Program-made: the position numbers and the translations under genes | The notes under the pieces: model-generated | What the model saw: the letters and a program-made list of their open reading frames with translations, nothing else | Databases searched by the model: none | What the model was told of the DNA's origin: nothing | Shown: positions 1 to 41,367 of the stretch, one piece after another | How the letters are laid out: the number at the start of each line of letters is the position of its first letter | How positions within the stretch are numbered: the stretch's first letter is position 1 | NCBI GenBank assembly: GCA_001791645.1 | Contig: MGFA01000014.1 | Span: forward strand, 1-41,367 | Length of the DNA stretch: 41,367 nucleotides | Direction: 5' to 3' | DNA from: Candidatus Uhrbacteria bacterium RIFOXYB12_FULL_58_10 | GTDB taxonomy: Bacteria; Patescibacteriota; Patescibacteriia; UBA9934; GWF2-40-263

Positions 1-1431
1 CCTCCGAGGGCCTACATCGTCGGCGGGTATGTGCGCGACATTTATTTGGGATTGCAACCCAAGGACGCGGACGTGGAGGTGTACGGGGTCGCGCCAGCCG
101 AACTTATTTCGCTGTTAACAAAGATGTTCGGCGAGATCAATGACGTAGGGCAGGCATTTGGCATTATCAAGGTCCCGATAGGCGACGGCCTTGAGCTCGA
201 CGTGTCCGTTCCGAGGCGCGAATCGAAGGCGGGGAAGGGGCATAAGGGATTTCTGATCGATTCCGATCCGTCGCTCGGCATTAAGGAAGCCGCCTGCCGT
301 CGTGACTTCACGGTAAACGCGATGGCCATGGATCCGATCACAGGGGTGGTTTTTGATCCCTTCGGAGGCATGGAGGATCTTCGATCAAAGACATTGCGCG
401 TGACTGACTCGGAGAAGTTCGCAGACGATCCGTTGCGCGTGTTACGCGCGGCACAGTTCCTCGCGCGTCTTGAATTTACGGCGGAGGAGAAAAGCTTCGA
501 GATTATGAAAGGGGTGGTGGAACGCGGCGAAATGGACGAGCTTCCCAAGGAGCGAATCGGGGGCGAACTTGAAAAGCTTCTCCTGAAGTCCAAGCGGCCA
601 TCGGTGGGCTTCGAGTTCATGCGTGTCGTCGGTATGACGGAGCGCAAGTTTCCAGAACTTCATGCGCTCATCGGCGTGCCGCAGGAACCCGAATGGCATC
701 CAGAAGGCGACGTATGGACGCACACGATGATGGTCATTGACGCGGGCGCGAAGATTGCCAATGATTCGGCGCGCGGATTTTCGGATGACGAAAGGCTCCA
801 GGTGATGCTCGGGGCACTTGGGCATGACTTGGGCAAGCCGTCAACGACCACCGTGGAGGACGGTCGCATCCGTTCCAAGGGACACGAGCCGGCCGGGGAA
901 GCGCCAGTCCGCGAATTGTTTTCCCGCCTCGTGTTCAAAGGACACCAGGGCGCGTTGGACGCGACGGTCGCGATCGCCCGCGAGCACCTTCAGCCGGGAG
1001 AATTACATCGTTCGTTTATCGCGGGAAAATTGACCGAGGCGCAGTACGCGAACGCGATTCGAAAACTTTTGAAGAGAATCAGTCCGGTTTCTTGGCGCGT
1101 TCTGATCGCCGCGAGCGAAGCGGATTCCCGCGGGCGGCTCCTGCCCGGGGTTGATACCGTCGCATACGAGCCCGGCGTTCGTTTCGCCGAGATGATCGCA
1201 AAATACGGCATCGACAAGGCGGCGAAGGAGGCCCTGCTCCAGGGCAGGGACCTGATCGCCGAATTTCAACTCAACCCACGAAATAATAATACCGGACGGT
1301 TCTTTGGAGAGGTTCTTAGGGCCGTCGAGGCGGAGCGTGACGAGGGGGCGGTAACGACGCGAGAGCAGGCCCTCCAGTTTGTCCGTCCGATGGTTGAACA
1401 ATATCAAGCCGAACAATCGAAAGCGCGTTAA
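1..1431 (+). CDS. cca: CCA tRNA nucleotidyltransferase with HD domain (5' partial)
   Basis: Class II (bacterial-type) tRNA nucleotidyltransferase/poly(A) polymerase family enzyme, which adds or repairs the 3' CCA of tRNAs. The reading frame is open to the window edge, and its first visible residues (AYIVGGYVRD) are the conserved nucleotide-binding GGxVRD motif, so only the extreme N-terminus is missing and the GTG at 31 is not the real start. Next come the metal-binding DAD of DADVEVYGV, the RRDFTVNAMAMDP motif that follows the catalytic head, and the neck/body region. An HD phosphohydrolase domain follows (HTMMVIDAG, then LGHDLGKPSTT), as in the multifunctional enzymes. The stop is 1 nt before the next ATG, so the two genes are probably cotranscribed and coupled. 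Confidence 0.93.
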   Translation, partial: PPRAYIVGGYVRDIYLGLQPKDADVEVYGVAPAELISLLTKMFGEINDVGQAFGIIKVPIGDGLELDVSVPRRESKAGKGHKGFLIDSDPSLGIKEAACRRDFTVNAMAMDPITGVVFDPFGGMEDLRSKTLRVTDSEKFADDPLRVLRAAQFLARLEFTAEEKSFEIMKGVVERGEMDELPKERIGGELEKLLLKSKRPSVGFEFMRVVGMTERKFPELHALIGVPQEPEWHPEGDVWTHTMMVIDAGAKIANDSARGFSDDERLQVMLGALGHDLGKPSTTTVEDGRIRSKGHEPAGEAPVRELFSRLVFKGHQGALDATVAIAREHLQPGELHRSFIAGKLTEAQYANAIRKLLKRISPVSWRVLIAASEADSRGRLLPGVDTVAYEPGVRFAEMIAKYGIDKAAKEALLQGRDLIAEFQLNPRNNNTGRFFGEVLRAVEAERDEGAVTTREQALQFVRPMVEQYQAEQSKAR

Positions 1432-1432
1432 T

Positions 1433-2281
1433 ATGAAAAAAACCGTTCTCATCATTCCGCCGAACGACGCGGAAGCGGTTCTCATTTATGAGCTCGCGAA
1501 GGCCATGGGGATCCAGGTCATTCGTTCCGCGCAGCCACACGGGGCCACGCTCGACCGCGAGCTTGATATCGTGCCGCTAGTGCGCGATGGCGGATGGAAG
1601 CGCGTCGTGATCGTGGAAATGCCCGGGCCGGAGGTCGAGGCGCGCCTGCGCGCGCTCGGCGTTGAGGTCGTGATTCTCGACCATCATCATTACACCGATC
1701 TCAACCGGGCACATGACGCGAAGGGACGGCCGCTGCCAAGCTCGCTCGAGCAGTTTCTGAGGCTGTTCCGCGTCACGGACGCGAGGCTCAGGGTGATGGG
1801 ATACGCGCCGAAGATCGCTCTGGGGATTGGGGTGATGGATCGGGGATTTTTCTGGGCGCTTCGGGAAGAAGGGTACCGACCAAAGGAAATCGAACGCGTG
1901 CTCGCCCTGCGTCGCGACCTGCTTGCGCGACACGGCCTGTTGCGCGACGAGGAGAAACAGATGACAGCCGCGCGCAAGGCGTGGAACGCACGGACCGAGT
2001 GGAATGGGTATCAAATCGTCATGAATGGCACCGCGACCGGCGTGCGCGAGGGCGTATCGTTCATGGTCGCGCTCGAGGTCAAAAGGCCGACGCCGATCAT
2101 TTTTGTCGAGAAAAAGCGCGGATTTTTATACGTGCAGGAATCCGATCGAGCCATGGACCTATTTCGCGCGTTCGGCGGATTTACGTTCGGGCTCGATCGC
2201 AATTGGGGATACAGAAATGTTCCCGGGAGAAATCGGGTGACGCTCGATGACATAAAGCGCGTGATTACGAAGTGCGATTAA
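1433..2281 (+). CDS. DHH-phosphoesterase-like protein
   Basis: 282-aa protein starting at the ATG 1 nt after the cca stop. No Shine-Dalgarno is visible, so translation probably couples to the upstream gene. A DHH signature sits at about residues 84-86 in VVILDHHHYTD, with a Rossmann-like beta-strand before it (KRVVIVEMPG) and a later GIGVMDRGFF segment. This resembles the core of DHH-family phosphoesterases such as nanoRNases and RecJ-like enzymes. The C-terminal GGFTFGLDRNWGYRN could stand where DHHA1 proteins carry their Gly-rich motif, but the usual GGGGH is absent. The N-terminal Asp motifs of classic DHH enzymes are weak, so the enzyme may be divergent or inactive. Substrate unknown. Confidence 0.55.
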   Translation: MKKTVLIIPPNDAEAVLIYELAKAMGIQVIRSAQPHGATLDRELDIVPLVRDGGWKRVVIVEMPGPEVEARLRALGVEVVILDHHHYTDLNRAHDAKGRPLPSSLEQFLRLFRVTDARLRVMGYAPKIALGIGVMDRGFFWALREEGYRPKEIERVLALRRDLLARHGLLRDEEKQMTAARKAWNARTEWNGYQIVMNGTATGVREGVSFMVALEVKRPTPIIFVEKKRGFLYVQESDRAMDLFRAFGGFTFGLDRNWGYRNVPGRNRVTLDDIKRVITKCD

Positions 2282-2304
2282 AGTGGTATCAACTTCCTTA
2301 AAAT

Positions 2305-2943
2305 ATGTCCACGATCCAACGGCTTCTATCATTCTTCGCAATGCTTTTATTCGCGGCCGGATGCTTCGCGGCGGCTTATTTTGCACGCTCCAGCGGTAAC
2401 AAGGCGGCAGGTACGTCGCTCATGCGGCTGCGTGAGGCACTTGGTGTTTCCGAAGGCTCCGGACTTCGGAATGGCCGAATGTTTTTTGTCGAAACGGTGA
2501 CTTCTTACACGCGTCTCATTAATTCTTTGCTCGTGACATTTACCAGAACACCGCACTTGCGACTACGATTGAAGATCGCGAAGGGTGCTCTCCCTGTCGC
2601 TTCGTTCGGTCCACGTGTGCGCGGGGCACGCGCGCTGGCCGGATTTTTCCGTGCGTTTGGCCTCGCCCGCCCGCGCGTTTTGATCGGCGATACGGAATTT
2701 GATCGCAGGTTCAACTTGTTCGTTGCCATAGGAGGTTCTGAGGAGGCGAAAAAGATATTCAATGCCGCGGCGCGCGCCGCGTTGCTCCTGGCGAAGAAAG
2801 CCGGAGCAAATGGCAGATATGTTTTTCGTGAAAATGAGATCGCGTATGACGCGCCTGGCCTTCCCGTTGGCGAGCCTGACGTTTGCGCCGCGATTGCGGT
2901 CGTCGAAGCCATGGAGCGTTTGGCCGATGGCGCCGAGTCGTAG
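2305..2943 (+). CDS. Membrane-anchored hypothetical protein
   Basis: 212-aa protein with an N-terminal hydrophobic segment (about residues 7-27, LLSFFAMLLFAAGCFAAAYF). This is a membrane anchor or uncleaved signal; the Cys has only a poor lipobox. The rest is soluble and basic, with a conserved-looking part RPRVLIGDTEFDRRFNLFV near residues 120-140. That (E/D)FDRxF pattern is reminiscent of DUF3137-like proteins, but only weakly. The ATG lies 23 nt after the upstream stop. It converges on the PP2C gene, 32 nt between the stops. Function unknown. Confidence 0.6.
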   Translation: MSTIQRLLSFFAMLLFAAGCFAAAYFARSSGNKAAGTSLMRLREALGVSEGSGLRNGRMFFVETVTSYTRLINSLLVTFTRTPHLRLRLKIAKGALPVASFGPRVRGARALAGFFRAFGLARPRVLIGDTEFDRRFNLFVAIGGSEEAKKIFNAAARAALLLAKKAGANGRYVFRENEIAYDAPGLPVGEPDVCAAIAVVEAMERLADGAES

Positions 2944-2975
2944 GTTGGACTATGGAGGCGAACGTTTGTTTTTGC

Positions 2976-3995
2976 TTAAGTTTCCTGGCCAAGAATAACC
3001 ACGACCACGGCGCGGTCGTCCCTTTTTTTCCGATTTCCGGAGGACGCTTCGGCGGCCTCGGCGATCTGACGGGCGATTTCGCGCGCCGACATCTTCTTGA
3101 GAAGCGATTCTCGAACGATCGTTTCGATTTCTTTTTCCGTAAGGACGTCCGTGATTCCATCGGAACAGATGACAAGCGTATCTCCAGTTCGCGCTTTGAC
3201 GGAGCGCACCGTCGGGCTGGTCGTGGCGCCAGTGTCCATCGAATTCAAGAGGTAGCTGCTCATGTGGTACAGAAGCTGGGTGGCCGTTCGGTTATGACGC
3301 GAACTGAGCCGATTCTCGGTTTCCCGCAGACATCTTTTCAAGGAGGTCAGGTCTCTTGAGAAACGGTTCCACGGGACGATCGCGGCGTTAATTGCCGACT
3401 CAAGCGTTGCACGATCCTTCAGGACGGGGTGTTCCGGGACATCCTCTCCTCGTTTCGTTGATTGGTCGATGGCACGTCCGATGGCTTCCGGAAGAATTCC
3501 AGATGAAACCAAGAGTTCTACGAATCCATCGTCCGTGGTCAGCCGTTCAAGGACGCCGGAATCCTGTCGGATCAGATACCCTCGGCTGTCGCCGACATGC
3601 GCGATCGCGAGCTCGACCGTTCCGTCGGTGGACGCTTCGGCGGCGACGGCGGTGAGCGTGGTACCCATCCCGGCAAATTTTGGATCCGTTTTTTGAGCGT
3701 GCATCGCGTTTGCGCACACGTCAACGGATTCCTGCAATTTTTCTGCCATGCCCCTTTTTTTCGACCGGGCGAACGTGCTGTCGAGCGTGGTGCATGCGAG
3801 GCGGCTCGCCACGTCGCCGTGCGGCATTCCGCCCATGCCGTCTGCCACGGCAAACAGCCCGTGTTCCTGGTCGTCCACGACCGTATCCTCGCACCGAGAC
3901 ATCACTTCCTTTCCGATGAGCGCGGAACCGCTGTCGACAACCAGGACTTTTCGTTCTGTTTCTGGGGAAAAACCATGTTCGGCTGAATGGACCAT
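2976..3995 (-). CDS. PP2C-family protein serine/threonine phosphatase
   Basis: Soluble PPM/PP2C phosphatase of about 339 aa, predicted to dephosphorylate Ser/Thr residues with a bimetal centre. Ordered motifs are visible: a CEDTVVDDQ segment, VADGMGG (metal-binding Asp of motif 2), GTTLTAVA, AHVGDSRGYL, LVICSDGITDVL and the C-terminal RDDRAVVVV. The insert between the GDSR and SDG motifs (about residues 160-260) is longer than in small PrpC-type phosphatases and could hold a regulatory helical segment. I chose the ATG at 3995 rather than the GTG 18 nt upstream because an extended -10 box ends 8 nt before this ATG, implying a leaderless message. No kinase is adjacent; the only kinase in the window is at 31.5-32.3 kb, a possible but unproven partner. 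Confidence 0.9.
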   Translation of the reverse strand: MVHSAEHGFSPETERKVLVVDSGSALIGKEVMSRCEDTVVDDQEHGLFAVADGMGGMPHGDVASRLACTTLDSTFARSKKRGMAEKLQESVDVCANAMHAQKTDPKFAGMGTTLTAVAAEASTDGTVELAIAHVGDSRGYLIRQDSGVLERLTTDDGFVELLVSSGILPEAIGRAIDQSTKRGEDVPEHPVLKDRATLESAINAAIVPWNRFSRDLTSLKRCLRETENRLSSRHNRTATQLLYHMSSYLLNSMDTGATTSPTVRSVKARTGDTLVICSDGITDVLTEKEIETIVRESLLKKMSAREIARQIAEAAEASSGNRKKRDDRAVVVVILGQET

Positions 3996-4003
3996 AGAGC
4001 ATA

Positions 4004-4012
4004 AGTATACCA
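4004..4012 (-). promoter_or_regulatory. Extended -10 promoter for the PP2C gene
   Basis: On the minus strand this reads TGGTATACT: a near-perfect -10 with the TGn extension and no clear -35. It ends 8 nt before the ATG at 3995, so transcription should begin at or next to the start codon. Confidence 0.6.
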
Positions 4013-4021
4013 CTGTCGTCC

Positions 4022-4050
4022 TTGACGATCGTAGGTATTTGTGTTACAAA
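4022..4050 (+). promoter_or_regulatory. Sigma-70-type promoter for the MopE-like gene
   Basis: TTGACG, a 17-nt spacer, then TACAAA. It predicts a start near 4057 and a leader of about 117 nt before the ATG at 4174, unlike the leaderless promoters of neighbouring genes. It is divergent from the PP2C promoter, whose -10 lies 10 nt away. Confidence 0.55.
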
Positions 4051-4078
4051 AACAGCCTTGTTTCATGGTGGTTTTTTG

Positions 4079-4153
4079 TTTTTTACGAAGGTTTTCGTGA
4101 AAAAAGAAAGACCGGCATTCCCACAAGCAAGCGACACCTACGTTCCGGTCTTT
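4079..4153 (+). promoter_or_regulatory. Structured 5' leader of the MopE-like gene (two hairpins)
   Basis: Hairpin 1 (4079-4105) pairs TTTTTTACGAA with TTCGTGAAAAAA around a short loop, with one bulge. Hairpin 2 pairs AAAGACCGG (4107-4115) exactly with CCGGTCTTT (4145-4153), with CCCAC and GTGGG inside and beside the stem. An AGAGG Shine-Dalgarno-like sequence lies 5 nt before the ATG at 4174. The leader is AT-rich and unlike the coding region after it. It matches no riboswitch family I recognise. Confidence 0.4.
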
Positions 4154-4173
4154 CGTGGGTGCAAGAGGCATTG

Positions 4174-6900
4174 ATGTACATTTCACGTGAAATCATCGGT
4201 CTTTCGTTGGCCAGCGTTCTCGCATTCGGATCCGGGTGTGCCAGTGGAAAGGTCGCCCTCGACAAGGGCGGATGCGATACCGGGTCGGGTCTCATCGAGA
4301 TCTGCAACGGTGTCGACGACGACTGCGACGGCCTGGTGGACGCAGCCGACCCCGACGTCGCGGACGTCGAGATCTGGTACACGGACGGCGACTCAGACGG
4401 GTACGTGGACGGCACCTCGCCGTCGGAAAGCGGCGCCCGCGCGATGGCGTTCTGTTCCTGGGATGTCCCCGAGTACGGGGCCTCCCAGACGTTCGGCGAC
4501 TGCGATGACTCCGACCCCGCGGTCAACCCCGATGCCACCGACGTGTGCGACGGCATCGACAACAACTGTGACGCGGTCATCGATGGCGACGGCGTCTGTG
4601 ACGGCACCGACGGCGACGGCGACGGATGGGCCGAGGCCGACGGCGACTGCGACGACGACAACTCCGAGGTCCACCCGGGCGCGACGGAGTCCTGCAACGG
4701 CATGGACGACGACTGCGACGGCACGACCGACGAGGACGGCGCCCGCTGGTACGCCGACATGGACAACGACGGTTATGGTGGCACGGAGCTCGGCTACACG
4801 GGCTGCGCGCAGCCCGACGGCGCGGTCGCCATCAACAGCGACTGCAACGACGGCGACGCGAACGTGCATCCGGATGCAACCGAGGTGTGCGACGGCATCG
4901 ACAACGACTGTGACGAACTGGCGGACGATGACGACCCGGCGGTTGACATCTCCACTGGGGAAGAGTGGTATGCCGACGCCGATTCCGACGGCTATGGAAC
5001 CGATTCCATGACCGAAATGGCCTGCCAGGCTCCCACCGGGTATGTGGGCAACGACAGCGACTGCGACGACGGCGACGCGGCCATCAACCCGGCCGTACGC
5101 GAGGTCTGCGGCGACAGCGTGGACAACGACTGCGACGGCACCACTGACGTGCCGGACACGCTCTACGCCGACGTCGACGGCGATGGCTATGGCGATGACG
5201 CCGACACCACCGCATCCTGCGTGGACGTGGCCGGGTACGTCACCTTGGGCGACGACTGCGACGATCTGGACGCCACGGTCTACCCGGGCGCGAGCGAGAC
5301 GGTCGGCGACGAGGTCGACCAGAACTGCGACGGCGGCGAGACCTGTTTCGCCGACGCCGACGACGACCGCTACGCCGCCGGCTCCGGGGCCACCGTGGCC
5401 TCGGCCGACGCGGACTGCTCCGACCCGGGCGAGGCCTCGGCCTCGGCATCGGGCGGCGACTGCGACGACGCGGACAGCTCGGTCCACCCGGGCGCCACGG
5501 AGATCTGCGACGTGGTCGACAACGACTGCGACGGCACGGTCGACGAAGGGTTCGACGCCGACGTCGACGGGCACTACGCCGCCGCCGAATGTTCCTACGG
5601 CGACGACTGCGACGATCTGGACGCCACGGTCTACCCGGGCGCGAGCGAGACGGTCGGCGACGAGGTCGACCAGAACTGCGATGGCGGCGAGACCTGTTAC
5701 GCCGACGCCGACGACGACCGCTACGCCGCCGGCTCAGGGGCCACCGTGGCCTCGGCCGACGCGGACTGCTCCGACCCGGGCGAGGCCTCGGCCTCGGCAT
5801 CGGGCGGCGACTGCGACGACGCGGACAGCTCGGTCCACCCGGGCGCCACTGAGCAGTGCAATGGCACGGACGACGACTGCGACGGGTCCGTCCCCGCGGA
5901 CGAGACCGACGCCGACGGCGACGGATACGTCGGATGCGAGGGTGACTGCGACGAGTCCGACGCGTCAGTCAGCCCCGCGGGCACGGAGACCTGCGACGGC
6001 GTGGACGAAGACTGCGACGGGTCGATCGACGAGGGATTCACCCTCGTGACCTACTACCCCGACGGCGATGCGGATGCCTACGGCGATTCCGCCGCGGGAA
6101 CCACGGCGTGCGCGCCTCCCTCCGGGTACGTGACGGCCGGCGGCGACTGCGACGACGCGGACGCCTCGCTCAACCTCGACGACGCGGACGGCGACGGGTA
6201 CGACACCTGCGACGACGACTGCGACGACGCGGAGGCAGCCGCCTACCCGGGTGCCCACGAGGTCGCGATCGTCTCCTCGGCGGTCGACGACCTGTGCTCC
6301 GACGGCGTCGACAACGACTGCGACGGCGACCCCGACGCGGCGGACTGGGACTGCCAGGACGACGACGGCGATGGGACCGAGAACGGCGTCGACGTCCTGG
6401 TCGCCTACGATGGCGACACGGACGGCGACGACGACACGCTCTGCGTGATCGCGGTCGGCGAGGCCATGCCCTCGCCCTGGGACGGGTACGACGCGATCGT
6501 GCAGGGCGAGGCCTGGGGTGGTTTCTCCGCCCTGGACTCAGCCTTCACCGTGAGCGTCGAGGCCTACGCTGATTCCGACGGCGACGGCACCGACGAGGTC
6601 CGCGCCTGGTGCGTGGACTTCACAGACCCGACCTACGCCCCGTCGTACACGGCCGCGTGGAGCTGGCGCCTTGTCTCGGCGGTAGCGGAGGACGAATCCT
6701 CCACGGCGCCGAGCACTTGCACGGCCGCGTCGTCCTCGACCACGTGGCAGCGCCTCGATCTCGAGGAGTTCTGTGACGCGACCGGTGACAAATGGTGTCG
6801 CGTCGGATACACGGATGTCGACGGCTGTGGGGACAGCATCTCCTCCGGCCTCGTACGGGTCGACTTCGACGCCACCGCCGACTCGATCGCGCCCCACTAG
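4174..6900 (+). CDS. Secreted MopE-type Cys/Asp-repeat metal-binding protein
   Basis: 908-aa protein starting at an ATG with an AGAGG 5 nt upstream. The N-terminus has a short hydrophobic signal (about residues 8-20) ending in GSGC, a possible but atypical lipobox. From about residue 45 to 725 it is built of alternating units of two kinds: C(D/N)GxD(D/N)(D/N)CDG (about eleven copies) and GDCDDxDxxVxPGAxE. This is the pattern of the putative metal-binding motif family (PF11617, MopE-like), common in Myxococcota and relatives. Dense Asp suggests calcium or other cation binding. The last 180 residues form a separate domain with several Cys (DTLCVIAVGE, RAWCVDFTDP). Composition is extreme (GAC, GGC and GCC codons dominate), unlike its neighbours, which suggests transfer. 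The open frame upstream to 3748 is antisense to PP2C and not coding. Confidence 0.85.
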   Translation: MYISREIIGLSLASVLAFGSGCASGKVALDKGGCDTGSGLIEICNGVDDDCDGLVDAADPDVADVEIWYTDGDSDGYVDGTSPSESGARAMAFCSWDVPEYGASQTFGDCDDSDPAVNPDATDVCDGIDNNCDAVIDGDGVCDGTDGDGDGWAEADGDCDDDNSEVHPGATESCNGMDDDCDGTTDEDGARWYADMDNDGYGGTELGYTGCAQPDGAVAINSDCNDGDANVHPDATEVCDGIDNDCDELADDDDPAVDISTGEEWYADADSDGYGTDSMTEMACQAPTGYVGNDSDCDDGDAAINPAVREVCGDSVDNDCDGTTDVPDTLYADVDGDGYGDDADTTASCVDVAGYVTLGDDCDDLDATVYPGASETVGDEVDQNCDGGETCFADADDDRYAAGSGATVASADADCSDPGEASASASGGDCDDADSSVHPGATEICDVVDNDCDGTVDEGFDADVDGHYAAAECSYGDDCDDLDATVYPGASETVGDEVDQNCDGGETCYADADDDRYAAGSGATVASADADCSDPGEASASASGGDCDDADSSVHPGATEQCNGTDDDCDGSVPADETDADGDGYVGCEGDCDESDASVSPAGTETCDGVDEDCDGSIDEGFTLVTYYPDGDADAYGDSAAGTTACAPPSGYVTAGGDCDDADASLNLDDADGDGYDTCDDDCDDAEAAAYPGAHEVAIVSSAVDDLCSDGVDNDCDGDPDAADWDCQDDDGDGTENGVDVLVAYDGDTDGDDDTLCVIAVGEAMPSPWDGYDAIVQGEAWGGFSALDSAFTVSVEAYADSDGDGTDEVRAWCVDFTDPTYAPSYTAAWSWRLVSAVAEDESSTAPSTCTAASSSTTWQRLDLEEFCDATGDKWCRVGYTDVDGCGDSISSGLVRVDFDATADSIAPH
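5248..5498 (+). repeat. First copy of a 251-bp near-identical direct repeat
   Basis: This segment recurs 351 bp downstream at 5599-5849 with only about three substitutions, encoding nearly the same 83 residues (CFADAD here, CYADAD in copy 2). The 351-bp period is 117 codons, so the frame is kept. It looks like a recent in-frame tandem duplication or gene conversion within the MopE-like gene. Confidence 0.9.
5599..5849 (+). repeat. Second copy of the 251-bp near-identical direct repeat
   Basis: Copy 2 of the segment at 5248-5498. The 100 nt after copy 1 (5499-5598) and the sequence after copy 2 are related but clearly diverged. The identity is therefore confined to this block rather than the whole 351-bp period. 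Confidence 0.9.
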
Positions 6901-6910
6901 GACGCGATCT

Positions 6911-6941
6911 CCGGCAGCCCCCCTGGGCCGCCGGTTTTTTG
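6911..6941 (+). terminator. Rho-independent terminator of the MopE-like gene
   Basis: Stem CCGGC-A-GCCC with GGGC-C-GCCGG (one mismatch, CCCT loop), followed by TTTTTTG. It ends the MopE transcript immediately before the MFS promoter. Confidence 0.8.
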
Positions 6942-6948
6942 TTATACT
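6940..6948 (+). promoter_or_regulatory. Extended -10 promoter for the MFS gene
   Basis: TGTTATACT lies directly after the terminator T-tract and ends 8 nt before the ATG at 6957, the same geometry as the PP2C promoter. It predicts a leaderless message. Confidence 0.6.
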
Positions 6949-6956
6949 GCCCGGAC

Positions 6957-8147
6957 ATGACCCGCCTCCAACGCCTCAATCGAAACCCACGCCTGCTGTT
7001 CTGGACGAAGGTCTGCATCAACTTCAAGACGCTCAACGCCATCATCACGCTGTTCTATTTGCACCGCGGCCTGTCCATCGCGCAGATCGTCTGGCTTTCC
7101 GGGCTGTTCGGCGCGGTTTCGCTGTTCGCGGAGATCCCAAGCGGATACATGGCCGACCATCTCGGGCGCAAGCGCACCATGCTGCTTGGCGTCGCATTCA
7201 TGCTCGCGTCCACCGCCATCCACTGGTTCGCTACTGACTTCTTCTGGTTCGCGGTCTCATTCGTGTTCTTGTCTTTTTCCTTTTCTTGTTTTTCCGGAAC
7301 GGAAGAGGCGCTTCTCTACGATACGCTGAAGGAAACCGGACATGAGAAAAAAATGCTTCGGTTCAACAGCCGTCTGTTGTCCGCGCAGAATTTGGCAAAA
7401 ATCTTTTTGCCGTCCGTCGGCGCGATTATCGCGATGGATCTGTCGGAGACGCGCTTCCAGTGGCTCATCGCGGTCGACGCGGTCGGCCTCGTCGCGGCGC
7501 TCGCGTTGCTGATGCTGATCGTGGAGCCGAGGCACGAGGCGGAAGTGGAGGCTCTGGAGAAGGGGATTTTTCGAGAAAGCGTGGAGACAATCGTCCGGCG
7601 GCCGGCGCTGTTCGTCGCGTCGATGAACAAGATCCTTCCGTTCGTCTCGACCATTCTCGTATGGCGCGTGTACCAGCCTTACTTTCTCGAACGGGGGATC
7701 CCCGTGTTATGGCTCGGGCTGTTTTACGTGATCATCCATTCGGTCATGTTCTCCCTGAAGTGGGCGTCGGAGGCTATTGAGAAGCGGTTTGGCGCGCGGC
7801 GGGTGCTCGACGCGACCGTCGTGCTGATGGCTGCGTTCATCATCGTCGCCGCGTTCGTCCGGTCCGGGCCGCTTCTGTTCGCGGCAGTGGGCCTGTACTT
7901 CGTTTCTCATAATATCCGCGAGCCGATGTATGCGCATTGGATCAACGCGCGCATCCGTTCCCGCAGCCGCGCCACCACGCTTTCGAACCTCGCGGTATTC
8001 AGAAGCGCGCTTGACGTCCCGGTGATGTACGCGGGAGGCCTCCTCGCCGCCGTCGACACGCGCCTCGCCTTCGCGCTCGCGGCCGGGCTCTGCATTTCCG
8101 CGCTAGTCTTTTTTCGCGTGAGAGGGGAGGATGTTGACGATAGATGA
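6957..8147 (+). CDS. Major facilitator superfamily transporter
   Basis: 396-aa polytopic inner-membrane protein with about 10-12 hydrophobic segments, and the MFS loop 2-3 signature GYMADHLGRKRTMLLG at about residues 63-78 after an AEIPSG motif. The arrangement (LFAEIPSGYMAD) is the one seen in many uncharacterised MFS permeases; nothing shows the substrate. I start at the ATG at 6957, which has an extended -10 box 8 nt before it. Longer frames reaching back into the MopE gene are not coding. The stop is 10 nt from the stop of the convergent TrmB-like gene. Confidence 0.85.
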   Translation: MTRLQRLNRNPRLLFWTKVCINFKTLNAIITLFYLHRGLSIAQIVWLSGLFGAVSLFAEIPSGYMADHLGRKRTMLLGVAFMLASTAIHWFATDFFWFAVSFVFLSFSFSCFSGTEEALLYDTLKETGHEKKMLRFNSRLLSAQNLAKIFLPSVGAIIAMDLSETRFQWLIAVDAVGLVAALALLMLIVEPRHEAEVEALEKGIFRESVETIVRRPALFVASMNKILPFVSTILVWRVYQPYFLERGIPVLWLGLFYVIIHSVMFSLKWASEAIEKRFGARRVLDATVVLMAAFIIVAAFVRSGPLLFAAVGLYFVSHNIREPMYAHWINARIRSRSRATTLSNLAVFRSALDVPVMYAGGLLAAVDTRLAFALAAGLCISALVFFRVRGEDVDDR

Positions 8148-8157
8148 GCGAACGTCA

Positions 8158-10041
8158 TCACCGCGTAATCCTTTGGAGAGCCTTGAAATAGTTCCGATAG
8201 GAGTCCGCCGTGCCCTTGTCGTGCGTAAGAAAGATCCTCTGCGGCTCCTCCCATAGCACGTTTGCCACGTAGTCGCCGAATATCCATACGACCATCGGGC
8301 TTTCGAACTCCGGCGGGAGATAACTGATCGTTGTAGCGGGCAGCTTGGTGGCCGCGCTTCCGCGAATGCTTTCGTTCGCGAGCATGTGGATATTTATCCC
8401 GAGTTGCTTGCGTCTCCGCGTAAACGTCTCATAGTATTTCGGATGCGTCCGCAGAATCGTGCCGGTCGCGGCGATGAGATACAGGTCCTTTCGGGTCGCG
8501 AGCACAAGCTCGCAGAGCTCCGTGATTCCCTCGTCGCCGTTGAGCGTCTCGGTCGTGCGATTCCAGAGTTCGTCAAAATACGTCGTGAACCCGTCGAATA
8601 TCTCTTTTTGATCGAGGGTGATGACGGCCGGTTCGTCGCCATACACAAGGAGCAGGGCCTTGTCCCGATAGAGGTTTACCTGGTGCGGGGCGAGCTCTGT
8701 CTTGCGCAGGGACCTAATCTCGCTGAGCGACAGGTCAGCATCGCCCTCGTCGATGAATCGTTGTCGGATCTCCTGGTAGCCCCCCTTGTAACTGAGCATT
8801 TGGACTCGCACCCCCTTCCCGATGCGCTTGCGATGGAATTCGTCGAAGAACGACTTCCATGGTTCCTGCGCGGCCGTGCCCACGTTCGCGCCGAGTACGC
8901 GGTACGTCTCCCCGGGTTTCAGCTCGTCAAGCATGTCCCAGAGCGCTCCGGTGAGCGCATCCTTGCCGTAGGCGATCCGAACGTCCTGGTTCCACAGCTC
9001 GTCAAAATACTGCTTGAACCCGCGATACAGTTCCTTGCTTTCAAACACGATGACGGTCGGTTCCTCGCCGTAGATGGGGATGAATACCTTCTCGTTGTAG
9101 AGGATCGTGCTCATCGGCCCCATGCTCGTGCGGGGAAGGGGGCGGACCTCGCTGATCCGTCCCTCCGGGTCTCCGGCCCGTCGGAATCGCTCCAGGATCC
9201 GCGCCGTGTCCTGCCGGTAGCTCAGGAGTTTGCATCCGACGCCCTTTTTCACACGATAGGCGTGGTATTCGTCAAACATTTTTTCGATTCCGGGTTCGTC
9301 CAGGCCGACGTTCGAGCCGATGGAGTAATATTCCTGTCCCGGGGCGAGATCGTCCACGACGGAATAGAATGCGCGTTTCAGGGCGTCGACCCCGCGCTCG
9401 ACCCGCACCTGCTGGTTCCACAGCAGCTCGAAGTAATTTTTGTATGCCTCGACGAGGTGGGGATTTTTAATCTCGATGACCGTGATGGGATCCTCGTAGA
9501 AGTGAAAGGCGACGCTCCGGTCGGTGAAGACCACGCCGGCGGAAGGCGTCATGTCGTACGGAAGCACGCGAAATTCAAACGAGGAGTGCTCGCGCGCGCG
9601 TTGGTACGTGTCATCGCTGTACTGCTGCGGCTGGTACATGAGTACCTTGGCGCCGCCGCGCTTCCCGATGGCCGCGAAGTATTTTTTTAGCGCGCGTTCG
9701 CCCATGGCCGCCTCGAATTTCGGACCGCCCGAACCCATGACATAAATGGACTCGCCGGGCCTGAGCGATTCGGCATTCTTGATGTTGAACGATCGCATGC
9801 CATCCGCCCCCTCGTACACCGTGATCTCCTGGTCGACGACCTTCTTCTTATCTCGGAGCATCTCGACGACCCGTTGCGCGGTAAGCTCGGCCTCGTGGAT
9901 TCCATCGAGGAGGTGGATGGGGTCCGTGGGAGAGAACAGCGCGACCGATCCGGTCGTCGATTTCGTGAGGAGTCGTCGATCCGCGAGCGCCTCGAGCGCC
10001 TGGTACACGAGGTTGCGATGAAGTCCGGTTTGTTTGATCAC
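8158..10041 (-). CDS. TrmB-family protein with four PLD-like effector repeats, 5' disrupted
   Basis: The continuous frame runs from a GTG at 10041 (627 aa). It begins in the middle of a winged-helix domain (VIKQTGLHRNLVYQALEAL) that matches the recognition-helix part of TrmB-like regulators. A charged helix follows (about residues 50-75), then four related modules of about 140 residues. Each has a strand such as LRPGESIYVMGSG, LAPGQEYYSIGSN, LKPGETYRVLGAN or ATRKDLYLIAATG; the first three close with a YFELLW/YFDELWN segment and the last with YRNYFKAL. These resemble the PLD-like effector domain of TrmB proteins without catalytic HKD motifs. TrmB proteins usually carry one such module. The codon just upstream is TAG, and the missing half of the DNA-binding domain is readable beyond it, so this is probably a recently broken gene or one now making a truncated protein. 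Confidence 0.8.
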   Translation of the reverse strand: MIKQTGLHRNLVYQALEALADRRLLTKSTTGSVALFSPTDPIHLLDGIHEAELTAQRVVEMLRDKKKVVDQEITVYEGADGMRSFNIKNAESLRPGESIYVMGSGGPKFEAAMGERALKKYFAAIGKRGGAKVLMYQPQQYSDDTYQRAREHSSFEFRVLPYDMTPSAGVVFTDRSVAFHFYEDPITVIEIKNPHLVEAYKNYFELLWNQQVRVERGVDALKRAFYSVVDDLAPGQEYYSIGSNVGLDEPGIEKMFDEYHAYRVKKGVGCKLLSYRQDTARILERFRRAGDPEGRISEVRPLPRTSMGPMSTILYNEKVFIPIYGEEPTVIVFESKELYRGFKQYFDELWNQDVRIAYGKDALTGALWDMLDELKPGETYRVLGANVGTAAQEPWKSFFDEFHRKRIGKGVRVQMLSYKGGYQEIRQRFIDEGDADLSLSEIRSLRKTELAPHQVNLYRDKALLLVYGDEPAVITLDQKEIFDGFTTYFDELWNRTTETLNGDEGITELCELVLATRKDLYLIAATGTILRTHPKYYETFTRRRKQLGINIHMLANESIRGSAATKLPATTISYLPPEFESPMVVWIFGDYVANVLWEEPQRIFLTHDKGTADSYRNYFKALQRITR

Positions 10042-10104
10042 CTACCCGGCCCTTGTTTTCCCCAAATCCTGCAGGGCAAGATAAACTGACGCTTCGTTTT
10101 GACA
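10042..10104 (-). pseudogene. Remnant of the TrmB wHTH domain upstream of an in-frame amber codon
   Basis: Reading the minus strand in the frame of the 8158-10041 gene gives QNEASVYLALQDLGKTRAG, then TAG, then VIKQTGLHRN. This is the expected order of helices 1-3 of a TrmB winged helix, so the TAG (10044-10042) interrupts one domain. Homology stops near 10104: the residues before it do not look like the usual leading helix. TAG serves as a normal stop elsewhere in the window, for example at 6900 and 13085, so recoding is unlikely. Confidence 0.75.
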
Positions 10105-10544
10105 TGAGCGAATATCAGGACCAGGCGAGCGTCTTCGTAACCACCTCGGTCGGCTACCTCGTGACCCTGGACGACGGAACCATGCTTCCGCCCGGAATCG
10201 CACATGGTCTCGCGGTCCTCGTCCCGGTGCGGAACGGCTGGGGATGCATGGGGGAGATCGGGGTCACGACCGGCTTCAGCGATCTGCGCCCCGCGGTCCA
10301 GCTGATCGCGGGTCCGAGCAAGAGGATCGCTCCCGACTTCGCGCTTGAGGCGTCGGTTCTCTACAAGTTCGTTCCGGCCTATGACGGGGCCGCGTCCCCC
10401 ACGCACGTCCTGGGCGGCTCCGTCGCCACGGTCTTCCCGATCGCGATCGGAAGCGTCTCTTTCCCCACGGGCATCGGCGTCAATCTCGCGACGGGCGACG
10501 CCGTACTCGCCGTCAACATCAAGCTCTCCGTCCGTATGCCCTGA
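10104..10544 (+). CDS. Short beta-rich protein, possible fragment of an outer-membrane-type protein
   Basis: 146 aa from the ATG at 10104; the frame stays open back to 10053. The sequence alternates hydrophobic and polar residues in stretches (SVFVTTSVGYLVTL, GLAVLVPVRNG, AVLAVNIKLSVRM at the C-terminus), like amphipathic beta-strands of a barrel. There is no signal peptide, so it may be the 3' part of a longer gene brought in with foreign DNA. The 5' end abuts the broken TrmB domain exactly, and codon use is GC-rich like the MopE-like gene. CPR bacteria are thought to lack an outer membrane, so a true barrel would be unexpected. I do not recognise the family. Confidence 0.5.
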   Translation: MSEYQDQASVFVTTSVGYLVTLDDGTMLPPGIAHGLAVLVPVRNGWGCMGEIGVTTGFSDLRPAVQLIAGPSKRIAPDFALEASVLYKFVPAYDGAASPTHVLGGSVATVFPIAIGSVSFPTGIGVNLATGDAVLAVNIKLSVRMP

Positions 10545-10568
10545 TCGTGTCGCACGGGCACGTTTCCG

Positions 10569-10594
10569 CAGGTCTCTCGCCGAGGCCTGTTTTT
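10569..10594 (+). terminator. Rho-independent terminator
   Basis: CAGGTCTC pairs with GAGGCCTG (one G-U) around TCGCC, followed by TTTTT. It ends the beta-rich gene's transcript 2 nt before the next gene's -35 box. Confidence 0.75.
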
Positions 10595-10595
10595 C

Positions 10596-10624
10596 TTGCC
10601 GTGATGCCAGTCACGCGCTACACT
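10596..10624 (+). promoter_or_regulatory. Promoter of the uridine-kinase-like gene
   Basis: TTGCCG, 17-nt spacer, TACACT. The -10 ends 10 nt before the ATG at 10635, leaving a leader of about 0-4 nt. Confidence 0.7.
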
Positions 10625-10634
10625 TGCCTGCGTT

Positions 10635-11216
10635 ATGCGACCATTTTTGATCGGGCTCGCCGGACATTCCGGGGCCGGGAAATCGACGCTCGCGGAGCAC
10701 CTCGAACGACAGGGAGGGGTCAAGCGGTTTCGGTTCGACGCATATTACAAGGATCGTTCCGAGTGCCCGACGCTCGACGGTCGGCCGCATTGGGATTTGC
10801 CAGAAAGCCTGCATCTTGCCGAGGCGGCGGCCGCGCTTCGCGAGCTGAAGGAGGGAAATGACATTTTGTTACCCGTGTATTCGCGCAAGGAGGATCGCCG
10901 GACGGGCTCCGTCCTGTTTCGTCCTGCGCCCGTGCTGTTCGTGGAGGGCCTTATGTTGTTTTCGACCGATGAGATTCGCCGCACGCTTGATCTCAAGCTT
11001 TGGCTCGAGGTACCGGAGGAAGTCGCGCTCGCGCGACGGCTTGAACGACAGCCGAATTATGACGTCGAATATCACCGTCGCGTGGCCCTTCCGGCCGCGA
11101 GGCAGTTCGTGGTGCCATATCGCGAATCCGCGCATGCGGTCATCGACGGAACGCGATCCATTGCCGAGGTCGCGAACGAAACGGACCGCATCATTCGGAA
11201 ATACATGGGGGCATAA
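10635..11216 (+). CDS. Uridine kinase-like P-loop kinase
   Basis: 193-aa cytosolic P-loop kinase of the uridine/cytidine kinase (Udk)-like family, predicted to phosphorylate a nucleoside or a related small molecule with ATP. Walker A GHSGAGKST is at about residues 10-18. The substrate-side DAYYKD follows at about 35-40, WDLPESL resembles the WDxPxS region of uridine kinases, and a hydrophobic strand VLFVEGLMLF stands where the Walker B-like segment falls. Arg-rich lid residues follow (LARRLERQ). The length is close to the family norm. Exact substrate is not determined by sequence; pyrimidine salvage would fit a host-dependent CPR cell. Confidence 0.75.
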   Translation: MRPFLIGLAGHSGAGKSTLAEHLERQGGVKRFRFDAYYKDRSECPTLDGRPHWDLPESLHLAEAAAALRELKEGNDILLPVYSRKEDRRTGSVLFRPAPVLFVEGLMLFSTDEIRRTLDLKLWLEVPEEVALARRLERQPNYDVEYHRRVALPAARQFVVPYRESAHAVIDGTRSIAEVANETDRIIRKYMGA

Positions 11217-11280
11217 CTCAAAAGTCATATTTAGCATTTGATCTTTGGTTATTAAGCTTTCGAATTTTAGCGATTTCGCG

Positions 11281-11286
11281 TAAACT
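11281..11286 (+). promoter_or_regulatory. -10 box upstream of the HD protein/ruvA operon
   Basis: TAAACT ends 9 nt before the ATG at 11296, within an 80-nt AT-rich gap. The -35 is poor (TTTCGA at 17 nt). Predicted leaderless start. Confidence 0.45.
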
Positions 11287-11295
11287 GTCTCCAGT

Positions 11296-12516
11296 ATGTG
11301 GAGGACATTTGCTGCCCATGAGCGGAAACCGACCGAGTTTTTGGACGACGCGCTCACACGCGTCGAGTTTGACCGTTCCTTGCGCGCGCGTGCGGACGCA
11401 ACGTTGGTCGCGGAAGCGGCGTCAGAACCGCTCGTGGCAGAGGCCATGCGTACGCCACAAACCCCTCCCCATCACGCGGAAGGACCATTTCTCGACGACC
11501 ACCTGCGATTGGCGCTCCAAACGCTTTACGCGGTTTTCGACGGGGCACTGCGTCTCGTTGGCATCGAGGAGTTTGCCCGCCTGAAAGGGTTTGGTGGGGA
11601 GGTGGAGGAAATTGAGGAAACGATCAAGGAGAATGCGGCGCTTTATGAGACGTTCGTGTTGTGCCATGACGTTGCCAAGTGGCCGCTCGTGTATTTTGAT
11701 GCCCCGGAGGGAAGCCGCGGGCGTTCGGAAGGATTCGTTGAGGCTCCGCGAGCGCATCGCGATGACGCGGGATCAGCGGAACGCGCGAAGGCACGTTCGG
11801 CATTTTTAAAACTTTACGACGCCTTCGTCGCGCAACGCAAAGGCCTTTCCCGCACGGAAGCGCAGACGGAATTTTATCTGACCTACGGCATCGAGGCCCA
11901 TTACGCGGGGCATGGCCGGGCCTTTCACGCGCCGGCGTATCGCGCCCTGCTCGAGCGCGTCGCGTCGCGTCGTTCGCTTCCGCCGCGCGACATCGACCTG
12001 CTCGAAACGCTCATCGCGCACCATCTCGACCCGCTGGACGACTTCGCCTCTCCAAATCCGAGCGTCGTGCTCCGGTACCACGCGATCGCGGCCAAGCACG
12101 GATATGACGCGGACGACTTCATCGACCTGTTGCAGGGGTGCCTCTTCCTTGATACGGTCTGCGGGAGTCGCCGGCAGACGGTCGGCGCGACCCAGCACGA
12201 GGCGGATTCGCTCGTGAATTTCTTGCGCTCGGAGCATGATTTTGCCCCCTGGCGCCGCGCGGAAAAGGAACGGTATCGGGAGGAACTTCGAAAGCGCGAG
12301 CGAAACGCGGGATTTCGCGCGGTTGGGCTCGACGGCGTGGCGCTCATGAACCTGCTCGGGATGGATCCTGGCCCGGCGTTCGGAGAGACTCTTCGCCACA
12401 TTCACGAGGCGGTCGTCGCGGGCGAGCCGTTGCCACGGTTCGGAAAGAAGATTGACGCGGAGCTGGAAAAGCGGATCGCCGGATATTTTGGGCAGACGTT
12501 TCAAAAGGGTGATTAA
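11296..12516 (+). CDS. HD-domain protein related to tRNA nucleotidyltransferases
   Basis: 406-aa soluble protein. Histidines and HD-like pairs are spread over about residues 120-260 (CHDVAKWP near 126, a later LIAHHLDPLDDF), suggesting a phosphohydrolase-type metal centre. The C-terminus contains LLGMDPGPAFGETLRHIHEAVVAG, which strongly resembles the C-terminal helix-turn of class II CCA-adding enzymes (LGxxPGPxxGxxL). There is no nucleotidyltransferase head, so it is a body/HD relative, not a second CCA enzyme. It is probably cotranscribed with ruvA, 20 nt downstream. RNA-related hydrolysis is inference. Confidence 0.6.
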   Translation: MWRTFAAHERKPTEFLDDALTRVEFDRSLRARADATLVAEAASEPLVAEAMRTPQTPPHHAEGPFLDDHLRLALQTLYAVFDGALRLVGIEEFARLKGFGGEVEEIEETIKENAALYETFVLCHDVAKWPLVYFDAPEGSRGRSEGFVEAPRAHRDDAGSAERAKARSAFLKLYDAFVAQRKGLSRTEAQTEFYLTYGIEAHYAGHGRAFHAPAYRALLERVASRRSLPPRDIDLLETLIAHHLDPLDDFASPNPSVVLRYHAIAAKHGYDADDFIDLLQGCLFLDTVCGSRRQTVGATQHEADSLVNFLRSEHDFAPWRRAEKERYREELRKRERNAGFRAVGLDGVALMNLLGMDPGPAFGETLRHIHEAVVAGEPLPRFGKKIDAELEKRIAGYFGQTFQKGD

Positions 12517-12536
12517 GCCTCACGGCCTCAACGAAC

Positions 12537-13085
12537 ATGATCGCGAAAGTGACCGGACAAGTGATCCACCATGGCGTCGGATTCGTGATAGTCGATTGCG
12601 GCGACCTCGGATACAAGGTGGCGTTGCCGGAGGACGTGGCCCATGGCCAAACGGGCGGGGTAACATTTTTTACGCACGAGGCGATTCGCGACGATCAACG
12701 CGAGCTATTCGGGTTTCTCACGGTGGACGCGCTCGAGTTGTTCTGGCGCCTGACATCCGTGTCCGGCGTGGGTCCGCGTAGCGGACAAAAGATCGTCTTC
12801 GCGGCTCCGGTCGCGCGGGTGAAGGAGAACATCATGAAGGGAAACGTCGCCTTTCTCACCAATGTTCCCGGCATCGGAAAAAAGACCGCGCAAAAGATCA
12901 TCCTGGAATTGAAAGGGACGCTTGCGGAAGAACCGTCCTCGTCGGCGAGCGTGGACGCGGATGCGCTCGAGGCGCTCGTCGGTCTTGGGTACCAGCGCAA
13001 GCAGGCCGAGGACGTGCTCGCGATGATTGACGCGGACTCCAGCGAGGAACGCGTTACCAAGGCGTTGAGGATGATGGGACGTTAG
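12537..13085 (+). CDS. ruvA: Holliday junction DNA helicase subunit RuvA
   Basis: 182 aa, near the usual 190-205. RuvA forms the tetramer that holds the four-way junction while RuvB motors drive branch migration. The N-terminal OB-fold is MIAKVTGQVIHHGVGFVIVDCGDLGYKV. The first helix-hairpin-helix is in SVSGVGPRSGQKIVF, where the usual ALxIL is altered. The second is NVPGIGKKTAQKIILELKG. After an acidic linker comes the C-terminal RuvB-binding domain (EALVGLGYQRKQAEDVLAMI). ruvB and ruvC are not in the window. It lies between the HD protein and a FemAB gene (9 nt downstream), a probable three-gene operon. Confidence 0.93.
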   Translation: MIAKVTGQVIHHGVGFVIVDCGDLGYKVALPEDVAHGQTGGVTFFTHEAIRDDQRELFGFLTVDALELFWRLTSVSGVGPRSGQKIVFAAPVARVKENIMKGNVAFLTNVPGIGKKTAQKIILELKGTLAEEPSSSASVDADALEALVGLGYQRKQAEDVLAMIDADSSEERVTKALRMMGR

Positions 13086-13094
13086 CTGACACAT

Positions 13095-14078
13095 GTGATT
13101 CACGAGGCAAACAATCGTGACATTTGGAACGGATTCGTTCGCGAGCACGCCTCGCGGTCGGGTGCGTTTTTGCAGTCCTGGGAGTGGGGCGAGTTCCAGC
13201 GGGCGGCCGGCCATCGCGTGCGCCGCGTGGTCGCTTCCGACGACCGCGGACCCTCGGTCGCCGCGCAGTTCGTCGAGAACGCGCTCCCGTTCGGGCCGCG
13301 TTACCTCTATTGTCCGCGCGGACCGGTCTCACGGCCAGACGCGAGTGATCTGCTTTCAACGCTGCTTTCCGCGGTCGCGGGGAAAAGCGGCGCCCTGTTC
13401 ATTCGGTTCGAGCCCGAGGCGGATTTTCAATTTCAATCGTCTCATTTCAAACTCGTTCGCTCCGTCTCTCCTGCGAACACGTTCATAACCGATCTTTCGC
13501 TCACCTTCGACGATTTGTCCAGAAACCTGCACGCGAAGACGCGCTATAACGTCGGTCTCGCGGAACGAAAGGGAGTCACGGCGGACCTTTCGTCCGACGC
13601 ATTCGGCGAGGCGTGGAAACTGTTCGAGGCCACGGCCTTGCGCGGACAGTTTCGCCTGCATCCGCGCCGCTATTACGAGCGCATGCTTTCTGCGCTCTCG
13701 AGCGACACCTGCCGCGCGTTCCTCGCGGTCGCGCGCCTCAATGGAACGATGATCGCGGCGAATATCATGATCGACCACGGTGGGACGCGCACCTACCTGC
13801 ACGGCGCGAGCGCGAACGTGCACCGCGATGCCATGGCCCCGTACCTGCTGCACTGGTCGCTCGTCAACGAGGCAAAGCACCGCGGCATGCACTGGTACGA
13901 CTGGTGGGGCGTGGCGCCGGAAGGATCCACCGACGCGCACCCGTGGGCCGGCATCACCCGCTTCAAGCTCGGCTTCGGCGGCACGCGCCTCAACTTTCCC
14001 GGGACGCTCGACTTCGTCGCGCGTCCGACCCTGTACGCGCTGTATTCATTTCTCCGTAGAAGTCGAAGGAACCGCTGA
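13095..14078 (+). CDS. FemAB-type peptidoglycan bridge aminoacyltransferase
   Basis: 327-aa GNAT-like FemX/FemAB family protein, predicted to add amino acids from aminoacyl-tRNA to the peptidoglycan precursor (lipid II or UDP-MurNAc-pentapeptide). Family hallmarks: an N-terminal SGAFLQSWEWGEFQ near residue 22, the LHAKTRYNVGLAERKGV motif at about 147-163, a RYYERML segment, and the C-terminal WYDWWGVAPEGSTDAHPWAGITRFKLGFGG region. Start is GTG at 13095; the overlapping ATG at 13093 is followed immediately by a stop. The 3' end overlaps the convergent 915-aa gene by 33 nt. Such enzymes are frequent in CPR genomes. Confidence 0.9.
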   Translation: MIHEANNRDIWNGFVREHASRSGAFLQSWEWGEFQRAAGHRVRRVVASDDRGPSVAAQFVENALPFGPRYLYCPRGPVSRPDASDLLSTLLSAVAGKSGALFIRFEPEADFQFQSSHFKLVRSVSPANTFITDLSLTFDDLSRNLHAKTRYNVGLAERKGVTADLSSDAFGEAWKLFEATALRGQFRLHPRRYYERMLSALSSDTCRAFLAVARLNGTMIAANIMIDHGGTRTYLHGASANVHRDAMAPYLLHWSLVNEAKHRGMHWYDWWGVAPEGSTDAHPWAGITRFKLGFGGTRLNFPGTLDFVARPTLYALYSFLRRSRRNR

Positions 14079-16793
14079 TCCTACAGCAGGTTTAATGTCG
14101 AACCTTCCTTGGTTCATGAACATAGTCATTGATGGAGGTATCGTCCATTCCAATTCCGTATCAGTTACCTTGAAAAATTTCTTAATGAAAAGGGCAAGCC
14201 CTCCTATGCCATCGTTTGTATGGGGTTTTCCGTGGATGTATCCCATTTGAATCGCATGGAGCATGTCCATTTTTTCATTCTCTGTAAGTGGTCCGAGCTT
14301 ATCAGGCGACGTTAATAGAGACGGATGCGTTGATTCAGGTGTTCTTTCCCAGGAGCGTTCTTGGCCATCGTTCACGTATTTCCAAATTTCCCACATGTCG
14401 ATGATGGGGACAAATTCTTCCTGATCCCCGTGTTTCCTTGTTTCGCCCACTGTCCAAGGAGTTTTTCCTTCGATAATCGTTTTGTTCATTTTTCGATACA
14501 GGTCAACATATTCATCGACGGTAATTTCCGTACTTTTCAGTTTTCCATATTGAAAATCAGTTTGCAGCGCGACAATTTTTCCACGAAGGTAGTCCAAGTA
14601 ATCCCTCGTGTGAGGATTTTTGAATGTTTCCTCTGCCCGCCAACCCTCACCGATTCCGAACATCGCCCGGAATTCGTCGATCGCCAGATGAAGGACGCCA
14701 AAGGCAAGCTCGTCGTGCAAAATCTCCTTCATACGTCGAGGCTCAATCGCGTCGCAAAAATGATCAAAGAAATTAAAGGCCGCCTTTGCGCCTCCGGGTA
14801 GCGACAATAAGGCGAGTAGTACGCGATCAGGTTCTTTGGCCTCGGAGATGAGGTCATGCACAAAGTGTTCTTCTACAGTGTTCATTCCATTCCGAAAAGA
14901 TCTGAGTAAAAATTCCGCGATAAAATTCGGCCGATCTGGTTCAAGCGCTACGTCGGTCACGTCCATAAAAGTTATCGTGGCCAATTTTGCGGCCTCGTTA
15001 AAGTATGCGCGTTTTGTCCATCCGCCTTGCTCACGTAATGAGTCGAGGACGCCTTTCGAGATCGGCCTGTGATCGTGGAGATATCCGCGAATAAACTCTA
15101 GGCCAGGGTGATCGACCGGGTCGGTGACGTTGAGCCCTAACCTGATGCTCGGGGCGAACGGTTCGAGCGAGAGGGCGTCGCGAGCGATGATTCGCGCGAT
15201 GTTTCCGTAGCCAAGGTCCTCGCGCGTTTCGTCGAGGAGTGGGATGCGGTCATAGAGGGGGTACATGACATCGTTTGTCCGTTCTCGGAAGCGCGCCCGC
15301 GTCTTTTCTGGATTGGTTAGGTCGAGTTCTTTGCCGTCTTTTCGATAAATATCTTGCAGGAGCTCGGCCACCACCGTGTCTCCGAACGACGTGAGCGACA
15401 TGGAGCTGATGTATTCTGCGATCTTGAGCGGATGGTCACGGTCATCGAGGTGACGGCGAAGTTCTTTGCGGATCTCCTCGATGTTTGCCTCGCGGAAGCG
15501 TTCGAGCTGCTCGCGCACTTGGGCATCCACCGCCAGCGGCACGTACGGCACCAGGAGCATCGCAAGCATGGATGCCTTGTTCTCGAGGGTCTTTTCTTCG
15601 CGCACGCGCGTGGCCATCGCGGACGCCATGGCCTCGAGCGCTTCTTGGCTCATGACTCCAGCGTAGGGCGTCACGTTCTCGTCCATTGCGAGAAGCTGGT
15701 TCATCATGGTTACGATGGCCATGTCGTGAAGCTCCGGCGTGACCTCGTCGACGATTCGCCGCGTATTTGACAATGCCTTTTGCAGGAACGATCCGAAATA
15801 CGGCGAGCGTCCACCGTCCTCTGGGTTCACGCCGAGAATCTCCACGAACATCTCGGGGTCTTTCTGTTTGATCGTGTCGAGCGCCTGGAACACCTCCATC
15901 ATTCGATGCGGTTCCTCCAGCCCGAAGTGGAATTGCTCGAAGTCGCGTGGATCTGGATCCTCGTAGTAGAAGTCTTTGATCTCAATCCACCCAGCCAGGA
16001 TCTTTGCCGCGGCGGCGAGCTGGTCGTCATCCGTTTGGTGCGCGATGGCTTCAAGCTCGTACGCAAGGCGGCGCGTGGTGTCGCGACTTACGGAGTACAC
16101 GTCAATGCCACTCTTTTTTTCAACCGAGCGCCTTGCCAATATCTTGTCGCGCCAATAGGTCTTGATCGATGTGTCGCCAAAGCGAAACGGGTCGGCCACG
16201 CTCACGGTTTTCGGAAGTTCCGGGGGGAATTCGAGCGTCCAATTTTTTGTTCCAACGCGGTTGTCAATTTCTTTTAAAAGCCCGATCACTGTTTTGCGCG
16301 AAGGAGTGATCGAAACGCCGTGCACCTTTTTAGATCCCGAGAGGTCTCCATTCTCAAGTTTGCACGCCACGTCCGCACGCTTTCCATAGCCCAAAAGGGA
16401 AAGGCGGTGTATCGATGCGTACATGTCAGATGCCAGTGATGCGGTATGCTCAACAAGCTCCAGCGCCTCGTTGCGGTGTGACTCGAATGCCTCGTCGTCT
16501 AGCGCTGCAAGTTTAATGAGTTGTTCTCCAAGTGCGCCCTCGTTGCATTCGAGGAAAGTTTTCTCAATTGCATCTGTCGCTCGGACCCACTGCTCGTACG
16601 CGATAGATTGAGGCGTCTGTTCGTCCTGGAAAACTGAAAACATGCTTTCCGCGTCAAGAAAGGCGTTTTCTGTGGCTTGTCTTAGCTCGTCGAGGCTTAT
16701 GGGAATCCTCAATTCTCGCGTATCCTCGAGTGAGCGCATTTCCTCCGCGAGGCTGGATTCAATTTTATCCGCATATACTGGTCGTTCTCCCAT
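14046..16793 (-). CDS. Large soluble protein of unknown function (915 aa)
   Basis: No signal peptide or membrane segment. The protein is mostly charged helix (for example LERFREANIEEIRKELRRHLDD near residue 430), with an acidic N-terminus and a Ser/Thr-rich tail. I see no catalytic motif. Base composition is lower in GC at both ends (14.1-14.6 kb and 16.2-16.8 kb) than in the middle, and Lys/Ile-rich there, hinting at mosaic composition. Its style (long, soluble, helical, no known domain) resembles the 529-aa and 476-aa proteins at 36.8-40 kb, but I cannot align them. Upstream sequence has no clear promoter. Coding confidence is high from length; function is unknown. Confidence 0.75.
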   Translation of the reverse strand: MGERPVYADKIESSLAEEMRSLEDTRELRIPISLDELRQATENAFLDAESMFSVFQDEQTPQSIAYEQWVRATDAIEKTFLECNEGALGEQLIKLAALDDEAFESHRNEALELVEHTASLASDMYASIHRLSLLGYGKRADVACKLENGDLSGSKKVHGVSITPSRKTVIGLLKEIDNRVGTKNWTLEFPPELPKTVSVADPFRFGDTSIKTYWRDKILARRSVEKKSGIDVYSVSRDTTRRLAYELEAIAHQTDDDQLAAAAKILAGWIEIKDFYYEDPDPRDFEQFHFGLEEPHRMMEVFQALDTIKQKDPEMFVEILGVNPEDGGRSPYFGSFLQKALSNTRRIVDEVTPELHDMAIVTMMNQLLAMDENVTPYAGVMSQEALEAMASAMATRVREEKTLENKASMLAMLLVPYVPLAVDAQVREQLERFREANIEEIRKELRRHLDDRDHPLKIAEYISSMSLTSFGDTVVAELLQDIYRKDGKELDLTNPEKTRARFRERTNDVMYPLYDRIPLLDETREDLGYGNIARIIARDALSLEPFAPSIRLGLNVTDPVDHPGLEFIRGYLHDHRPISKGVLDSLREQGGWTKRAYFNEAAKLATITFMDVTDVALEPDRPNFIAEFLLRSFRNGMNTVEEHFVHDLISEAKEPDRVLLALLSLPGGAKAAFNFFDHFCDAIEPRRMKEILHDELAFGVLHLAIDEFRAMFGIGEGWRAEETFKNPHTRDYLDYLRGKIVALQTDFQYGKLKSTEITVDEYVDLYRKMNKTIIEGKTPWTVGETRKHGDQEEFVPIIDMWEIWKYVNDGQERSWERTPESTHPSLLTSPDKLGPLTENEKMDMLHAIQMGYIHGKPHTNDGIGGLALFIKKFFKVTDTELEWTIPPSMTMFMNQGRFDIKPAVGSAVPSTSTEK

Positions 16794-16883
16794 AATTTGG
16801 TCTAAGTGAATACGCCATCAGGATATCATTTCGCGACCCGATTGGTAACAGCCTTCTCGCCCCTTCTGCCTTTTTTCCATGCG

Positions 16884-16912
16884 TTGACGCGGCGGGGCGG
16901 ATCGAGTACGCT
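16884..16912 (+). promoter_or_regulatory. Promoter of tRNA-Arg
   Basis: TTGACG, 17-nt spacer, TACGCT; predicted start about 8 nt before the mature tRNA 5' end at 16928. Confidence 0.75.
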
Positions 16913-16927
16913 TTTGGCGGTCCATAC

Positions 16928-17004
16928 GCGCCCGTAGCTCAGCTGGATAGAGCACTTCCCTCCGAAGGAAGGGGTCAGACGTTCGAATCGTCTCGGGCGC
17001 ACCA
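16928..17004 (+). tRNA. tRNA-Arg (anticodon CCG)
   Basis: Full cloverleaf: acceptor GCGCCCG/CGGGCGC, D-arm GCTC...GAGC, anticodon stem CTTCC/GGAAG with loop CTCCGAA (anticodon CCG, reads CGG), T-arm AGACG-TTCGAAT-CGTCT, discriminator A and an encoded CCA (17002-17004). It has its own promoter and terminator. Confidence 0.97.
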
Positions 17005-17033
17005 AAAAAGATCCTCGCGCGAGGATCTTTTTT
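17005..17033 (+). terminator. Bidirectional terminator after tRNA-Arg
   Basis: A perfect palindrome GATCCTCGC/GCGAGGATC flanked by A5 and T6. It works for the tRNA on the plus strand and for the surface-protein operon ending at 17042 on the minus strand. Confidence 0.9.
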
Positions 17034-17041
17034 GTTGTTTA

Positions 17042-18874
17042 TTATTTTGTCACGACTCCCTTGCCCGCGGCCTCCTCGTCCTCCGGGAGCTCGGTGGTGA
17101 GTATGTCGATGCCGTTTGAAACCTGATCCTTGGTGAACGTGTCCTTCGCCTCGACGGCGATGGCGTTGGTGAGCTTATAGAACGCGCCGACGTCGCTTTC
17201 TTCCGGAGTCACGGCAACGCCGAAGGTCGCTTCCGCGCCTGGGATCGAAATGGGCAGGGACGGCACGCTCCAGGTGACGATGCGGGTCGTTTCGTCGAAG
17301 GAGACCGTGCCAATCTCAGCCGTTGTTTTTCCGGTCCATGCGACTTTTGGCGGGAGGTTCGTGGTCATGCGAAGTCCTTCGAGCAGGTGAAACGAGTTGG
17401 CCACGCGCCAGACCACGCGGTACGTGGTCGTTTGGCCGACCACTGGGGGCAGGGGACCGGTGCCGATTGCCTCGCCGTCCGCGGTGTAGTACTCGGCATG
17501 CGCCGAGGATTGGAAGTCGGAGTTGACGAGGGCGGTGATCGGCGAGGCGTCGATGGTGCGCGGGCTTTCGATCGCGCCGATTTGGTCGAGCGTGGCGGAA
17601 AGTGAGAAGACGACCGCGTTTGACGTTCCCGCGCGAAGGTCTGAGACGATCGGCAGGGAGAGGTCGATGACCCCGGAATCGCTCGGCGAGAATTCCTTGA
17701 ACGCCGGAACGGCGGTGTCATCCCACGTGAGCGTATTGCCCGAGCGCACGGCTCCTCCGATGTTCGCTCGCGCCCAGTCGATTGGCAGCGTCGCCGCGTC
17801 GCCTGAGAGCACCAGGACGAAGGCGAGTCCGCGTATCGTCTCATTCCCGTTATTCGCATAGTCGATCGACGCGCGAAGCGTATCGCCTGGATCCACGGTT
17901 TGGTCCGAGGATTTTCCGTTCACGACAAGGCCGAACGCCACGTCTCCGCCAACCACGTCGGTGGTTGTCGTCGCTTCTGTTTGCGGAAATTCCATGCGTT
18001 GTTCGTTCACGAACGCGACGCGCGCGCCAACGGACCGCTCTCCTTCCGCCGACGACGTATAACGTCCATTTACGGTGATCGCCTTCAGTTCCCCCGGGGC
18101 AAGCGAATTGAACGTCCATGCGTTCGTTCCCGTTTCGTCCGTGGTGGGCTCCGCGCCAGTGATCGTGAATTCTTCGGGTGCCATGAGGCTGACGAGCACG
18201 TTTGTCGCCTCGTCCGCGCTCGTGTTTTGGACGTTCACCACGTACGCGACTTCGTCGCCTGGCAGCGCCTTCTCGGGGCCGGAGATCGTGGCGTCGAGCA
18301 CGGAGTCCTCAATGTTCACGGAAACGGTCTCAATGCTCTGGAAGTCGGAGGAGAAGTTGCCAGGTCGGTAGGTGAATAGCGTTTGGATCGTCTGCGTGCT
18401 TGGTACTTCGGATCGGAACACACCGCCTATGGTGATCGAACCGTCCGAGCCGCGCGCGAGGGAACCGATGGTCCACGTGAGGGTCGTTTCATCCGTGGGC
18501 GCTGGGTTCGTCGAGGTGAGGACAAAGTCCGCGGGCAGGCTGAGCGTTGCTTCGAGCGATGCGATCGGAGCGTTTCCGCCGTTCTCGTAGCGGAACGTGT
18601 AAAACGCCTCCTGTCCGGACCGAACCCCGTCGGCCGCGTCGGAACTCGTTTCAAGCGGACGGCTCGGTCCGATGCCTCCTCGGCTCCACACGAAAAAACC
18701 GCCCCAGGCAACGACGCTCAGGATCCCGAGCGCGAGGATCGTCCGCACGAGGAATCGGGTCAGGCGCGACCCCTCGCGCGTTTCCAGCCTGGTCATGTCC
18801 GGGATTTCCCCGTCATGCCCCGCGTAAATCGCGCGCAGTTCCTCTTTGATTTGCTCGTTGGTTTTTCGTTTCAT
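17042..18874 (-). CDS. Membrane-anchored protein with DUF11-like extracellular repeats
   Basis: 610 aa: a cytosolic basic N-terminus (about 1-38), one transmembrane helix (about 40-64, FLVRTILALGILSVVAWGGFFVW), then a long extracytoplasmic part. The exterior consists of four or so beta-sandwich repeats with phrases such as YENGGNAPIASLEATLSLP, VQNTSADEATNVLVSL and YANNGNETIRGLAFVL, typical of DUF11/CARDB-like adhesion or surface modules. The last gene of the operon after the DUF4012 protein; its ATG overlaps that stop (ATGA). The role is likely cell-surface architecture; no catalytic residues are evident. Confidence 0.75.
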   Translation of the reverse strand: MKRKTNEQIKEELRAIYAGHDGEIPDMTRLETREGSRLTRFLVRTILALGILSVVAWGGFFVWSRGGIGPSRPLETSSDAADGVRSGQEAFYTFRYENGGNAPIASLEATLSLPADFVLTSTNPAPTDETTLTWTIGSLARGSDGSITIGGVFRSEVPSTQTIQTLFTYRPGNFSSDFQSIETVSVNIEDSVLDATISGPEKALPGDEVAYVVNVQNTSADEATNVLVSLMAPEEFTITGAEPTTDETGTNAWTFNSLAPGELKAITVNGRYTSSAEGERSVGARVAFVNEQRMEFPQTEATTTTDVVGGDVAFGLVVNGKSSDQTVDPGDTLRASIDYANNGNETIRGLAFVLVLSGDAATLPIDWARANIGGAVRSGNTLTWDDTAVPAFKEFSPSDSGVIDLSLPIVSDLRAGTSNAVVFSLSATLDQIGAIESPRTIDASPITALVNSDFQSSAHAEYYTADGEAIGTGPLPPVVGQTTTYRVVWRVANSFHLLEGLRMTTNLPPKVAWTGKTTAEIGTVSFDETTRIVTWSVPSLPISIPGAEATFGVAVTPEESDVGAFYKLTNAIAVEAKDTFTKDQVSNGIDILTTELPEDEEAAGKGVVTK

Positions 18875-21582
18875 AGCTCGCTTTCAAACAAGGCGCCCAC
18901 GAACGCGTCCGCGGCGTTTCCAAAGGTAACGTCCCCGATGTCATGGGAGGACCACAGCGTCGCGAGCGAGTCCGGAACGTTCATGGATACGTGCGTGGTT
19001 CGATCCGTGACGCCGGACTGCTTTTGAATGGTGAGCGAGTATTCCTTGGTCGATGGAAGGCCGAGCGTCCGTTTGGCAAACGCCATGAACGTGTCAGTTT
19101 TCTCGGCCTTGAGCATCAGGGGAAGCCGATACGTGAACGAGTAGGTGGACGTTGTTCCGGGCTTCGTTTGGATCCAGTTTCCAAACACGGTTTTTCCGAA
19201 CTCGTCGTATACCGCGGTTTGCGTTTCGGCGTCCACGTCGAGCGAGTCCATGGGATAGAGCAGGTCGTCGTCGATGATCCAGTCGTCCGGCGCGATCTCG
19301 AACAGCGACGGGTCGGGAATCGTGAAACCGCTCGCGGAGAGCAGGGTGGATCCCTTCGGCACGTAGAGGCGCGCGTAGTTCACGTTGTTGACCCCGCTGA
19401 ACGCGGCGCCGGGTTCCCCGAGGTGCGTGCGCGTGACCGTGACCGTGTTGGTAATGCCGCCTTGGTCGTCCGCGTTTACCACGAGCTCGACGTGCTCGCG
19501 AATAACGCCGTCGGTCTTTCCGCCGCCGAGGTTCGTGTTCACGAGCATCAGGTAGTCGCCGTCGGTTGTCTTGATCTCGCCGCCCCATCCGAGGTCGCGC
19601 ACGGAGCGTTCAAGCTCGTCGTTCGTGAAATAGATTTGCACGTCGCGCGACCGCAAACCGCGGTCTGCGCGGTCGAGTACCGCGAGGAAGTCGTCGGAGT
19701 TGCCGCTCATCACGCGGTCGAGCAAAATCGGTGCGAGGTCGCCAATGAATGCCTTTGGCTTGTTTTCGTCGCGGTCATATTCGAGTTCCACTATCTTTTG
19801 CGTTTCCGAGAGAAAGTTTTCGGAGGTAATGGTGCGCCCGTACTCGGGCATGTCCACCGGACCGAGGAATCCGATCAGGTTTGCGACGTACGTCGCATTG
19901 ACGGCGACCACGCCATCCACGCTTCCGCCGCCCGCGTCCTCGTAGAAGTCCATGATCTGGCGCGCGGTCGTTGGAAAGTCCGGGAACCAGTTGGCATCCT
20001 GGAATTCCCAGCGCGCGCTCAACAGTTGGAGCGGTTCCGGTGCGGCCACGTTGTGACGGAGCGAGCCTTGCAGGTCGTAGGTTCCTCCGCCTGGCACGTT
20101 CATGCCCGTGATCACGCCGTCTTTCACGTCGAGCTCCGCGAACGATCCCATAAAGCCACCGGTCGCGCGGATTTCCGTGTTGTTTTGAAACACGAGCAGA
20201 TAGCGCTTGGATCCGTCCGCCCCGAGCACGGTTTGTGCCATCTCAGAAAAGCCGAGAAACTCGTCGATCGTCGCGACGAGGGTCGGCAGGCGGTCGGCAA
20301 GCTCGGCGAACGTTGCGCGTTGCGCCTCGGGGACGTCATTTGCGTTTACGTCGGCAATGAGCTCGGAGGCACGACGGAGTTCCGGCAGGGCAGAGGAGAC
20401 GTACGCGGTGAGCAGGCGCAGGCGCGACACGGGCGTCGGGTTGAGCTCATCTCGCGCGGCGAGAACGCCTTGCGCGATGCGCTCGCCCGCGGCGGACATG
20501 GACGCGCCGGCCTCGAGGAGCTTGGTCCCGGCACGATAGGTGGCTCCGGTCGCCGGGACGGCCGAGAGGAGCAGGGAGGTGATGGAACCGAGATCCTTCA
20601 CGGATCGCTGCGCGCGGGAAAACGCGTCGCCCGCGCCGCCGAAGGAGTCCGACGCGGCGGCCGCGTCGCGCACCAGCACGGCATCCGCGCCCGCCCTCAG
20701 CTGGGTGAGAGCCGAGGCCGACGCGGTTTCAAGCCCGGATTTCGTTTCCCAAAGTCCGCTCACGAAGTTCATCGCGTGGATCGGAAGCACGAACACGAAG
20801 GACGCGAGCACGAACACCCCGATGGCGCGGTGCCACCCATGCGGAAGAAAGCTGAACGAAAGCCTCTCTGTCGCGGAGTCGCCCAGGCGCCTGGCGAACG
20901 CGTTCCATCGTTCGGTCGCGTTTGGCGCGGCCTCGATCGCGGTTTCCGTGATGGTCATTTCCGAAAACGTGAGGACAACGTCCTTGTCTTCGTCCGCTTC
21001 GGTTTCGACGCGTCCGTCGGCATGATACGTCGGTTCGTCGTCCGGCAATTCAAAGTACGTCGCGAAGTTTTCTGGCACCTGCGGCGGGATGAACGGAGCC
21101 GGGGCAAATTGCGCGCGAATCGCTTCCGGGTGGTCGGTGAACATCTCCTCTTGGCCCATCGGCCCGTTGGTTTCTCGTTTCACGAACCGGATCTCTACAT
21201 CCTCCAAAATTTGCCCGATGGTATCGGTCGGCGAAAGCAGAAGGTCCTCCGCGGGGTTCATGTGTTCCGCGTCGGTGAGCGAAAGAAAAAATCGTTCCGG
21301 CAGGAGCAGGTTTGGCGCGGGAAGTCGTTCCTCGTCAAGCCATTCGCGCGGCACGGGAAGATGCGCGTTCAAATGAATGATGTACGGCGAGAGCGACAGC
21401 GTATCCGCGACGCGAACGACCGGCTTCCCCGGAGCGCGGTTCGCGAAGGCTACGCCATGAAACCGCATTTCGGTCGGGACTGAGTGATCGAAAAGCTGCG
21501 TGATCGCGCGCGCGGCGCGGCGTCGGCGCAGAGCTTCCTTCAACCGGTCCTTATTCAGTTTTGCGGTGAGCGAGACGCTCAT
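18871..21582 (-). CDS. DUF4012 domain protein
   Basis: 903 aa with an unusually long cytosolic N-terminal region (about 1-260), one transmembrane helix (about 263-285, AIGVFVLASFVFVLPIHAM), a helical periplasmic stretch, and from about 440 the DUF4012 domain. Its hallmark is RYLLVFQNNTEIRATGGFMGSF followed by YDLQGSLRHNVAAPEPL and later DRVMSGN. DUF4012 proteins are common in CPR bacteria, usually next to glycosyltransferases, and are suspected to act in surface polymer assembly (LytR-like by some proposals); the activity is unproven. It overlaps the upstream GT4 gene by 32 nt and the downstream DUF11-like gene by 4 nt, so the three are one translationally coupled operon. Confidence 0.88.
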   Translation of the reverse strand: MSVSLTAKLNKDRLKEALRRRRAARAITQLFDHSVPTEMRFHGVAFANRAPGKPVVRVADTLSLSPYIIHLNAHLPVPREWLDEERLPAPNLLLPERFFLSLTDAEHMNPAEDLLLSPTDTIGQILEDVEIRFVKRETNGPMGQEEMFTDHPEAIRAQFAPAPFIPPQVPENFATYFELPDDEPTYHADGRVETEADEDKDVVLTFSEMTITETAIEAAPNATERWNAFARRLGDSATERLSFSFLPHGWHRAIGVFVLASFVFVLPIHAMNFVSGLWETKSGLETASASALTQLRAGADAVLVRDAAAASDSFGGAGDAFSRAQRSVKDLGSITSLLLSAVPATGATYRAGTKLLEAGASMSAAGERIAQGVLAARDELNPTPVSRLRLLTAYVSSALPELRRASELIADVNANDVPEAQRATFAELADRLPTLVATIDEFLGFSEMAQTVLGADGSKRYLLVFQNNTEIRATGGFMGSFAELDVKDGVITGMNVPGGGTYDLQGSLRHNVAAPEPLQLLSARWEFQDANWFPDFPTTARQIMDFYEDAGGGSVDGVVAVNATYVANLIGFLGPVDMPEYGRTITSENFLSETQKIVELEYDRDENKPKAFIGDLAPILLDRVMSGNSDDFLAVLDRADRGLRSRDVQIYFTNDELERSVRDLGWGGEIKTTDGDYLMLVNTNLGGGKTDGVIREHVELVVNADDQGGITNTVTVTRTHLGEPGAAFSGVNNVNYARLYVPKGSTLLSASGFTIPDPSLFEIAPDDWIIDDDLLYPMDSLDVDAETQTAVYDEFGKTVFGNWIQTKPGTTSTYSFTYRLPLMLKAEKTDTFMAFAKRTLGLPSTKEYSLTIQKQSGVTDRTTHVSMNVPDSLATLWSSHDIGDVTFGNAADAFVGALFESEL

Positions 21583-22690
21583 AGATAGCTCTGGTTTGCG
21601 CGGTCATCGCGCTCCAAGAGTAATGTGTCACGCGTTCGCGTCCCTTCGCGATCAGATCGTTTCTCAGGGGCTCGTCAACAAGGGCCCGTTCCATGACCGC
21701 GACCATGTCCTCGATGTCATCCGGGGAAAAGTAGAGCGCCGCGTCGCCGAGAATTTCCGGGAGCGACGTGGCGCGCGCGGCCGCGACCGGAACGCCGGCC
21801 GCCATTGCCTCGAGCGGCGGGAGGCCGAATCCCTCGGAGCGGGAAGGGAACAGGTACAAGGTGGCGTTGCCATACAGCTTCGCGAGATCCGCGTCACTCG
21901 GATTCATGACGAACCGGACGTTTTCGCCTGGAACCTCGGTTTCATCGAGCTCCTTCTTCAGTCGTCTGTAAAAGAGGTCATCCCGTCCGGCGAGCACCAG
22001 ATCGACTTCCGGATGCAGGCGGACGAAGAACGAGAAGGCCTGCAGGAGCAACTCCAGATTTTTGTGCGGATATGCGTTGCCGACGTAGAGAAAATATTTC
22101 TTGCCGCCCTTTTTCTCCCCCGGCTCATTTTTCGAACCTTCGAGTTTCGTCACGCCCTCGTAGACCACGCAAATTTTCTTGGTGGAGACGTTTGGAAAAA
22201 ATCGTTGGAGCGACATCTTGGTATACTCGGACACCGCGACGATGCCTCGTGAGCGATGGACCGCGTTTTGAAGCGACACGCGGTAGCCGAGGCGCTTTAG
22301 CCAGTAGATTGCGGGATGCCGCGTGGTCGCTTTCGCGCTTCGGGGCTGCTCGAGCAGGATCAGGTCGTGGATGGTAACGAGAAACGGGGTGCGCAGAAGG
22401 AGCGGGACGTTCCAGTGCGGAAAGTGAACGAGGTCGAGGCGTTCGCGGTCGATGAGTCGCGGCATGAGGAGCTGTTCTTTCGCCGTGTACCAGTGTGCGT
22501 CCGCGAGGCGCTTTTCGAAGTTCGGCGCGGTCAGCTTGCACGCGTCAAAATTTTCCGGCTTGAGAAATAAAACGTAGCGGTTCTCCCGGTCTTGCGTCTG
22601 CAACTCGGTGACGAGTTGTTCCACGTACCTTCCGAGACCGCCACCCCCCACCGCCGGGCCGTACAACCGTGCGTCTATCCCGATCCTCAT
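21551..22690 (-). CDS. GT4-family glycosyltransferase
   Basis: 379-aa GT-B glycosyltransferase that transfers a sugar from a nucleotide-sugar donor to a surface glycan. The N-terminal Rossmann domain has the Gly-rich acceptor loop GPAVGGGGLGRYVEQL (about 10-25). The C-terminal donor domain has YFLYVGNAYPHKNLELLLQAF and the diagnostic EX7E in RSEGFGLPPLEAMAAGVPV (about 282-300). First gene of the GT4-DUF4012-DUF11 operon, with a -10 box 6 nt before the ATG. Acceptor and sugar unknown. Confidence 0.9.
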   Translation of the reverse strand: MRIGIDARLYGPAVGGGGLGRYVEQLVTELQTQDRENRYVLFLKPENFDACKLTAPNFEKRLADAHWYTAKEQLLMPRLIDRERLDLVHFPHWNVPLLLRTPFLVTIHDLILLEQPRSAKATTRHPAIYWLKRLGYRVSLQNAVHRSRGIVAVSEYTKMSLQRFFPNVSTKKICVVYEGVTKLEGSKNEPGEKKGGKKYFLYVGNAYPHKNLELLLQAFSFFVRLHPEVDLVLAGRDDLFYRRLKKELDETEVPGENVRFVMNPSDADLAKLYGNATLYLFPSRSEGFGLPPLEAMAAGVPVAAARATSLPEILGDAALYFSPDDIEDMVAVMERALVDEPLRNDLIAKGRERVTHYSWSAMTAQTRAIYERLAHRKTE

Positions 22691-22696
22691 GCGCTC

Positions 22697-22705
22697 ATTT
22701 TACCA
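22697..22705 (-). promoter_or_regulatory. Extended -10 promoter of the surface operon
   Basis: TGGTAAAAT on the minus strand ends 6 nt before the ATG at 22690, so the message should be leaderless. No -35 match is clear. Confidence 0.5.
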
Positions 22706-22746
22706 AAAAAACAGCCGATTGTCCCCGGGTTATCCACACGGATCAA

Positions 22747-23856
22747 TCAGAAAATTTTTTCCTGCTCGAAAATGGCGAGCGTCTGCTTGGCGGCCCGGTT
22801 CCATGAGAAACGGACGGCGCGTTCGAGACCCATTCGTTTGAGGCGCTCCTGAAGCATTGGAGCGGACAAAAGTTGTTCAAGCGCGAGCGTGATTTCGTCT
22901 GTGCGAAACGGGTTTACGAGAATGGCCGCGTCGCCCGTGAGCTCGGGAATGGAGGAAGTATGGCTCGAAATGACCGGCAATCCGGAGGCCATGGCCTCGA
23001 GCACCGGGAGCCCGAACCCTTCGTACGCGGATGGCCACGTGAAAACGGTCGCGGCGCGGTAGATGGCCGGAAGGTCCCCGCGCGGGACGTAGCCGAGATG
23101 GTGGGTCCAGGAAGAGGCGGCATGGAGCCTGTTGCGGATCGGCCCGCTTTTCCATCCCCAGCCGCCAACAAGGACGAGACGCAGGTCGTCGCCGGACGCG
23201 CGCCGGTACGCTTCGACCGCGTCAATGAGCGCAACGACGTTTTTGCGCGGCTCCAGCGTGCCGACGAACAGGGCAAATCGTTTGGGCAGTCTGTGCTTTC
23301 CGCGGACGCCGTGGTCCTGTGCCGTGAAGATCGGTGAGAACATGGGGTCAACGCCGTGCGGGACCACATGCACCCGCCCTTCCAAAATTTGAAAATGCCG
23401 GACCACGTCTTCCTTTGTCGCGGTCGATGGCACGATAACGGCCGCTGCGTTCGCGACCAGCCGATCTGGCCGGATTTCGCGATGCCAGAGCCGCATTTTC
23501 CGGGAGAAATACTCCGGGAAGTGAATCCAGGAAAGGTCGTGGAGCGAGAGCGCGTACGGGATGTCGGGGGAGATGGTCGTGTAGTTCAGGTTCGGAAGCC
23601 AGACAAGGTCGGGCCTGGTCGCGGCAAGGCGGTCGATGCGCGGCCATCCTGCCGCGTACGTGGTTAGTTTCAACAGGCGATTCGGCACCGCGAGGTGCGT
23701 CGTCTCGACCGGCGGGCGGCGGAGTCCTGAGGAAAACAGCTCGAAGGAATGGCGCGAGGCAATATCGAAAAGGGCGCGAAGGAGCGCGCTCGTGTACTCC
23801 CCCACGCCCGTTTTGTGTCGATCCGACAAATGTCGGACGTCGACGAGGATCTGCAT
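22747..23856 (-). CDS. GT4-family glycosyltransferase
   Basis: 369-aa GT-B enzyme. [26 protein letters not shown] is the N-terminal acceptor loop region with [25 protein letters not shown] marks the donor domain start (about 196-214), and [20 protein letters not shown] carries the EX7E motif (about 284-303). It resembles mannosyl/rhamnosyl-type GT4 enzymes of O-antigen clusters; specificity is not readable. It follows the next GT4 gene across a 30-nt gap holding a 17-bp inverted repeat. Confidence 0.9.
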
Positions 23857-23867
23857 AGAAAATTTAA

Positions 23868-23907
23868 AGATACAAGAAACAAAAACTAGATTTTGTTTCT
23901 TGTATCT
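23868..23907 (-). repeat. Perfect 17-bp inverted repeat between two glycosyltransferase genes
   Basis: AGATACAAGAAACAAAA (23868-23884) and its exact reverse complement (23891-23907) surround a 6-nt loop containing CTAG. It is AT-rich in a GC-rich region, encodes the last residues (DTRNKI) and stop of the upstream gene, and ends about 11 nt before the downstream ATG. It could form an RNA hairpin that attenuates, stabilises or is processed. It resembles the dispersed KIQDTRYKIQ-type repeats I associate with CPR protein termini (recollection, not checked). Confidence 0.85.
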
Positions 23908-24998
23908 TCTAATTTTTCTTCATACGCTCGTTCCACGAGCTCTTGCATTTCCCGCTTGAACCGTTCGCGTCCGAACCGCTCGGCATGCGCGCGGATGGCC
24001 GTCGGGTCGTACGCGGCATCGTTGAACCGGATCAGATGGTCGGCCAGCTCTTCCCAGGACTGCTCGTCAAACAGTTCGCCCGTGACGCCGTCGATGACCG
24101 TTTCTGTCGCGCCGCCGCGACGATACGCGACGACCGGCCGGCCCGCGGACATGGATTCGACGGCCGTGATGCCGAAGTCTTCCTCGTGCGGGTGGATGAA
24201 CGCCTTGGCGTCCGCGAAAAGCGCGGGCAGGTCCTCGTCGGGAACGCGTCCCAGGAATTCGACGTTGCTGCGCGCCATTTTTTTGAGGTCCTTCATGACC
24301 GGCCCGGTTCCGAAGATCTTGAGCTTGAATCCGGTGCGATTGCACGCCTCGATAACGAGGTCGAACCGCTTGTACGCGACCAGACGTCCGCCCGTGAGGA
24401 AATAGGTTTTGGGCGCGTCGGACACGGAGAAGCGGTGCGTGTCCACCGGCGGGTGCACGACGGCGCTGTCGCGGCCGTAGTATTTTTCAATGCGGTCCTT
24501 TACGGTGCGCGAGTTGGCGACGAACGCGTCCACGCGGTCCGCGGCCTGGCGGTCCCAAACGCGGAGCATCGACAAAAACGGCGGGAGCAGGGATTTCACC
24601 ACGCGCGGGATGCGCAGCTCCTCCACGTAGGACAGCGTGTCCGTCCAAAGGAATCGCGTCGGCGTGTGACAGTAGCAAACGTGCAGGGCGCCCGGCCGCG
24701 TAATTACGCCCTTTGCGAATGCGCTTGTGGAGGACACCACCACGTCGTATTCCGACAGGTCGTAGTGTTCCGTGGCGGTCGGCATGAGCGTGAGATACCA
24801 CTGGAACTTCGACTGGATGAGCGGCGCGCGCTGTAAAAAAGATGTCCGCACGTCCTTCCCCTTGAATTGGGGCAAGCGATCCGGATCAAAGAACAGGGTG
24901 TAGGTCGGCGCCTCGGGCCAGATCTCCTGGAGCACCGAAAGCACCTTTTCCGCCCCGCCATCCTGCTTCAGATAGTCGTGTACGAGCGCGAGTTTCAT
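23886..24998 (-). CDS. GT4-family glycosyltransferase (WbaZ/mannosyltransferase-like)
   Basis: 370-aa GT-B enzyme. MKLALVHDYLKQDGGAEKVLSVL is the characteristic start of a WbaZ/mannosyltransferase-like group. HVCYCHTPTRFLW (about 130-142) is a typical mid-domain motif, and YFLTGGRLVAYKRFDLVIEA opens the donor domain. The EX7E region is degenerate but present: HPHEEDFGITAVESMSAGRPVV. The last six residues lie in the inverted repeat at 23868-23907 and look added. A strong promoter lies just upstream. Predicted to build the surface polysaccharide with the other GT4 enzymes and the sugar transferase at 25.7-27.2 kb. Confidence 0.9.
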   Translation of the reverse strand: MKLALVHDYLKQDGGAEKVLSVLQEIWPEAPTYTLFFDPDRLPQFKGKDVRTSFLQRAPLIQSKFQWYLTLMPTATEHYDLSEYDVVVSSTSAFAKGVITRPGALHVCYCHTPTRFLWTDTLSYVEELRIPRVVKSLLPPFLSMLRVWDRQAADRVDAFVANSRTVKDRIEKYYGRDSAVVHPPVDTHRFSVSDAPKTYFLTGGRLVAYKRFDLVIEACNRTGFKLKIFGTGPVMKDLKKMARSNVEFLGRVPDEDLPALFADAKAFIHPHEEDFGITAVESMSAGRPVVAYRRGGATETVIDGVTGELFDEQSWEELADHLIRFNDAAYDPTAIRAHAERFGRERFKREMQELVERAYEEKLEDTRNKI

Positions 24999-25006
24999 GC
25001 GTCAGC

Positions 25007-25035
25007 ACTCTAGCAAACCTTGACATTTAGGGCAA
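25007..25035 (-). promoter_or_regulatory. Promoter of the GT4 gene at 24998
   Basis: Minus strand TTGCCC, 17-nt spacer, TAGAGT (with TGn extension TGC). It ends 8 nt before the ATG, so the mRNA is predicted leaderless. The -35 overlaps a possible plus-strand promoter at 25020-25048. Confidence 0.7.
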
Positions 25036-25048
25036 AATATGAAAAAAT
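25020..25048 (+). promoter_or_regulatory. Candidate promoter of the 212-aa gene
   Basis: A perfect TTGACA, 17-nt spacer, then AAAAAT (4 of 6). It interlocks with the divergent GT4 promoter. The leader would be about 30 nt and contains a GGAGGG Shine-Dalgarno 5 nt before the ATG at 25084. Confidence 0.45.
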
Positions 25049-25083
25049 CTCGACGCATTTTCCAATAGAAGCGGAGGGTTGTC

Positions 25084-25722
25084 ATGGCACATCATGGCAC
25101 GGATGTTGAAAGGGTCGATCGGATCATGGGCACGATGTTCGTCTCGCTGGCAGAGTACGTCAGGGTCTTCCGAATCGGAACCATCGGCTTTGACGACTTG
25201 GAAGTTCTGGCGACTGTCCCATGGGGAGAAGACACACTGCGCGCGGAGGCAGAACATGGAGGGCTGCTGTACCCACACGTTCGGAAGCACAACATCGGCG
25301 CTTTGTTGAAAAGCGGCGCCGACGGGTCCATCCCCGTTCGTGTTCCTCGGTTTCATTTTGGTTCCTCCGGACTCGAGAATCTGCACAACTGGCCGGGTTG
25401 GTTGCCAACCGGCTGGCGGATCGTCCGGACGCGCGTCGAACTTGGTCTTCCCAACGACATGATCATCCAGGACCGCGTGATACTGCCGACGCATCAGCGC
25501 GCGTGCAGGCTCGAGACCGCCGAGATGGCCGTTCTCATGGCACACCGCGGCGTCCAGGTGCTCGCCGACGGCGCGGCATGGTCCCGTGACCTGGTCCCGT
25601 GCGGATGTCGCGCACTCACCGGGCCTTATCGGAAGGACGGGCTCGACATGCGCTTTGGTCGGGATACGGACGAGCATCGGCTGGGCGGAGGCTTGCTACT
25701 CTCGCGGCTGCCTGAAACGTAA
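25084..25722 (+). CDS. Hypothetical soluble protein (212 aa)
   Basis: Starts at an ATG 5 nt after GGAGGG, one of the few clear Shine-Dalgarno sites here. No signal peptide, membrane segment or recognised domain. Features are a His-rich start (MAHHGTD), an aromatic-rich LENLHNWPGWLPTGW near residue 98, and two Cys (CGCRA) near the end. It is flanked by a divergent promoter and a terminator, so it is monocistronic. Leader with strong SD suggests efficient initiation independent of a partner gene. Function unknown. Confidence 0.7.
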   Translation: MAHHGTDVERVDRIMGTMFVSLAEYVRVFRIGTIGFDDLEVLATVPWGEDTLRAEAEHGGLLYPHVRKHNIGALLKSGADGSIPVRVPRFHFGSSGLENLHNWPGWLPTGWRIVRTRVELGLPNDMIIQDRVILPTHQRACRLETAEMAVLMAHRGVQVLADGAAWSRDLVPCGCRALTGPYRKDGLDMRFGRDTDEHRLGGGLLLSRLPET

Positions 25723-25724
25723 AA

Positions 25725-25750
25725 GCTCGGGACATGCCCGGGCTCTTTTC
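25725..25750 (+). terminator. Bidirectional terminator between convergent genes
   Basis: GCTCGGG/CCCGGGC stem (one G-U) with A- and T-rich flanks. It ends the 212-aa gene on the plus strand and lies at the end of the convergent sugar-transferase gene. Confidence 0.75.
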
Positions 25751-25751
25751 T

Positions 25752-27170
25752 TTAGTACGTCTTTCCCCGAAACGCGACGAGCGGCGTCTTGAGGAGAATC
25801 ACCAGGTCATGCCAGGGGCTCCAGTGCTCGATGTAGTAGGTATCGAGACGAACTTCCTCCTCGAATTCGAGATCCGCACGGCCGCTGATCTGCGTCGGGC
25901 CCGTGATGCCGGGCCTGATGGTGAGAACCTTGCGGTGGTGCGGCTCATACTGCGCGACCTCCTCGGGAAGATGCGGCCGCGGGCCGACCAGGGACATGCG
26001 GCCGAGGAGCACGAGGAACAGCTCCGGGAGCTCGTCCATGTGAAACTTGCGAATGACCTTTCCAACGCGTGTGACGCGCGGGTCGTCCTTCAGCTTGAAC
26101 AGCGGGGAACCGTCGCGAATGTTTCCGTGCTTCTTGATGAACTCCGGATCAAAGCGGAACGCGTGCGCGTTGCGCACCATGGATCGAAACTTGAAGTAAT
26201 GAAACGGCTTTCCGCCCTGTCCCACGCGCAGCGTCTTTTTACCTCCAGGGTCGCGCGAGAACAGGACGCGTCCCGGCTCCTCGACGAAGAGGGCGACGGA
26301 CACCGTGAGCATGATTGGCGACGTAACCACGATGAGCGCGAGTGAGCCTGCCACGTCGAACAGCCGTTTGTAGATCGCGCCCCATCCGTCGAGCGGGGTC
26401 TTTTGCACCTCGATCACCGGGATGCCGGCGAAGGTATGGACGACCGTGCGTCCGATTGCCGCCGAGAACAGGTCCGCGGTGTAGCGAAATCCGATCTGGT
26501 GCGTATCCGTGAAGGAGAGCAGTTCGAGCGCCGCGTCGCGGCTCGCCTCGGGGTCCGCGAGCATGATTTCGTCAACTCCGCCCTTTTCATGCGCGGCAAG
26601 GATTCGTTCCGAAGCGGCGGCATCCAATCGGTCAAACCGTTCAATCACGCAGAATCCGAGGCGCGGGTATGCGGAAAAAAAGTCGAGCAGCGCGCGGGCG
26701 GTCCGGTGGCTTCCGATGACGACCACGTGGCGCGTTCCAATGCCCCAGGAGAGCAGCGTCCTCTGCAGCATGCGGATGGCGAGCCGACCGAGGGAGACGA
26801 ACGCGATGGCAAGCACCCAGGCCGCCACGGCGATGAAACGCGATTCGAACAGGACGCGCGAGAAAAAGAGAATGGCGAACACCGCGGCCATGGACGTGCT
26901 CGCCGCGAGGAATACGCGCGTGAGCTCCGAGGCGATGCGTCGCGGATGGGTCGCGTACAGGCCGGAGAGCGCGAACACGGCGATCCAGACGAGCGCGACC
27001 GGGAGAATGACCGCCGTGTATCGCTCAACGGTCAGATTGAACGCGACCGGACGCCAGGCCGTGAAGAACGGGTGGAAGCGAACGTAGAACGCCGCGATTC
27101 CCGCGGCGACGAGCGCCAGGTAATCGAGCGGAACGAGCGCGAGCGTAAAGGCGAGTTCGGATCGTTTCAT
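25752..27170 (-). CDS. Polyprenyl-phosphate sugar-1-phosphate transferase (WcaJ/WbaP-type)
   Basis: 472-aa bacterial sugar transferase. About four or five N-terminal transmembrane helices (to about residue 130) are followed by a Rossmann-like CoA-binding-type domain (HVVVIGSHRTARALLDFF). The catalytic C-terminal domain begins with KRLFDVAGSLALIVVTSPIMLTV (about 270) and ends with FYKFRSMV-type FHYFKFRSM, KFHMDELPELFLVLLGRMSLVGPRPHLPEE and RPGITGPTQISGR. It starts surface glycan synthesis by moving a sugar phosphate onto undecaprenyl phosphate; the three GT4 enzymes nearby would extend it. Confidence 0.93.
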   Translation of the reverse strand: MKRSELAFTLALVPLDYLALVAAGIAAFYVRFHPFFTAWRPVAFNLTVERYTAVILPVALVWIAVFALSGLYATHPRRIASELTRVFLAASTSMAAVFAILFFSRVLFESRFIAVAAWVLAIAFVSLGRLAIRMLQRTLLSWGIGTRHVVVIGSHRTARALLDFFSAYPRLGFCVIERFDRLDAAASERILAAHEKGGVDEIMLADPEASRDAALELLSFTDTHQIGFRYTADLFSAAIGRTVVHTFAGIPVIEVQKTPLDGWGAIYKRLFDVAGSLALIVVTSPIMLTVSVALFVEEPGRVLFSRDPGGKKTLRVGQGGKPFHYFKFRSMVRNAHAFRFDPEFIKKHGNIRDGSPLFKLKDDPRVTRVGKVIRKFHMDELPELFLVLLGRMSLVGPRPHLPEEVAQYEPHHRKVLTIRPGITGPTQISGRADLEFEEEVRLDTYYIEHWSPWHDLVILLKTPLVAFRGKTY

Positions 27171-27179
27171 ATCGTTGTC

Positions 27180-27208
27180 ATCCTAACAAACCCCTTGACT
27201 TTTCTCAA
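27180..27208 (-). promoter_or_regulatory. Promoter of the sugar transferase gene
   Basis: Minus strand TTGAGA, 17-nt spacer, TAGGAT with a TGt extension; 9 nt to the ATG at 27170. Predicted leaderless. It interlocks with the rnpB promoter. Confidence 0.7.
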
Positions 27209-27223
27209 TGGATCCGGTATCAT
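27195..27223 (+). promoter_or_regulatory. Promoter of rnpB
   Basis: TTGACT, 17-nt spacer, TATCAT; the predicted start (about 27230) coincides with the 5' strand of RNase P helix P1. Its -35 lies inside the spacer of the divergent sugar-transferase promoter. Confidence 0.8.
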
Positions 27224-27229
27224 CGCCTG

Positions 27230-27695
27230 GTCTTCGGAGTGCCGGATGGCTACTCCGGCGTTACGTCGGAGAGGAAAGTCCGAACACCCTCCGCGTCGCA
27301 AGGCGCGGTGCGTCGAGCCTCGGCTCGATGGGAAGCCGTTAACGACGGCCGGGTATAAGAATCGGGAGTCGAGGCATTGGAGAAATCTATGCTCTGGTTC
27401 CGGACTCAAAGCCCAGGGAAAGTACCACAGAGACAATACTATCCCACGTCGCTCCTTTGGAGCGATGTTTGGGAGAAAGGTGAAAAGTACGTCGAGGTTC
27501 GCGTCCTGCCATTCGGCAGGACGGTGGCCACGGCGTTCGTCTCCCGGTAACGGGATGACGTGGCAAACCCTTCCCGGTGCAAGAACAAGTTTGGTAGTTC
27601 GCTAGAGCTCCGGCGCAAGTCGGAGACAAGAGAGATTGCCATCTCCTCCGCGCAAGCGGGGCAGACAAAATTCGGCTTACAGACACTTCCGAAGA
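27230..27695 (+). ncRNA. rnpB: RNase P RNA (bacterial type A-like)
   Basis: Catalytic RNA that matures tRNA 5' ends. Diagnostic sequences: GAGGAAAGTCCGAACACC near 27270, the segment around CCACAGAGACAATAC (27425), the GGTAA-type P15 region, and a 3' block ACAAAATTCGGCTTACAG (27665-27682) close to the consensus ending. The two ends pair as helix P1 (GTCTTCGGAGTG with CACTTCCGAAGAC). Length about 466 nt, rather long because of peripheral helices, such as CGTCCTGCC/GGCAGGACG around 27510. Short frames across it are not coding. Confidence 0.93.
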
Positions 27696-27698
27696 CAC

Positions 27699-27729
27699 AA
27701 AAGCGCCCCGCGAAAGCGAGGTGCTTTTG
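27699..27729 (+). terminator. Terminator of rnpB
   Basis: AAAAGCGCCCCGC, GAAA loop, GCGAGGTGCTTTTG; imperfect stem with flanking A and T tracts. Confidence 0.75.
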
Positions 27730-27879
27730 TTAATACCTGCTTAAGCAATGTTGACAGTTGGAATATCGTAGTTTTAAGGAATATGTCCATTTGGCGACAG
27801 TCTCAGAAAGCGTGTCAGTTTCTTCGCGCGTGAGTTCGCGACAGGCATCCATGGCGCAAAATTTCAGTTTGTAGCAATA

Positions 27880-29394
27880 ATGGGTCGTATGTTCAATATC
27901 CTCCAACCATTTTCTATGTCCGAACGCTCATCCGTTCTCGCGATTGTCGCGACAGGAGTGCTACTTGGCGTGCTTTTCTACGCGCTGATAGTGGACGCGG
28001 ACGGACTGGGGATCAACCTGGTCCTTGTGCAGATGGTGTTTGTCGTTGCTGTGACTGTACTGGCTAGGCGGACCGGCCATGCGTTCCGACGGGTCGCGTG
28101 GGTCGCGGCCGCATTCTCGCTCATGTTCGCCGCGACGTTCGCGCTGTACGCGTCGCCGCTCGGGCACGCGGTCGCGGGCGTCGGGTTTCTTGTCTCCCAG
28201 GCCGTGTTCGTGCTGTACGTTATCGGCCACCACGCGGACTTCCACCACCCGCTCCAGTTTCTCTACTCCGCGTTCCTCGTGATCCCTATCCGAGCGATGA
28301 CCCGCGTTTCCATTTTTTGCCACGTGCTGCCGCAGGGCAGCCGTCTGCCATCGAGCGCGAGCCCGATCTTCATCGGGCTCGGGATTCTCATTCCGCTGCT
28401 TATTGTCTTCGAGGCCCTGTTCGCTTCCGCGGATCCGCTGTTCGAGCAATATATTTCTGGAATGTTCGACGTGATTTCGCTCCCGAGCTGGATCAGCCAC
28501 ATGTTCGGGACCGCGTTCTGGTCCGTCGCGTTCGTCGCCGTGCTCGGGCTTTCGTTTTGGAGGCGCGTCGCGTTCAAGCCGCACATGCGTCCGGACCAGA
28601 GCGGACATACGGAAAGCGTCGTGGTGCTCGGCGGTGTCATCATCCTGTTTGCCACATTCCTAATAGTCCAGGCATCCTACCTGTTCGGTGGGGAAGCCGC
28701 ATTCCAGGCCACGGACTATACATTTTCAGAGTACGCACGCCGCGGGTTCGACGAGCTCGTCGCGGTGGCGACTATCGTGATTCTCCTGTTTTTGTCGCTC
28801 CGCTTCTTCCATGGCGACCGAGCCACCCATGTCCTGCGTGCGCTCCACGGCGTACTCTTCGGTGAGACACTGCTGGTCCTCATCTCCGCGATAGTTCGCA
28901 TGAACCTGTACGTGGATGCGTACGGCTACACAACCGCGCGCCTGTTTACTTACTGGTTCCTCGCGGTCGTCGCGGCACTCCTGGCGCTTGCCTTCATCCA
29001 TCTCATTCGCGACATCGCGCAGCCGAGGTTCGTTCGGCAGGGACTTGTCCTCGTCGGTGTTTTCGCGCTTACGTTTGTCCTCTCGGCCCCGGACGCGATG
29101 TCCTTCCGTCTGAACACCGACCGGATCCTCACGCAAGGAAGCGTGAACCAGATCGATGTCTATAACGCGTCCGCCGAGGCGTATGACATGCTCGTGCGCC
29201 TCGAGCAGGATGGGGTGGCGATCGAGGACGGCGACGTGAACGCGTCGCCTTTCGACCTACCGTTCGGCTCCTACTACCATCGTGGCAACTGGCGTACCTG
29301 GAACTGGGCGAAGTCCCGCATCGACCCCGCGCAACCGTTCCCTTGGTTAGGCTGCGTGACGGAAGCGTGTCTCAAAATCCAGTCCGATCAGTAA
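27880..29394 (+). CDS. DUF4153/DUF4173-like polytopic membrane protein
   Basis: 504 aa with about twelve transmembrane helices up to residue 410 and a C-terminal extracytoplasmic tail (VNQIDVYNASAEAYDMLVRLEQDG). The segment QASYLFGGEAAFQATDYTFSEYARRGFDEL matches the conserved YLFGG...YARRGFxEL motif of the DUF4153/4173 group. The group's function is unknown. The start is uncertain: ATG at 27880, or the ATG at 27889, which has AATAAT ending 7 nt upstream like the leaderless promoters here. The 150 nt between rnpB and this gene holds nothing else I recognise. Confidence 0.8.
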   Translation: MGRMFNILQPFSMSERSSVLAIVATGVLLGVLFYALIVDADGLGINLVLVQMVFVVAVTVLARRTGHAFRRVAWVAAAFSLMFAATFALYASPLGHAVAGVGFLVSQAVFVLYVIGHHADFHHPLQFLYSAFLVIPIRAMTRVSIFCHVLPQGSRLPSSASPIFIGLGILIPLLIVFEALFASADPLFEQYISGMFDVISLPSWISHMFGTAFWSVAFVAVLGLSFWRRVAFKPHMRPDQSGHTESVVVLGGVIILFATFLIVQASYLFGGEAAFQATDYTFSEYARRGFDELVAVATIVILLFLSLRFFHGDRATHVLRALHGVLFGETLLVLISAIVRMNLYVDAYGYTTARLFTYWFLAVVAALLALAFIHLIRDIAQPRFVRQGLVLVGVFALTFVLSAPDAMSFRLNTDRILTQGSVNQIDVYNASAEAYDMLVRLEQDGVAIEDGDVNASPFDLPFGSYYHRGNWRTWNWAKSRIDPAQPFPWLGCVTEACLKIQSDQ

Positions 29395-29425
29395 GGTGTT
29401 TCTTTTGCAGGGATCTCTTTAGTGG

Positions 29426-30436
29426 GTGGCGCTCGACGCGCTGTTGACCCTCGGCATCGCGACGTCGCTCGCCTTCGCCGCGGTGTTCAATGTCCTGATT
29501 CCGTCGCTCGCCGGAGTGTTGAACACGTTGTCGCTTTCGGACGGAATCTGGTCGTTCGCGGACTCGTACCTGCCATCGCGGCTTGACAGCGGGCCAAACG
29601 CGCTCTCTGCCGCGCTCATCATGTTCGTGAGCGCCGAGGTGTCCATACGGATCAGCCGTTATCAGATTCGCGTGGGCACCGCGACCGGCCATGCTAGCGT
29701 GGTGGCCGACGGAGAGGAAACACGAAGCGACGGGAAGATCGAGGCCCTTGCTGGCACGGGGTTGCTTCTGCAGCTCGCGACCGGCCTCGGCTGGCTCGAG
29801 TACCTGTTCGGCCTTGCCATGGCGTACGTCATGCTGCGGACCGCGTACGAGATTTTCGAAAGCGGCCGCGATGCGTTGTTCAGCCGCTCGCTCGGAGATT
29901 CGGTCGAGGACGGCATCAGGTCGGTCGTCGATGCGACGCCAGGCATCGAATGCCTCCGCTCGATCCTGACGTACCGTCGCGGCAACTGCCGTGTGGCAGA
30001 CGTCGAGGTGCAAAGCCCACTTGGTAGCCAGCCGCGCGGACACATCGAACGGTATATCTCTGAACAGATCCGTCGGATCCTCGAGGAATCGGGGGACGGC
30101 GGACGGGAGATTGCCGTGAATGTGCGCGCCGTTCCTCCAGACGAGGTTCAGACCCGATGGGGATACCTTGCTCGCATTGAAAGTGGTGTGTTGCGCGTGA
30201 TTGGTGACCCGTGCGTTGCCACGCATCTGGTGGTGTGCGATGTCGTCAACGGGGCGATCAAAAGCTACCACAACGTGCCCGTGGACGCCGATTCCCTTGC
30301 TGGTGTCATCACCAAGAAGCGCGTGGCCATTGTCCACGTGTTTCAGGAGTGTTCTGGCGATTGGACGTATGGTCAGGCAGAGGTTCGCCTTGTCCCGTCC
30401 GGCGATCCGCGTCTGCTCGGCATCCCGCTAGAGTAG
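29426..30436 (+). CDS. Cation diffusion facilitator-like protein, N-terminally short, with extra C-terminal domain
   Basis: 336 aa from a GTG; a stop (29420-29422) lies 3 nt upstream, so no longer start exists. About residues 66-130 match the TM5-TM6 part of CDF metal/proton antiporters (RYQIRVGTATGHASVVADGEETRSDGKIEAL, then GWLEYLFGLAMAYVML). The usual HxxxD site reads E-T-R-S-D, so a metal-binding His is replaced. Only about two helices precede it, where CDF proteins have four. A CDF cytoplasmic ferredoxin-like domain follows (IRSVVDATPGIECLRS). The last about 100 residues (VCDVVNGAIKSYHNVPVD) recall NifX/NifB-C-like domains, a weak match. Probably an atypical or eroded transporter. A leader with AGGG 15-18 nt upstream is a poor SD. 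Confidence 0.6.
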   Translation: MALDALLTLGIATSLAFAAVFNVLIPSLAGVLNTLSLSDGIWSFADSYLPSRLDSGPNALSAALIMFVSAEVSIRISRYQIRVGTATGHASVVADGEETRSDGKIEALAGTGLLLQLATGLGWLEYLFGLAMAYVMLRTAYEIFESGRDALFSRSLGDSVEDGIRSVVDATPGIECLRSILTYRRGNCRVADVEVQSPLGSQPRGHIERYISEQIRRILEESGDGGREIAVNVRAVPPDEVQTRWGYLARIESGVLRVIGDPCVATHLVVCDVVNGAIKSYHNVPVDADSLAGVITKKRVAIVHVFQECSGDWTYGQAEVRLVPSGDPRLLGIPLE

Positions 30437-30440
30437 TCTC

Positions 30441-30466
30441 TCCGCGCTTCCGAAGCGCGGTTTTTT
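30441..30466 (+). terminator. Terminator after the CDF-like gene
   Basis: CCGCGCTT with AAGCGCGG, short loop, then TTTTTTC. Confidence 0.9.
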
Positions 30467-30480
30467 CTTACGAGACCAAG

Positions 30481-30506
30481 AAAAAAAGCCCGACGCGTTG
30501 TCGGGC
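30481..30506 (-). terminator. Terminator of the VWA-kinase-CoA operon
   Basis: Minus strand GCCCGAC, loop AACGC, GTCGGGC, then TTTTTTT. It follows the VWA stop by 11 nt. Confidence 0.9.
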
Positions 30507-30517
30507 CGAGGTGAGTA

Positions 30518-31555
30518 TCAGTCGTTCTTTTTTGCGGGGAGAAGCGGCCGTGTGCCGAGGCCGGCGATGGCCTTCGGCGCCAGCGGTCCGCGCGTTCCGA
30601 CGGCCGCGACGGAATCCATCACGGTCTTGACGTTCTGTCCCGCGTATCGAGAGCCGGCCTGCCGGGATCGCATGTTGGTCGTGAACCGGTCGATCTGCCC
30701 GGTGTGCTTCGCGAGCGTGGCAAGCAGCACGTCAACGACCCGGCGGTGATCGTTGAGCGGGACGATGCGGTCATTCCCGATGAGCGATTCCCACCAGGCG
30801 AGGATCGGCCCGGGGGAGTAGGAGCCGGTCTCGCACAGCACGGCCCACAGGTTCATGCGGCGGAGCAGCTGCCGCGCGAGATCCTTGGTCGCGCGTGTCT
30901 CTCCTTCCACGGGCCTTCCGAACACGGCGCGGACCTGCGTTTCGTTGAGAGCGTCGCGCCCGGCTTCGTCCGTGATGAAGAAGGCGTGCACGTTGACCGC
31001 GCTTGAGGTGTCCACGTCGCGCACGAGCTTGTACAGCACGAGCTCGTGCGACTCGCATCCGTCGCGCTCCGTGCCGCCTCCTCCGATGCGGAACGCCCCG
31101 AGCATCGGGTCGAGCTCGGGTCCGCGTCCGAAGCGGGCGACCTGGAGAGGGTATTCGTCGCCTGCCGCGTCGGCATGCGCGATGAACAGGATTTCGAGAT
31201 CGTCGCTGTCGAGGTAGGCGCACGCCTCGTGGTAGAGGAGCGGCAACCGCTTGAAGATCTCCCCGGGCCAGGCGTGCATGGAGCCGGTGACGTCCATGAC
31301 CACGATCATCACGTTCGATGCCGTGCTCCTCATGCTTCCGCCTGCGCCGGGAACCGGCATCCCGACCGCGGCCGCCGACGGCAGCTTGCGCGTGGGCGGA
31401 GGGGTCGGGTCGATGACGCGCGCGCGAACCGACGCGGCGGGTTTCGACGCCGCCGGGGGTTCGTATGCGCGCACGGCCCTGCGGAACGGGTCGTCCGGAA
31501 GCCGGATGCTTTCCTTGACCGTATCGTTACGATGCCAGCCGAATCCTCCACTCAT
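30518..31555 (-). CDS. von Willebrand factor A domain protein
   Basis: 345-aa soluble protein. A disordered Pro/Ala-rich N-terminus (about 20-75) leads into a VWA domain starting NVMIVVMDVTGSMHAWPGEIFKRL. The MIDAS metal motif reads D-V-T-G-S (DxTGS instead of DxSGS), with VHAFFITDEAGRD as the later Asp-containing strand. The C-terminus is basic and low-complexity (KNVKT, then PLAPKAIAGLGTRPLLPAKK). VWA proteins often scaffold kinases and ATPases. Its ATG overlaps the kinase stop in an ATGA, so the two are translationally coupled. Confidence 0.85.
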   Translation of the reverse strand: MSGGFGWHRNDTVKESIRLPDDPFRRAVRAYEPPAASKPAASVRARVIDPTPPPTRKLPSAAAVGMPVPGAGGSMRSTASNVMIVVMDVTGSMHAWPGEIFKRLPLLYHEACAYLDSDDLEILFIAHADAAGDEYPLQVARFGRGPELDPMLGAFRIGGGGTERDGCESHELVLYKLVRDVDTSSAVNVHAFFITDEAGRDALNETQVRAVFGRPVEGETRATKDLARQLLRRMNLWAVLCETGSYSPGPILAWWESLIGNDRIVPLNDHRRVVDVLLATLAKHTGQIDRFTTNMRSRQAGSRYAGQNVKTVMDSVAAVGTRGPLAPKAIAGLGTRPLLPAKKND

Positions 31556-32343
31556 GGTTTCCTCCCGGTGCGAAGCGCGAAGGCTTCGCGTGTTGATGTC
31601 CGGCCGAAGGCGGCCAGACGAAGGGTTGTGATCTCATGGTTGAGCCCGCGCGCATCCTGCGGACGGGCGAGCGGGTCGTGCCGAAGCATGCGGCGGATCA
31701 TCGCGGCGAGCTCCGGATTCATGTCCGGCGGGGTGGCGCGGCTGTGCAGGTTTCCGCCGGCCATCGCGAGCGCGGTCGCGCCGAGCGCGTAGATATCGGA
31801 CGCCGGAATGGGAGGCTTCCCTTCAACGAGTTCCGGCGCGACGAAAAGCGGCGTTCCTCCCTTGGCCTTGGTGAGCGCGTCCGGGCGTCCCACGAACAGG
31901 CCGAAGTCCACGAGTACCGCGTCGTGATGCTCGATGTCGAGGATCACGTTCGCGGGCTTTACGTCGCCGTGCACGACCCCGTGGTAGTGCAGGTACGACA
32001 GCGCGTCGAGCAGCCGCTGGAGGATCCAGCACATGTGTTCGTCCGCGACGTGCCCGCGCCGTTCGATGACGGACTGGAGCTCTTCGCCGGCGATGAAGGA
32101 CATCACCATGATCTGCCCGGCGTCCGGGAGCTCCATGTAGTCCTTGAGCGTCGGGAGCGACGAGTGCCTGATGTCCCAGAGCAGCCTTGCTTCCTCGCGG
32201 AACAGGCGCATGAATTCCGGGTCGCCGGTCTTTTCCTGCTTCACGCAGACCGGCACGCCGAGCGTCGCGTGTTCCGCGTAGAAGGTGCGTCCGAACGACC
32301 CTTCCGAGATCTGACGGATGACCCGATATGGTCCGAGCCTCAT
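31552..32343 (-). CDS. Cytosolic Ser/Thr protein kinase (Hanks-type)
   Basis: 263 aa, a bare kinase domain with no transmembrane or PASTA part. Visible: Gly loop ISEGSFGRTFYA (about 10-21), catalytic Lys in VCVKQEK (about 32), catalytic loop HGDVKPANV (HGD replaces HRD, but Asp and Asn are kept), DFG, activation/P+1 region GTPLFVAPELVEGK, and DIYALGAT. All catalytic residues are in place, so it should be active; HGD in place of HRD suggests less dependence on activation-loop phosphorylation. The start is the ATG at 32343, which overlaps the upstream stop (ATGA). A longer upstream frame is antisense noise. Confidence 0.92.
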   Translation of the reverse strand: MRLGPYRVIRQISEGSFGRTFYAEHATLGVPVCVKQEKTGDPEFMRLFREEARLLWDIRHSSLPTLKDYMELPDAGQIMVMSFIAGEELQSVIERRGHVADEHMCWILQRLLDALSYLHYHGVVHGDVKPANVILDIEHHDAVLVDFGLFVGRPDALTKAKGGTPLFVAPELVEGKPPIPASDIYALGATALAMAGGNLHSRATPPDMNPELAAMIRRMLRHDPLARPQDARGLNHEITTLRLAAFGRTSTREAFALRTGRKP

Positions 32344-33521
32344 GGCGTCACCTCGCGTGGGATGGATGGAAACAGGTCGAGGATCGCGTTTGCGAGCACG
32401 AGGATGTCCCCGTCCGACGCCCCGATCGCGGTCCTGCGGCGGTTCACGTAGCGCGTGACGGACCCGTTGCCGTCCGATGTCACGCGCGCCTCGAGCGTTG
32501 AGACAAGTTCGTCCGAGGTCGACTGATGGCGGGCGACTTCCGAGGTGCGCGCCGGATCGATGCCGCGTTCGGCGAGCATGGACGGGCGCTCGGGCGAGTC
32601 GACCACGACCACGTGGTTGTTCACGCGCCCGGCAAGGCCCATTTCCACGAGCGTCGCGCACTCGATGAGCACGATCCCGCGAAAGCCCGCGAGCCGCTCG
32701 CGTTCCAGGCGGAACACGTGCGGCGCGGTCAGCCCCTCGATCGCCCGTCGCGTCTCCATCGGACAGTCCGGATGGAACAGCTTCGCGGACATGGCCGTTC
32801 GATCGATCAGCCCGTCCGCGCCGCGCACCTCGGCTCCGAGCCGCGCGACGATCTCGTCGCGGAGCCGGTCGGCCCCTGGCGTGCGTTCCGCGTACAGGTC
32901 CCGCAGGATCGCGTCGTACGACACGTGCGCGCAGGGAACGCCGAGCGTCGGCAGCCGCGTTGCAAGCCGTGCGCCCACGAAGGATTTTCCGCTCGCGATC
33001 GGTCCGGTCACCCCGACCGTGTATTGGCCGAGGATGCGTTCCTCGAGAGCCTGCTTTGTCTGGAGCGGGACGAATCTCGATACGTCGATCCCATGCGACA
33101 CGAATGCCTTGACGGATGTCGAGGACACGTCGCGCAGCGCGTCGGTCGTGGGAATGTATTGGAACCGCTTGCCGATGCCCGATAGCACGAGTTCGTGCAG
33201 GCGGCTTTGTTCCCGTTCCGTCTCTCCCTCGGCTTCCGAGCGCATGCCGCGCACGATCACGTCGCATCCTTCGCGAAGAAAGACGTCCGCAAGCAGGATC
33301 CCGGGCGCCACGATCACGCGGACATTGTCGCGTCCGAGCCGCGTGACCGCGTTTGAGAGAAGTTGCACGCGTTCGTGCGTCGAGAACAGGTATCGCCCTG
33401 TTTTCATGTCGTTGTCGAGCAGGGCAACGACCATCTCGTCGAACCGGGCCCGCGCCTCGCGGATGAGCGCAAGATGCCCGAACGTGACGGGGTCCGCGGA
33501 AAGGGGAAGGAGGGCTCGCAT
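32340..33521 (-). CDS. Fused CoaD-like/CoaE-like bifunctional CoA synthase
   Basis: 393 aa. Residues about 1-165 form a nucleotidylyltransferase like phosphopantetheine adenylyltransferase: the SADPVTFGHL motif (T-x-G-H), RGMRSEAEGETEREQ in the position of RGLRxxxDFxYE, and DVSSTSVKAFV as the SSTxxR-like motif. Residues about 170-340 form a dephospho-CoA kinase: P-loop VTGPIASGKSFVGA, the DA-like YDAILRDLY, LIDRTAMSAKLF, and IVLIECATLVEMGL (PLLxE-like). Together they would make CoA from 4'-phosphopantetheine in two steps, the same domain order as human COASY. The tail (about 340-393) is extra. The last two residues overlap the kinase start. An SD-like GGAG lies 7 nt before the ATG. Confidence 0.85.
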   Translation of the reverse strand: MRALLPLSADPVTFGHLALIREARARFDEMVVALLDNDMKTGRYLFSTHERVQLLSNAVTRLGRDNVRVIVAPGILLADVFLREGCDVIVRGMRSEAEGETEREQSRLHELVLSGIGKRFQYIPTTDALRDVSSTSVKAFVSHGIDVSRFVPLQTKQALEERILGQYTVGVTGPIASGKSFVGARLATRLPTLGVPCAHVSYDAILRDLYAERTPGADRLRDEIVARLGAEVRGADGLIDRTAMSAKLFHPDCPMETRRAIEGLTAPHVFRLERERLAGFRGIVLIECATLVEMGLAGRVNNHVVVVDSPERPSMLAERGIDPARTSEVARHQSTSDELVSTLEARVTSDGNGSVTRYVNRRRTAIGASDGDILVLANAILDLFPSIPREVTP

Positions 33522-33663
33522 GGCTTGACTCCGAAGTTGTAAGGAACTACGCTCAGTGTACGCACGACACGAAGATTCGTACTGAATTTTTTAAACGGCC
33601 CGCAAAAAGAGCGTTTCTGCTAAGGAATATGACTCATTTCTGACGAAAAAAATCGTCGTCCAT
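33522..33663. promoter_or_regulatory. Divergent control region of the CoA-kinase-VWA operon and the TrmB gene
   Basis: Between divergent starts. TACACT (33555-33560, minus) could be the -10 of the leftward operon with a poor -35, so an activator may be needed. The imperfect inverted repeat CAGTGTACG (33554-33562) and CGTACTG (33578-33584) lies over this -10 and its upstream side and is a candidate operator. On the plus strand I see no strong -10 before 33664. Confidence 0.35.
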
Positions 33664-34428
33664 ATGCCAACATCGCTCATAAAGCTTCTTGAGAACCTCG
33701 GCTTGTCAAAGCGCGAGGCCGACGTGTACCTCGCCTCGCTGCGGCTCGGGGAGTCCGCGGCGCAGGATATCGCGCACGCGACTGGGCTCACCCGTACCAC
33801 GGTCGCGAGCGTCCTCGACCGCCTCGCGTCCCAAGGATTTGTCAGCGTGCACCGCAAGGCAGGGAAGCGTCTCTATTGGATCGAGGATCCGCACATCCTA
33901 GTTGAGCACGAGCGCGCGCGCCTCACCGTGGTCGAGGAACTCGCCGGGCGTCTCCATAGCGAATACCACCGGGCCGACAAAAAGCCGGATGCCGAGGTCA
34001 CCGATGCCAGCGAGGCGATCGTGAACATGATGGTGCGCGTGATCGACGAGCTCCCGGACGGCGCGGAAATCCGCACCATCGAGTCGCCGAATGCGAAGCA
34101 TTACCAGGCGGTCATGTCCGACGAGCTGTTCCTTGCACTCACAAAGCGCAAGGCCGCAAAGGGGATCCGCACACGCTCCCTCGTCCCCGCCGGCTCCCAG
34201 TCCGCCATCCGGCCGTCGGCGTTGCAGAAGGGAATCGAGGTCCGCGGGCTTCCGCCAGGGATTTTGTTCGAATCATCGCTCTGGCTGTTCGGTTCCTCCC
34301 TCGTCCTGTTTTCCGGGACGCACACGTTTGCCGTGCGGGTGAACCACAGACATATGAACGAGGGAATTGGCTCGATATTCGAATATCTCTGGGACCAGTC
34401 ACAGGTGCACGCACAGACCGTGCGTTGA
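33664..34428 (+). CDS. TrmB-family transcriptional regulator
   Basis: 254 aa. The N-terminal winged helix is intact: LIKLLENLGLSKREADVYLASLRLG, then DIAHATGLTRTTVASVLDRLASQGFV and a wing RKAGKRLYWIEDP. A linker helix and a PLD-like effector domain follow (ELPDGAEIRTIESPN, ILFESSLWLFGSSLVLFS, EYLWDQSQV). TrmB proteins bind DNA and respond to a metabolite, typically a sugar, in the effector domain. Divergent from the CoaDE-kinase-VWA operon and followed by the CinA-NMNAT fusion, so it likely regulates either. The -35 box of the following gene overlaps this stop codon. It is the single-module counterpart of the four-module protein at 8-10 kb. Confidence 0.85.
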   Translation: MPTSLIKLLENLGLSKREADVYLASLRLGESAAQDIAHATGLTRTTVASVLDRLASQGFVSVHRKAGKRLYWIEDPHILVEHERARLTVVEELAGRLHSEYHRADKKPDAEVTDASEAIVNMMVRVIDELPDGAEIRTIESPNAKHYQAVMSDELFLALTKRKAAKGIRTRSLVPAGSQSAIRPSALQKGIEVRGLPPGILFESSLWLFGSSLVLFSGTHTFAVRVNHRHMNEGIGSIFEYLWDQSQVHAQTVR

Positions 34429-34453
34429 CATGGGAGCATTGTTCTGATAGCAT
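34425..34453 (+). promoter_or_regulatory. Promoter of the CinA-like/NMNAT-like fusion gene
   Basis: Consensus TTGACA, 17-nt spacer, TAGCAT. The TTGACA includes the TrmB stop (TGA at 34426-34428). Predicted start near 34460, giving a 65-nt leader that holds GGGG-rich SD-like sequence 8 nt before the ATG. Confidence 0.75.
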
Positions 34454-34525
34454 CTCCCCTCATTCGGCCCGCTTTGGGTCGGGTGTACCCTGCCATAGGC
34501 ATTCATTGTTCAAAGGGGATTCGAG

Positions 34526-35761
34526 ATGGAATACGATGACGCAGCGGTCGAAAAGCTCATCGAGGGTGACAAGATTCGTCGCGCAGCGCGCGCGTGCGTG
34601 CGCGAGCTGCGCGCGACTCCCTGGCTCGTCTACGCGGTGACCACGGGCGCGTGCGGGGAGCTGGTCCCCATGCTCTGGCAGCCCACGGGCGCGAGCGGAA
34701 ACGTTCTCGGCACTCGGTTCACCTACGCCGAGCAGGAGACGGCTGAGTTCTTGGGCTTCGAGCCTGAGGGGTTTGTTTCCGAGTCCACAGCGTGTCACCT
34801 CGCGGCCGCGGCCTACTATCAGGGTCGCAAGCTCGCGGCAAAGCGCGGGCTGAACGAGAACGACGTCATGGGCGTGGGCATGACCGCCGCGGTCACCACG
34901 GGTCGCGAGCGTCGCGGCTCGGACCAGGTGATCATCGCCATCAGGACGCTTCACGGTTTCTGGACCGTGGCAGCGCTTCTGAACAAGCCGGCGTGCGCCG
35001 CCGACGCCGAGGAGCATCGCGTCGAGCAGGGCAACCTGGCGGATCTCATGGTCCTCGACACGATCCTCGCGACGGCTGGCGTGAACCAGGTAGGGATCCC
35101 CGTGAATCGGATCGCAAGGTGTGATGAGCTCATGGCAGGAGGGACGCTTTCCCCGCAGTGCGAGCCTTACCTCGACGGCTCGAATCGCCCGGTCTACGGC
35201 CAGGTCATCATGCCGGACGGTACCATGCTCGACCCGTCTGTGCTCGAACCGGCGCGGTGGATCCTGTTCCCGGGCAGCTTCAACCCGGTGACCTACGCGC
35301 ACGACGAGATCGCGCGCGCCATCGAGGTCGCCACGGGCAAGCGGGTCATGTTCCAGATCACCCGCGCGCACCCGAACAAGATGGTCACCGACGGTGACAT
35401 GGTCGCCCGCGCGCAGCAGCTGCGCTATCGTTGGCCGGTCATTCTTCTCGAGGGCGACGGCCTGTACGTGGAAAAGGCGCGCCGATTTCCCGGCATGGAA
35501 ATGCTGGTGGGCGCGGACGCCGTGTTAGAGATGCTGAACGAAAGGCACTATGGCGGCCGCATCGGGCTCGAGGCCGCGCTCGAGGAGATGCTCCGGCTCG
35601 GCACCGGCTTCCATGTGAACGGTCGCCTTTGCGCGGACGGCACGTACCGCGAGTGCGACCAGCTTCCGATGCCGCCGCGCTATGCGGGAATGCTGCACCC
35701 GTTCTCGCGCCGCCTCGACGTGAGCTCTTCCACGCGTCGCCTCGCCGGCGCCACGGTCTGA
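34526..35761 (+). CDS. CinA/PncC-like domain fused to an NMNAT-like nucleotidyltransferase
   Basis: 411 aa. Residues about 30-190 resemble the CinA C-terminal (NMN deamidase, PncC) fold: TGACGELVPML, PTGASGNVLGTRFTYAEQE, GFVSESTACHLAAAAYYQG, and VGMTAAVTTGRERRGSDQVIIAI. The active-site ESCTGG Ser motif is replaced by VTTGACG, and the YxxxxK Lys position has a Glu/Thr, so hydrolysis may be lost. Residues about 245-411 are an adenylyltransferase-like domain: LFPGSFNPVTYAHDEIARAI (TxxH form of the HxGH motif), ITRAHPNK, LVGADAVLEML and SSSTRRL, as in NadD/NMNAT. The fusion suggests NAD-precursor chemistry. It has its own strong promoter, Shine-Dalgarno and terminator. Confidence 0.7.
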   Translation: MEYDDAAVEKLIEGDKIRRAARACVRELRATPWLVYAVTTGACGELVPMLWQPTGASGNVLGTRFTYAEQETAEFLGFEPEGFVSESTACHLAAAAYYQGRKLAAKRGLNENDVMGVGMTAAVTTGRERRGSDQVIIAIRTLHGFWTVAALLNKPACAADAEEHRVEQGNLADLMVLDTILATAGVNQVGIPVNRIARCDELMAGGTLSPQCEPYLDGSNRPVYGQVIMPDGTMLDPSVLEPARWILFPGSFNPVTYAHDEIARAIEVATGKRVMFQITRAHPNKMVTDGDMVARAQQLRYRWPVILLEGDGLYVEKARRFPGMEMLVGADAVLEMLNERHYGGRIGLEAALEEMLRLGTGFHVNGRLCADGTYRECDQLPMPPRYAGMLHPFSRRLDVSSSTRRLAGATV

Positions 35762-35768
35762 ACGCAAA

Positions 35769-35796
35769 GCCGACCCACCTGGGCCGGCATTTTTCT
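35769..35796 (+). terminator. Terminator between the CinA-NMNAT fusion and trpS
   Basis: GCCG-A-CCCA with TGGG-C-CGGC, then ATTTTTC. It lies between convergent stops and may serve both directions. Confidence 0.8.
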
Positions 35797-35797
35797 T

Positions 35798-36781
35798 TTA
35801 GAGCTTTGCGCCGATGACTTTGCGGACGTGCCGAATCTTGTGTTCCGCGACTTCGTTGGCGCGCGCGGCGCCATCGTCGAGGATACGCTTGAGTTCGGTC
35901 TCGTCGGCGAGCAGAAGCGAAAGTTTGGCCTGGAGCGGGGTGAGGTATTCTACGATCGCCTCCGCGAGGTCTTTTTTGAACTCGCCATAGCCCTTGCCGA
36001 GGTACGCGATTTCAATGGCTTCGATCGGCCGGCCGGTCACCGCGGAAAAGATGGTGAGCAGGTTGGTAATGGCCGGGCGGTTGCGGTCCGTGCGGATCTC
36101 GGTGCTTGAGTCCGTCACCGCGGTCATGATTTTTTTGCGGACGACGTCCGGCTCGTCGGTGAGTGAGATGTAGTTCTTCGCGCTCGTCGCTGACTTGGAC
36201 ATTTTTTTCGTCGCGTCGTCGAGGCCCATGATGCGCGCGCCGTCCTTGCGGATCTGCGGCTCTGGGATCAGGAACGTGTCGCCGAACTGCTTGTTAAATC
36301 GCTCCGCGAGGTCGCGCGCGAGTTCCACATGCTGCTTTTGGTCCTCGCCGACCGGAACGATCTCGGTGTTATAAAGAAGAATGTCCGCGGCCATGAGAAT
36401 CGGGTAGGTGAACAGACCGACCGACACGGACTCGCCCTTGCCGACCGCTTTGTCCTTGTACTGGATCATGCGTTCCACCTCGCCCATGCGCGCCACGCAC
36501 TGGAGCACCCATGCGAGCTCGGTATGCGCCGGCACGCGTGACTGCTGGAACAGGGTGGTGCGATTCGGGTTGATCCCGCACGCCAGGTAGGTCGCGGCCG
36601 CGAACAGGATGTTGCGGCGGAGATCCTCTGGCTTCTGCGGCACCGTGATGGCGTGGTAGTCCGCGATGAACATGGTGAGCTTCGTTTCCGTCTGAAGCTT
36701 CACCGCCGGCTCAATGGCCCCGATGTAGTTGCCCAGGTGCAAAAACCCGGACGGCTGGATGGCGGTAAGCGCTTTCTTCAT
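35798..36781 (-). CDS. trpS: Tryptophanyl-tRNA synthetase
   Basis: 327-aa class I aminoacyl-tRNA synthetase that charges tRNA-Trp. Signatures: the HIGH-like PSGFLHLGNYIGA at 10-22, FIADYHAIT, QQSRVPAHTELAWVLQC, GEDQKQHVELARDLAERFN and the KMSKS loop KKMSKSATSAKNY at about 193-205. Standard length. Single-copy housekeeping gene with a readable leaderless promoter (TGGACA, 17 nt, TATGAT, 9 nt to the ATG). Confidence 0.97.
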   Translation of the reverse strand: MKKALTAIQPSGFLHLGNYIGAIEPAVKLQTETKLTMFIADYHAITVPQKPEDLRRNILFAAATYLACGINPNRTTLFQQSRVPAHTELAWVLQCVARMGEVERMIQYKDKAVGKGESVSVGLFTYPILMAADILLYNTEIVPVGEDQKQHVELARDLAERFNKQFGDTFLIPEPQIRKDGARIMGLDDATKKMSKSATSAKNYISLTDEPDVVRKKIMTAVTDSSTEIRTDRNRPAITNLLTIFSAVTGRPIEAIEIAYLGKGYGEFKKDLAEAIVEYLTPLQAKLSLLLADETELKRILDDGAARANEVAEHKIRHVRKVIGAKL

Positions 36782-36790
36782 ACGCGGCTA

Positions 36791-36819
36791 ATCATAGGCG
36801 AATCCAGGGTTTTTGTCCA
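36791..36819 (-). promoter_or_regulatory. Promoter of trpS
   Basis: Minus strand TGGACA (5 of 6 to TTGACA), 17-nt spacer, TATGAT (5 of 6 to TATAAT). It ends 9 nt before the start codon. Confidence 0.8.
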
Positions 36820-36854
36820 AGACTAAATCATGCCGAATCATCCGATTTGTACTC

Positions 36855-38444
36855 CTATGGGAAGCGGGACAGATATCCGAGGAAGTCGTGATAATCTTCC
36901 CGGTTCAATTCGGACGCAGGGGGAATTTTTACTACTTTTCCGACCGTGTCTTCGGTGAGGGCCATCTCTTTTTCCCACGGATATTCTCCGTTGACGACAA
37001 TCCCGTTCGTTTCTGGCGTGAGATCAAGCTCGCCATCAGCCATGTCCAAGCGCGTCTGGACGAGGAATCCGTTACGGAACGGATAGACGGTTCCGAACTG
37101 AGTATCGCATTCTTCGCGAAAATTGCGTTTTCCTGCTTTGAGTATTGCCTGAATTTCCGGCGTGGAGTGGCCGGTCCACCCGGCTCGCATGCGGTACATC
37201 TCGGCCTCTTGGTAGCTGTCATGGTAACCGACGGATCTGGGCGGACCTGCCTCAACGGAAAATTCTTGGATTCCCGTTGCGCCGTTATTGTCGATCACGT
37301 ACACGACGGCGGCGCCGTTCAGTTCGCGGATCTCGGGCGTAAAGTCTATGCCGATAGGCATCCACGAGTTGATGACGAGGTCGTGGCGGCTGCGTTCCGT
37401 GAGAAGCGTTTGTTCGATTTTCTTCGTGATCGCATCAATTCGTCCGTTCGCGTCTCGACGGAAATGTAAATTCGCCGCTTCAATTGGGTAGTCACTCTCA
37501 TTTGAAAATGAAATGAAACGATGGAATTTGCTCGAGGAGCCGTCTTCGTCGTTTTCGATCCAATCGGGCGCATCGATTTGAAAGTCTTTCTTGAGTATTC
37601 CTAGCAGCTTCTGGACGCCTTCCCGGTCCATCAGGCGTGCCGCGCGCTTCGCACAGGCATGATCCAGGACGATTTTCAGATCGGCCTCCCGCTTTCGTTC
37701 CCATGAGATGGCTTCCATCCGACGGGCCAGCAATGGGCGGATGATTGGGTGGTCCGCGTACTCGGAAGCGACAAACTCGTCGGAGAATTTTTCAACGAAC
37801 CTGAGCGCCGGGTCGTCGGCATAGGATTCCTTCGCGCGTGAAACGGTGGCAAGGTGGGCGTCCACGACGACGAATTCGATGGCGATGCCGTTTTCGCGCG
37901 CCAGATCCGTCATCAGTCGGCCGAGCGCGCCGTTTGCTCCGCCCACGTCGACGACGCGAATCGGTTCGTCCGGCTCGGCATGGCCCTTGGCCACCCGTTC
38001 CACATGCATCTGCCTTGCGAGCGCGAGCAGCCGGCCGATTTCCTGCTTCCGGGGAATGAATTGGATGGGAAATTTCTCACACAGTTCACGGAGGCTCCCA
38101 ATTTCCTCGATCCGATGGAAATTGACGGTGTAATCTCGGCGACTGCTCACGTCCCTAACGCGTTCGCGGACCTCCCGCAATGCGGCCTTGATTCGCTCGT
38201 ATTCGATTTCAAATTCCTTGTCCGATATGTCGTCGGACCGGTCCTCGAGGTCCTGGGCCAGTCGTTCGAGCTCGGAGATTCTCCCTTGTTCCGCGTCCCA
38301 TCGTTTGAGCCAGTCCTCGGAGTACGACCGTTCCAATTTCCAACGAGATCGTTTGTTAGCGAGATGATAGTCCCTTGATTCTTCCAGCTTTCCGTCCGGA
38401 AGTTCGTACGCCAGGATCCGTTTGAGTTCAGGGCTTCTTTTCAT
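36855..38444 (-). CDS. SAM-dependent methyltransferase-like protein of unknown role
   Basis: 529 aa. The N-terminal third (about 1-140) is coiled and charged, with SEDWLKRWDAEQGRISELERLAQDLEDR as a likely coiled coil. At about 165-200 a Rossmann motif IRVVDVGGANGALGRLMTDLA (GxGxxG-like, here GGANG) and acidic FVVVDAH are typical of class I methyltransferases. The rest has no obvious catalytic motif; FHRFISFSNESDYPIEAANLHF and NSWMPIGIDFTPEIRELNG look like a beta-rich domain. It may be an RNA or small-molecule methyltransferase. The start at 38444 overlaps the 3' end of a 49-aa gene by 17 nt. Confidence 0.6.
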   Translation of the reverse strand: MKRSPELKRILAYELPDGKLEESRDYHLANKRSRWKLERSYSEDWLKRWDAEQGRISELERLAQDLEDRSDDISDKEFEIEYERIKAALREVRERVRDVSSRRDYTVNFHRIEEIGSLRELCEKFPIQFIPRKQEIGRLLALARQMHVERVAKGHAEPDEPIRVVDVGGANGALGRLMTDLARENGIAIEFVVVDAHLATVSRAKESYADDPALRFVEKFSDEFVASEYADHPIIRPLLARRMEAISWERKREADLKIVLDHACAKRAARLMDREGVQKLLGILKKDFQIDAPDWIENDEDGSSSKFHRFISFSNESDYPIEAANLHFRRDANGRIDAITKKIEQTLLTERSRHDLVINSWMPIGIDFTPEIRELNGAAVVYVIDNNGATGIQEFSVEAGPPRSVGYHDSYQEAEMYRMRAGWTGHSTPEIQAILKAGKRNFREECDTQFGTVYPFRNGFLVQTRLDMADGELDLTPETNGIVVNGEYPWEKEMALTEDTVGKVVKIPPASELNREDYHDFLGYLSRFP

Positions 38445-38577
38445 AGGTCGTTCGATGATTCAGGGCCACGGTTACGACGAGGCGGCGCAGGGAGTCGATT
38501 TCCTTCGCGAGTTCTTGCATCCGTTTTTTTCGAGAAGATTGTCGTGGGGAAGGGGTCGGTTCTGGTTGCGTTGCCAT
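38428..38577 (-). CDS. Small basic coiled-coil protein (49 aa)
   Basis: ATG at 38577, stop at 38428. The N-terminal 20 residues are Pro/Ser- and Lys/Arg-rich (MATQPEPTPSPRQSSRKKR), then a helix with heptad-like Leu/Ile/Val spacing (MQELAKEIDSLRRLVVTV). Its 3' end overlaps the start of the 529-aa gene by 17 nt in another frame, typical of translational coupling. Similar helices occur in short accessory proteins. The stop of the upstream 476-aa gene is 27 nt away. Function unknown; supported by start, overlap and composition only. Confidence 0.45.
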   Translation of the reverse strand: MATQPEPTPSPRQSSRKKRMQELAKEIDSLRRLVVTVALNHRTTYEKKP

Positions 38578-38604
38578 AATGTTTTTTGTGTTAGCGGATT
38601 CGGC

Positions 38605-40035
38605 CTATGTCCATGACGCGACGATTTCGATGATCCGGTCAAACCACTCCTGACACCCGTCGAGGTTCGTTTTCGTGAGCGCGTCCGTTCCGGCGATCGC
38701 GTCGACGCTTCCGAAGTCCGGGGTCTCGGCGATGCGTCTCGCCATGTCACGCCTGGAAGGATCGGACAGGCCCTCGCGAACCGTCCCCATGAAGGCATCG
38801 ATAATCCTGGAACGGTCGAGCGGCCCTCCCCGAAGCTCGCCGATGGCGTCGGCCAGCGGCTTGATGTGCGCGGCGAGCAGGAGGATCTGTCGGTCGACGC
38901 GGACGTTCTGCTCCCGTTCCCATTCGGCGCGTGTCACCCTGTCCGTGACCCAATTCGGCGCGTTCGCCTCGTCATTCAGATACGCGTCATTCAGCTGGTA
39001 TCCGTTGTCAAAGTCGCAGATCTCCGCGGCGAGGGTCACGTCCTGCTTGATGTTGAGAAGTGCGCCTTGGTTGAGCCTGTTCTCAATGAGAATCGCGGCC
39101 TGTTTGCCGAGCATGACGACGTATTCTTGCAGGAATTCCTCCCGCGACAGATCGCGTCCGACCTCTTCGGAAAAAATGCGCGCGGACGCGTCGACGATTG
39201 TCGCGAGCTTTTCCGTTCGTTCCGGTGAGCCCGGTTCTTGCATCACGCGCTCGAGGTCGTCCACGCGCCAGACGTTTCGAAACGCGCGCACGTTCTCGCC
39301 GAGAATCGCGGACGCGTACCCAGCGGACAGTTCATCCGCGGACTGTATCGCGTCATACTCCTCCGCGTCGATTTCGTCTCGGCGCGATTCAACGAATGCT
39401 CCGAGCGTCTGTCCTCCCGCGTCATTCGGATCGTCGTTGTCGGGAAGGGGAAGACCGTTGCGTTCGCAGAAGGAACGCGTGAACTTGATCGTGGCGAGGA
39501 TCCTCGGCATCCGCAGCCTGTAGCTCGCGAACTCCTCGGACTTCCTCGCCTCGTGCAGCAGATCCTCGTAGAACGCGCCGCCCTTGAAGCGGAGGATCCG
39601 CTTGCCGAACGCGTCCATTCGAAACAGCGGTGCCATCCCGCGCTGGCCGAGCGGGTACGACACGGCCCCGGCCATGCGGTCGTTCGCGAAGTTCGCGCCC
39701 ACGCCCTTCCACTGCACGAACCGGTACGCCACGCCGTCGACCGTCACCGGCCGTTCCACGAACGCCGCCTTTCCCATCGTCGGTATTTCCCGGATCGTGA
39801 TCGCTGTCCCGTCCATCCCATCGCCGCGCGCGATTACCGGCCGCAGCAGTTCCGCGGGAACCGACGGCTCGGCGCCAGTCGTCGAAAAATCACCGTCCGT
39901 CAGCGCCCGCCCCGTCTCGGCCCACACGAGGTCACGCATCTCGCCGACCATCTCGTTTTGCGTGGGGCAGCCGTTCATGTGCCCGCCTGGCGGATGGCCG
40001 CAATACGTGCAGGATTGTCGCTCCGATTCCTTCAT
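38605..40035 (-). CDS. Unknown soluble protein with N-terminal Cys/His cluster (476 aa), remotely SelO-like
   Basis: Begins with a possible zinc site CTYCGHPPGGHMNGC (residues 9-23). Around 110-130, YRFVQWKGVGANF resembles the LKGxG motif of SelO-type protein adenylyltransferases. Around 320-345, ENRLNQGALLNIKQDVTLAAEICDFDNG resembles their region HGxLNxDNxSIxGxTxDYGP. This suggests a divergent pseudokinase-fold protein, but the matches are partial. No transmembrane segment. Conserved Asp and Asn of the SelO active site are partly visible (D in the DFDNG). Preceded by a -10 box 10 nt upstream of the ATG. Neighbours are the methyltransferase-like gene and the 49-aa gene. Confidence 0.5.
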   Translation of the reverse strand: MKESERQSCTYCGHPPGGHMNGCPTQNEMVGEMRDLVWAETGRALTDGDFSTTGAEPSVPAELLRPVIARGDGMDGTAITIREIPTMGKAAFVERPVTVDGVAYRFVQWKGVGANFANDRMAGAVSYPLGQRGMAPLFRMDAFGKRILRFKGGAFYEDLLHEARKSEEFASYRLRMPRILATIKFTRSFCERNGLPLPDNDDPNDAGGQTLGAFVESRRDEIDAEEYDAIQSADELSAGYASAILGENVRAFRNVWRVDDLERVMQEPGSPERTEKLATIVDASARIFSEEVGRDLSREEFLQEYVVMLGKQAAILIENRLNQGALLNIKQDVTLAAEICDFDNGYQLNDAYLNDEANAPNWVTDRVTRAEWEREQNVRVDRQILLLAAHIKPLADAIGELRGGPLDRSRIIDAFMGTVREGLSDPSRRDMARRIAETPDFGSVDAIAGTDALTKTNLDGCQEWFDRIIEIVASWT

Positions 40036-40045
40036 ACCCGAACAA

Positions 40046-40051
40046 TTTATA
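40046..40051 (-). promoter_or_regulatory. -10 box of the 476-aa gene
   Basis: TATAAA on the minus strand, 10 nt before the ATG at 40035. An upstream TGGACA is 15 nt away, or 17 nt if TAAATT is used. Predicted leaderless. Confidence 0.5.
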
Positions 40052-40072
40052 TCGATGGGACCCTTTTGTCCA

Positions 40073-40106
40073 AAACCCCCCGGTCGTATTCACGACCGGG
40101 GGGTTT
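40073..40106 (-). terminator. Terminator of the 147-aa gene
   Basis: Perfect 15-bp stem AAACCCCCCGGTCGT with its complement around ATTC, flanked by A and T runs; probably works in both directions. Confidence 0.75.
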
Positions 40107-40172
40107 GTCCACGGGTCCTTATCCCCACCATGACGTTAGCTAGGATGGGACTACATACTGACGGAGATTACG

Positions 40173-40616
40173 TTACTCTGCCTTGCGTTTGATCTCATAC
40201 CTTTTCTCAAAAGACCACTCATCGCGGTGTTCGAAAATGGCAAGATTGGTATCCGGTATCTTGATGTAACTATCCGAACCGTTCACCCTAATTTTATCTT
40301 CTTCTCTGCTCGCACTACTGAGCACTGACCAGAGGTTCGTTGCGGCTTCATTTAGATTCTTTTCGGCCACCCTTATGCTGCTTGGCTCTTGCGTTGGTTG
40401 ACCGCCAGCACCTTCTACCCATTTCCCGTCATTTGAGTATTTGTTCGGGTCCTTCATTAGCGTCGCGAACCGGCGAAGTTTATTTTCGTAGTCCTTAAGC
40501 AACCTGTCGATTTCAATAGAGAGACGTTCTGGGGTCAACATTGCGGTCTTTTCTGCGTCAAGCTCCTGAAGCAGTTCACCGATCGCATCGACCGTCACAT
40601 TCCGTGACCCCCCCAT
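40173..40616 (-). CDS. Hypothetical soluble protein (147 aa)
   Basis: Start chosen at the ATG 40616, where AGGA lies 6 nt upstream; an ATG at 40643 gives nine more residues without support. Helical N-terminus (GELLQELDAEKTAML, ERLSIEIDRLLKDYENKLRRF), a low-complexity middle, and a C-terminal stretch DSYIKIPDTNLAIFEHRDEW. No transmembrane segment or recognised domain. It is lower in GC than its neighbours. A possible -10 (TATAAT, minus strand at 40684-40689) would give a leader of about 60 nt. Confidence 0.6.
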   Translation of the reverse strand: MGGSRNVTVDAIGELLQELDAEKTAMLTPERLSIEIDRLLKDYENKLRRFATLMKDPNKYSNDGKWVEGAGGQPTQEPSSIRVAEKNLNEAATNLWSVLSSASREEDKIRVNGSDSYIKIPDTNLAIFEHRDEWSFEKRYEIKRKAE

Positions 40617-40904
40617 GTCCGTTCCTGTTTCTCGGTTCCTCATATAAGCGTGGTTGTTTATGCCGCTAATTTCCTAGCGATGAATTATAAACGTATTTGG
40701 TTCCTTTTGCACGCTTTTCCGGAGGTCCGCTGTCCGGTGTCTCGTTCATAATGATATGGCCAGCTCAACGCCGCGCCGTTTCGGGCGGAATGTGAGCGGA
40801 GTACATCGGGTTGGCAATGGCGTCAGTGCATTACGATCCTCGCGACTCTGCGGAAATAGTAGCACGGATATCGGGGAGGGGGGCAAATGGACTGTGTATA
40901 ACCG
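40617..40904. other. Intergenic region without a convincing gene
   Basis: About 290 nt. It contains the TATAAT candidate (minus, 40684-40689) for the 147-aa gene and, on the plus side, a tract rich in GGGG. Short frames on both strands (40746-40958 minus, 40756-41025 plus) have no domain, poor codon use and overlap the terminator hairpin, so I call none. Confidence 0.6.
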
Positions 40905-40936
40905 AATCCCCCGGCCGCGATTGCGGCCGGGGGATT
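40905..40936 (-). terminator. Hairpin after the HicA remnant, terminator-like
   Basis: Perfect 14-bp stem AATCCCCCGGCCGC and complement around GATT. It lacks a T-tract, so termination may be weak. The same CCCCCGG theme occurs in the 40073-40106 hairpin. Confidence 0.6.
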
Positions 40937-40954
40937 GTGAGATTATAGATGGCT

Positions 40955-41137
40955 TCAAAACGCGTCGTTGTCGACTTCCGCAAGTTTCAGCGCGCCATGC
41001 AGCGTTCCAGGCCCCAGCTCGCTGAGCGTAGGAACGATCGTCGTGATCGTTCGTCTGCCGTCCTTGCGTTGCAGCTTCACGTGGCTGCCTTTTTGGTTGA
41101 TGACAACAAAGCCGAATCCGGAGATCGTGTCAGACAT
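40955..41137 (-). CDS. HicA-family toxin, N-terminally truncated
   Basis: 60 aa. GFVVINQKGSHVKLQRKDG and PGTLHGALKLAEVDNDAF are the HicA (YcfA-like) mRNA interferase core: catalytic His in the GSH motif and C-terminal GTLxxxLKxAxxxxxxF. The usual N-terminal helix (about 15-20 residues with conserved KEVIKxLxxxGF) is missing; the sequence starts MSDTISGFGF. The position of a conserved His in VPxH reads Leu. It overlaps the HicB remnant by 8 nt as in intact hicBA pairs. Probably a decaying or atypical toxin. Confidence 0.7.
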   Translation of the reverse strand: MSDTISGFGFVVINQKGSHVKLQRKDGRRTITTIVPTLSELGPGTLHGALKLAEVDNDAF

Positions 41138-41247
41138 GCGTGATCTGCATCGTGGTCACGATCGGACGCGAACGGGAAAGGAACAGGCAGTGCTTTGGCT
41201 GGTCTTCGAGGAAGAGCTCGACCGTCTTCCGTAGGCTTTTTTTTCGT
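41130..41247 (-). pseudogene. HicB antitoxin C-terminal remnant
   Basis: The minus strand reads SLRKTVELFLEDQPKH, like the C-terminal LREAVELFLED helix of HicB antitoxins, and ends VTTMQITHV and TGA at 41130. No start codon is available: the frame enters the end of ribonuclease J. Most of hicB (RNase H-like fold) is therefore lost, leaving hicA without a full antitoxin. Confidence 0.6.
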
Positions 41248-41251
41248 TCGA

Positions 41252-41367
41252 TTACACCTCGATGATCACCGGCACTACCATCGGGCGGCGCTCGGTCTTC
41301 GCGAAGAGGAAGTTGCCCACCTCATCGCGAATTTTGTCGCGGAGTTCGCCCGGGTCCGCGCTGTCGG
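41252..41367 (-). CDS. rnj: Ribonuclease J, C-terminal end (partial)
   Basis: The last 37 residues, running off the window: acidic/helical DPGELRDKIRDEVGNFLF, then the classic ending RRPMVVPVIIEV. Ribonuclease J is a metallo-beta-lactamase-fold 5'-exonuclease/endonuclease in RNA maturation and decay. Most of the gene, including the catalytic domain, lies upstream outside the window. The remnant of hicB begins within its 3' flank. Confidence 0.8.
   Translation of the reverse strand, partial: DSADPGELRDKIRDEVGNFLFAKTERRPMVVPVIIEV

Follow-up and report, generated by a model that had tools for sequence, protein, structure and literature searches.

The window analyzed here, 41,367 nucleotides long, is the first 41 kb of the 58-kb contig C14 of Candidatus Uhrbacteria bacterium RIFOXYB12_FULL_58_10. 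The genome (1.12 Mb, 28 contigs, rated 100% complete) resembles those of the CPR, as had been predicted, because it is small and because it lacks ribosomal protein uL30, which was missing from all 21 genomes of the group and found in 13 of 14 controls. A gene for a protein built of MopE repeats lies 4 kb into the contig, with a PP2C gene on one side and an MFS gene on the other (Table 1). Read mechanically, its frame begins at 3748 and overlaps the divergent PP2C gene. The ATG at 4174 is the best candidate start because AGAGG precedes it and a lipoprotein-type signal follows. The gene is a real open reading frame, in agreement with the original prediction, and its product matches PF11617 ("Cu-binding_MopE") and no other Pfam family, scoring 286 bits against a curated cut-off of 27. 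Asp makes up 22% of the protein, Cys 5.8%, and Lys only 0.3%. A search of a phage collection gave no match.

A local hidden Markov model (HMM) of the repeat unit recognized nine full units and one partial N-terminal unit, starting at 4285 (partial), 4495, 4642, 4837, 5056, 5251, 5455, 5602, 5806, and 5941. Since degenerate units follow these, the earlier count of eleven is fair. The literal string C-x-G-x-D-x-x-C matches only seven units of the protein, and a strict regular expression for the repeat found only 5 open reading frames; the HMM was used in its place. Two nearly identical segments within the array point to a recent internal tandem duplication. No homologue of the C-terminal region was found in 59 relatives, and a single-sequence AF2 fold of this region was discarded (pLDDT 36).

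Table 1. Features of the MopE-repeat gene and its flanks in the window, with a secreted protein of the Wzz-Wzy loci
Feature	Position	Strand	Basis
Region with hairpins, 160 bp, between divergent PP2C (-) and MopE (+) genes	4014..4173	.	RNA fold z -2.8
Shine-Dalgarno-like AGAGG, 5 nt ahead of ATG 4174	4164..4168	+	read directly
MopE-repeat gene, predicted lipoprotein, 908 aa	4174..6900	+	PF11617 E 4.5e-87, ten stretches
Lipoprotein-type signal MYISREIIGLSLASVLAFGSG^C; predicted lipidated Cys22, codon 4237-4239	4174..4239	+	lipobox rule; Lgt and LspA in genome
Main repeat array	4285..6033	+	HMM of unit
Recent internal tandem duplication, copy 1	5248..5498	+	251 nt, 98.8% identical to 5599-5849
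Recent internal tandem duplication, copy 2	5599..5849	+	251 nt, 98.8% identical to 5248-5498
Degenerate repeat units, end of array	6142..6375	+	
C-terminal region, 174 aa	6376..6897	+	single-sequence AF2 model uninformative
Intrinsic terminator, hairpin 6911-6934 then T6	6911..6940	+	-20.2 kcal/mol, z -2.3
Secreted barrel-like protein	L055:6303-7925; L102:2005-3462; L087:11516-13027; L075:1852-3339		

The gene has a clear intrinsic terminator of its own, as had been proposed; a consensus scan for terminators missed its hairpin. The region ahead of the gene folds better than shuffled sequences, a single-sequence result without comparative support, and it holds a T-rich/A-rich hairpin and an inverted repeat, GAAAGACCGG/CCGGTCTTTC. 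The adjoining PP2C phosphatase (2976-4013, minus strand) had no relative at an E value of 1e-15 in 12 kin; a Ser/Thr kinase is encoded elsewhere in the window (31552-33267). Relatives of the adjacent MFS gene (39-46% identity) occur within the same family and order, but none was found in the same genus; these relatives make a chimeric join at this point unlikely. With neighbors of this kind, the exact site cannot be compared with that of kin.

The product carries what identifies a bacterial lipoprotein, namely, a signal with a lipobox Cys in a genome that encodes both Lgt and LspA. When a fixed lipobox rule was applied to MopE open reading frames of the fetched loci that had two or more units and a 5' end, 83 of 100 contained a lipobox, compared to 11 of 254 other open reading frames and 1.75 expected from shuffles; several of those that the rule missed show a lipobox by eye. 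Lgt was present in 21 of 21 genomes and LspA in 19. The lipobox of the window protein, FGSGC, has an atypical Gly at position -3, and lipidation, likely as it is, is therefore less certain for this copy than for the family. We predict that the protein is a surface lipoprotein, which bears out the earlier proposal of a secreted cell-surface protein and refines it to one anchored in the membrane.

The cysteines follow a pattern that predicts how they pair. The number of Cys residues after the lipid Cys is even in 71 of 78 proteins (binomial P = 2e-14), and the window protein has 52. Across 690 units, the Cys of the DC motif is conserved in 99%, that of NDC in about 100%, and that of E-x-C in 83%. 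When E-x-C is present, the downstream linker almost always contains an odd number of Cys residues (259/260), and when it is absent, the number is usually even (24/30). The P value of this association, 2e-28, overstates independence, as units within a protein are related, but the units lacking E-x-C come from 21 of 62 proteins. The upstream linker showed no such association (P = 0.49), so a disulfide joining it to E-x-C was rejected. The simplest map would thus pair DC with NDC inside the unit and E-x-C with the next linker. Covariation of the cysteines thus predicts the disulfides of a repeat whose structure has not been solved. Of 21 genomes, 18 encode the disulfide-forming enzyme VKOR, the present one among them.

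An AF2 model of three units (70-row alignment) reached a pLDDT of 89.5 and a pTM of 0.67, with little regular secondary structure. Foldseek found nothing in the PDB at an E value of ≤0.001 with the repeat model, loop-rich folds being hard for this method. Because the model resembles no solved fold, it is the motif that points to calcium binding and a rod-like shape: the DxDxDG loops suggest that the carboxylates of the unit most likely bind Ca2+. Asp loops of the DxDxDG type combined with disulfides, as in the MopE unit, also occur in calcium-binding stalk repeats such as thrombospondin type 3 and dockerin; in Pfam and the PDB, MopE repeats matched neither of them significantly. MopE and CorA of Methylomicrobium album are both surface-associated, and both structures hold a Ca2+ site. 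The Ca2+ sites reported for MopE* and CorA (PMC3912023) are in the domain that these proteins share and so are no evidence for calcium binding by the unit.

The PF11617 repeat is close to universal in this CPR order, where 56 of 60 genomes carry it, compared to 9 of 20 genomes in the remainder of the class and 17 of 265 in the remainder of the phylum (counts tallied from the table of the phylum sample). Further MopE genes lie on contigs C5 and C28 of the same genome, which, with the window copy, makes three contigs. The statement that the gene has no homologue nearby thus holds within the window but not for the genome. A search of genome contigs, from which near relatives may have been left out, gave matches only in MAGs whose titles name Myxococcota, Deltaproteobacteria, other Proteobacteria, or Bacteroidota. 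The best named outside relatives come from Myxococcota/Deltaproteobacteria MAGs (34-44% identity), and these proteins, like that of the window, carry the unit in tandem arrays. They were compared by sequence only, whereas the MopE genes of the CPR order sit in a conserved locus. A literature search of partial coverage gave no paper joining MopE with Patescibacteria or Myxococcota and none on this family in CPR; where PF11617 was mentioned, it was in methods only.

The conserved locus has the order membrane protein, trypsin-like/PDZ protease, Wzz-like protein, in some cases a secreted barrel-like protein, MopE, Wzy_C-like protein, and GT4 glycosyltransferase. This order is fixed in most genomes, with one to four MopE lipoproteins before the Wzy_C-like ligase/polymerase. 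A relative of Wzy (a Wzy-like O-antigen ligase/polymerase) was found in 46 of 60 genomes, and among the 40 of these whose upstream DNA could be judged, MopE lies directly upstream of Wzy in 37, at a median gap of 70 nt. One of the three exceptions (G048) has lost the slot, and the other two (G016 and G053) have other small lipoproteins in it (L130:1665-3974 and L143:1645-5179), suggesting that the position before Wzy is a general lipoprotein slot. In the genome studied here, the locus is on C5 (L055, G000:C5:1-20000). Pfam names its Wzz and Wzy at scores under the curated cut-offs (25.0 versus 25.5 for Wzz and 27.7 versus 31.7 for Wzy_C), so these assignments are likely but remote. The window gene lies apart from this locus as a satellite copy, and its link to polysaccharide is therefore through the family only. 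With its Wzz-like and Wzy_C-like proteins and GT4 glycosyltransferases, the locus resembles Wzx/Wzy-dependent polysaccharide loci, from which it differs by the one to four MopE genes, and often the barrel-like protein, between Wzz and Wzy.

The secreted protein encoded between the Wzz and MopE genes is about 480-540 aa long and was found by HMM in 11 genomes. It has one MopE unit near its start and a coiled-coil-like middle, and its C-terminal end looks, by eye, like an outer-membrane beta-barrel, which is odd for CPR.

The account that we favor, and consider reasonably probable, is that the window gene encodes a satellite member of a family of surface lipoproteins with MopE repeats that extends across the order, its product being a disulfide-knit stalk stiffened by Ca2+ and linked to polysaccharide. 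The protein would be exported, lipidated on Cys22 by Lgt, and then processed by LspA, so that its lipid anchor would sit in the cytoplasmic membrane and the repeat array would point outward. Every unit, DxDxDGYG...C-x-x-P-x-GYV...DCDD...E-x-C-D-G-x-D-N-D-C-D-G, would be closed by the one invariant disulfide (DC-NDC), and a second, from E-x-C to a linker Cys, would tie it to the next unit. Ca2+, most likely bound by the carboxylates, would make the stalk stiff and protease resistant. Its length may vary by gain and loss of units, of which family members have 2 to 33. Since the genes of most members lie between those for Wzz and Wzy, in a polysaccharide locus that the family shares, the stalks most likely organize or hold surface polysaccharide, or pierce the coat and project binding domains through it; the window copy inherits this argument. 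Sequence statistics establish the lipoprotein signal, the pattern of disulfides, the spread across the order, and the locus, whereas the Ca2+, the rod-like shape, the binding of polysaccharide, and contact with a host are inferred.

The original prediction held that the gene was acquired horizontally, and the recent import from Myxococcota of a secreted protein with its foreign codon use would account for a GC content (0.69) and GC3 (0.89) that exceed those of its neighbors, for outside relatives in Myxococcota/Deltaproteobacteria MAGs, and for a PP2C neighbor without relatives in kin. We regard a recent import as very unlikely. The family is nearly ubiquitous in the order and occupies three contigs of this genome, and the C5 and C28 genes share the codon profile of the window gene, with GAC and GGC use about the same or higher. 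The use of GAC (0.89 of Asp codons) and GGC (0.66 of Gly codons), described earlier as extreme, is indeed high, but twelve other genes in the window range from 0.64 to 0.89 for GAC and from 0.28 to 0.78 for GGC. Moreover, the GC3 of MopE genes follows the GC content of host flanking DNA across the order (Spearman rho = 0.65, P = 1e-9, 70 arrays). Abundant Asp, Gly, Ala, and Cys residues largely account for the high GC content of the arrays; where the flanking DNA of one host has 36% GC, its MopE array still has 60%. CPR homologues with similar codon use, the finding named beforehand as one that would speak against acquisition, are in substance what was observed. The prediction thus stands with respect to the MopE repeats, the CPR genome, and surface secretion but not recent horizontal acquisition. 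Given the copies in the same genome, their shared codon profile, the presence across the order, and the tracking of host GC, we take the gene, on sequence evidence, to be a native member of the family and not a recent lone import. An ancient transfer of the unit into the lineage is possible, because the unit is common to the Myxococcota/Deltaproteobacteria MAGs.

The name of the Pfam family invites the reading that the protein acquires copper as MopE and CorA of methanotrophs do, and MopE* of Methylococcus capsulatus (PDB 2VOV), which contains the PF11617 unit, is the sole sequence relative in the PDB. The match of the window protein covers residues 3-49 of its chain (E = 5e-4) and that of the family profile residues 14-43, and neither aligns beyond residue 49. 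The Cu(I) site of MopE* is formed by Trp130 (kynurenine), His132, and His203, and the 46 residues at its N terminus cannot be seen in the crystal (PMC3423442). CorA, which binds copper, resembles only the MopE* domain (PMC3912023). The window protein has no counterpart of that domain or its three residues and only 7 His in 908 aa; what it has instead is a ten-unit array and a predicted lipid anchor, unlike MopE*, in which the unit lies in the disordered N terminus. Copper binding should not be inferred from repeats that match this N terminus and not the copper site, and we consider a role in copper acquisition most improbable; the name "Cu-binding" should not be transferred to repeat-only proteins. 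A further alternative is an adhesin for attachment or host contact, in which the variable C-terminal region binds and the array is merely its stalk. A C-terminal region unique to this genome, repeat numbers that differ between proteins, the recent internal duplication, and satellite copies outside the polysaccharide locus would all suit this. However, that region has neither a fold nor a homologue, no host is known, and the idea overlaps with the polysaccharide-linked stalk, from which it differs in what the protein binds. As a separate explanation, we think it rather unlikely.

Extending the polysaccharide-linked stalk to the whole order, we tentatively raise the possibility of a dedicated surface system. 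MopE stalks anchored by lipid, knit by disulfides, and loaded with Ca2+ would be made together with a Wzy-polymerized polysaccharide and would hold it to, or measure it from, a cell without an outer membrane, probably for host contact. How CPR bacteria build their surfaces and attach to hosts is poorly known, and a lipoprotein family within a polysaccharide locus offers a testable set of genes. The window itself contains, by its domain content, a second polysaccharide-type cluster (17042-27170, minus strand), with DUF11 and DUF4012 proteins, three GT4 glycosyltransferases, and a bacterial sugar transferase (PF02397).

Follow-up and report, generated by a model that had tools for sequence, protein, structure and literature searches.

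A probable dispersed palindromic insertion with inverted heptamer arms at gene ends of a Candidatus Uhrbacteria genome

A palindrome at the junction of two glycosyltransferase genes

The window, the 41,367-nucleotide stretch of DNA that we analyzed, is contig 14 of the 1.12-Mb genome of Candidatus Uhrbacteria bacterium RIFOXYB12_FULL_58_10 (G000), which is assembled in 28 contigs. Two genes for GT4-type glycosyltransferases, here GT1 and GT2, follow each other on its minus strand, and a palindrome lies at their junction (Table 1). The original prediction of a perfect 17-bp inverted repeat overlapping the stop codon of a glycosyltransferase gene was confirmed, as the 17-mer AGATACAAGAAACAAAA and its exact reverse complement flank the hexanucleotide ACTAGA. 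The extent of 40 bp first given to it was too short. Ungapped extension lengthened the arms to 29 nt with 90% complementarity (23859-23887 and 23888-23916), and with its outer GAAAATT...AATTTT ends the element measures about 58 to 60 bp. It is the longest among the 15 inverted repeats listed for the window at a distance of 60 nt or less. The 17-mer has two matches in the window at up to three mismatches, where dinucleotide shuffles expect 0.01. The minus-strand RNA of the palindrome folds at -29.4 kcal/mol, compared to a shuffle mean of -9.6 (z = -7.7).

Elsewhere in the window, we noted two GC-rich hairpins with perfect stems of 15 and 14 bp around 4-nt loops (40073-40106 and 40905-40936), which are probably ordinary terminators, a nearly perfect palindrome of 38 nt at the 3' terminus of the tRNA-Arg gene (17000-17037), a degenerate hexamer array of CGACGG with 13.7 copies (4581-4659), and a class A RNase P RNA (27234-27696). 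An Rfam scan of the window at gathering thresholds returned only RNase P and one tRNA; the palindrome matched no family.

Table 1. Features at the GT1/GT2 junction
Feature	Coordinates	Strand	Description
Whole palindromic element	23859..23916	none	29-nt arms, 90% complementary; outer motif (G)AAAATTTAAAG / CTTCTAATTTT; pattern match 23858-23916; six-copy alignment
Left core arm	23868..23884	+	Heptamers AGATACA and AGAAACA, then AAA
Loop	23885..23890	none	6 nt, ACTAGA; contains GT1 stop codon
Right core arm	23891..23907	-	Exact reverse complement of the left core arm
GT1, GT4-type glycosyltransferase, 370 aa	23886..24998	-	ORF; Pfam PF00534, PF13439
GT2, GT4-type glycosyltransferase downstream of GT1	22747..23856	-	ORF; Pfam; ATG 29 nt past GT1 stop
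Last ten GT1 codons (EKLEDTRNKI)	23889..23918	-	Past homology with congeners; almost wholly within element

Copies in the genome and the same junctions in congeners

We searched G000 with the 17-mer at up to three mismatches, with a palindrome pattern, and with one copy as a BLAST query. The repeat had been proposed to be dispersed, and this was borne out: instead of a single copy, we found at least six palindromic copies in the genome (C6:21484, C14:23858 in the window, C2:25278, C19:24121, C1 near 29485, and C5:20839) and two half copies (C5:8181 and C5:41618), together spread over six contigs. Reversed control patterns gave 0 matches in the same genome. The six copies align with common ends, GAAAAT...ATTTT, while their flanks are unrelated, and most are 58 to 60 bp long. 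The outer ends are sharp across all six, and a constant 12-nt interval separates the heptamer runs in four of them. Among 144 genomes, the palindrome pattern, which in G000 itself detects just four of the six copies, matched G000 alone and none of the 143 related genomes, the four congeners (G001 to G004) among them.

GT1 and GT2 are adjacent in all four congeners, where they overlap or lie no more than 5 nt apart, and the palindrome is absent from the junction in each. By Pfam, the neighbors of the C6 copy are genes encoding a RecG-like helicase and a RadA-like protein. A gap of 1 nt separates the two stop codons in G002 and G003, compared to 58 nt in G000, and the element accounts for the difference. 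The site is thus empty in relatives at GT1/GT2 (4/4 congeners) and at RecG/RadA, where it is clean in G002 and G003. Inspecting the ends by eye for a target-site duplication, we found TA at both ends of the RecG/RadA site and no duplication at the other sites. Both TA pairs are letters of stop codons, and no consistent target-site duplication was seen. No heptamer palindrome follows groEL (PF00118) in the three congeners in which groEL was found (G002, G003, and G004); the groEL search in G001 gave no match.

Other repeats were seen at these places in the congeners. In G004 (L298), the RecG/RadA junction carries a different, GC-rich palindrome of about 90 bp (CCCCTCCTTGAAAAGGAGGGG and its inverse), unrelated to the heptamer palindrome. 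Since it sits at exactly the junction that holds the heptamer palindrome in G000, this junction appears to be an insertion hot spot. Sites that hold palindromes in G000 are taken up by octamer arrays (AAAGTGAT-like; TCACTCCA-like) after the groEL stop codon in G004 (L301) and at the GT1/GT2 junction in G001 (L235), where the short octamer-like array stands in place of the palindrome. G003 and G004 each contain one copy of a 16-mer related to these octamer arrays.

The congeners also bear on the end of the GT1 protein. GT1 terminates in ...EEKLEDTRNKI*, and its TAG stop codon (23886-23888) falls within the palindrome loop. In the search alignments with the four congeners, similarity stops at residue 359-360; a local alignment in G002 extends to residue 368 through a chance-like ETRN tail. 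Because homology fades at about residue 360, the last ten residues (EKLEDTRNKI, codons 361-370) derive from the insert. DTRNKI had been suspected of being appended, and the tail is indeed absent from the orthologues of all four congeners; a tail conserved among the C-termini of relatives was not what we found. In this genome the palindromic element provides both the tail and the stop codon of GT1.

Heptamer arms and period-7 arrays in other genomes

A palindrome scan of 84,980 species genomes returned 21 contigs, 8 of them titled as CPR (Peregrinibacteria, Peribacteria/Peribacterales, Parcubacteria, and Buchananbacteria). Elements with at least two heptamers on both arms were present on 6 of the 8 CPR-titled contigs and on 0 of the 13 others. 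The earlier placement of the repeat among those of CPR genomes therefore stands for this form, which lay only on CPR-titled contigs (6 of the 21), rather than for every palindrome returned. The arms are runs of AGATACA, AGAAACA, and their variants, mostly 2 to 4 units long, that face inward around 6 to 46 nt; the position-specific variation within the heptamer is partly fixed by the search pattern used. In the genomes behind these contigs, arm counts for G144, G145, G146, G148, and G150 were 35, 22, 19, 24, and 15, with 0, 0, 0, 4, and 0 for the reversed control.

In an even draw across the phylum, the distribution was patchy, with at least one arm in 51 of 379 genomes and 10 or more in 8, including G410 (30), G464 (29), and G441 (24). 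The reversed control matched 20 genomes of this draw by our own count, mostly with one or two matches; the 17 matches in G180 and 25 in G294 are another heptamer word, AACANAG. This second family (AACATAG/AACAAAG/AACAGAG) is dispersed in the CPR genomes G294, G180, G285, and G241 (L239-L268), alongside many other period-7 arrays.

Inverted partners within 100 nt faced inward for 67 of 89 arms and outward for none in eight genomes that had been selected for holding a palindrome. In seven genomes picked by the arm pattern alone, the counts were 17 inward (8 of them in G410) and 0 outward among 47 arms, and only 10 of 40 loci were paired. At 30 loci from the phylum draw, 3 of 32 arms had an inverted partner, and many of the matches resemble coding sequence. 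An outer AAAAT motif stood beside 9 of 10 arms in G000, 8 of 17 in G145 (Peribacterales), and 0 of 21 in G144, with a background near 1%.

Gene contexts were assigned with a custom gene caller, not a standard one, which left 5 of 42 sites unclassifiable. Thirty-six of the 37 classifiable sites are intergenic (26 tandem, 7 divergent, and 3 convergent), so that all three kinds of junction are occupied, and the one site called inside a gene possibly reflects a start-codon error. Elements are found directly after stop codons. In a set of 40 elements gathered by a relaxed rule, 12 of which fall short of two units on an arm and some of whose partners (e.g., at L147, L149, and L157) look like chance, the element encodes a C-terminus in 5: the one in the window (...LEDTRNKI) and four in two other genomes (...YKKQDTRNKE, ...KIQETRYKE, and ...RQETKA in G144 and ...QRKQETRNNFQNYS in G145).

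Arrays of period 7 were counted in unselected DNA as well. The second unselected CPR set (292 kb) had 12 local arrays of period 7 and three of period 14, with each remaining period between 4 and 15 represented once at most; the first (319 kb) had 7 of period 7 versus up to 5 for other periods, and a viral control (59 loci, 480 kb) had one of period 7. Mean identity at lag 7 was not raised in the first unselected stretches, G000 included. As the signal is confined to local array counts and to 7 of 39 unselected stretches (0 of 3 from G000), we do not claim that it is widespread in every CPR genome. Intergenic DNA of unselected CPR stretches contained 66 CAA/TTG pairs at distance 7, versus a mean of 37 at other distances. 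The excess was weak in the earlier unselected set (53 versus 42, with other distances up to 57) and was also seen in a biased non-CPR set (30 versus 9), so exclusivity to CPR is not claimed. The array counts fit what passages of two sources report: in most prokaryote genomes, heptanucleotides outnumber all other long simple repeats (cited in PMC4679880), and cyanobacterial STRR are usually 7-bp intergenic repeats that are able to form hairpins and whose function is unknown (PMC2670836).

Several elements found without palindrome selection extend inward as other CAA-phased heptamers. By eye, longer inverted arrays with CAA every 7 nt, changing words, and mirroring TTG were seen in G458, G370, G324, and G415 (L332-L339 and L346-L360). 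We regard as tentative, and on balance unlikely, a broad CPR class of mobile inverted arrays with a 7-nt phase (CAA on the left, TTG on the right, with lineage-specific words), which some unrecognized machinery reading the 7-nt period would move or copy and which would repeatedly reshape gene junctions and protein C-termini.

Origin of the element and its relation to known repeats

The comparisons above show, at the level of sequence, an element that is multi-copy, whose junctions are empty in congeners, and that has related inverted heptamer arrays in distant CPR genomes. We believe, with a probability of roughly two in three, that 23859-23916 belongs to a set of dispersed, non-autonomous palindromic insertions with inward-facing degenerate heptamers (AGA-N-ACA and variants) and outer GAAAATTnA / TnAATTTTC motifs. 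Copies would arrive as whole units and be tolerated where genes stay unbroken, so that they would accumulate right at gene ends. At GT1/GT2, arrival would have pushed apart two genes whose counterparts in congeners overlap or almost abut. The transcript can fold into a long AU-rich hairpin, for which we propose no dedicated function. Candidate routes of movement are a transposase acting in trans and hairpin-driven template switching during replication.

The search for an autonomous partner covered one transposase family, Y1_Tnp (PF01797), which was present in 12 of 16 array-bearing genomes versus 17 of 24 others, that is, with no association. None of 20 Y1 loci had heptamer arms flanking the gene, and one match fell inside a Y1 gene. 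An element of the REP/RAYT type was rejected on these grounds, since copy number is not tied to the Y1 transposase. We also rejected a phage origin. The exact 17-mer occurs in 59 viral stretches with one match each, hence in none with both exact arms, and the palindrome pattern matched one viral stretch, which lacks a second heptamer on either side.

Degenerate heptanucleotide arrays resembling STRR could instead have grown in place by replication slippage, in which case local hairpin-driven template switching, not insertion of a unit, would have produced the inverted arms. The number and order of the heptamer words vary, period 7 dominates the second unselected CPR set, single arms occur (two in G000), other words such as AACANAG are found in other CPR genomes, and comparable places in congeners bear octamer arrays, all of which speaks for this account. 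The six G000 copies, however, share sharp outer ends and in four cases a fixed 12-nt interval, inverted partners always face inward and never outward, and the outer motif recurs in a Peribacterales genome. We therefore find growth in place a doubtful account of the whole element. Given the single arms and the CPR arrays of many other heptamer words, local slippage expansion must also contribute.

Two other explanations assign the palindrome a role in expression. A bidirectional intrinsic terminator, or a 3'-end-stabilizing hairpin kept for that purpose, would fit the symmetric order of A-run, stem, loop, stem, and T-run, the flagging of the stem on both strands by a pattern scan, and the position of elements directly after stop codons; moreover, 10 of 10 other tested copies fold far above shuffles (z from -4.8 to -10.3). 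On the other hand, the scan gave 7 terminator-like sites versus 7.4 in shuffles, the stem has just four G-C pairs and so is not GC-rich, divergent sites outnumber convergent ones by 7 to 3 among the 36 intergenic sites, and a terminator would be odd between genes that in congeners overlap or lie almost end to end. The arms also do not covary with their partners. In 28 elements with at least two units on both arms, complementarity in the best register was 31 versus 28.3 (P = 0.19), with P = 0.45 for duplex energy, and arms of the same element had identical heptamers in 24 of 73 cases versus 30% in shuffles (P = 0.24). Taken over the whole family, an RNA hairpin conserved by pairing was rejected, as arms match their own partner no better than the arms of other copies in the same genome; pairing thus reflects the shared words, with no selection seen at single loci. 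Neither this result nor the 7 of 36 divergent sites favors a dedicated terminator or a conserved RNA hairpin, and we judge a terminator very unlikely. The suggestion that an RNA hairpin might regulate the downstream gene likewise found no support in these alignments and gene contexts, as the hairpin can form but its arms are not partner specific.

A translational switch, in which the ribosome terminating on GT1 opens the stem and exposes the GT2 start 29 nt downstream, would make GT2 translation dependent on that of GT1. The order of GT1 stop codon, stem, and GT2 start agrees with this, and the tight spacing of the two genes in congeners suggests earlier coupling. Against it, a stop codon lies within the element in only 5 of 40 elements, the arrangement is unique to the species of the window among the congeners, and arm covariation was not seen, which together make a switch exceedingly improbable.

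Reading the palindrome as a dispersed insertion invites comparison with several known repeats. RUP, ERIC, and Correia/NEMIS are bacterial MITE-like small mobile repeats, reviewed in PMC2229807. Like them, as characterized in passages of that review, the present element is shorter than 200 bp and AT-rich, has terminal inverted repeats and a long stem-loop, is mostly intergenic, and may supply a reading frame to its neighbors; the mobilizer in such cases is usually unknown. By the criteria for a MITE, it is short, multi-copy, and dispersed, with terminal inverted repeats and empty sites in relatives. Unlike these repeats, its arms are degenerate heptamer runs of variable number, a consistent target-site duplication was not seen, and the search around Y1 transposases turned up no matching IS. 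Rickettsia palindromic elements (RPE), as outlined in the same review (PMC2229807), are also palindromic and add translated residues to host proteins. By that description, RPE are set apart by their length of 105 to 146 bp and their position in frame inside genes, compared to 58 to 60 bp and C-terminal ends only here.

Cyanobacterial STRR share the degenerate 7-nt units, the intergenic position (36 of 37 sites here), and the capacity for hairpins, going by the part of PMC2670836 that treats them. The present element differs from STRR in having no long direct tandem runs of a cyanobacterial STRR word, 2 to 4 units per arm, inverted pairs, and an outer motif, and in occurring in CPR. The heptamer words of cyanobacterial STRR also differ from the AGATACA/AGAAACA words. 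The TAACTGA repeats of marine Beggiatoaceae are likewise intergenic heptanucleotide repeats, but the relevant passages of PMC4679880 describe a single exact word repeated directly, with one inverted case in 170 sets, as opposed to degenerate inverted pairs. Thus, the element is species-specific, dispersed, and heptamer-armed; it behaves like a MITE or REP and looks like an inverted STRR, and it fits neither definition fully.

The literature searched yielded no paper on such mobile repeats of these reduced genomes, and the passages found of PMC4736985 do not mention such repeats. Reduced genomes have very little intergenic DNA, and mobile repeats there are little described. With such precise empty sites in congeners, the arrival of elements of this kind can be dated and tested. 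Odd protein tails such as DTRNKI and QDTRNKE are explained as repeat-derived rather than as functional motifs, and tails of this origin matter for annotation and for predictions of structure and C-terminal signals.
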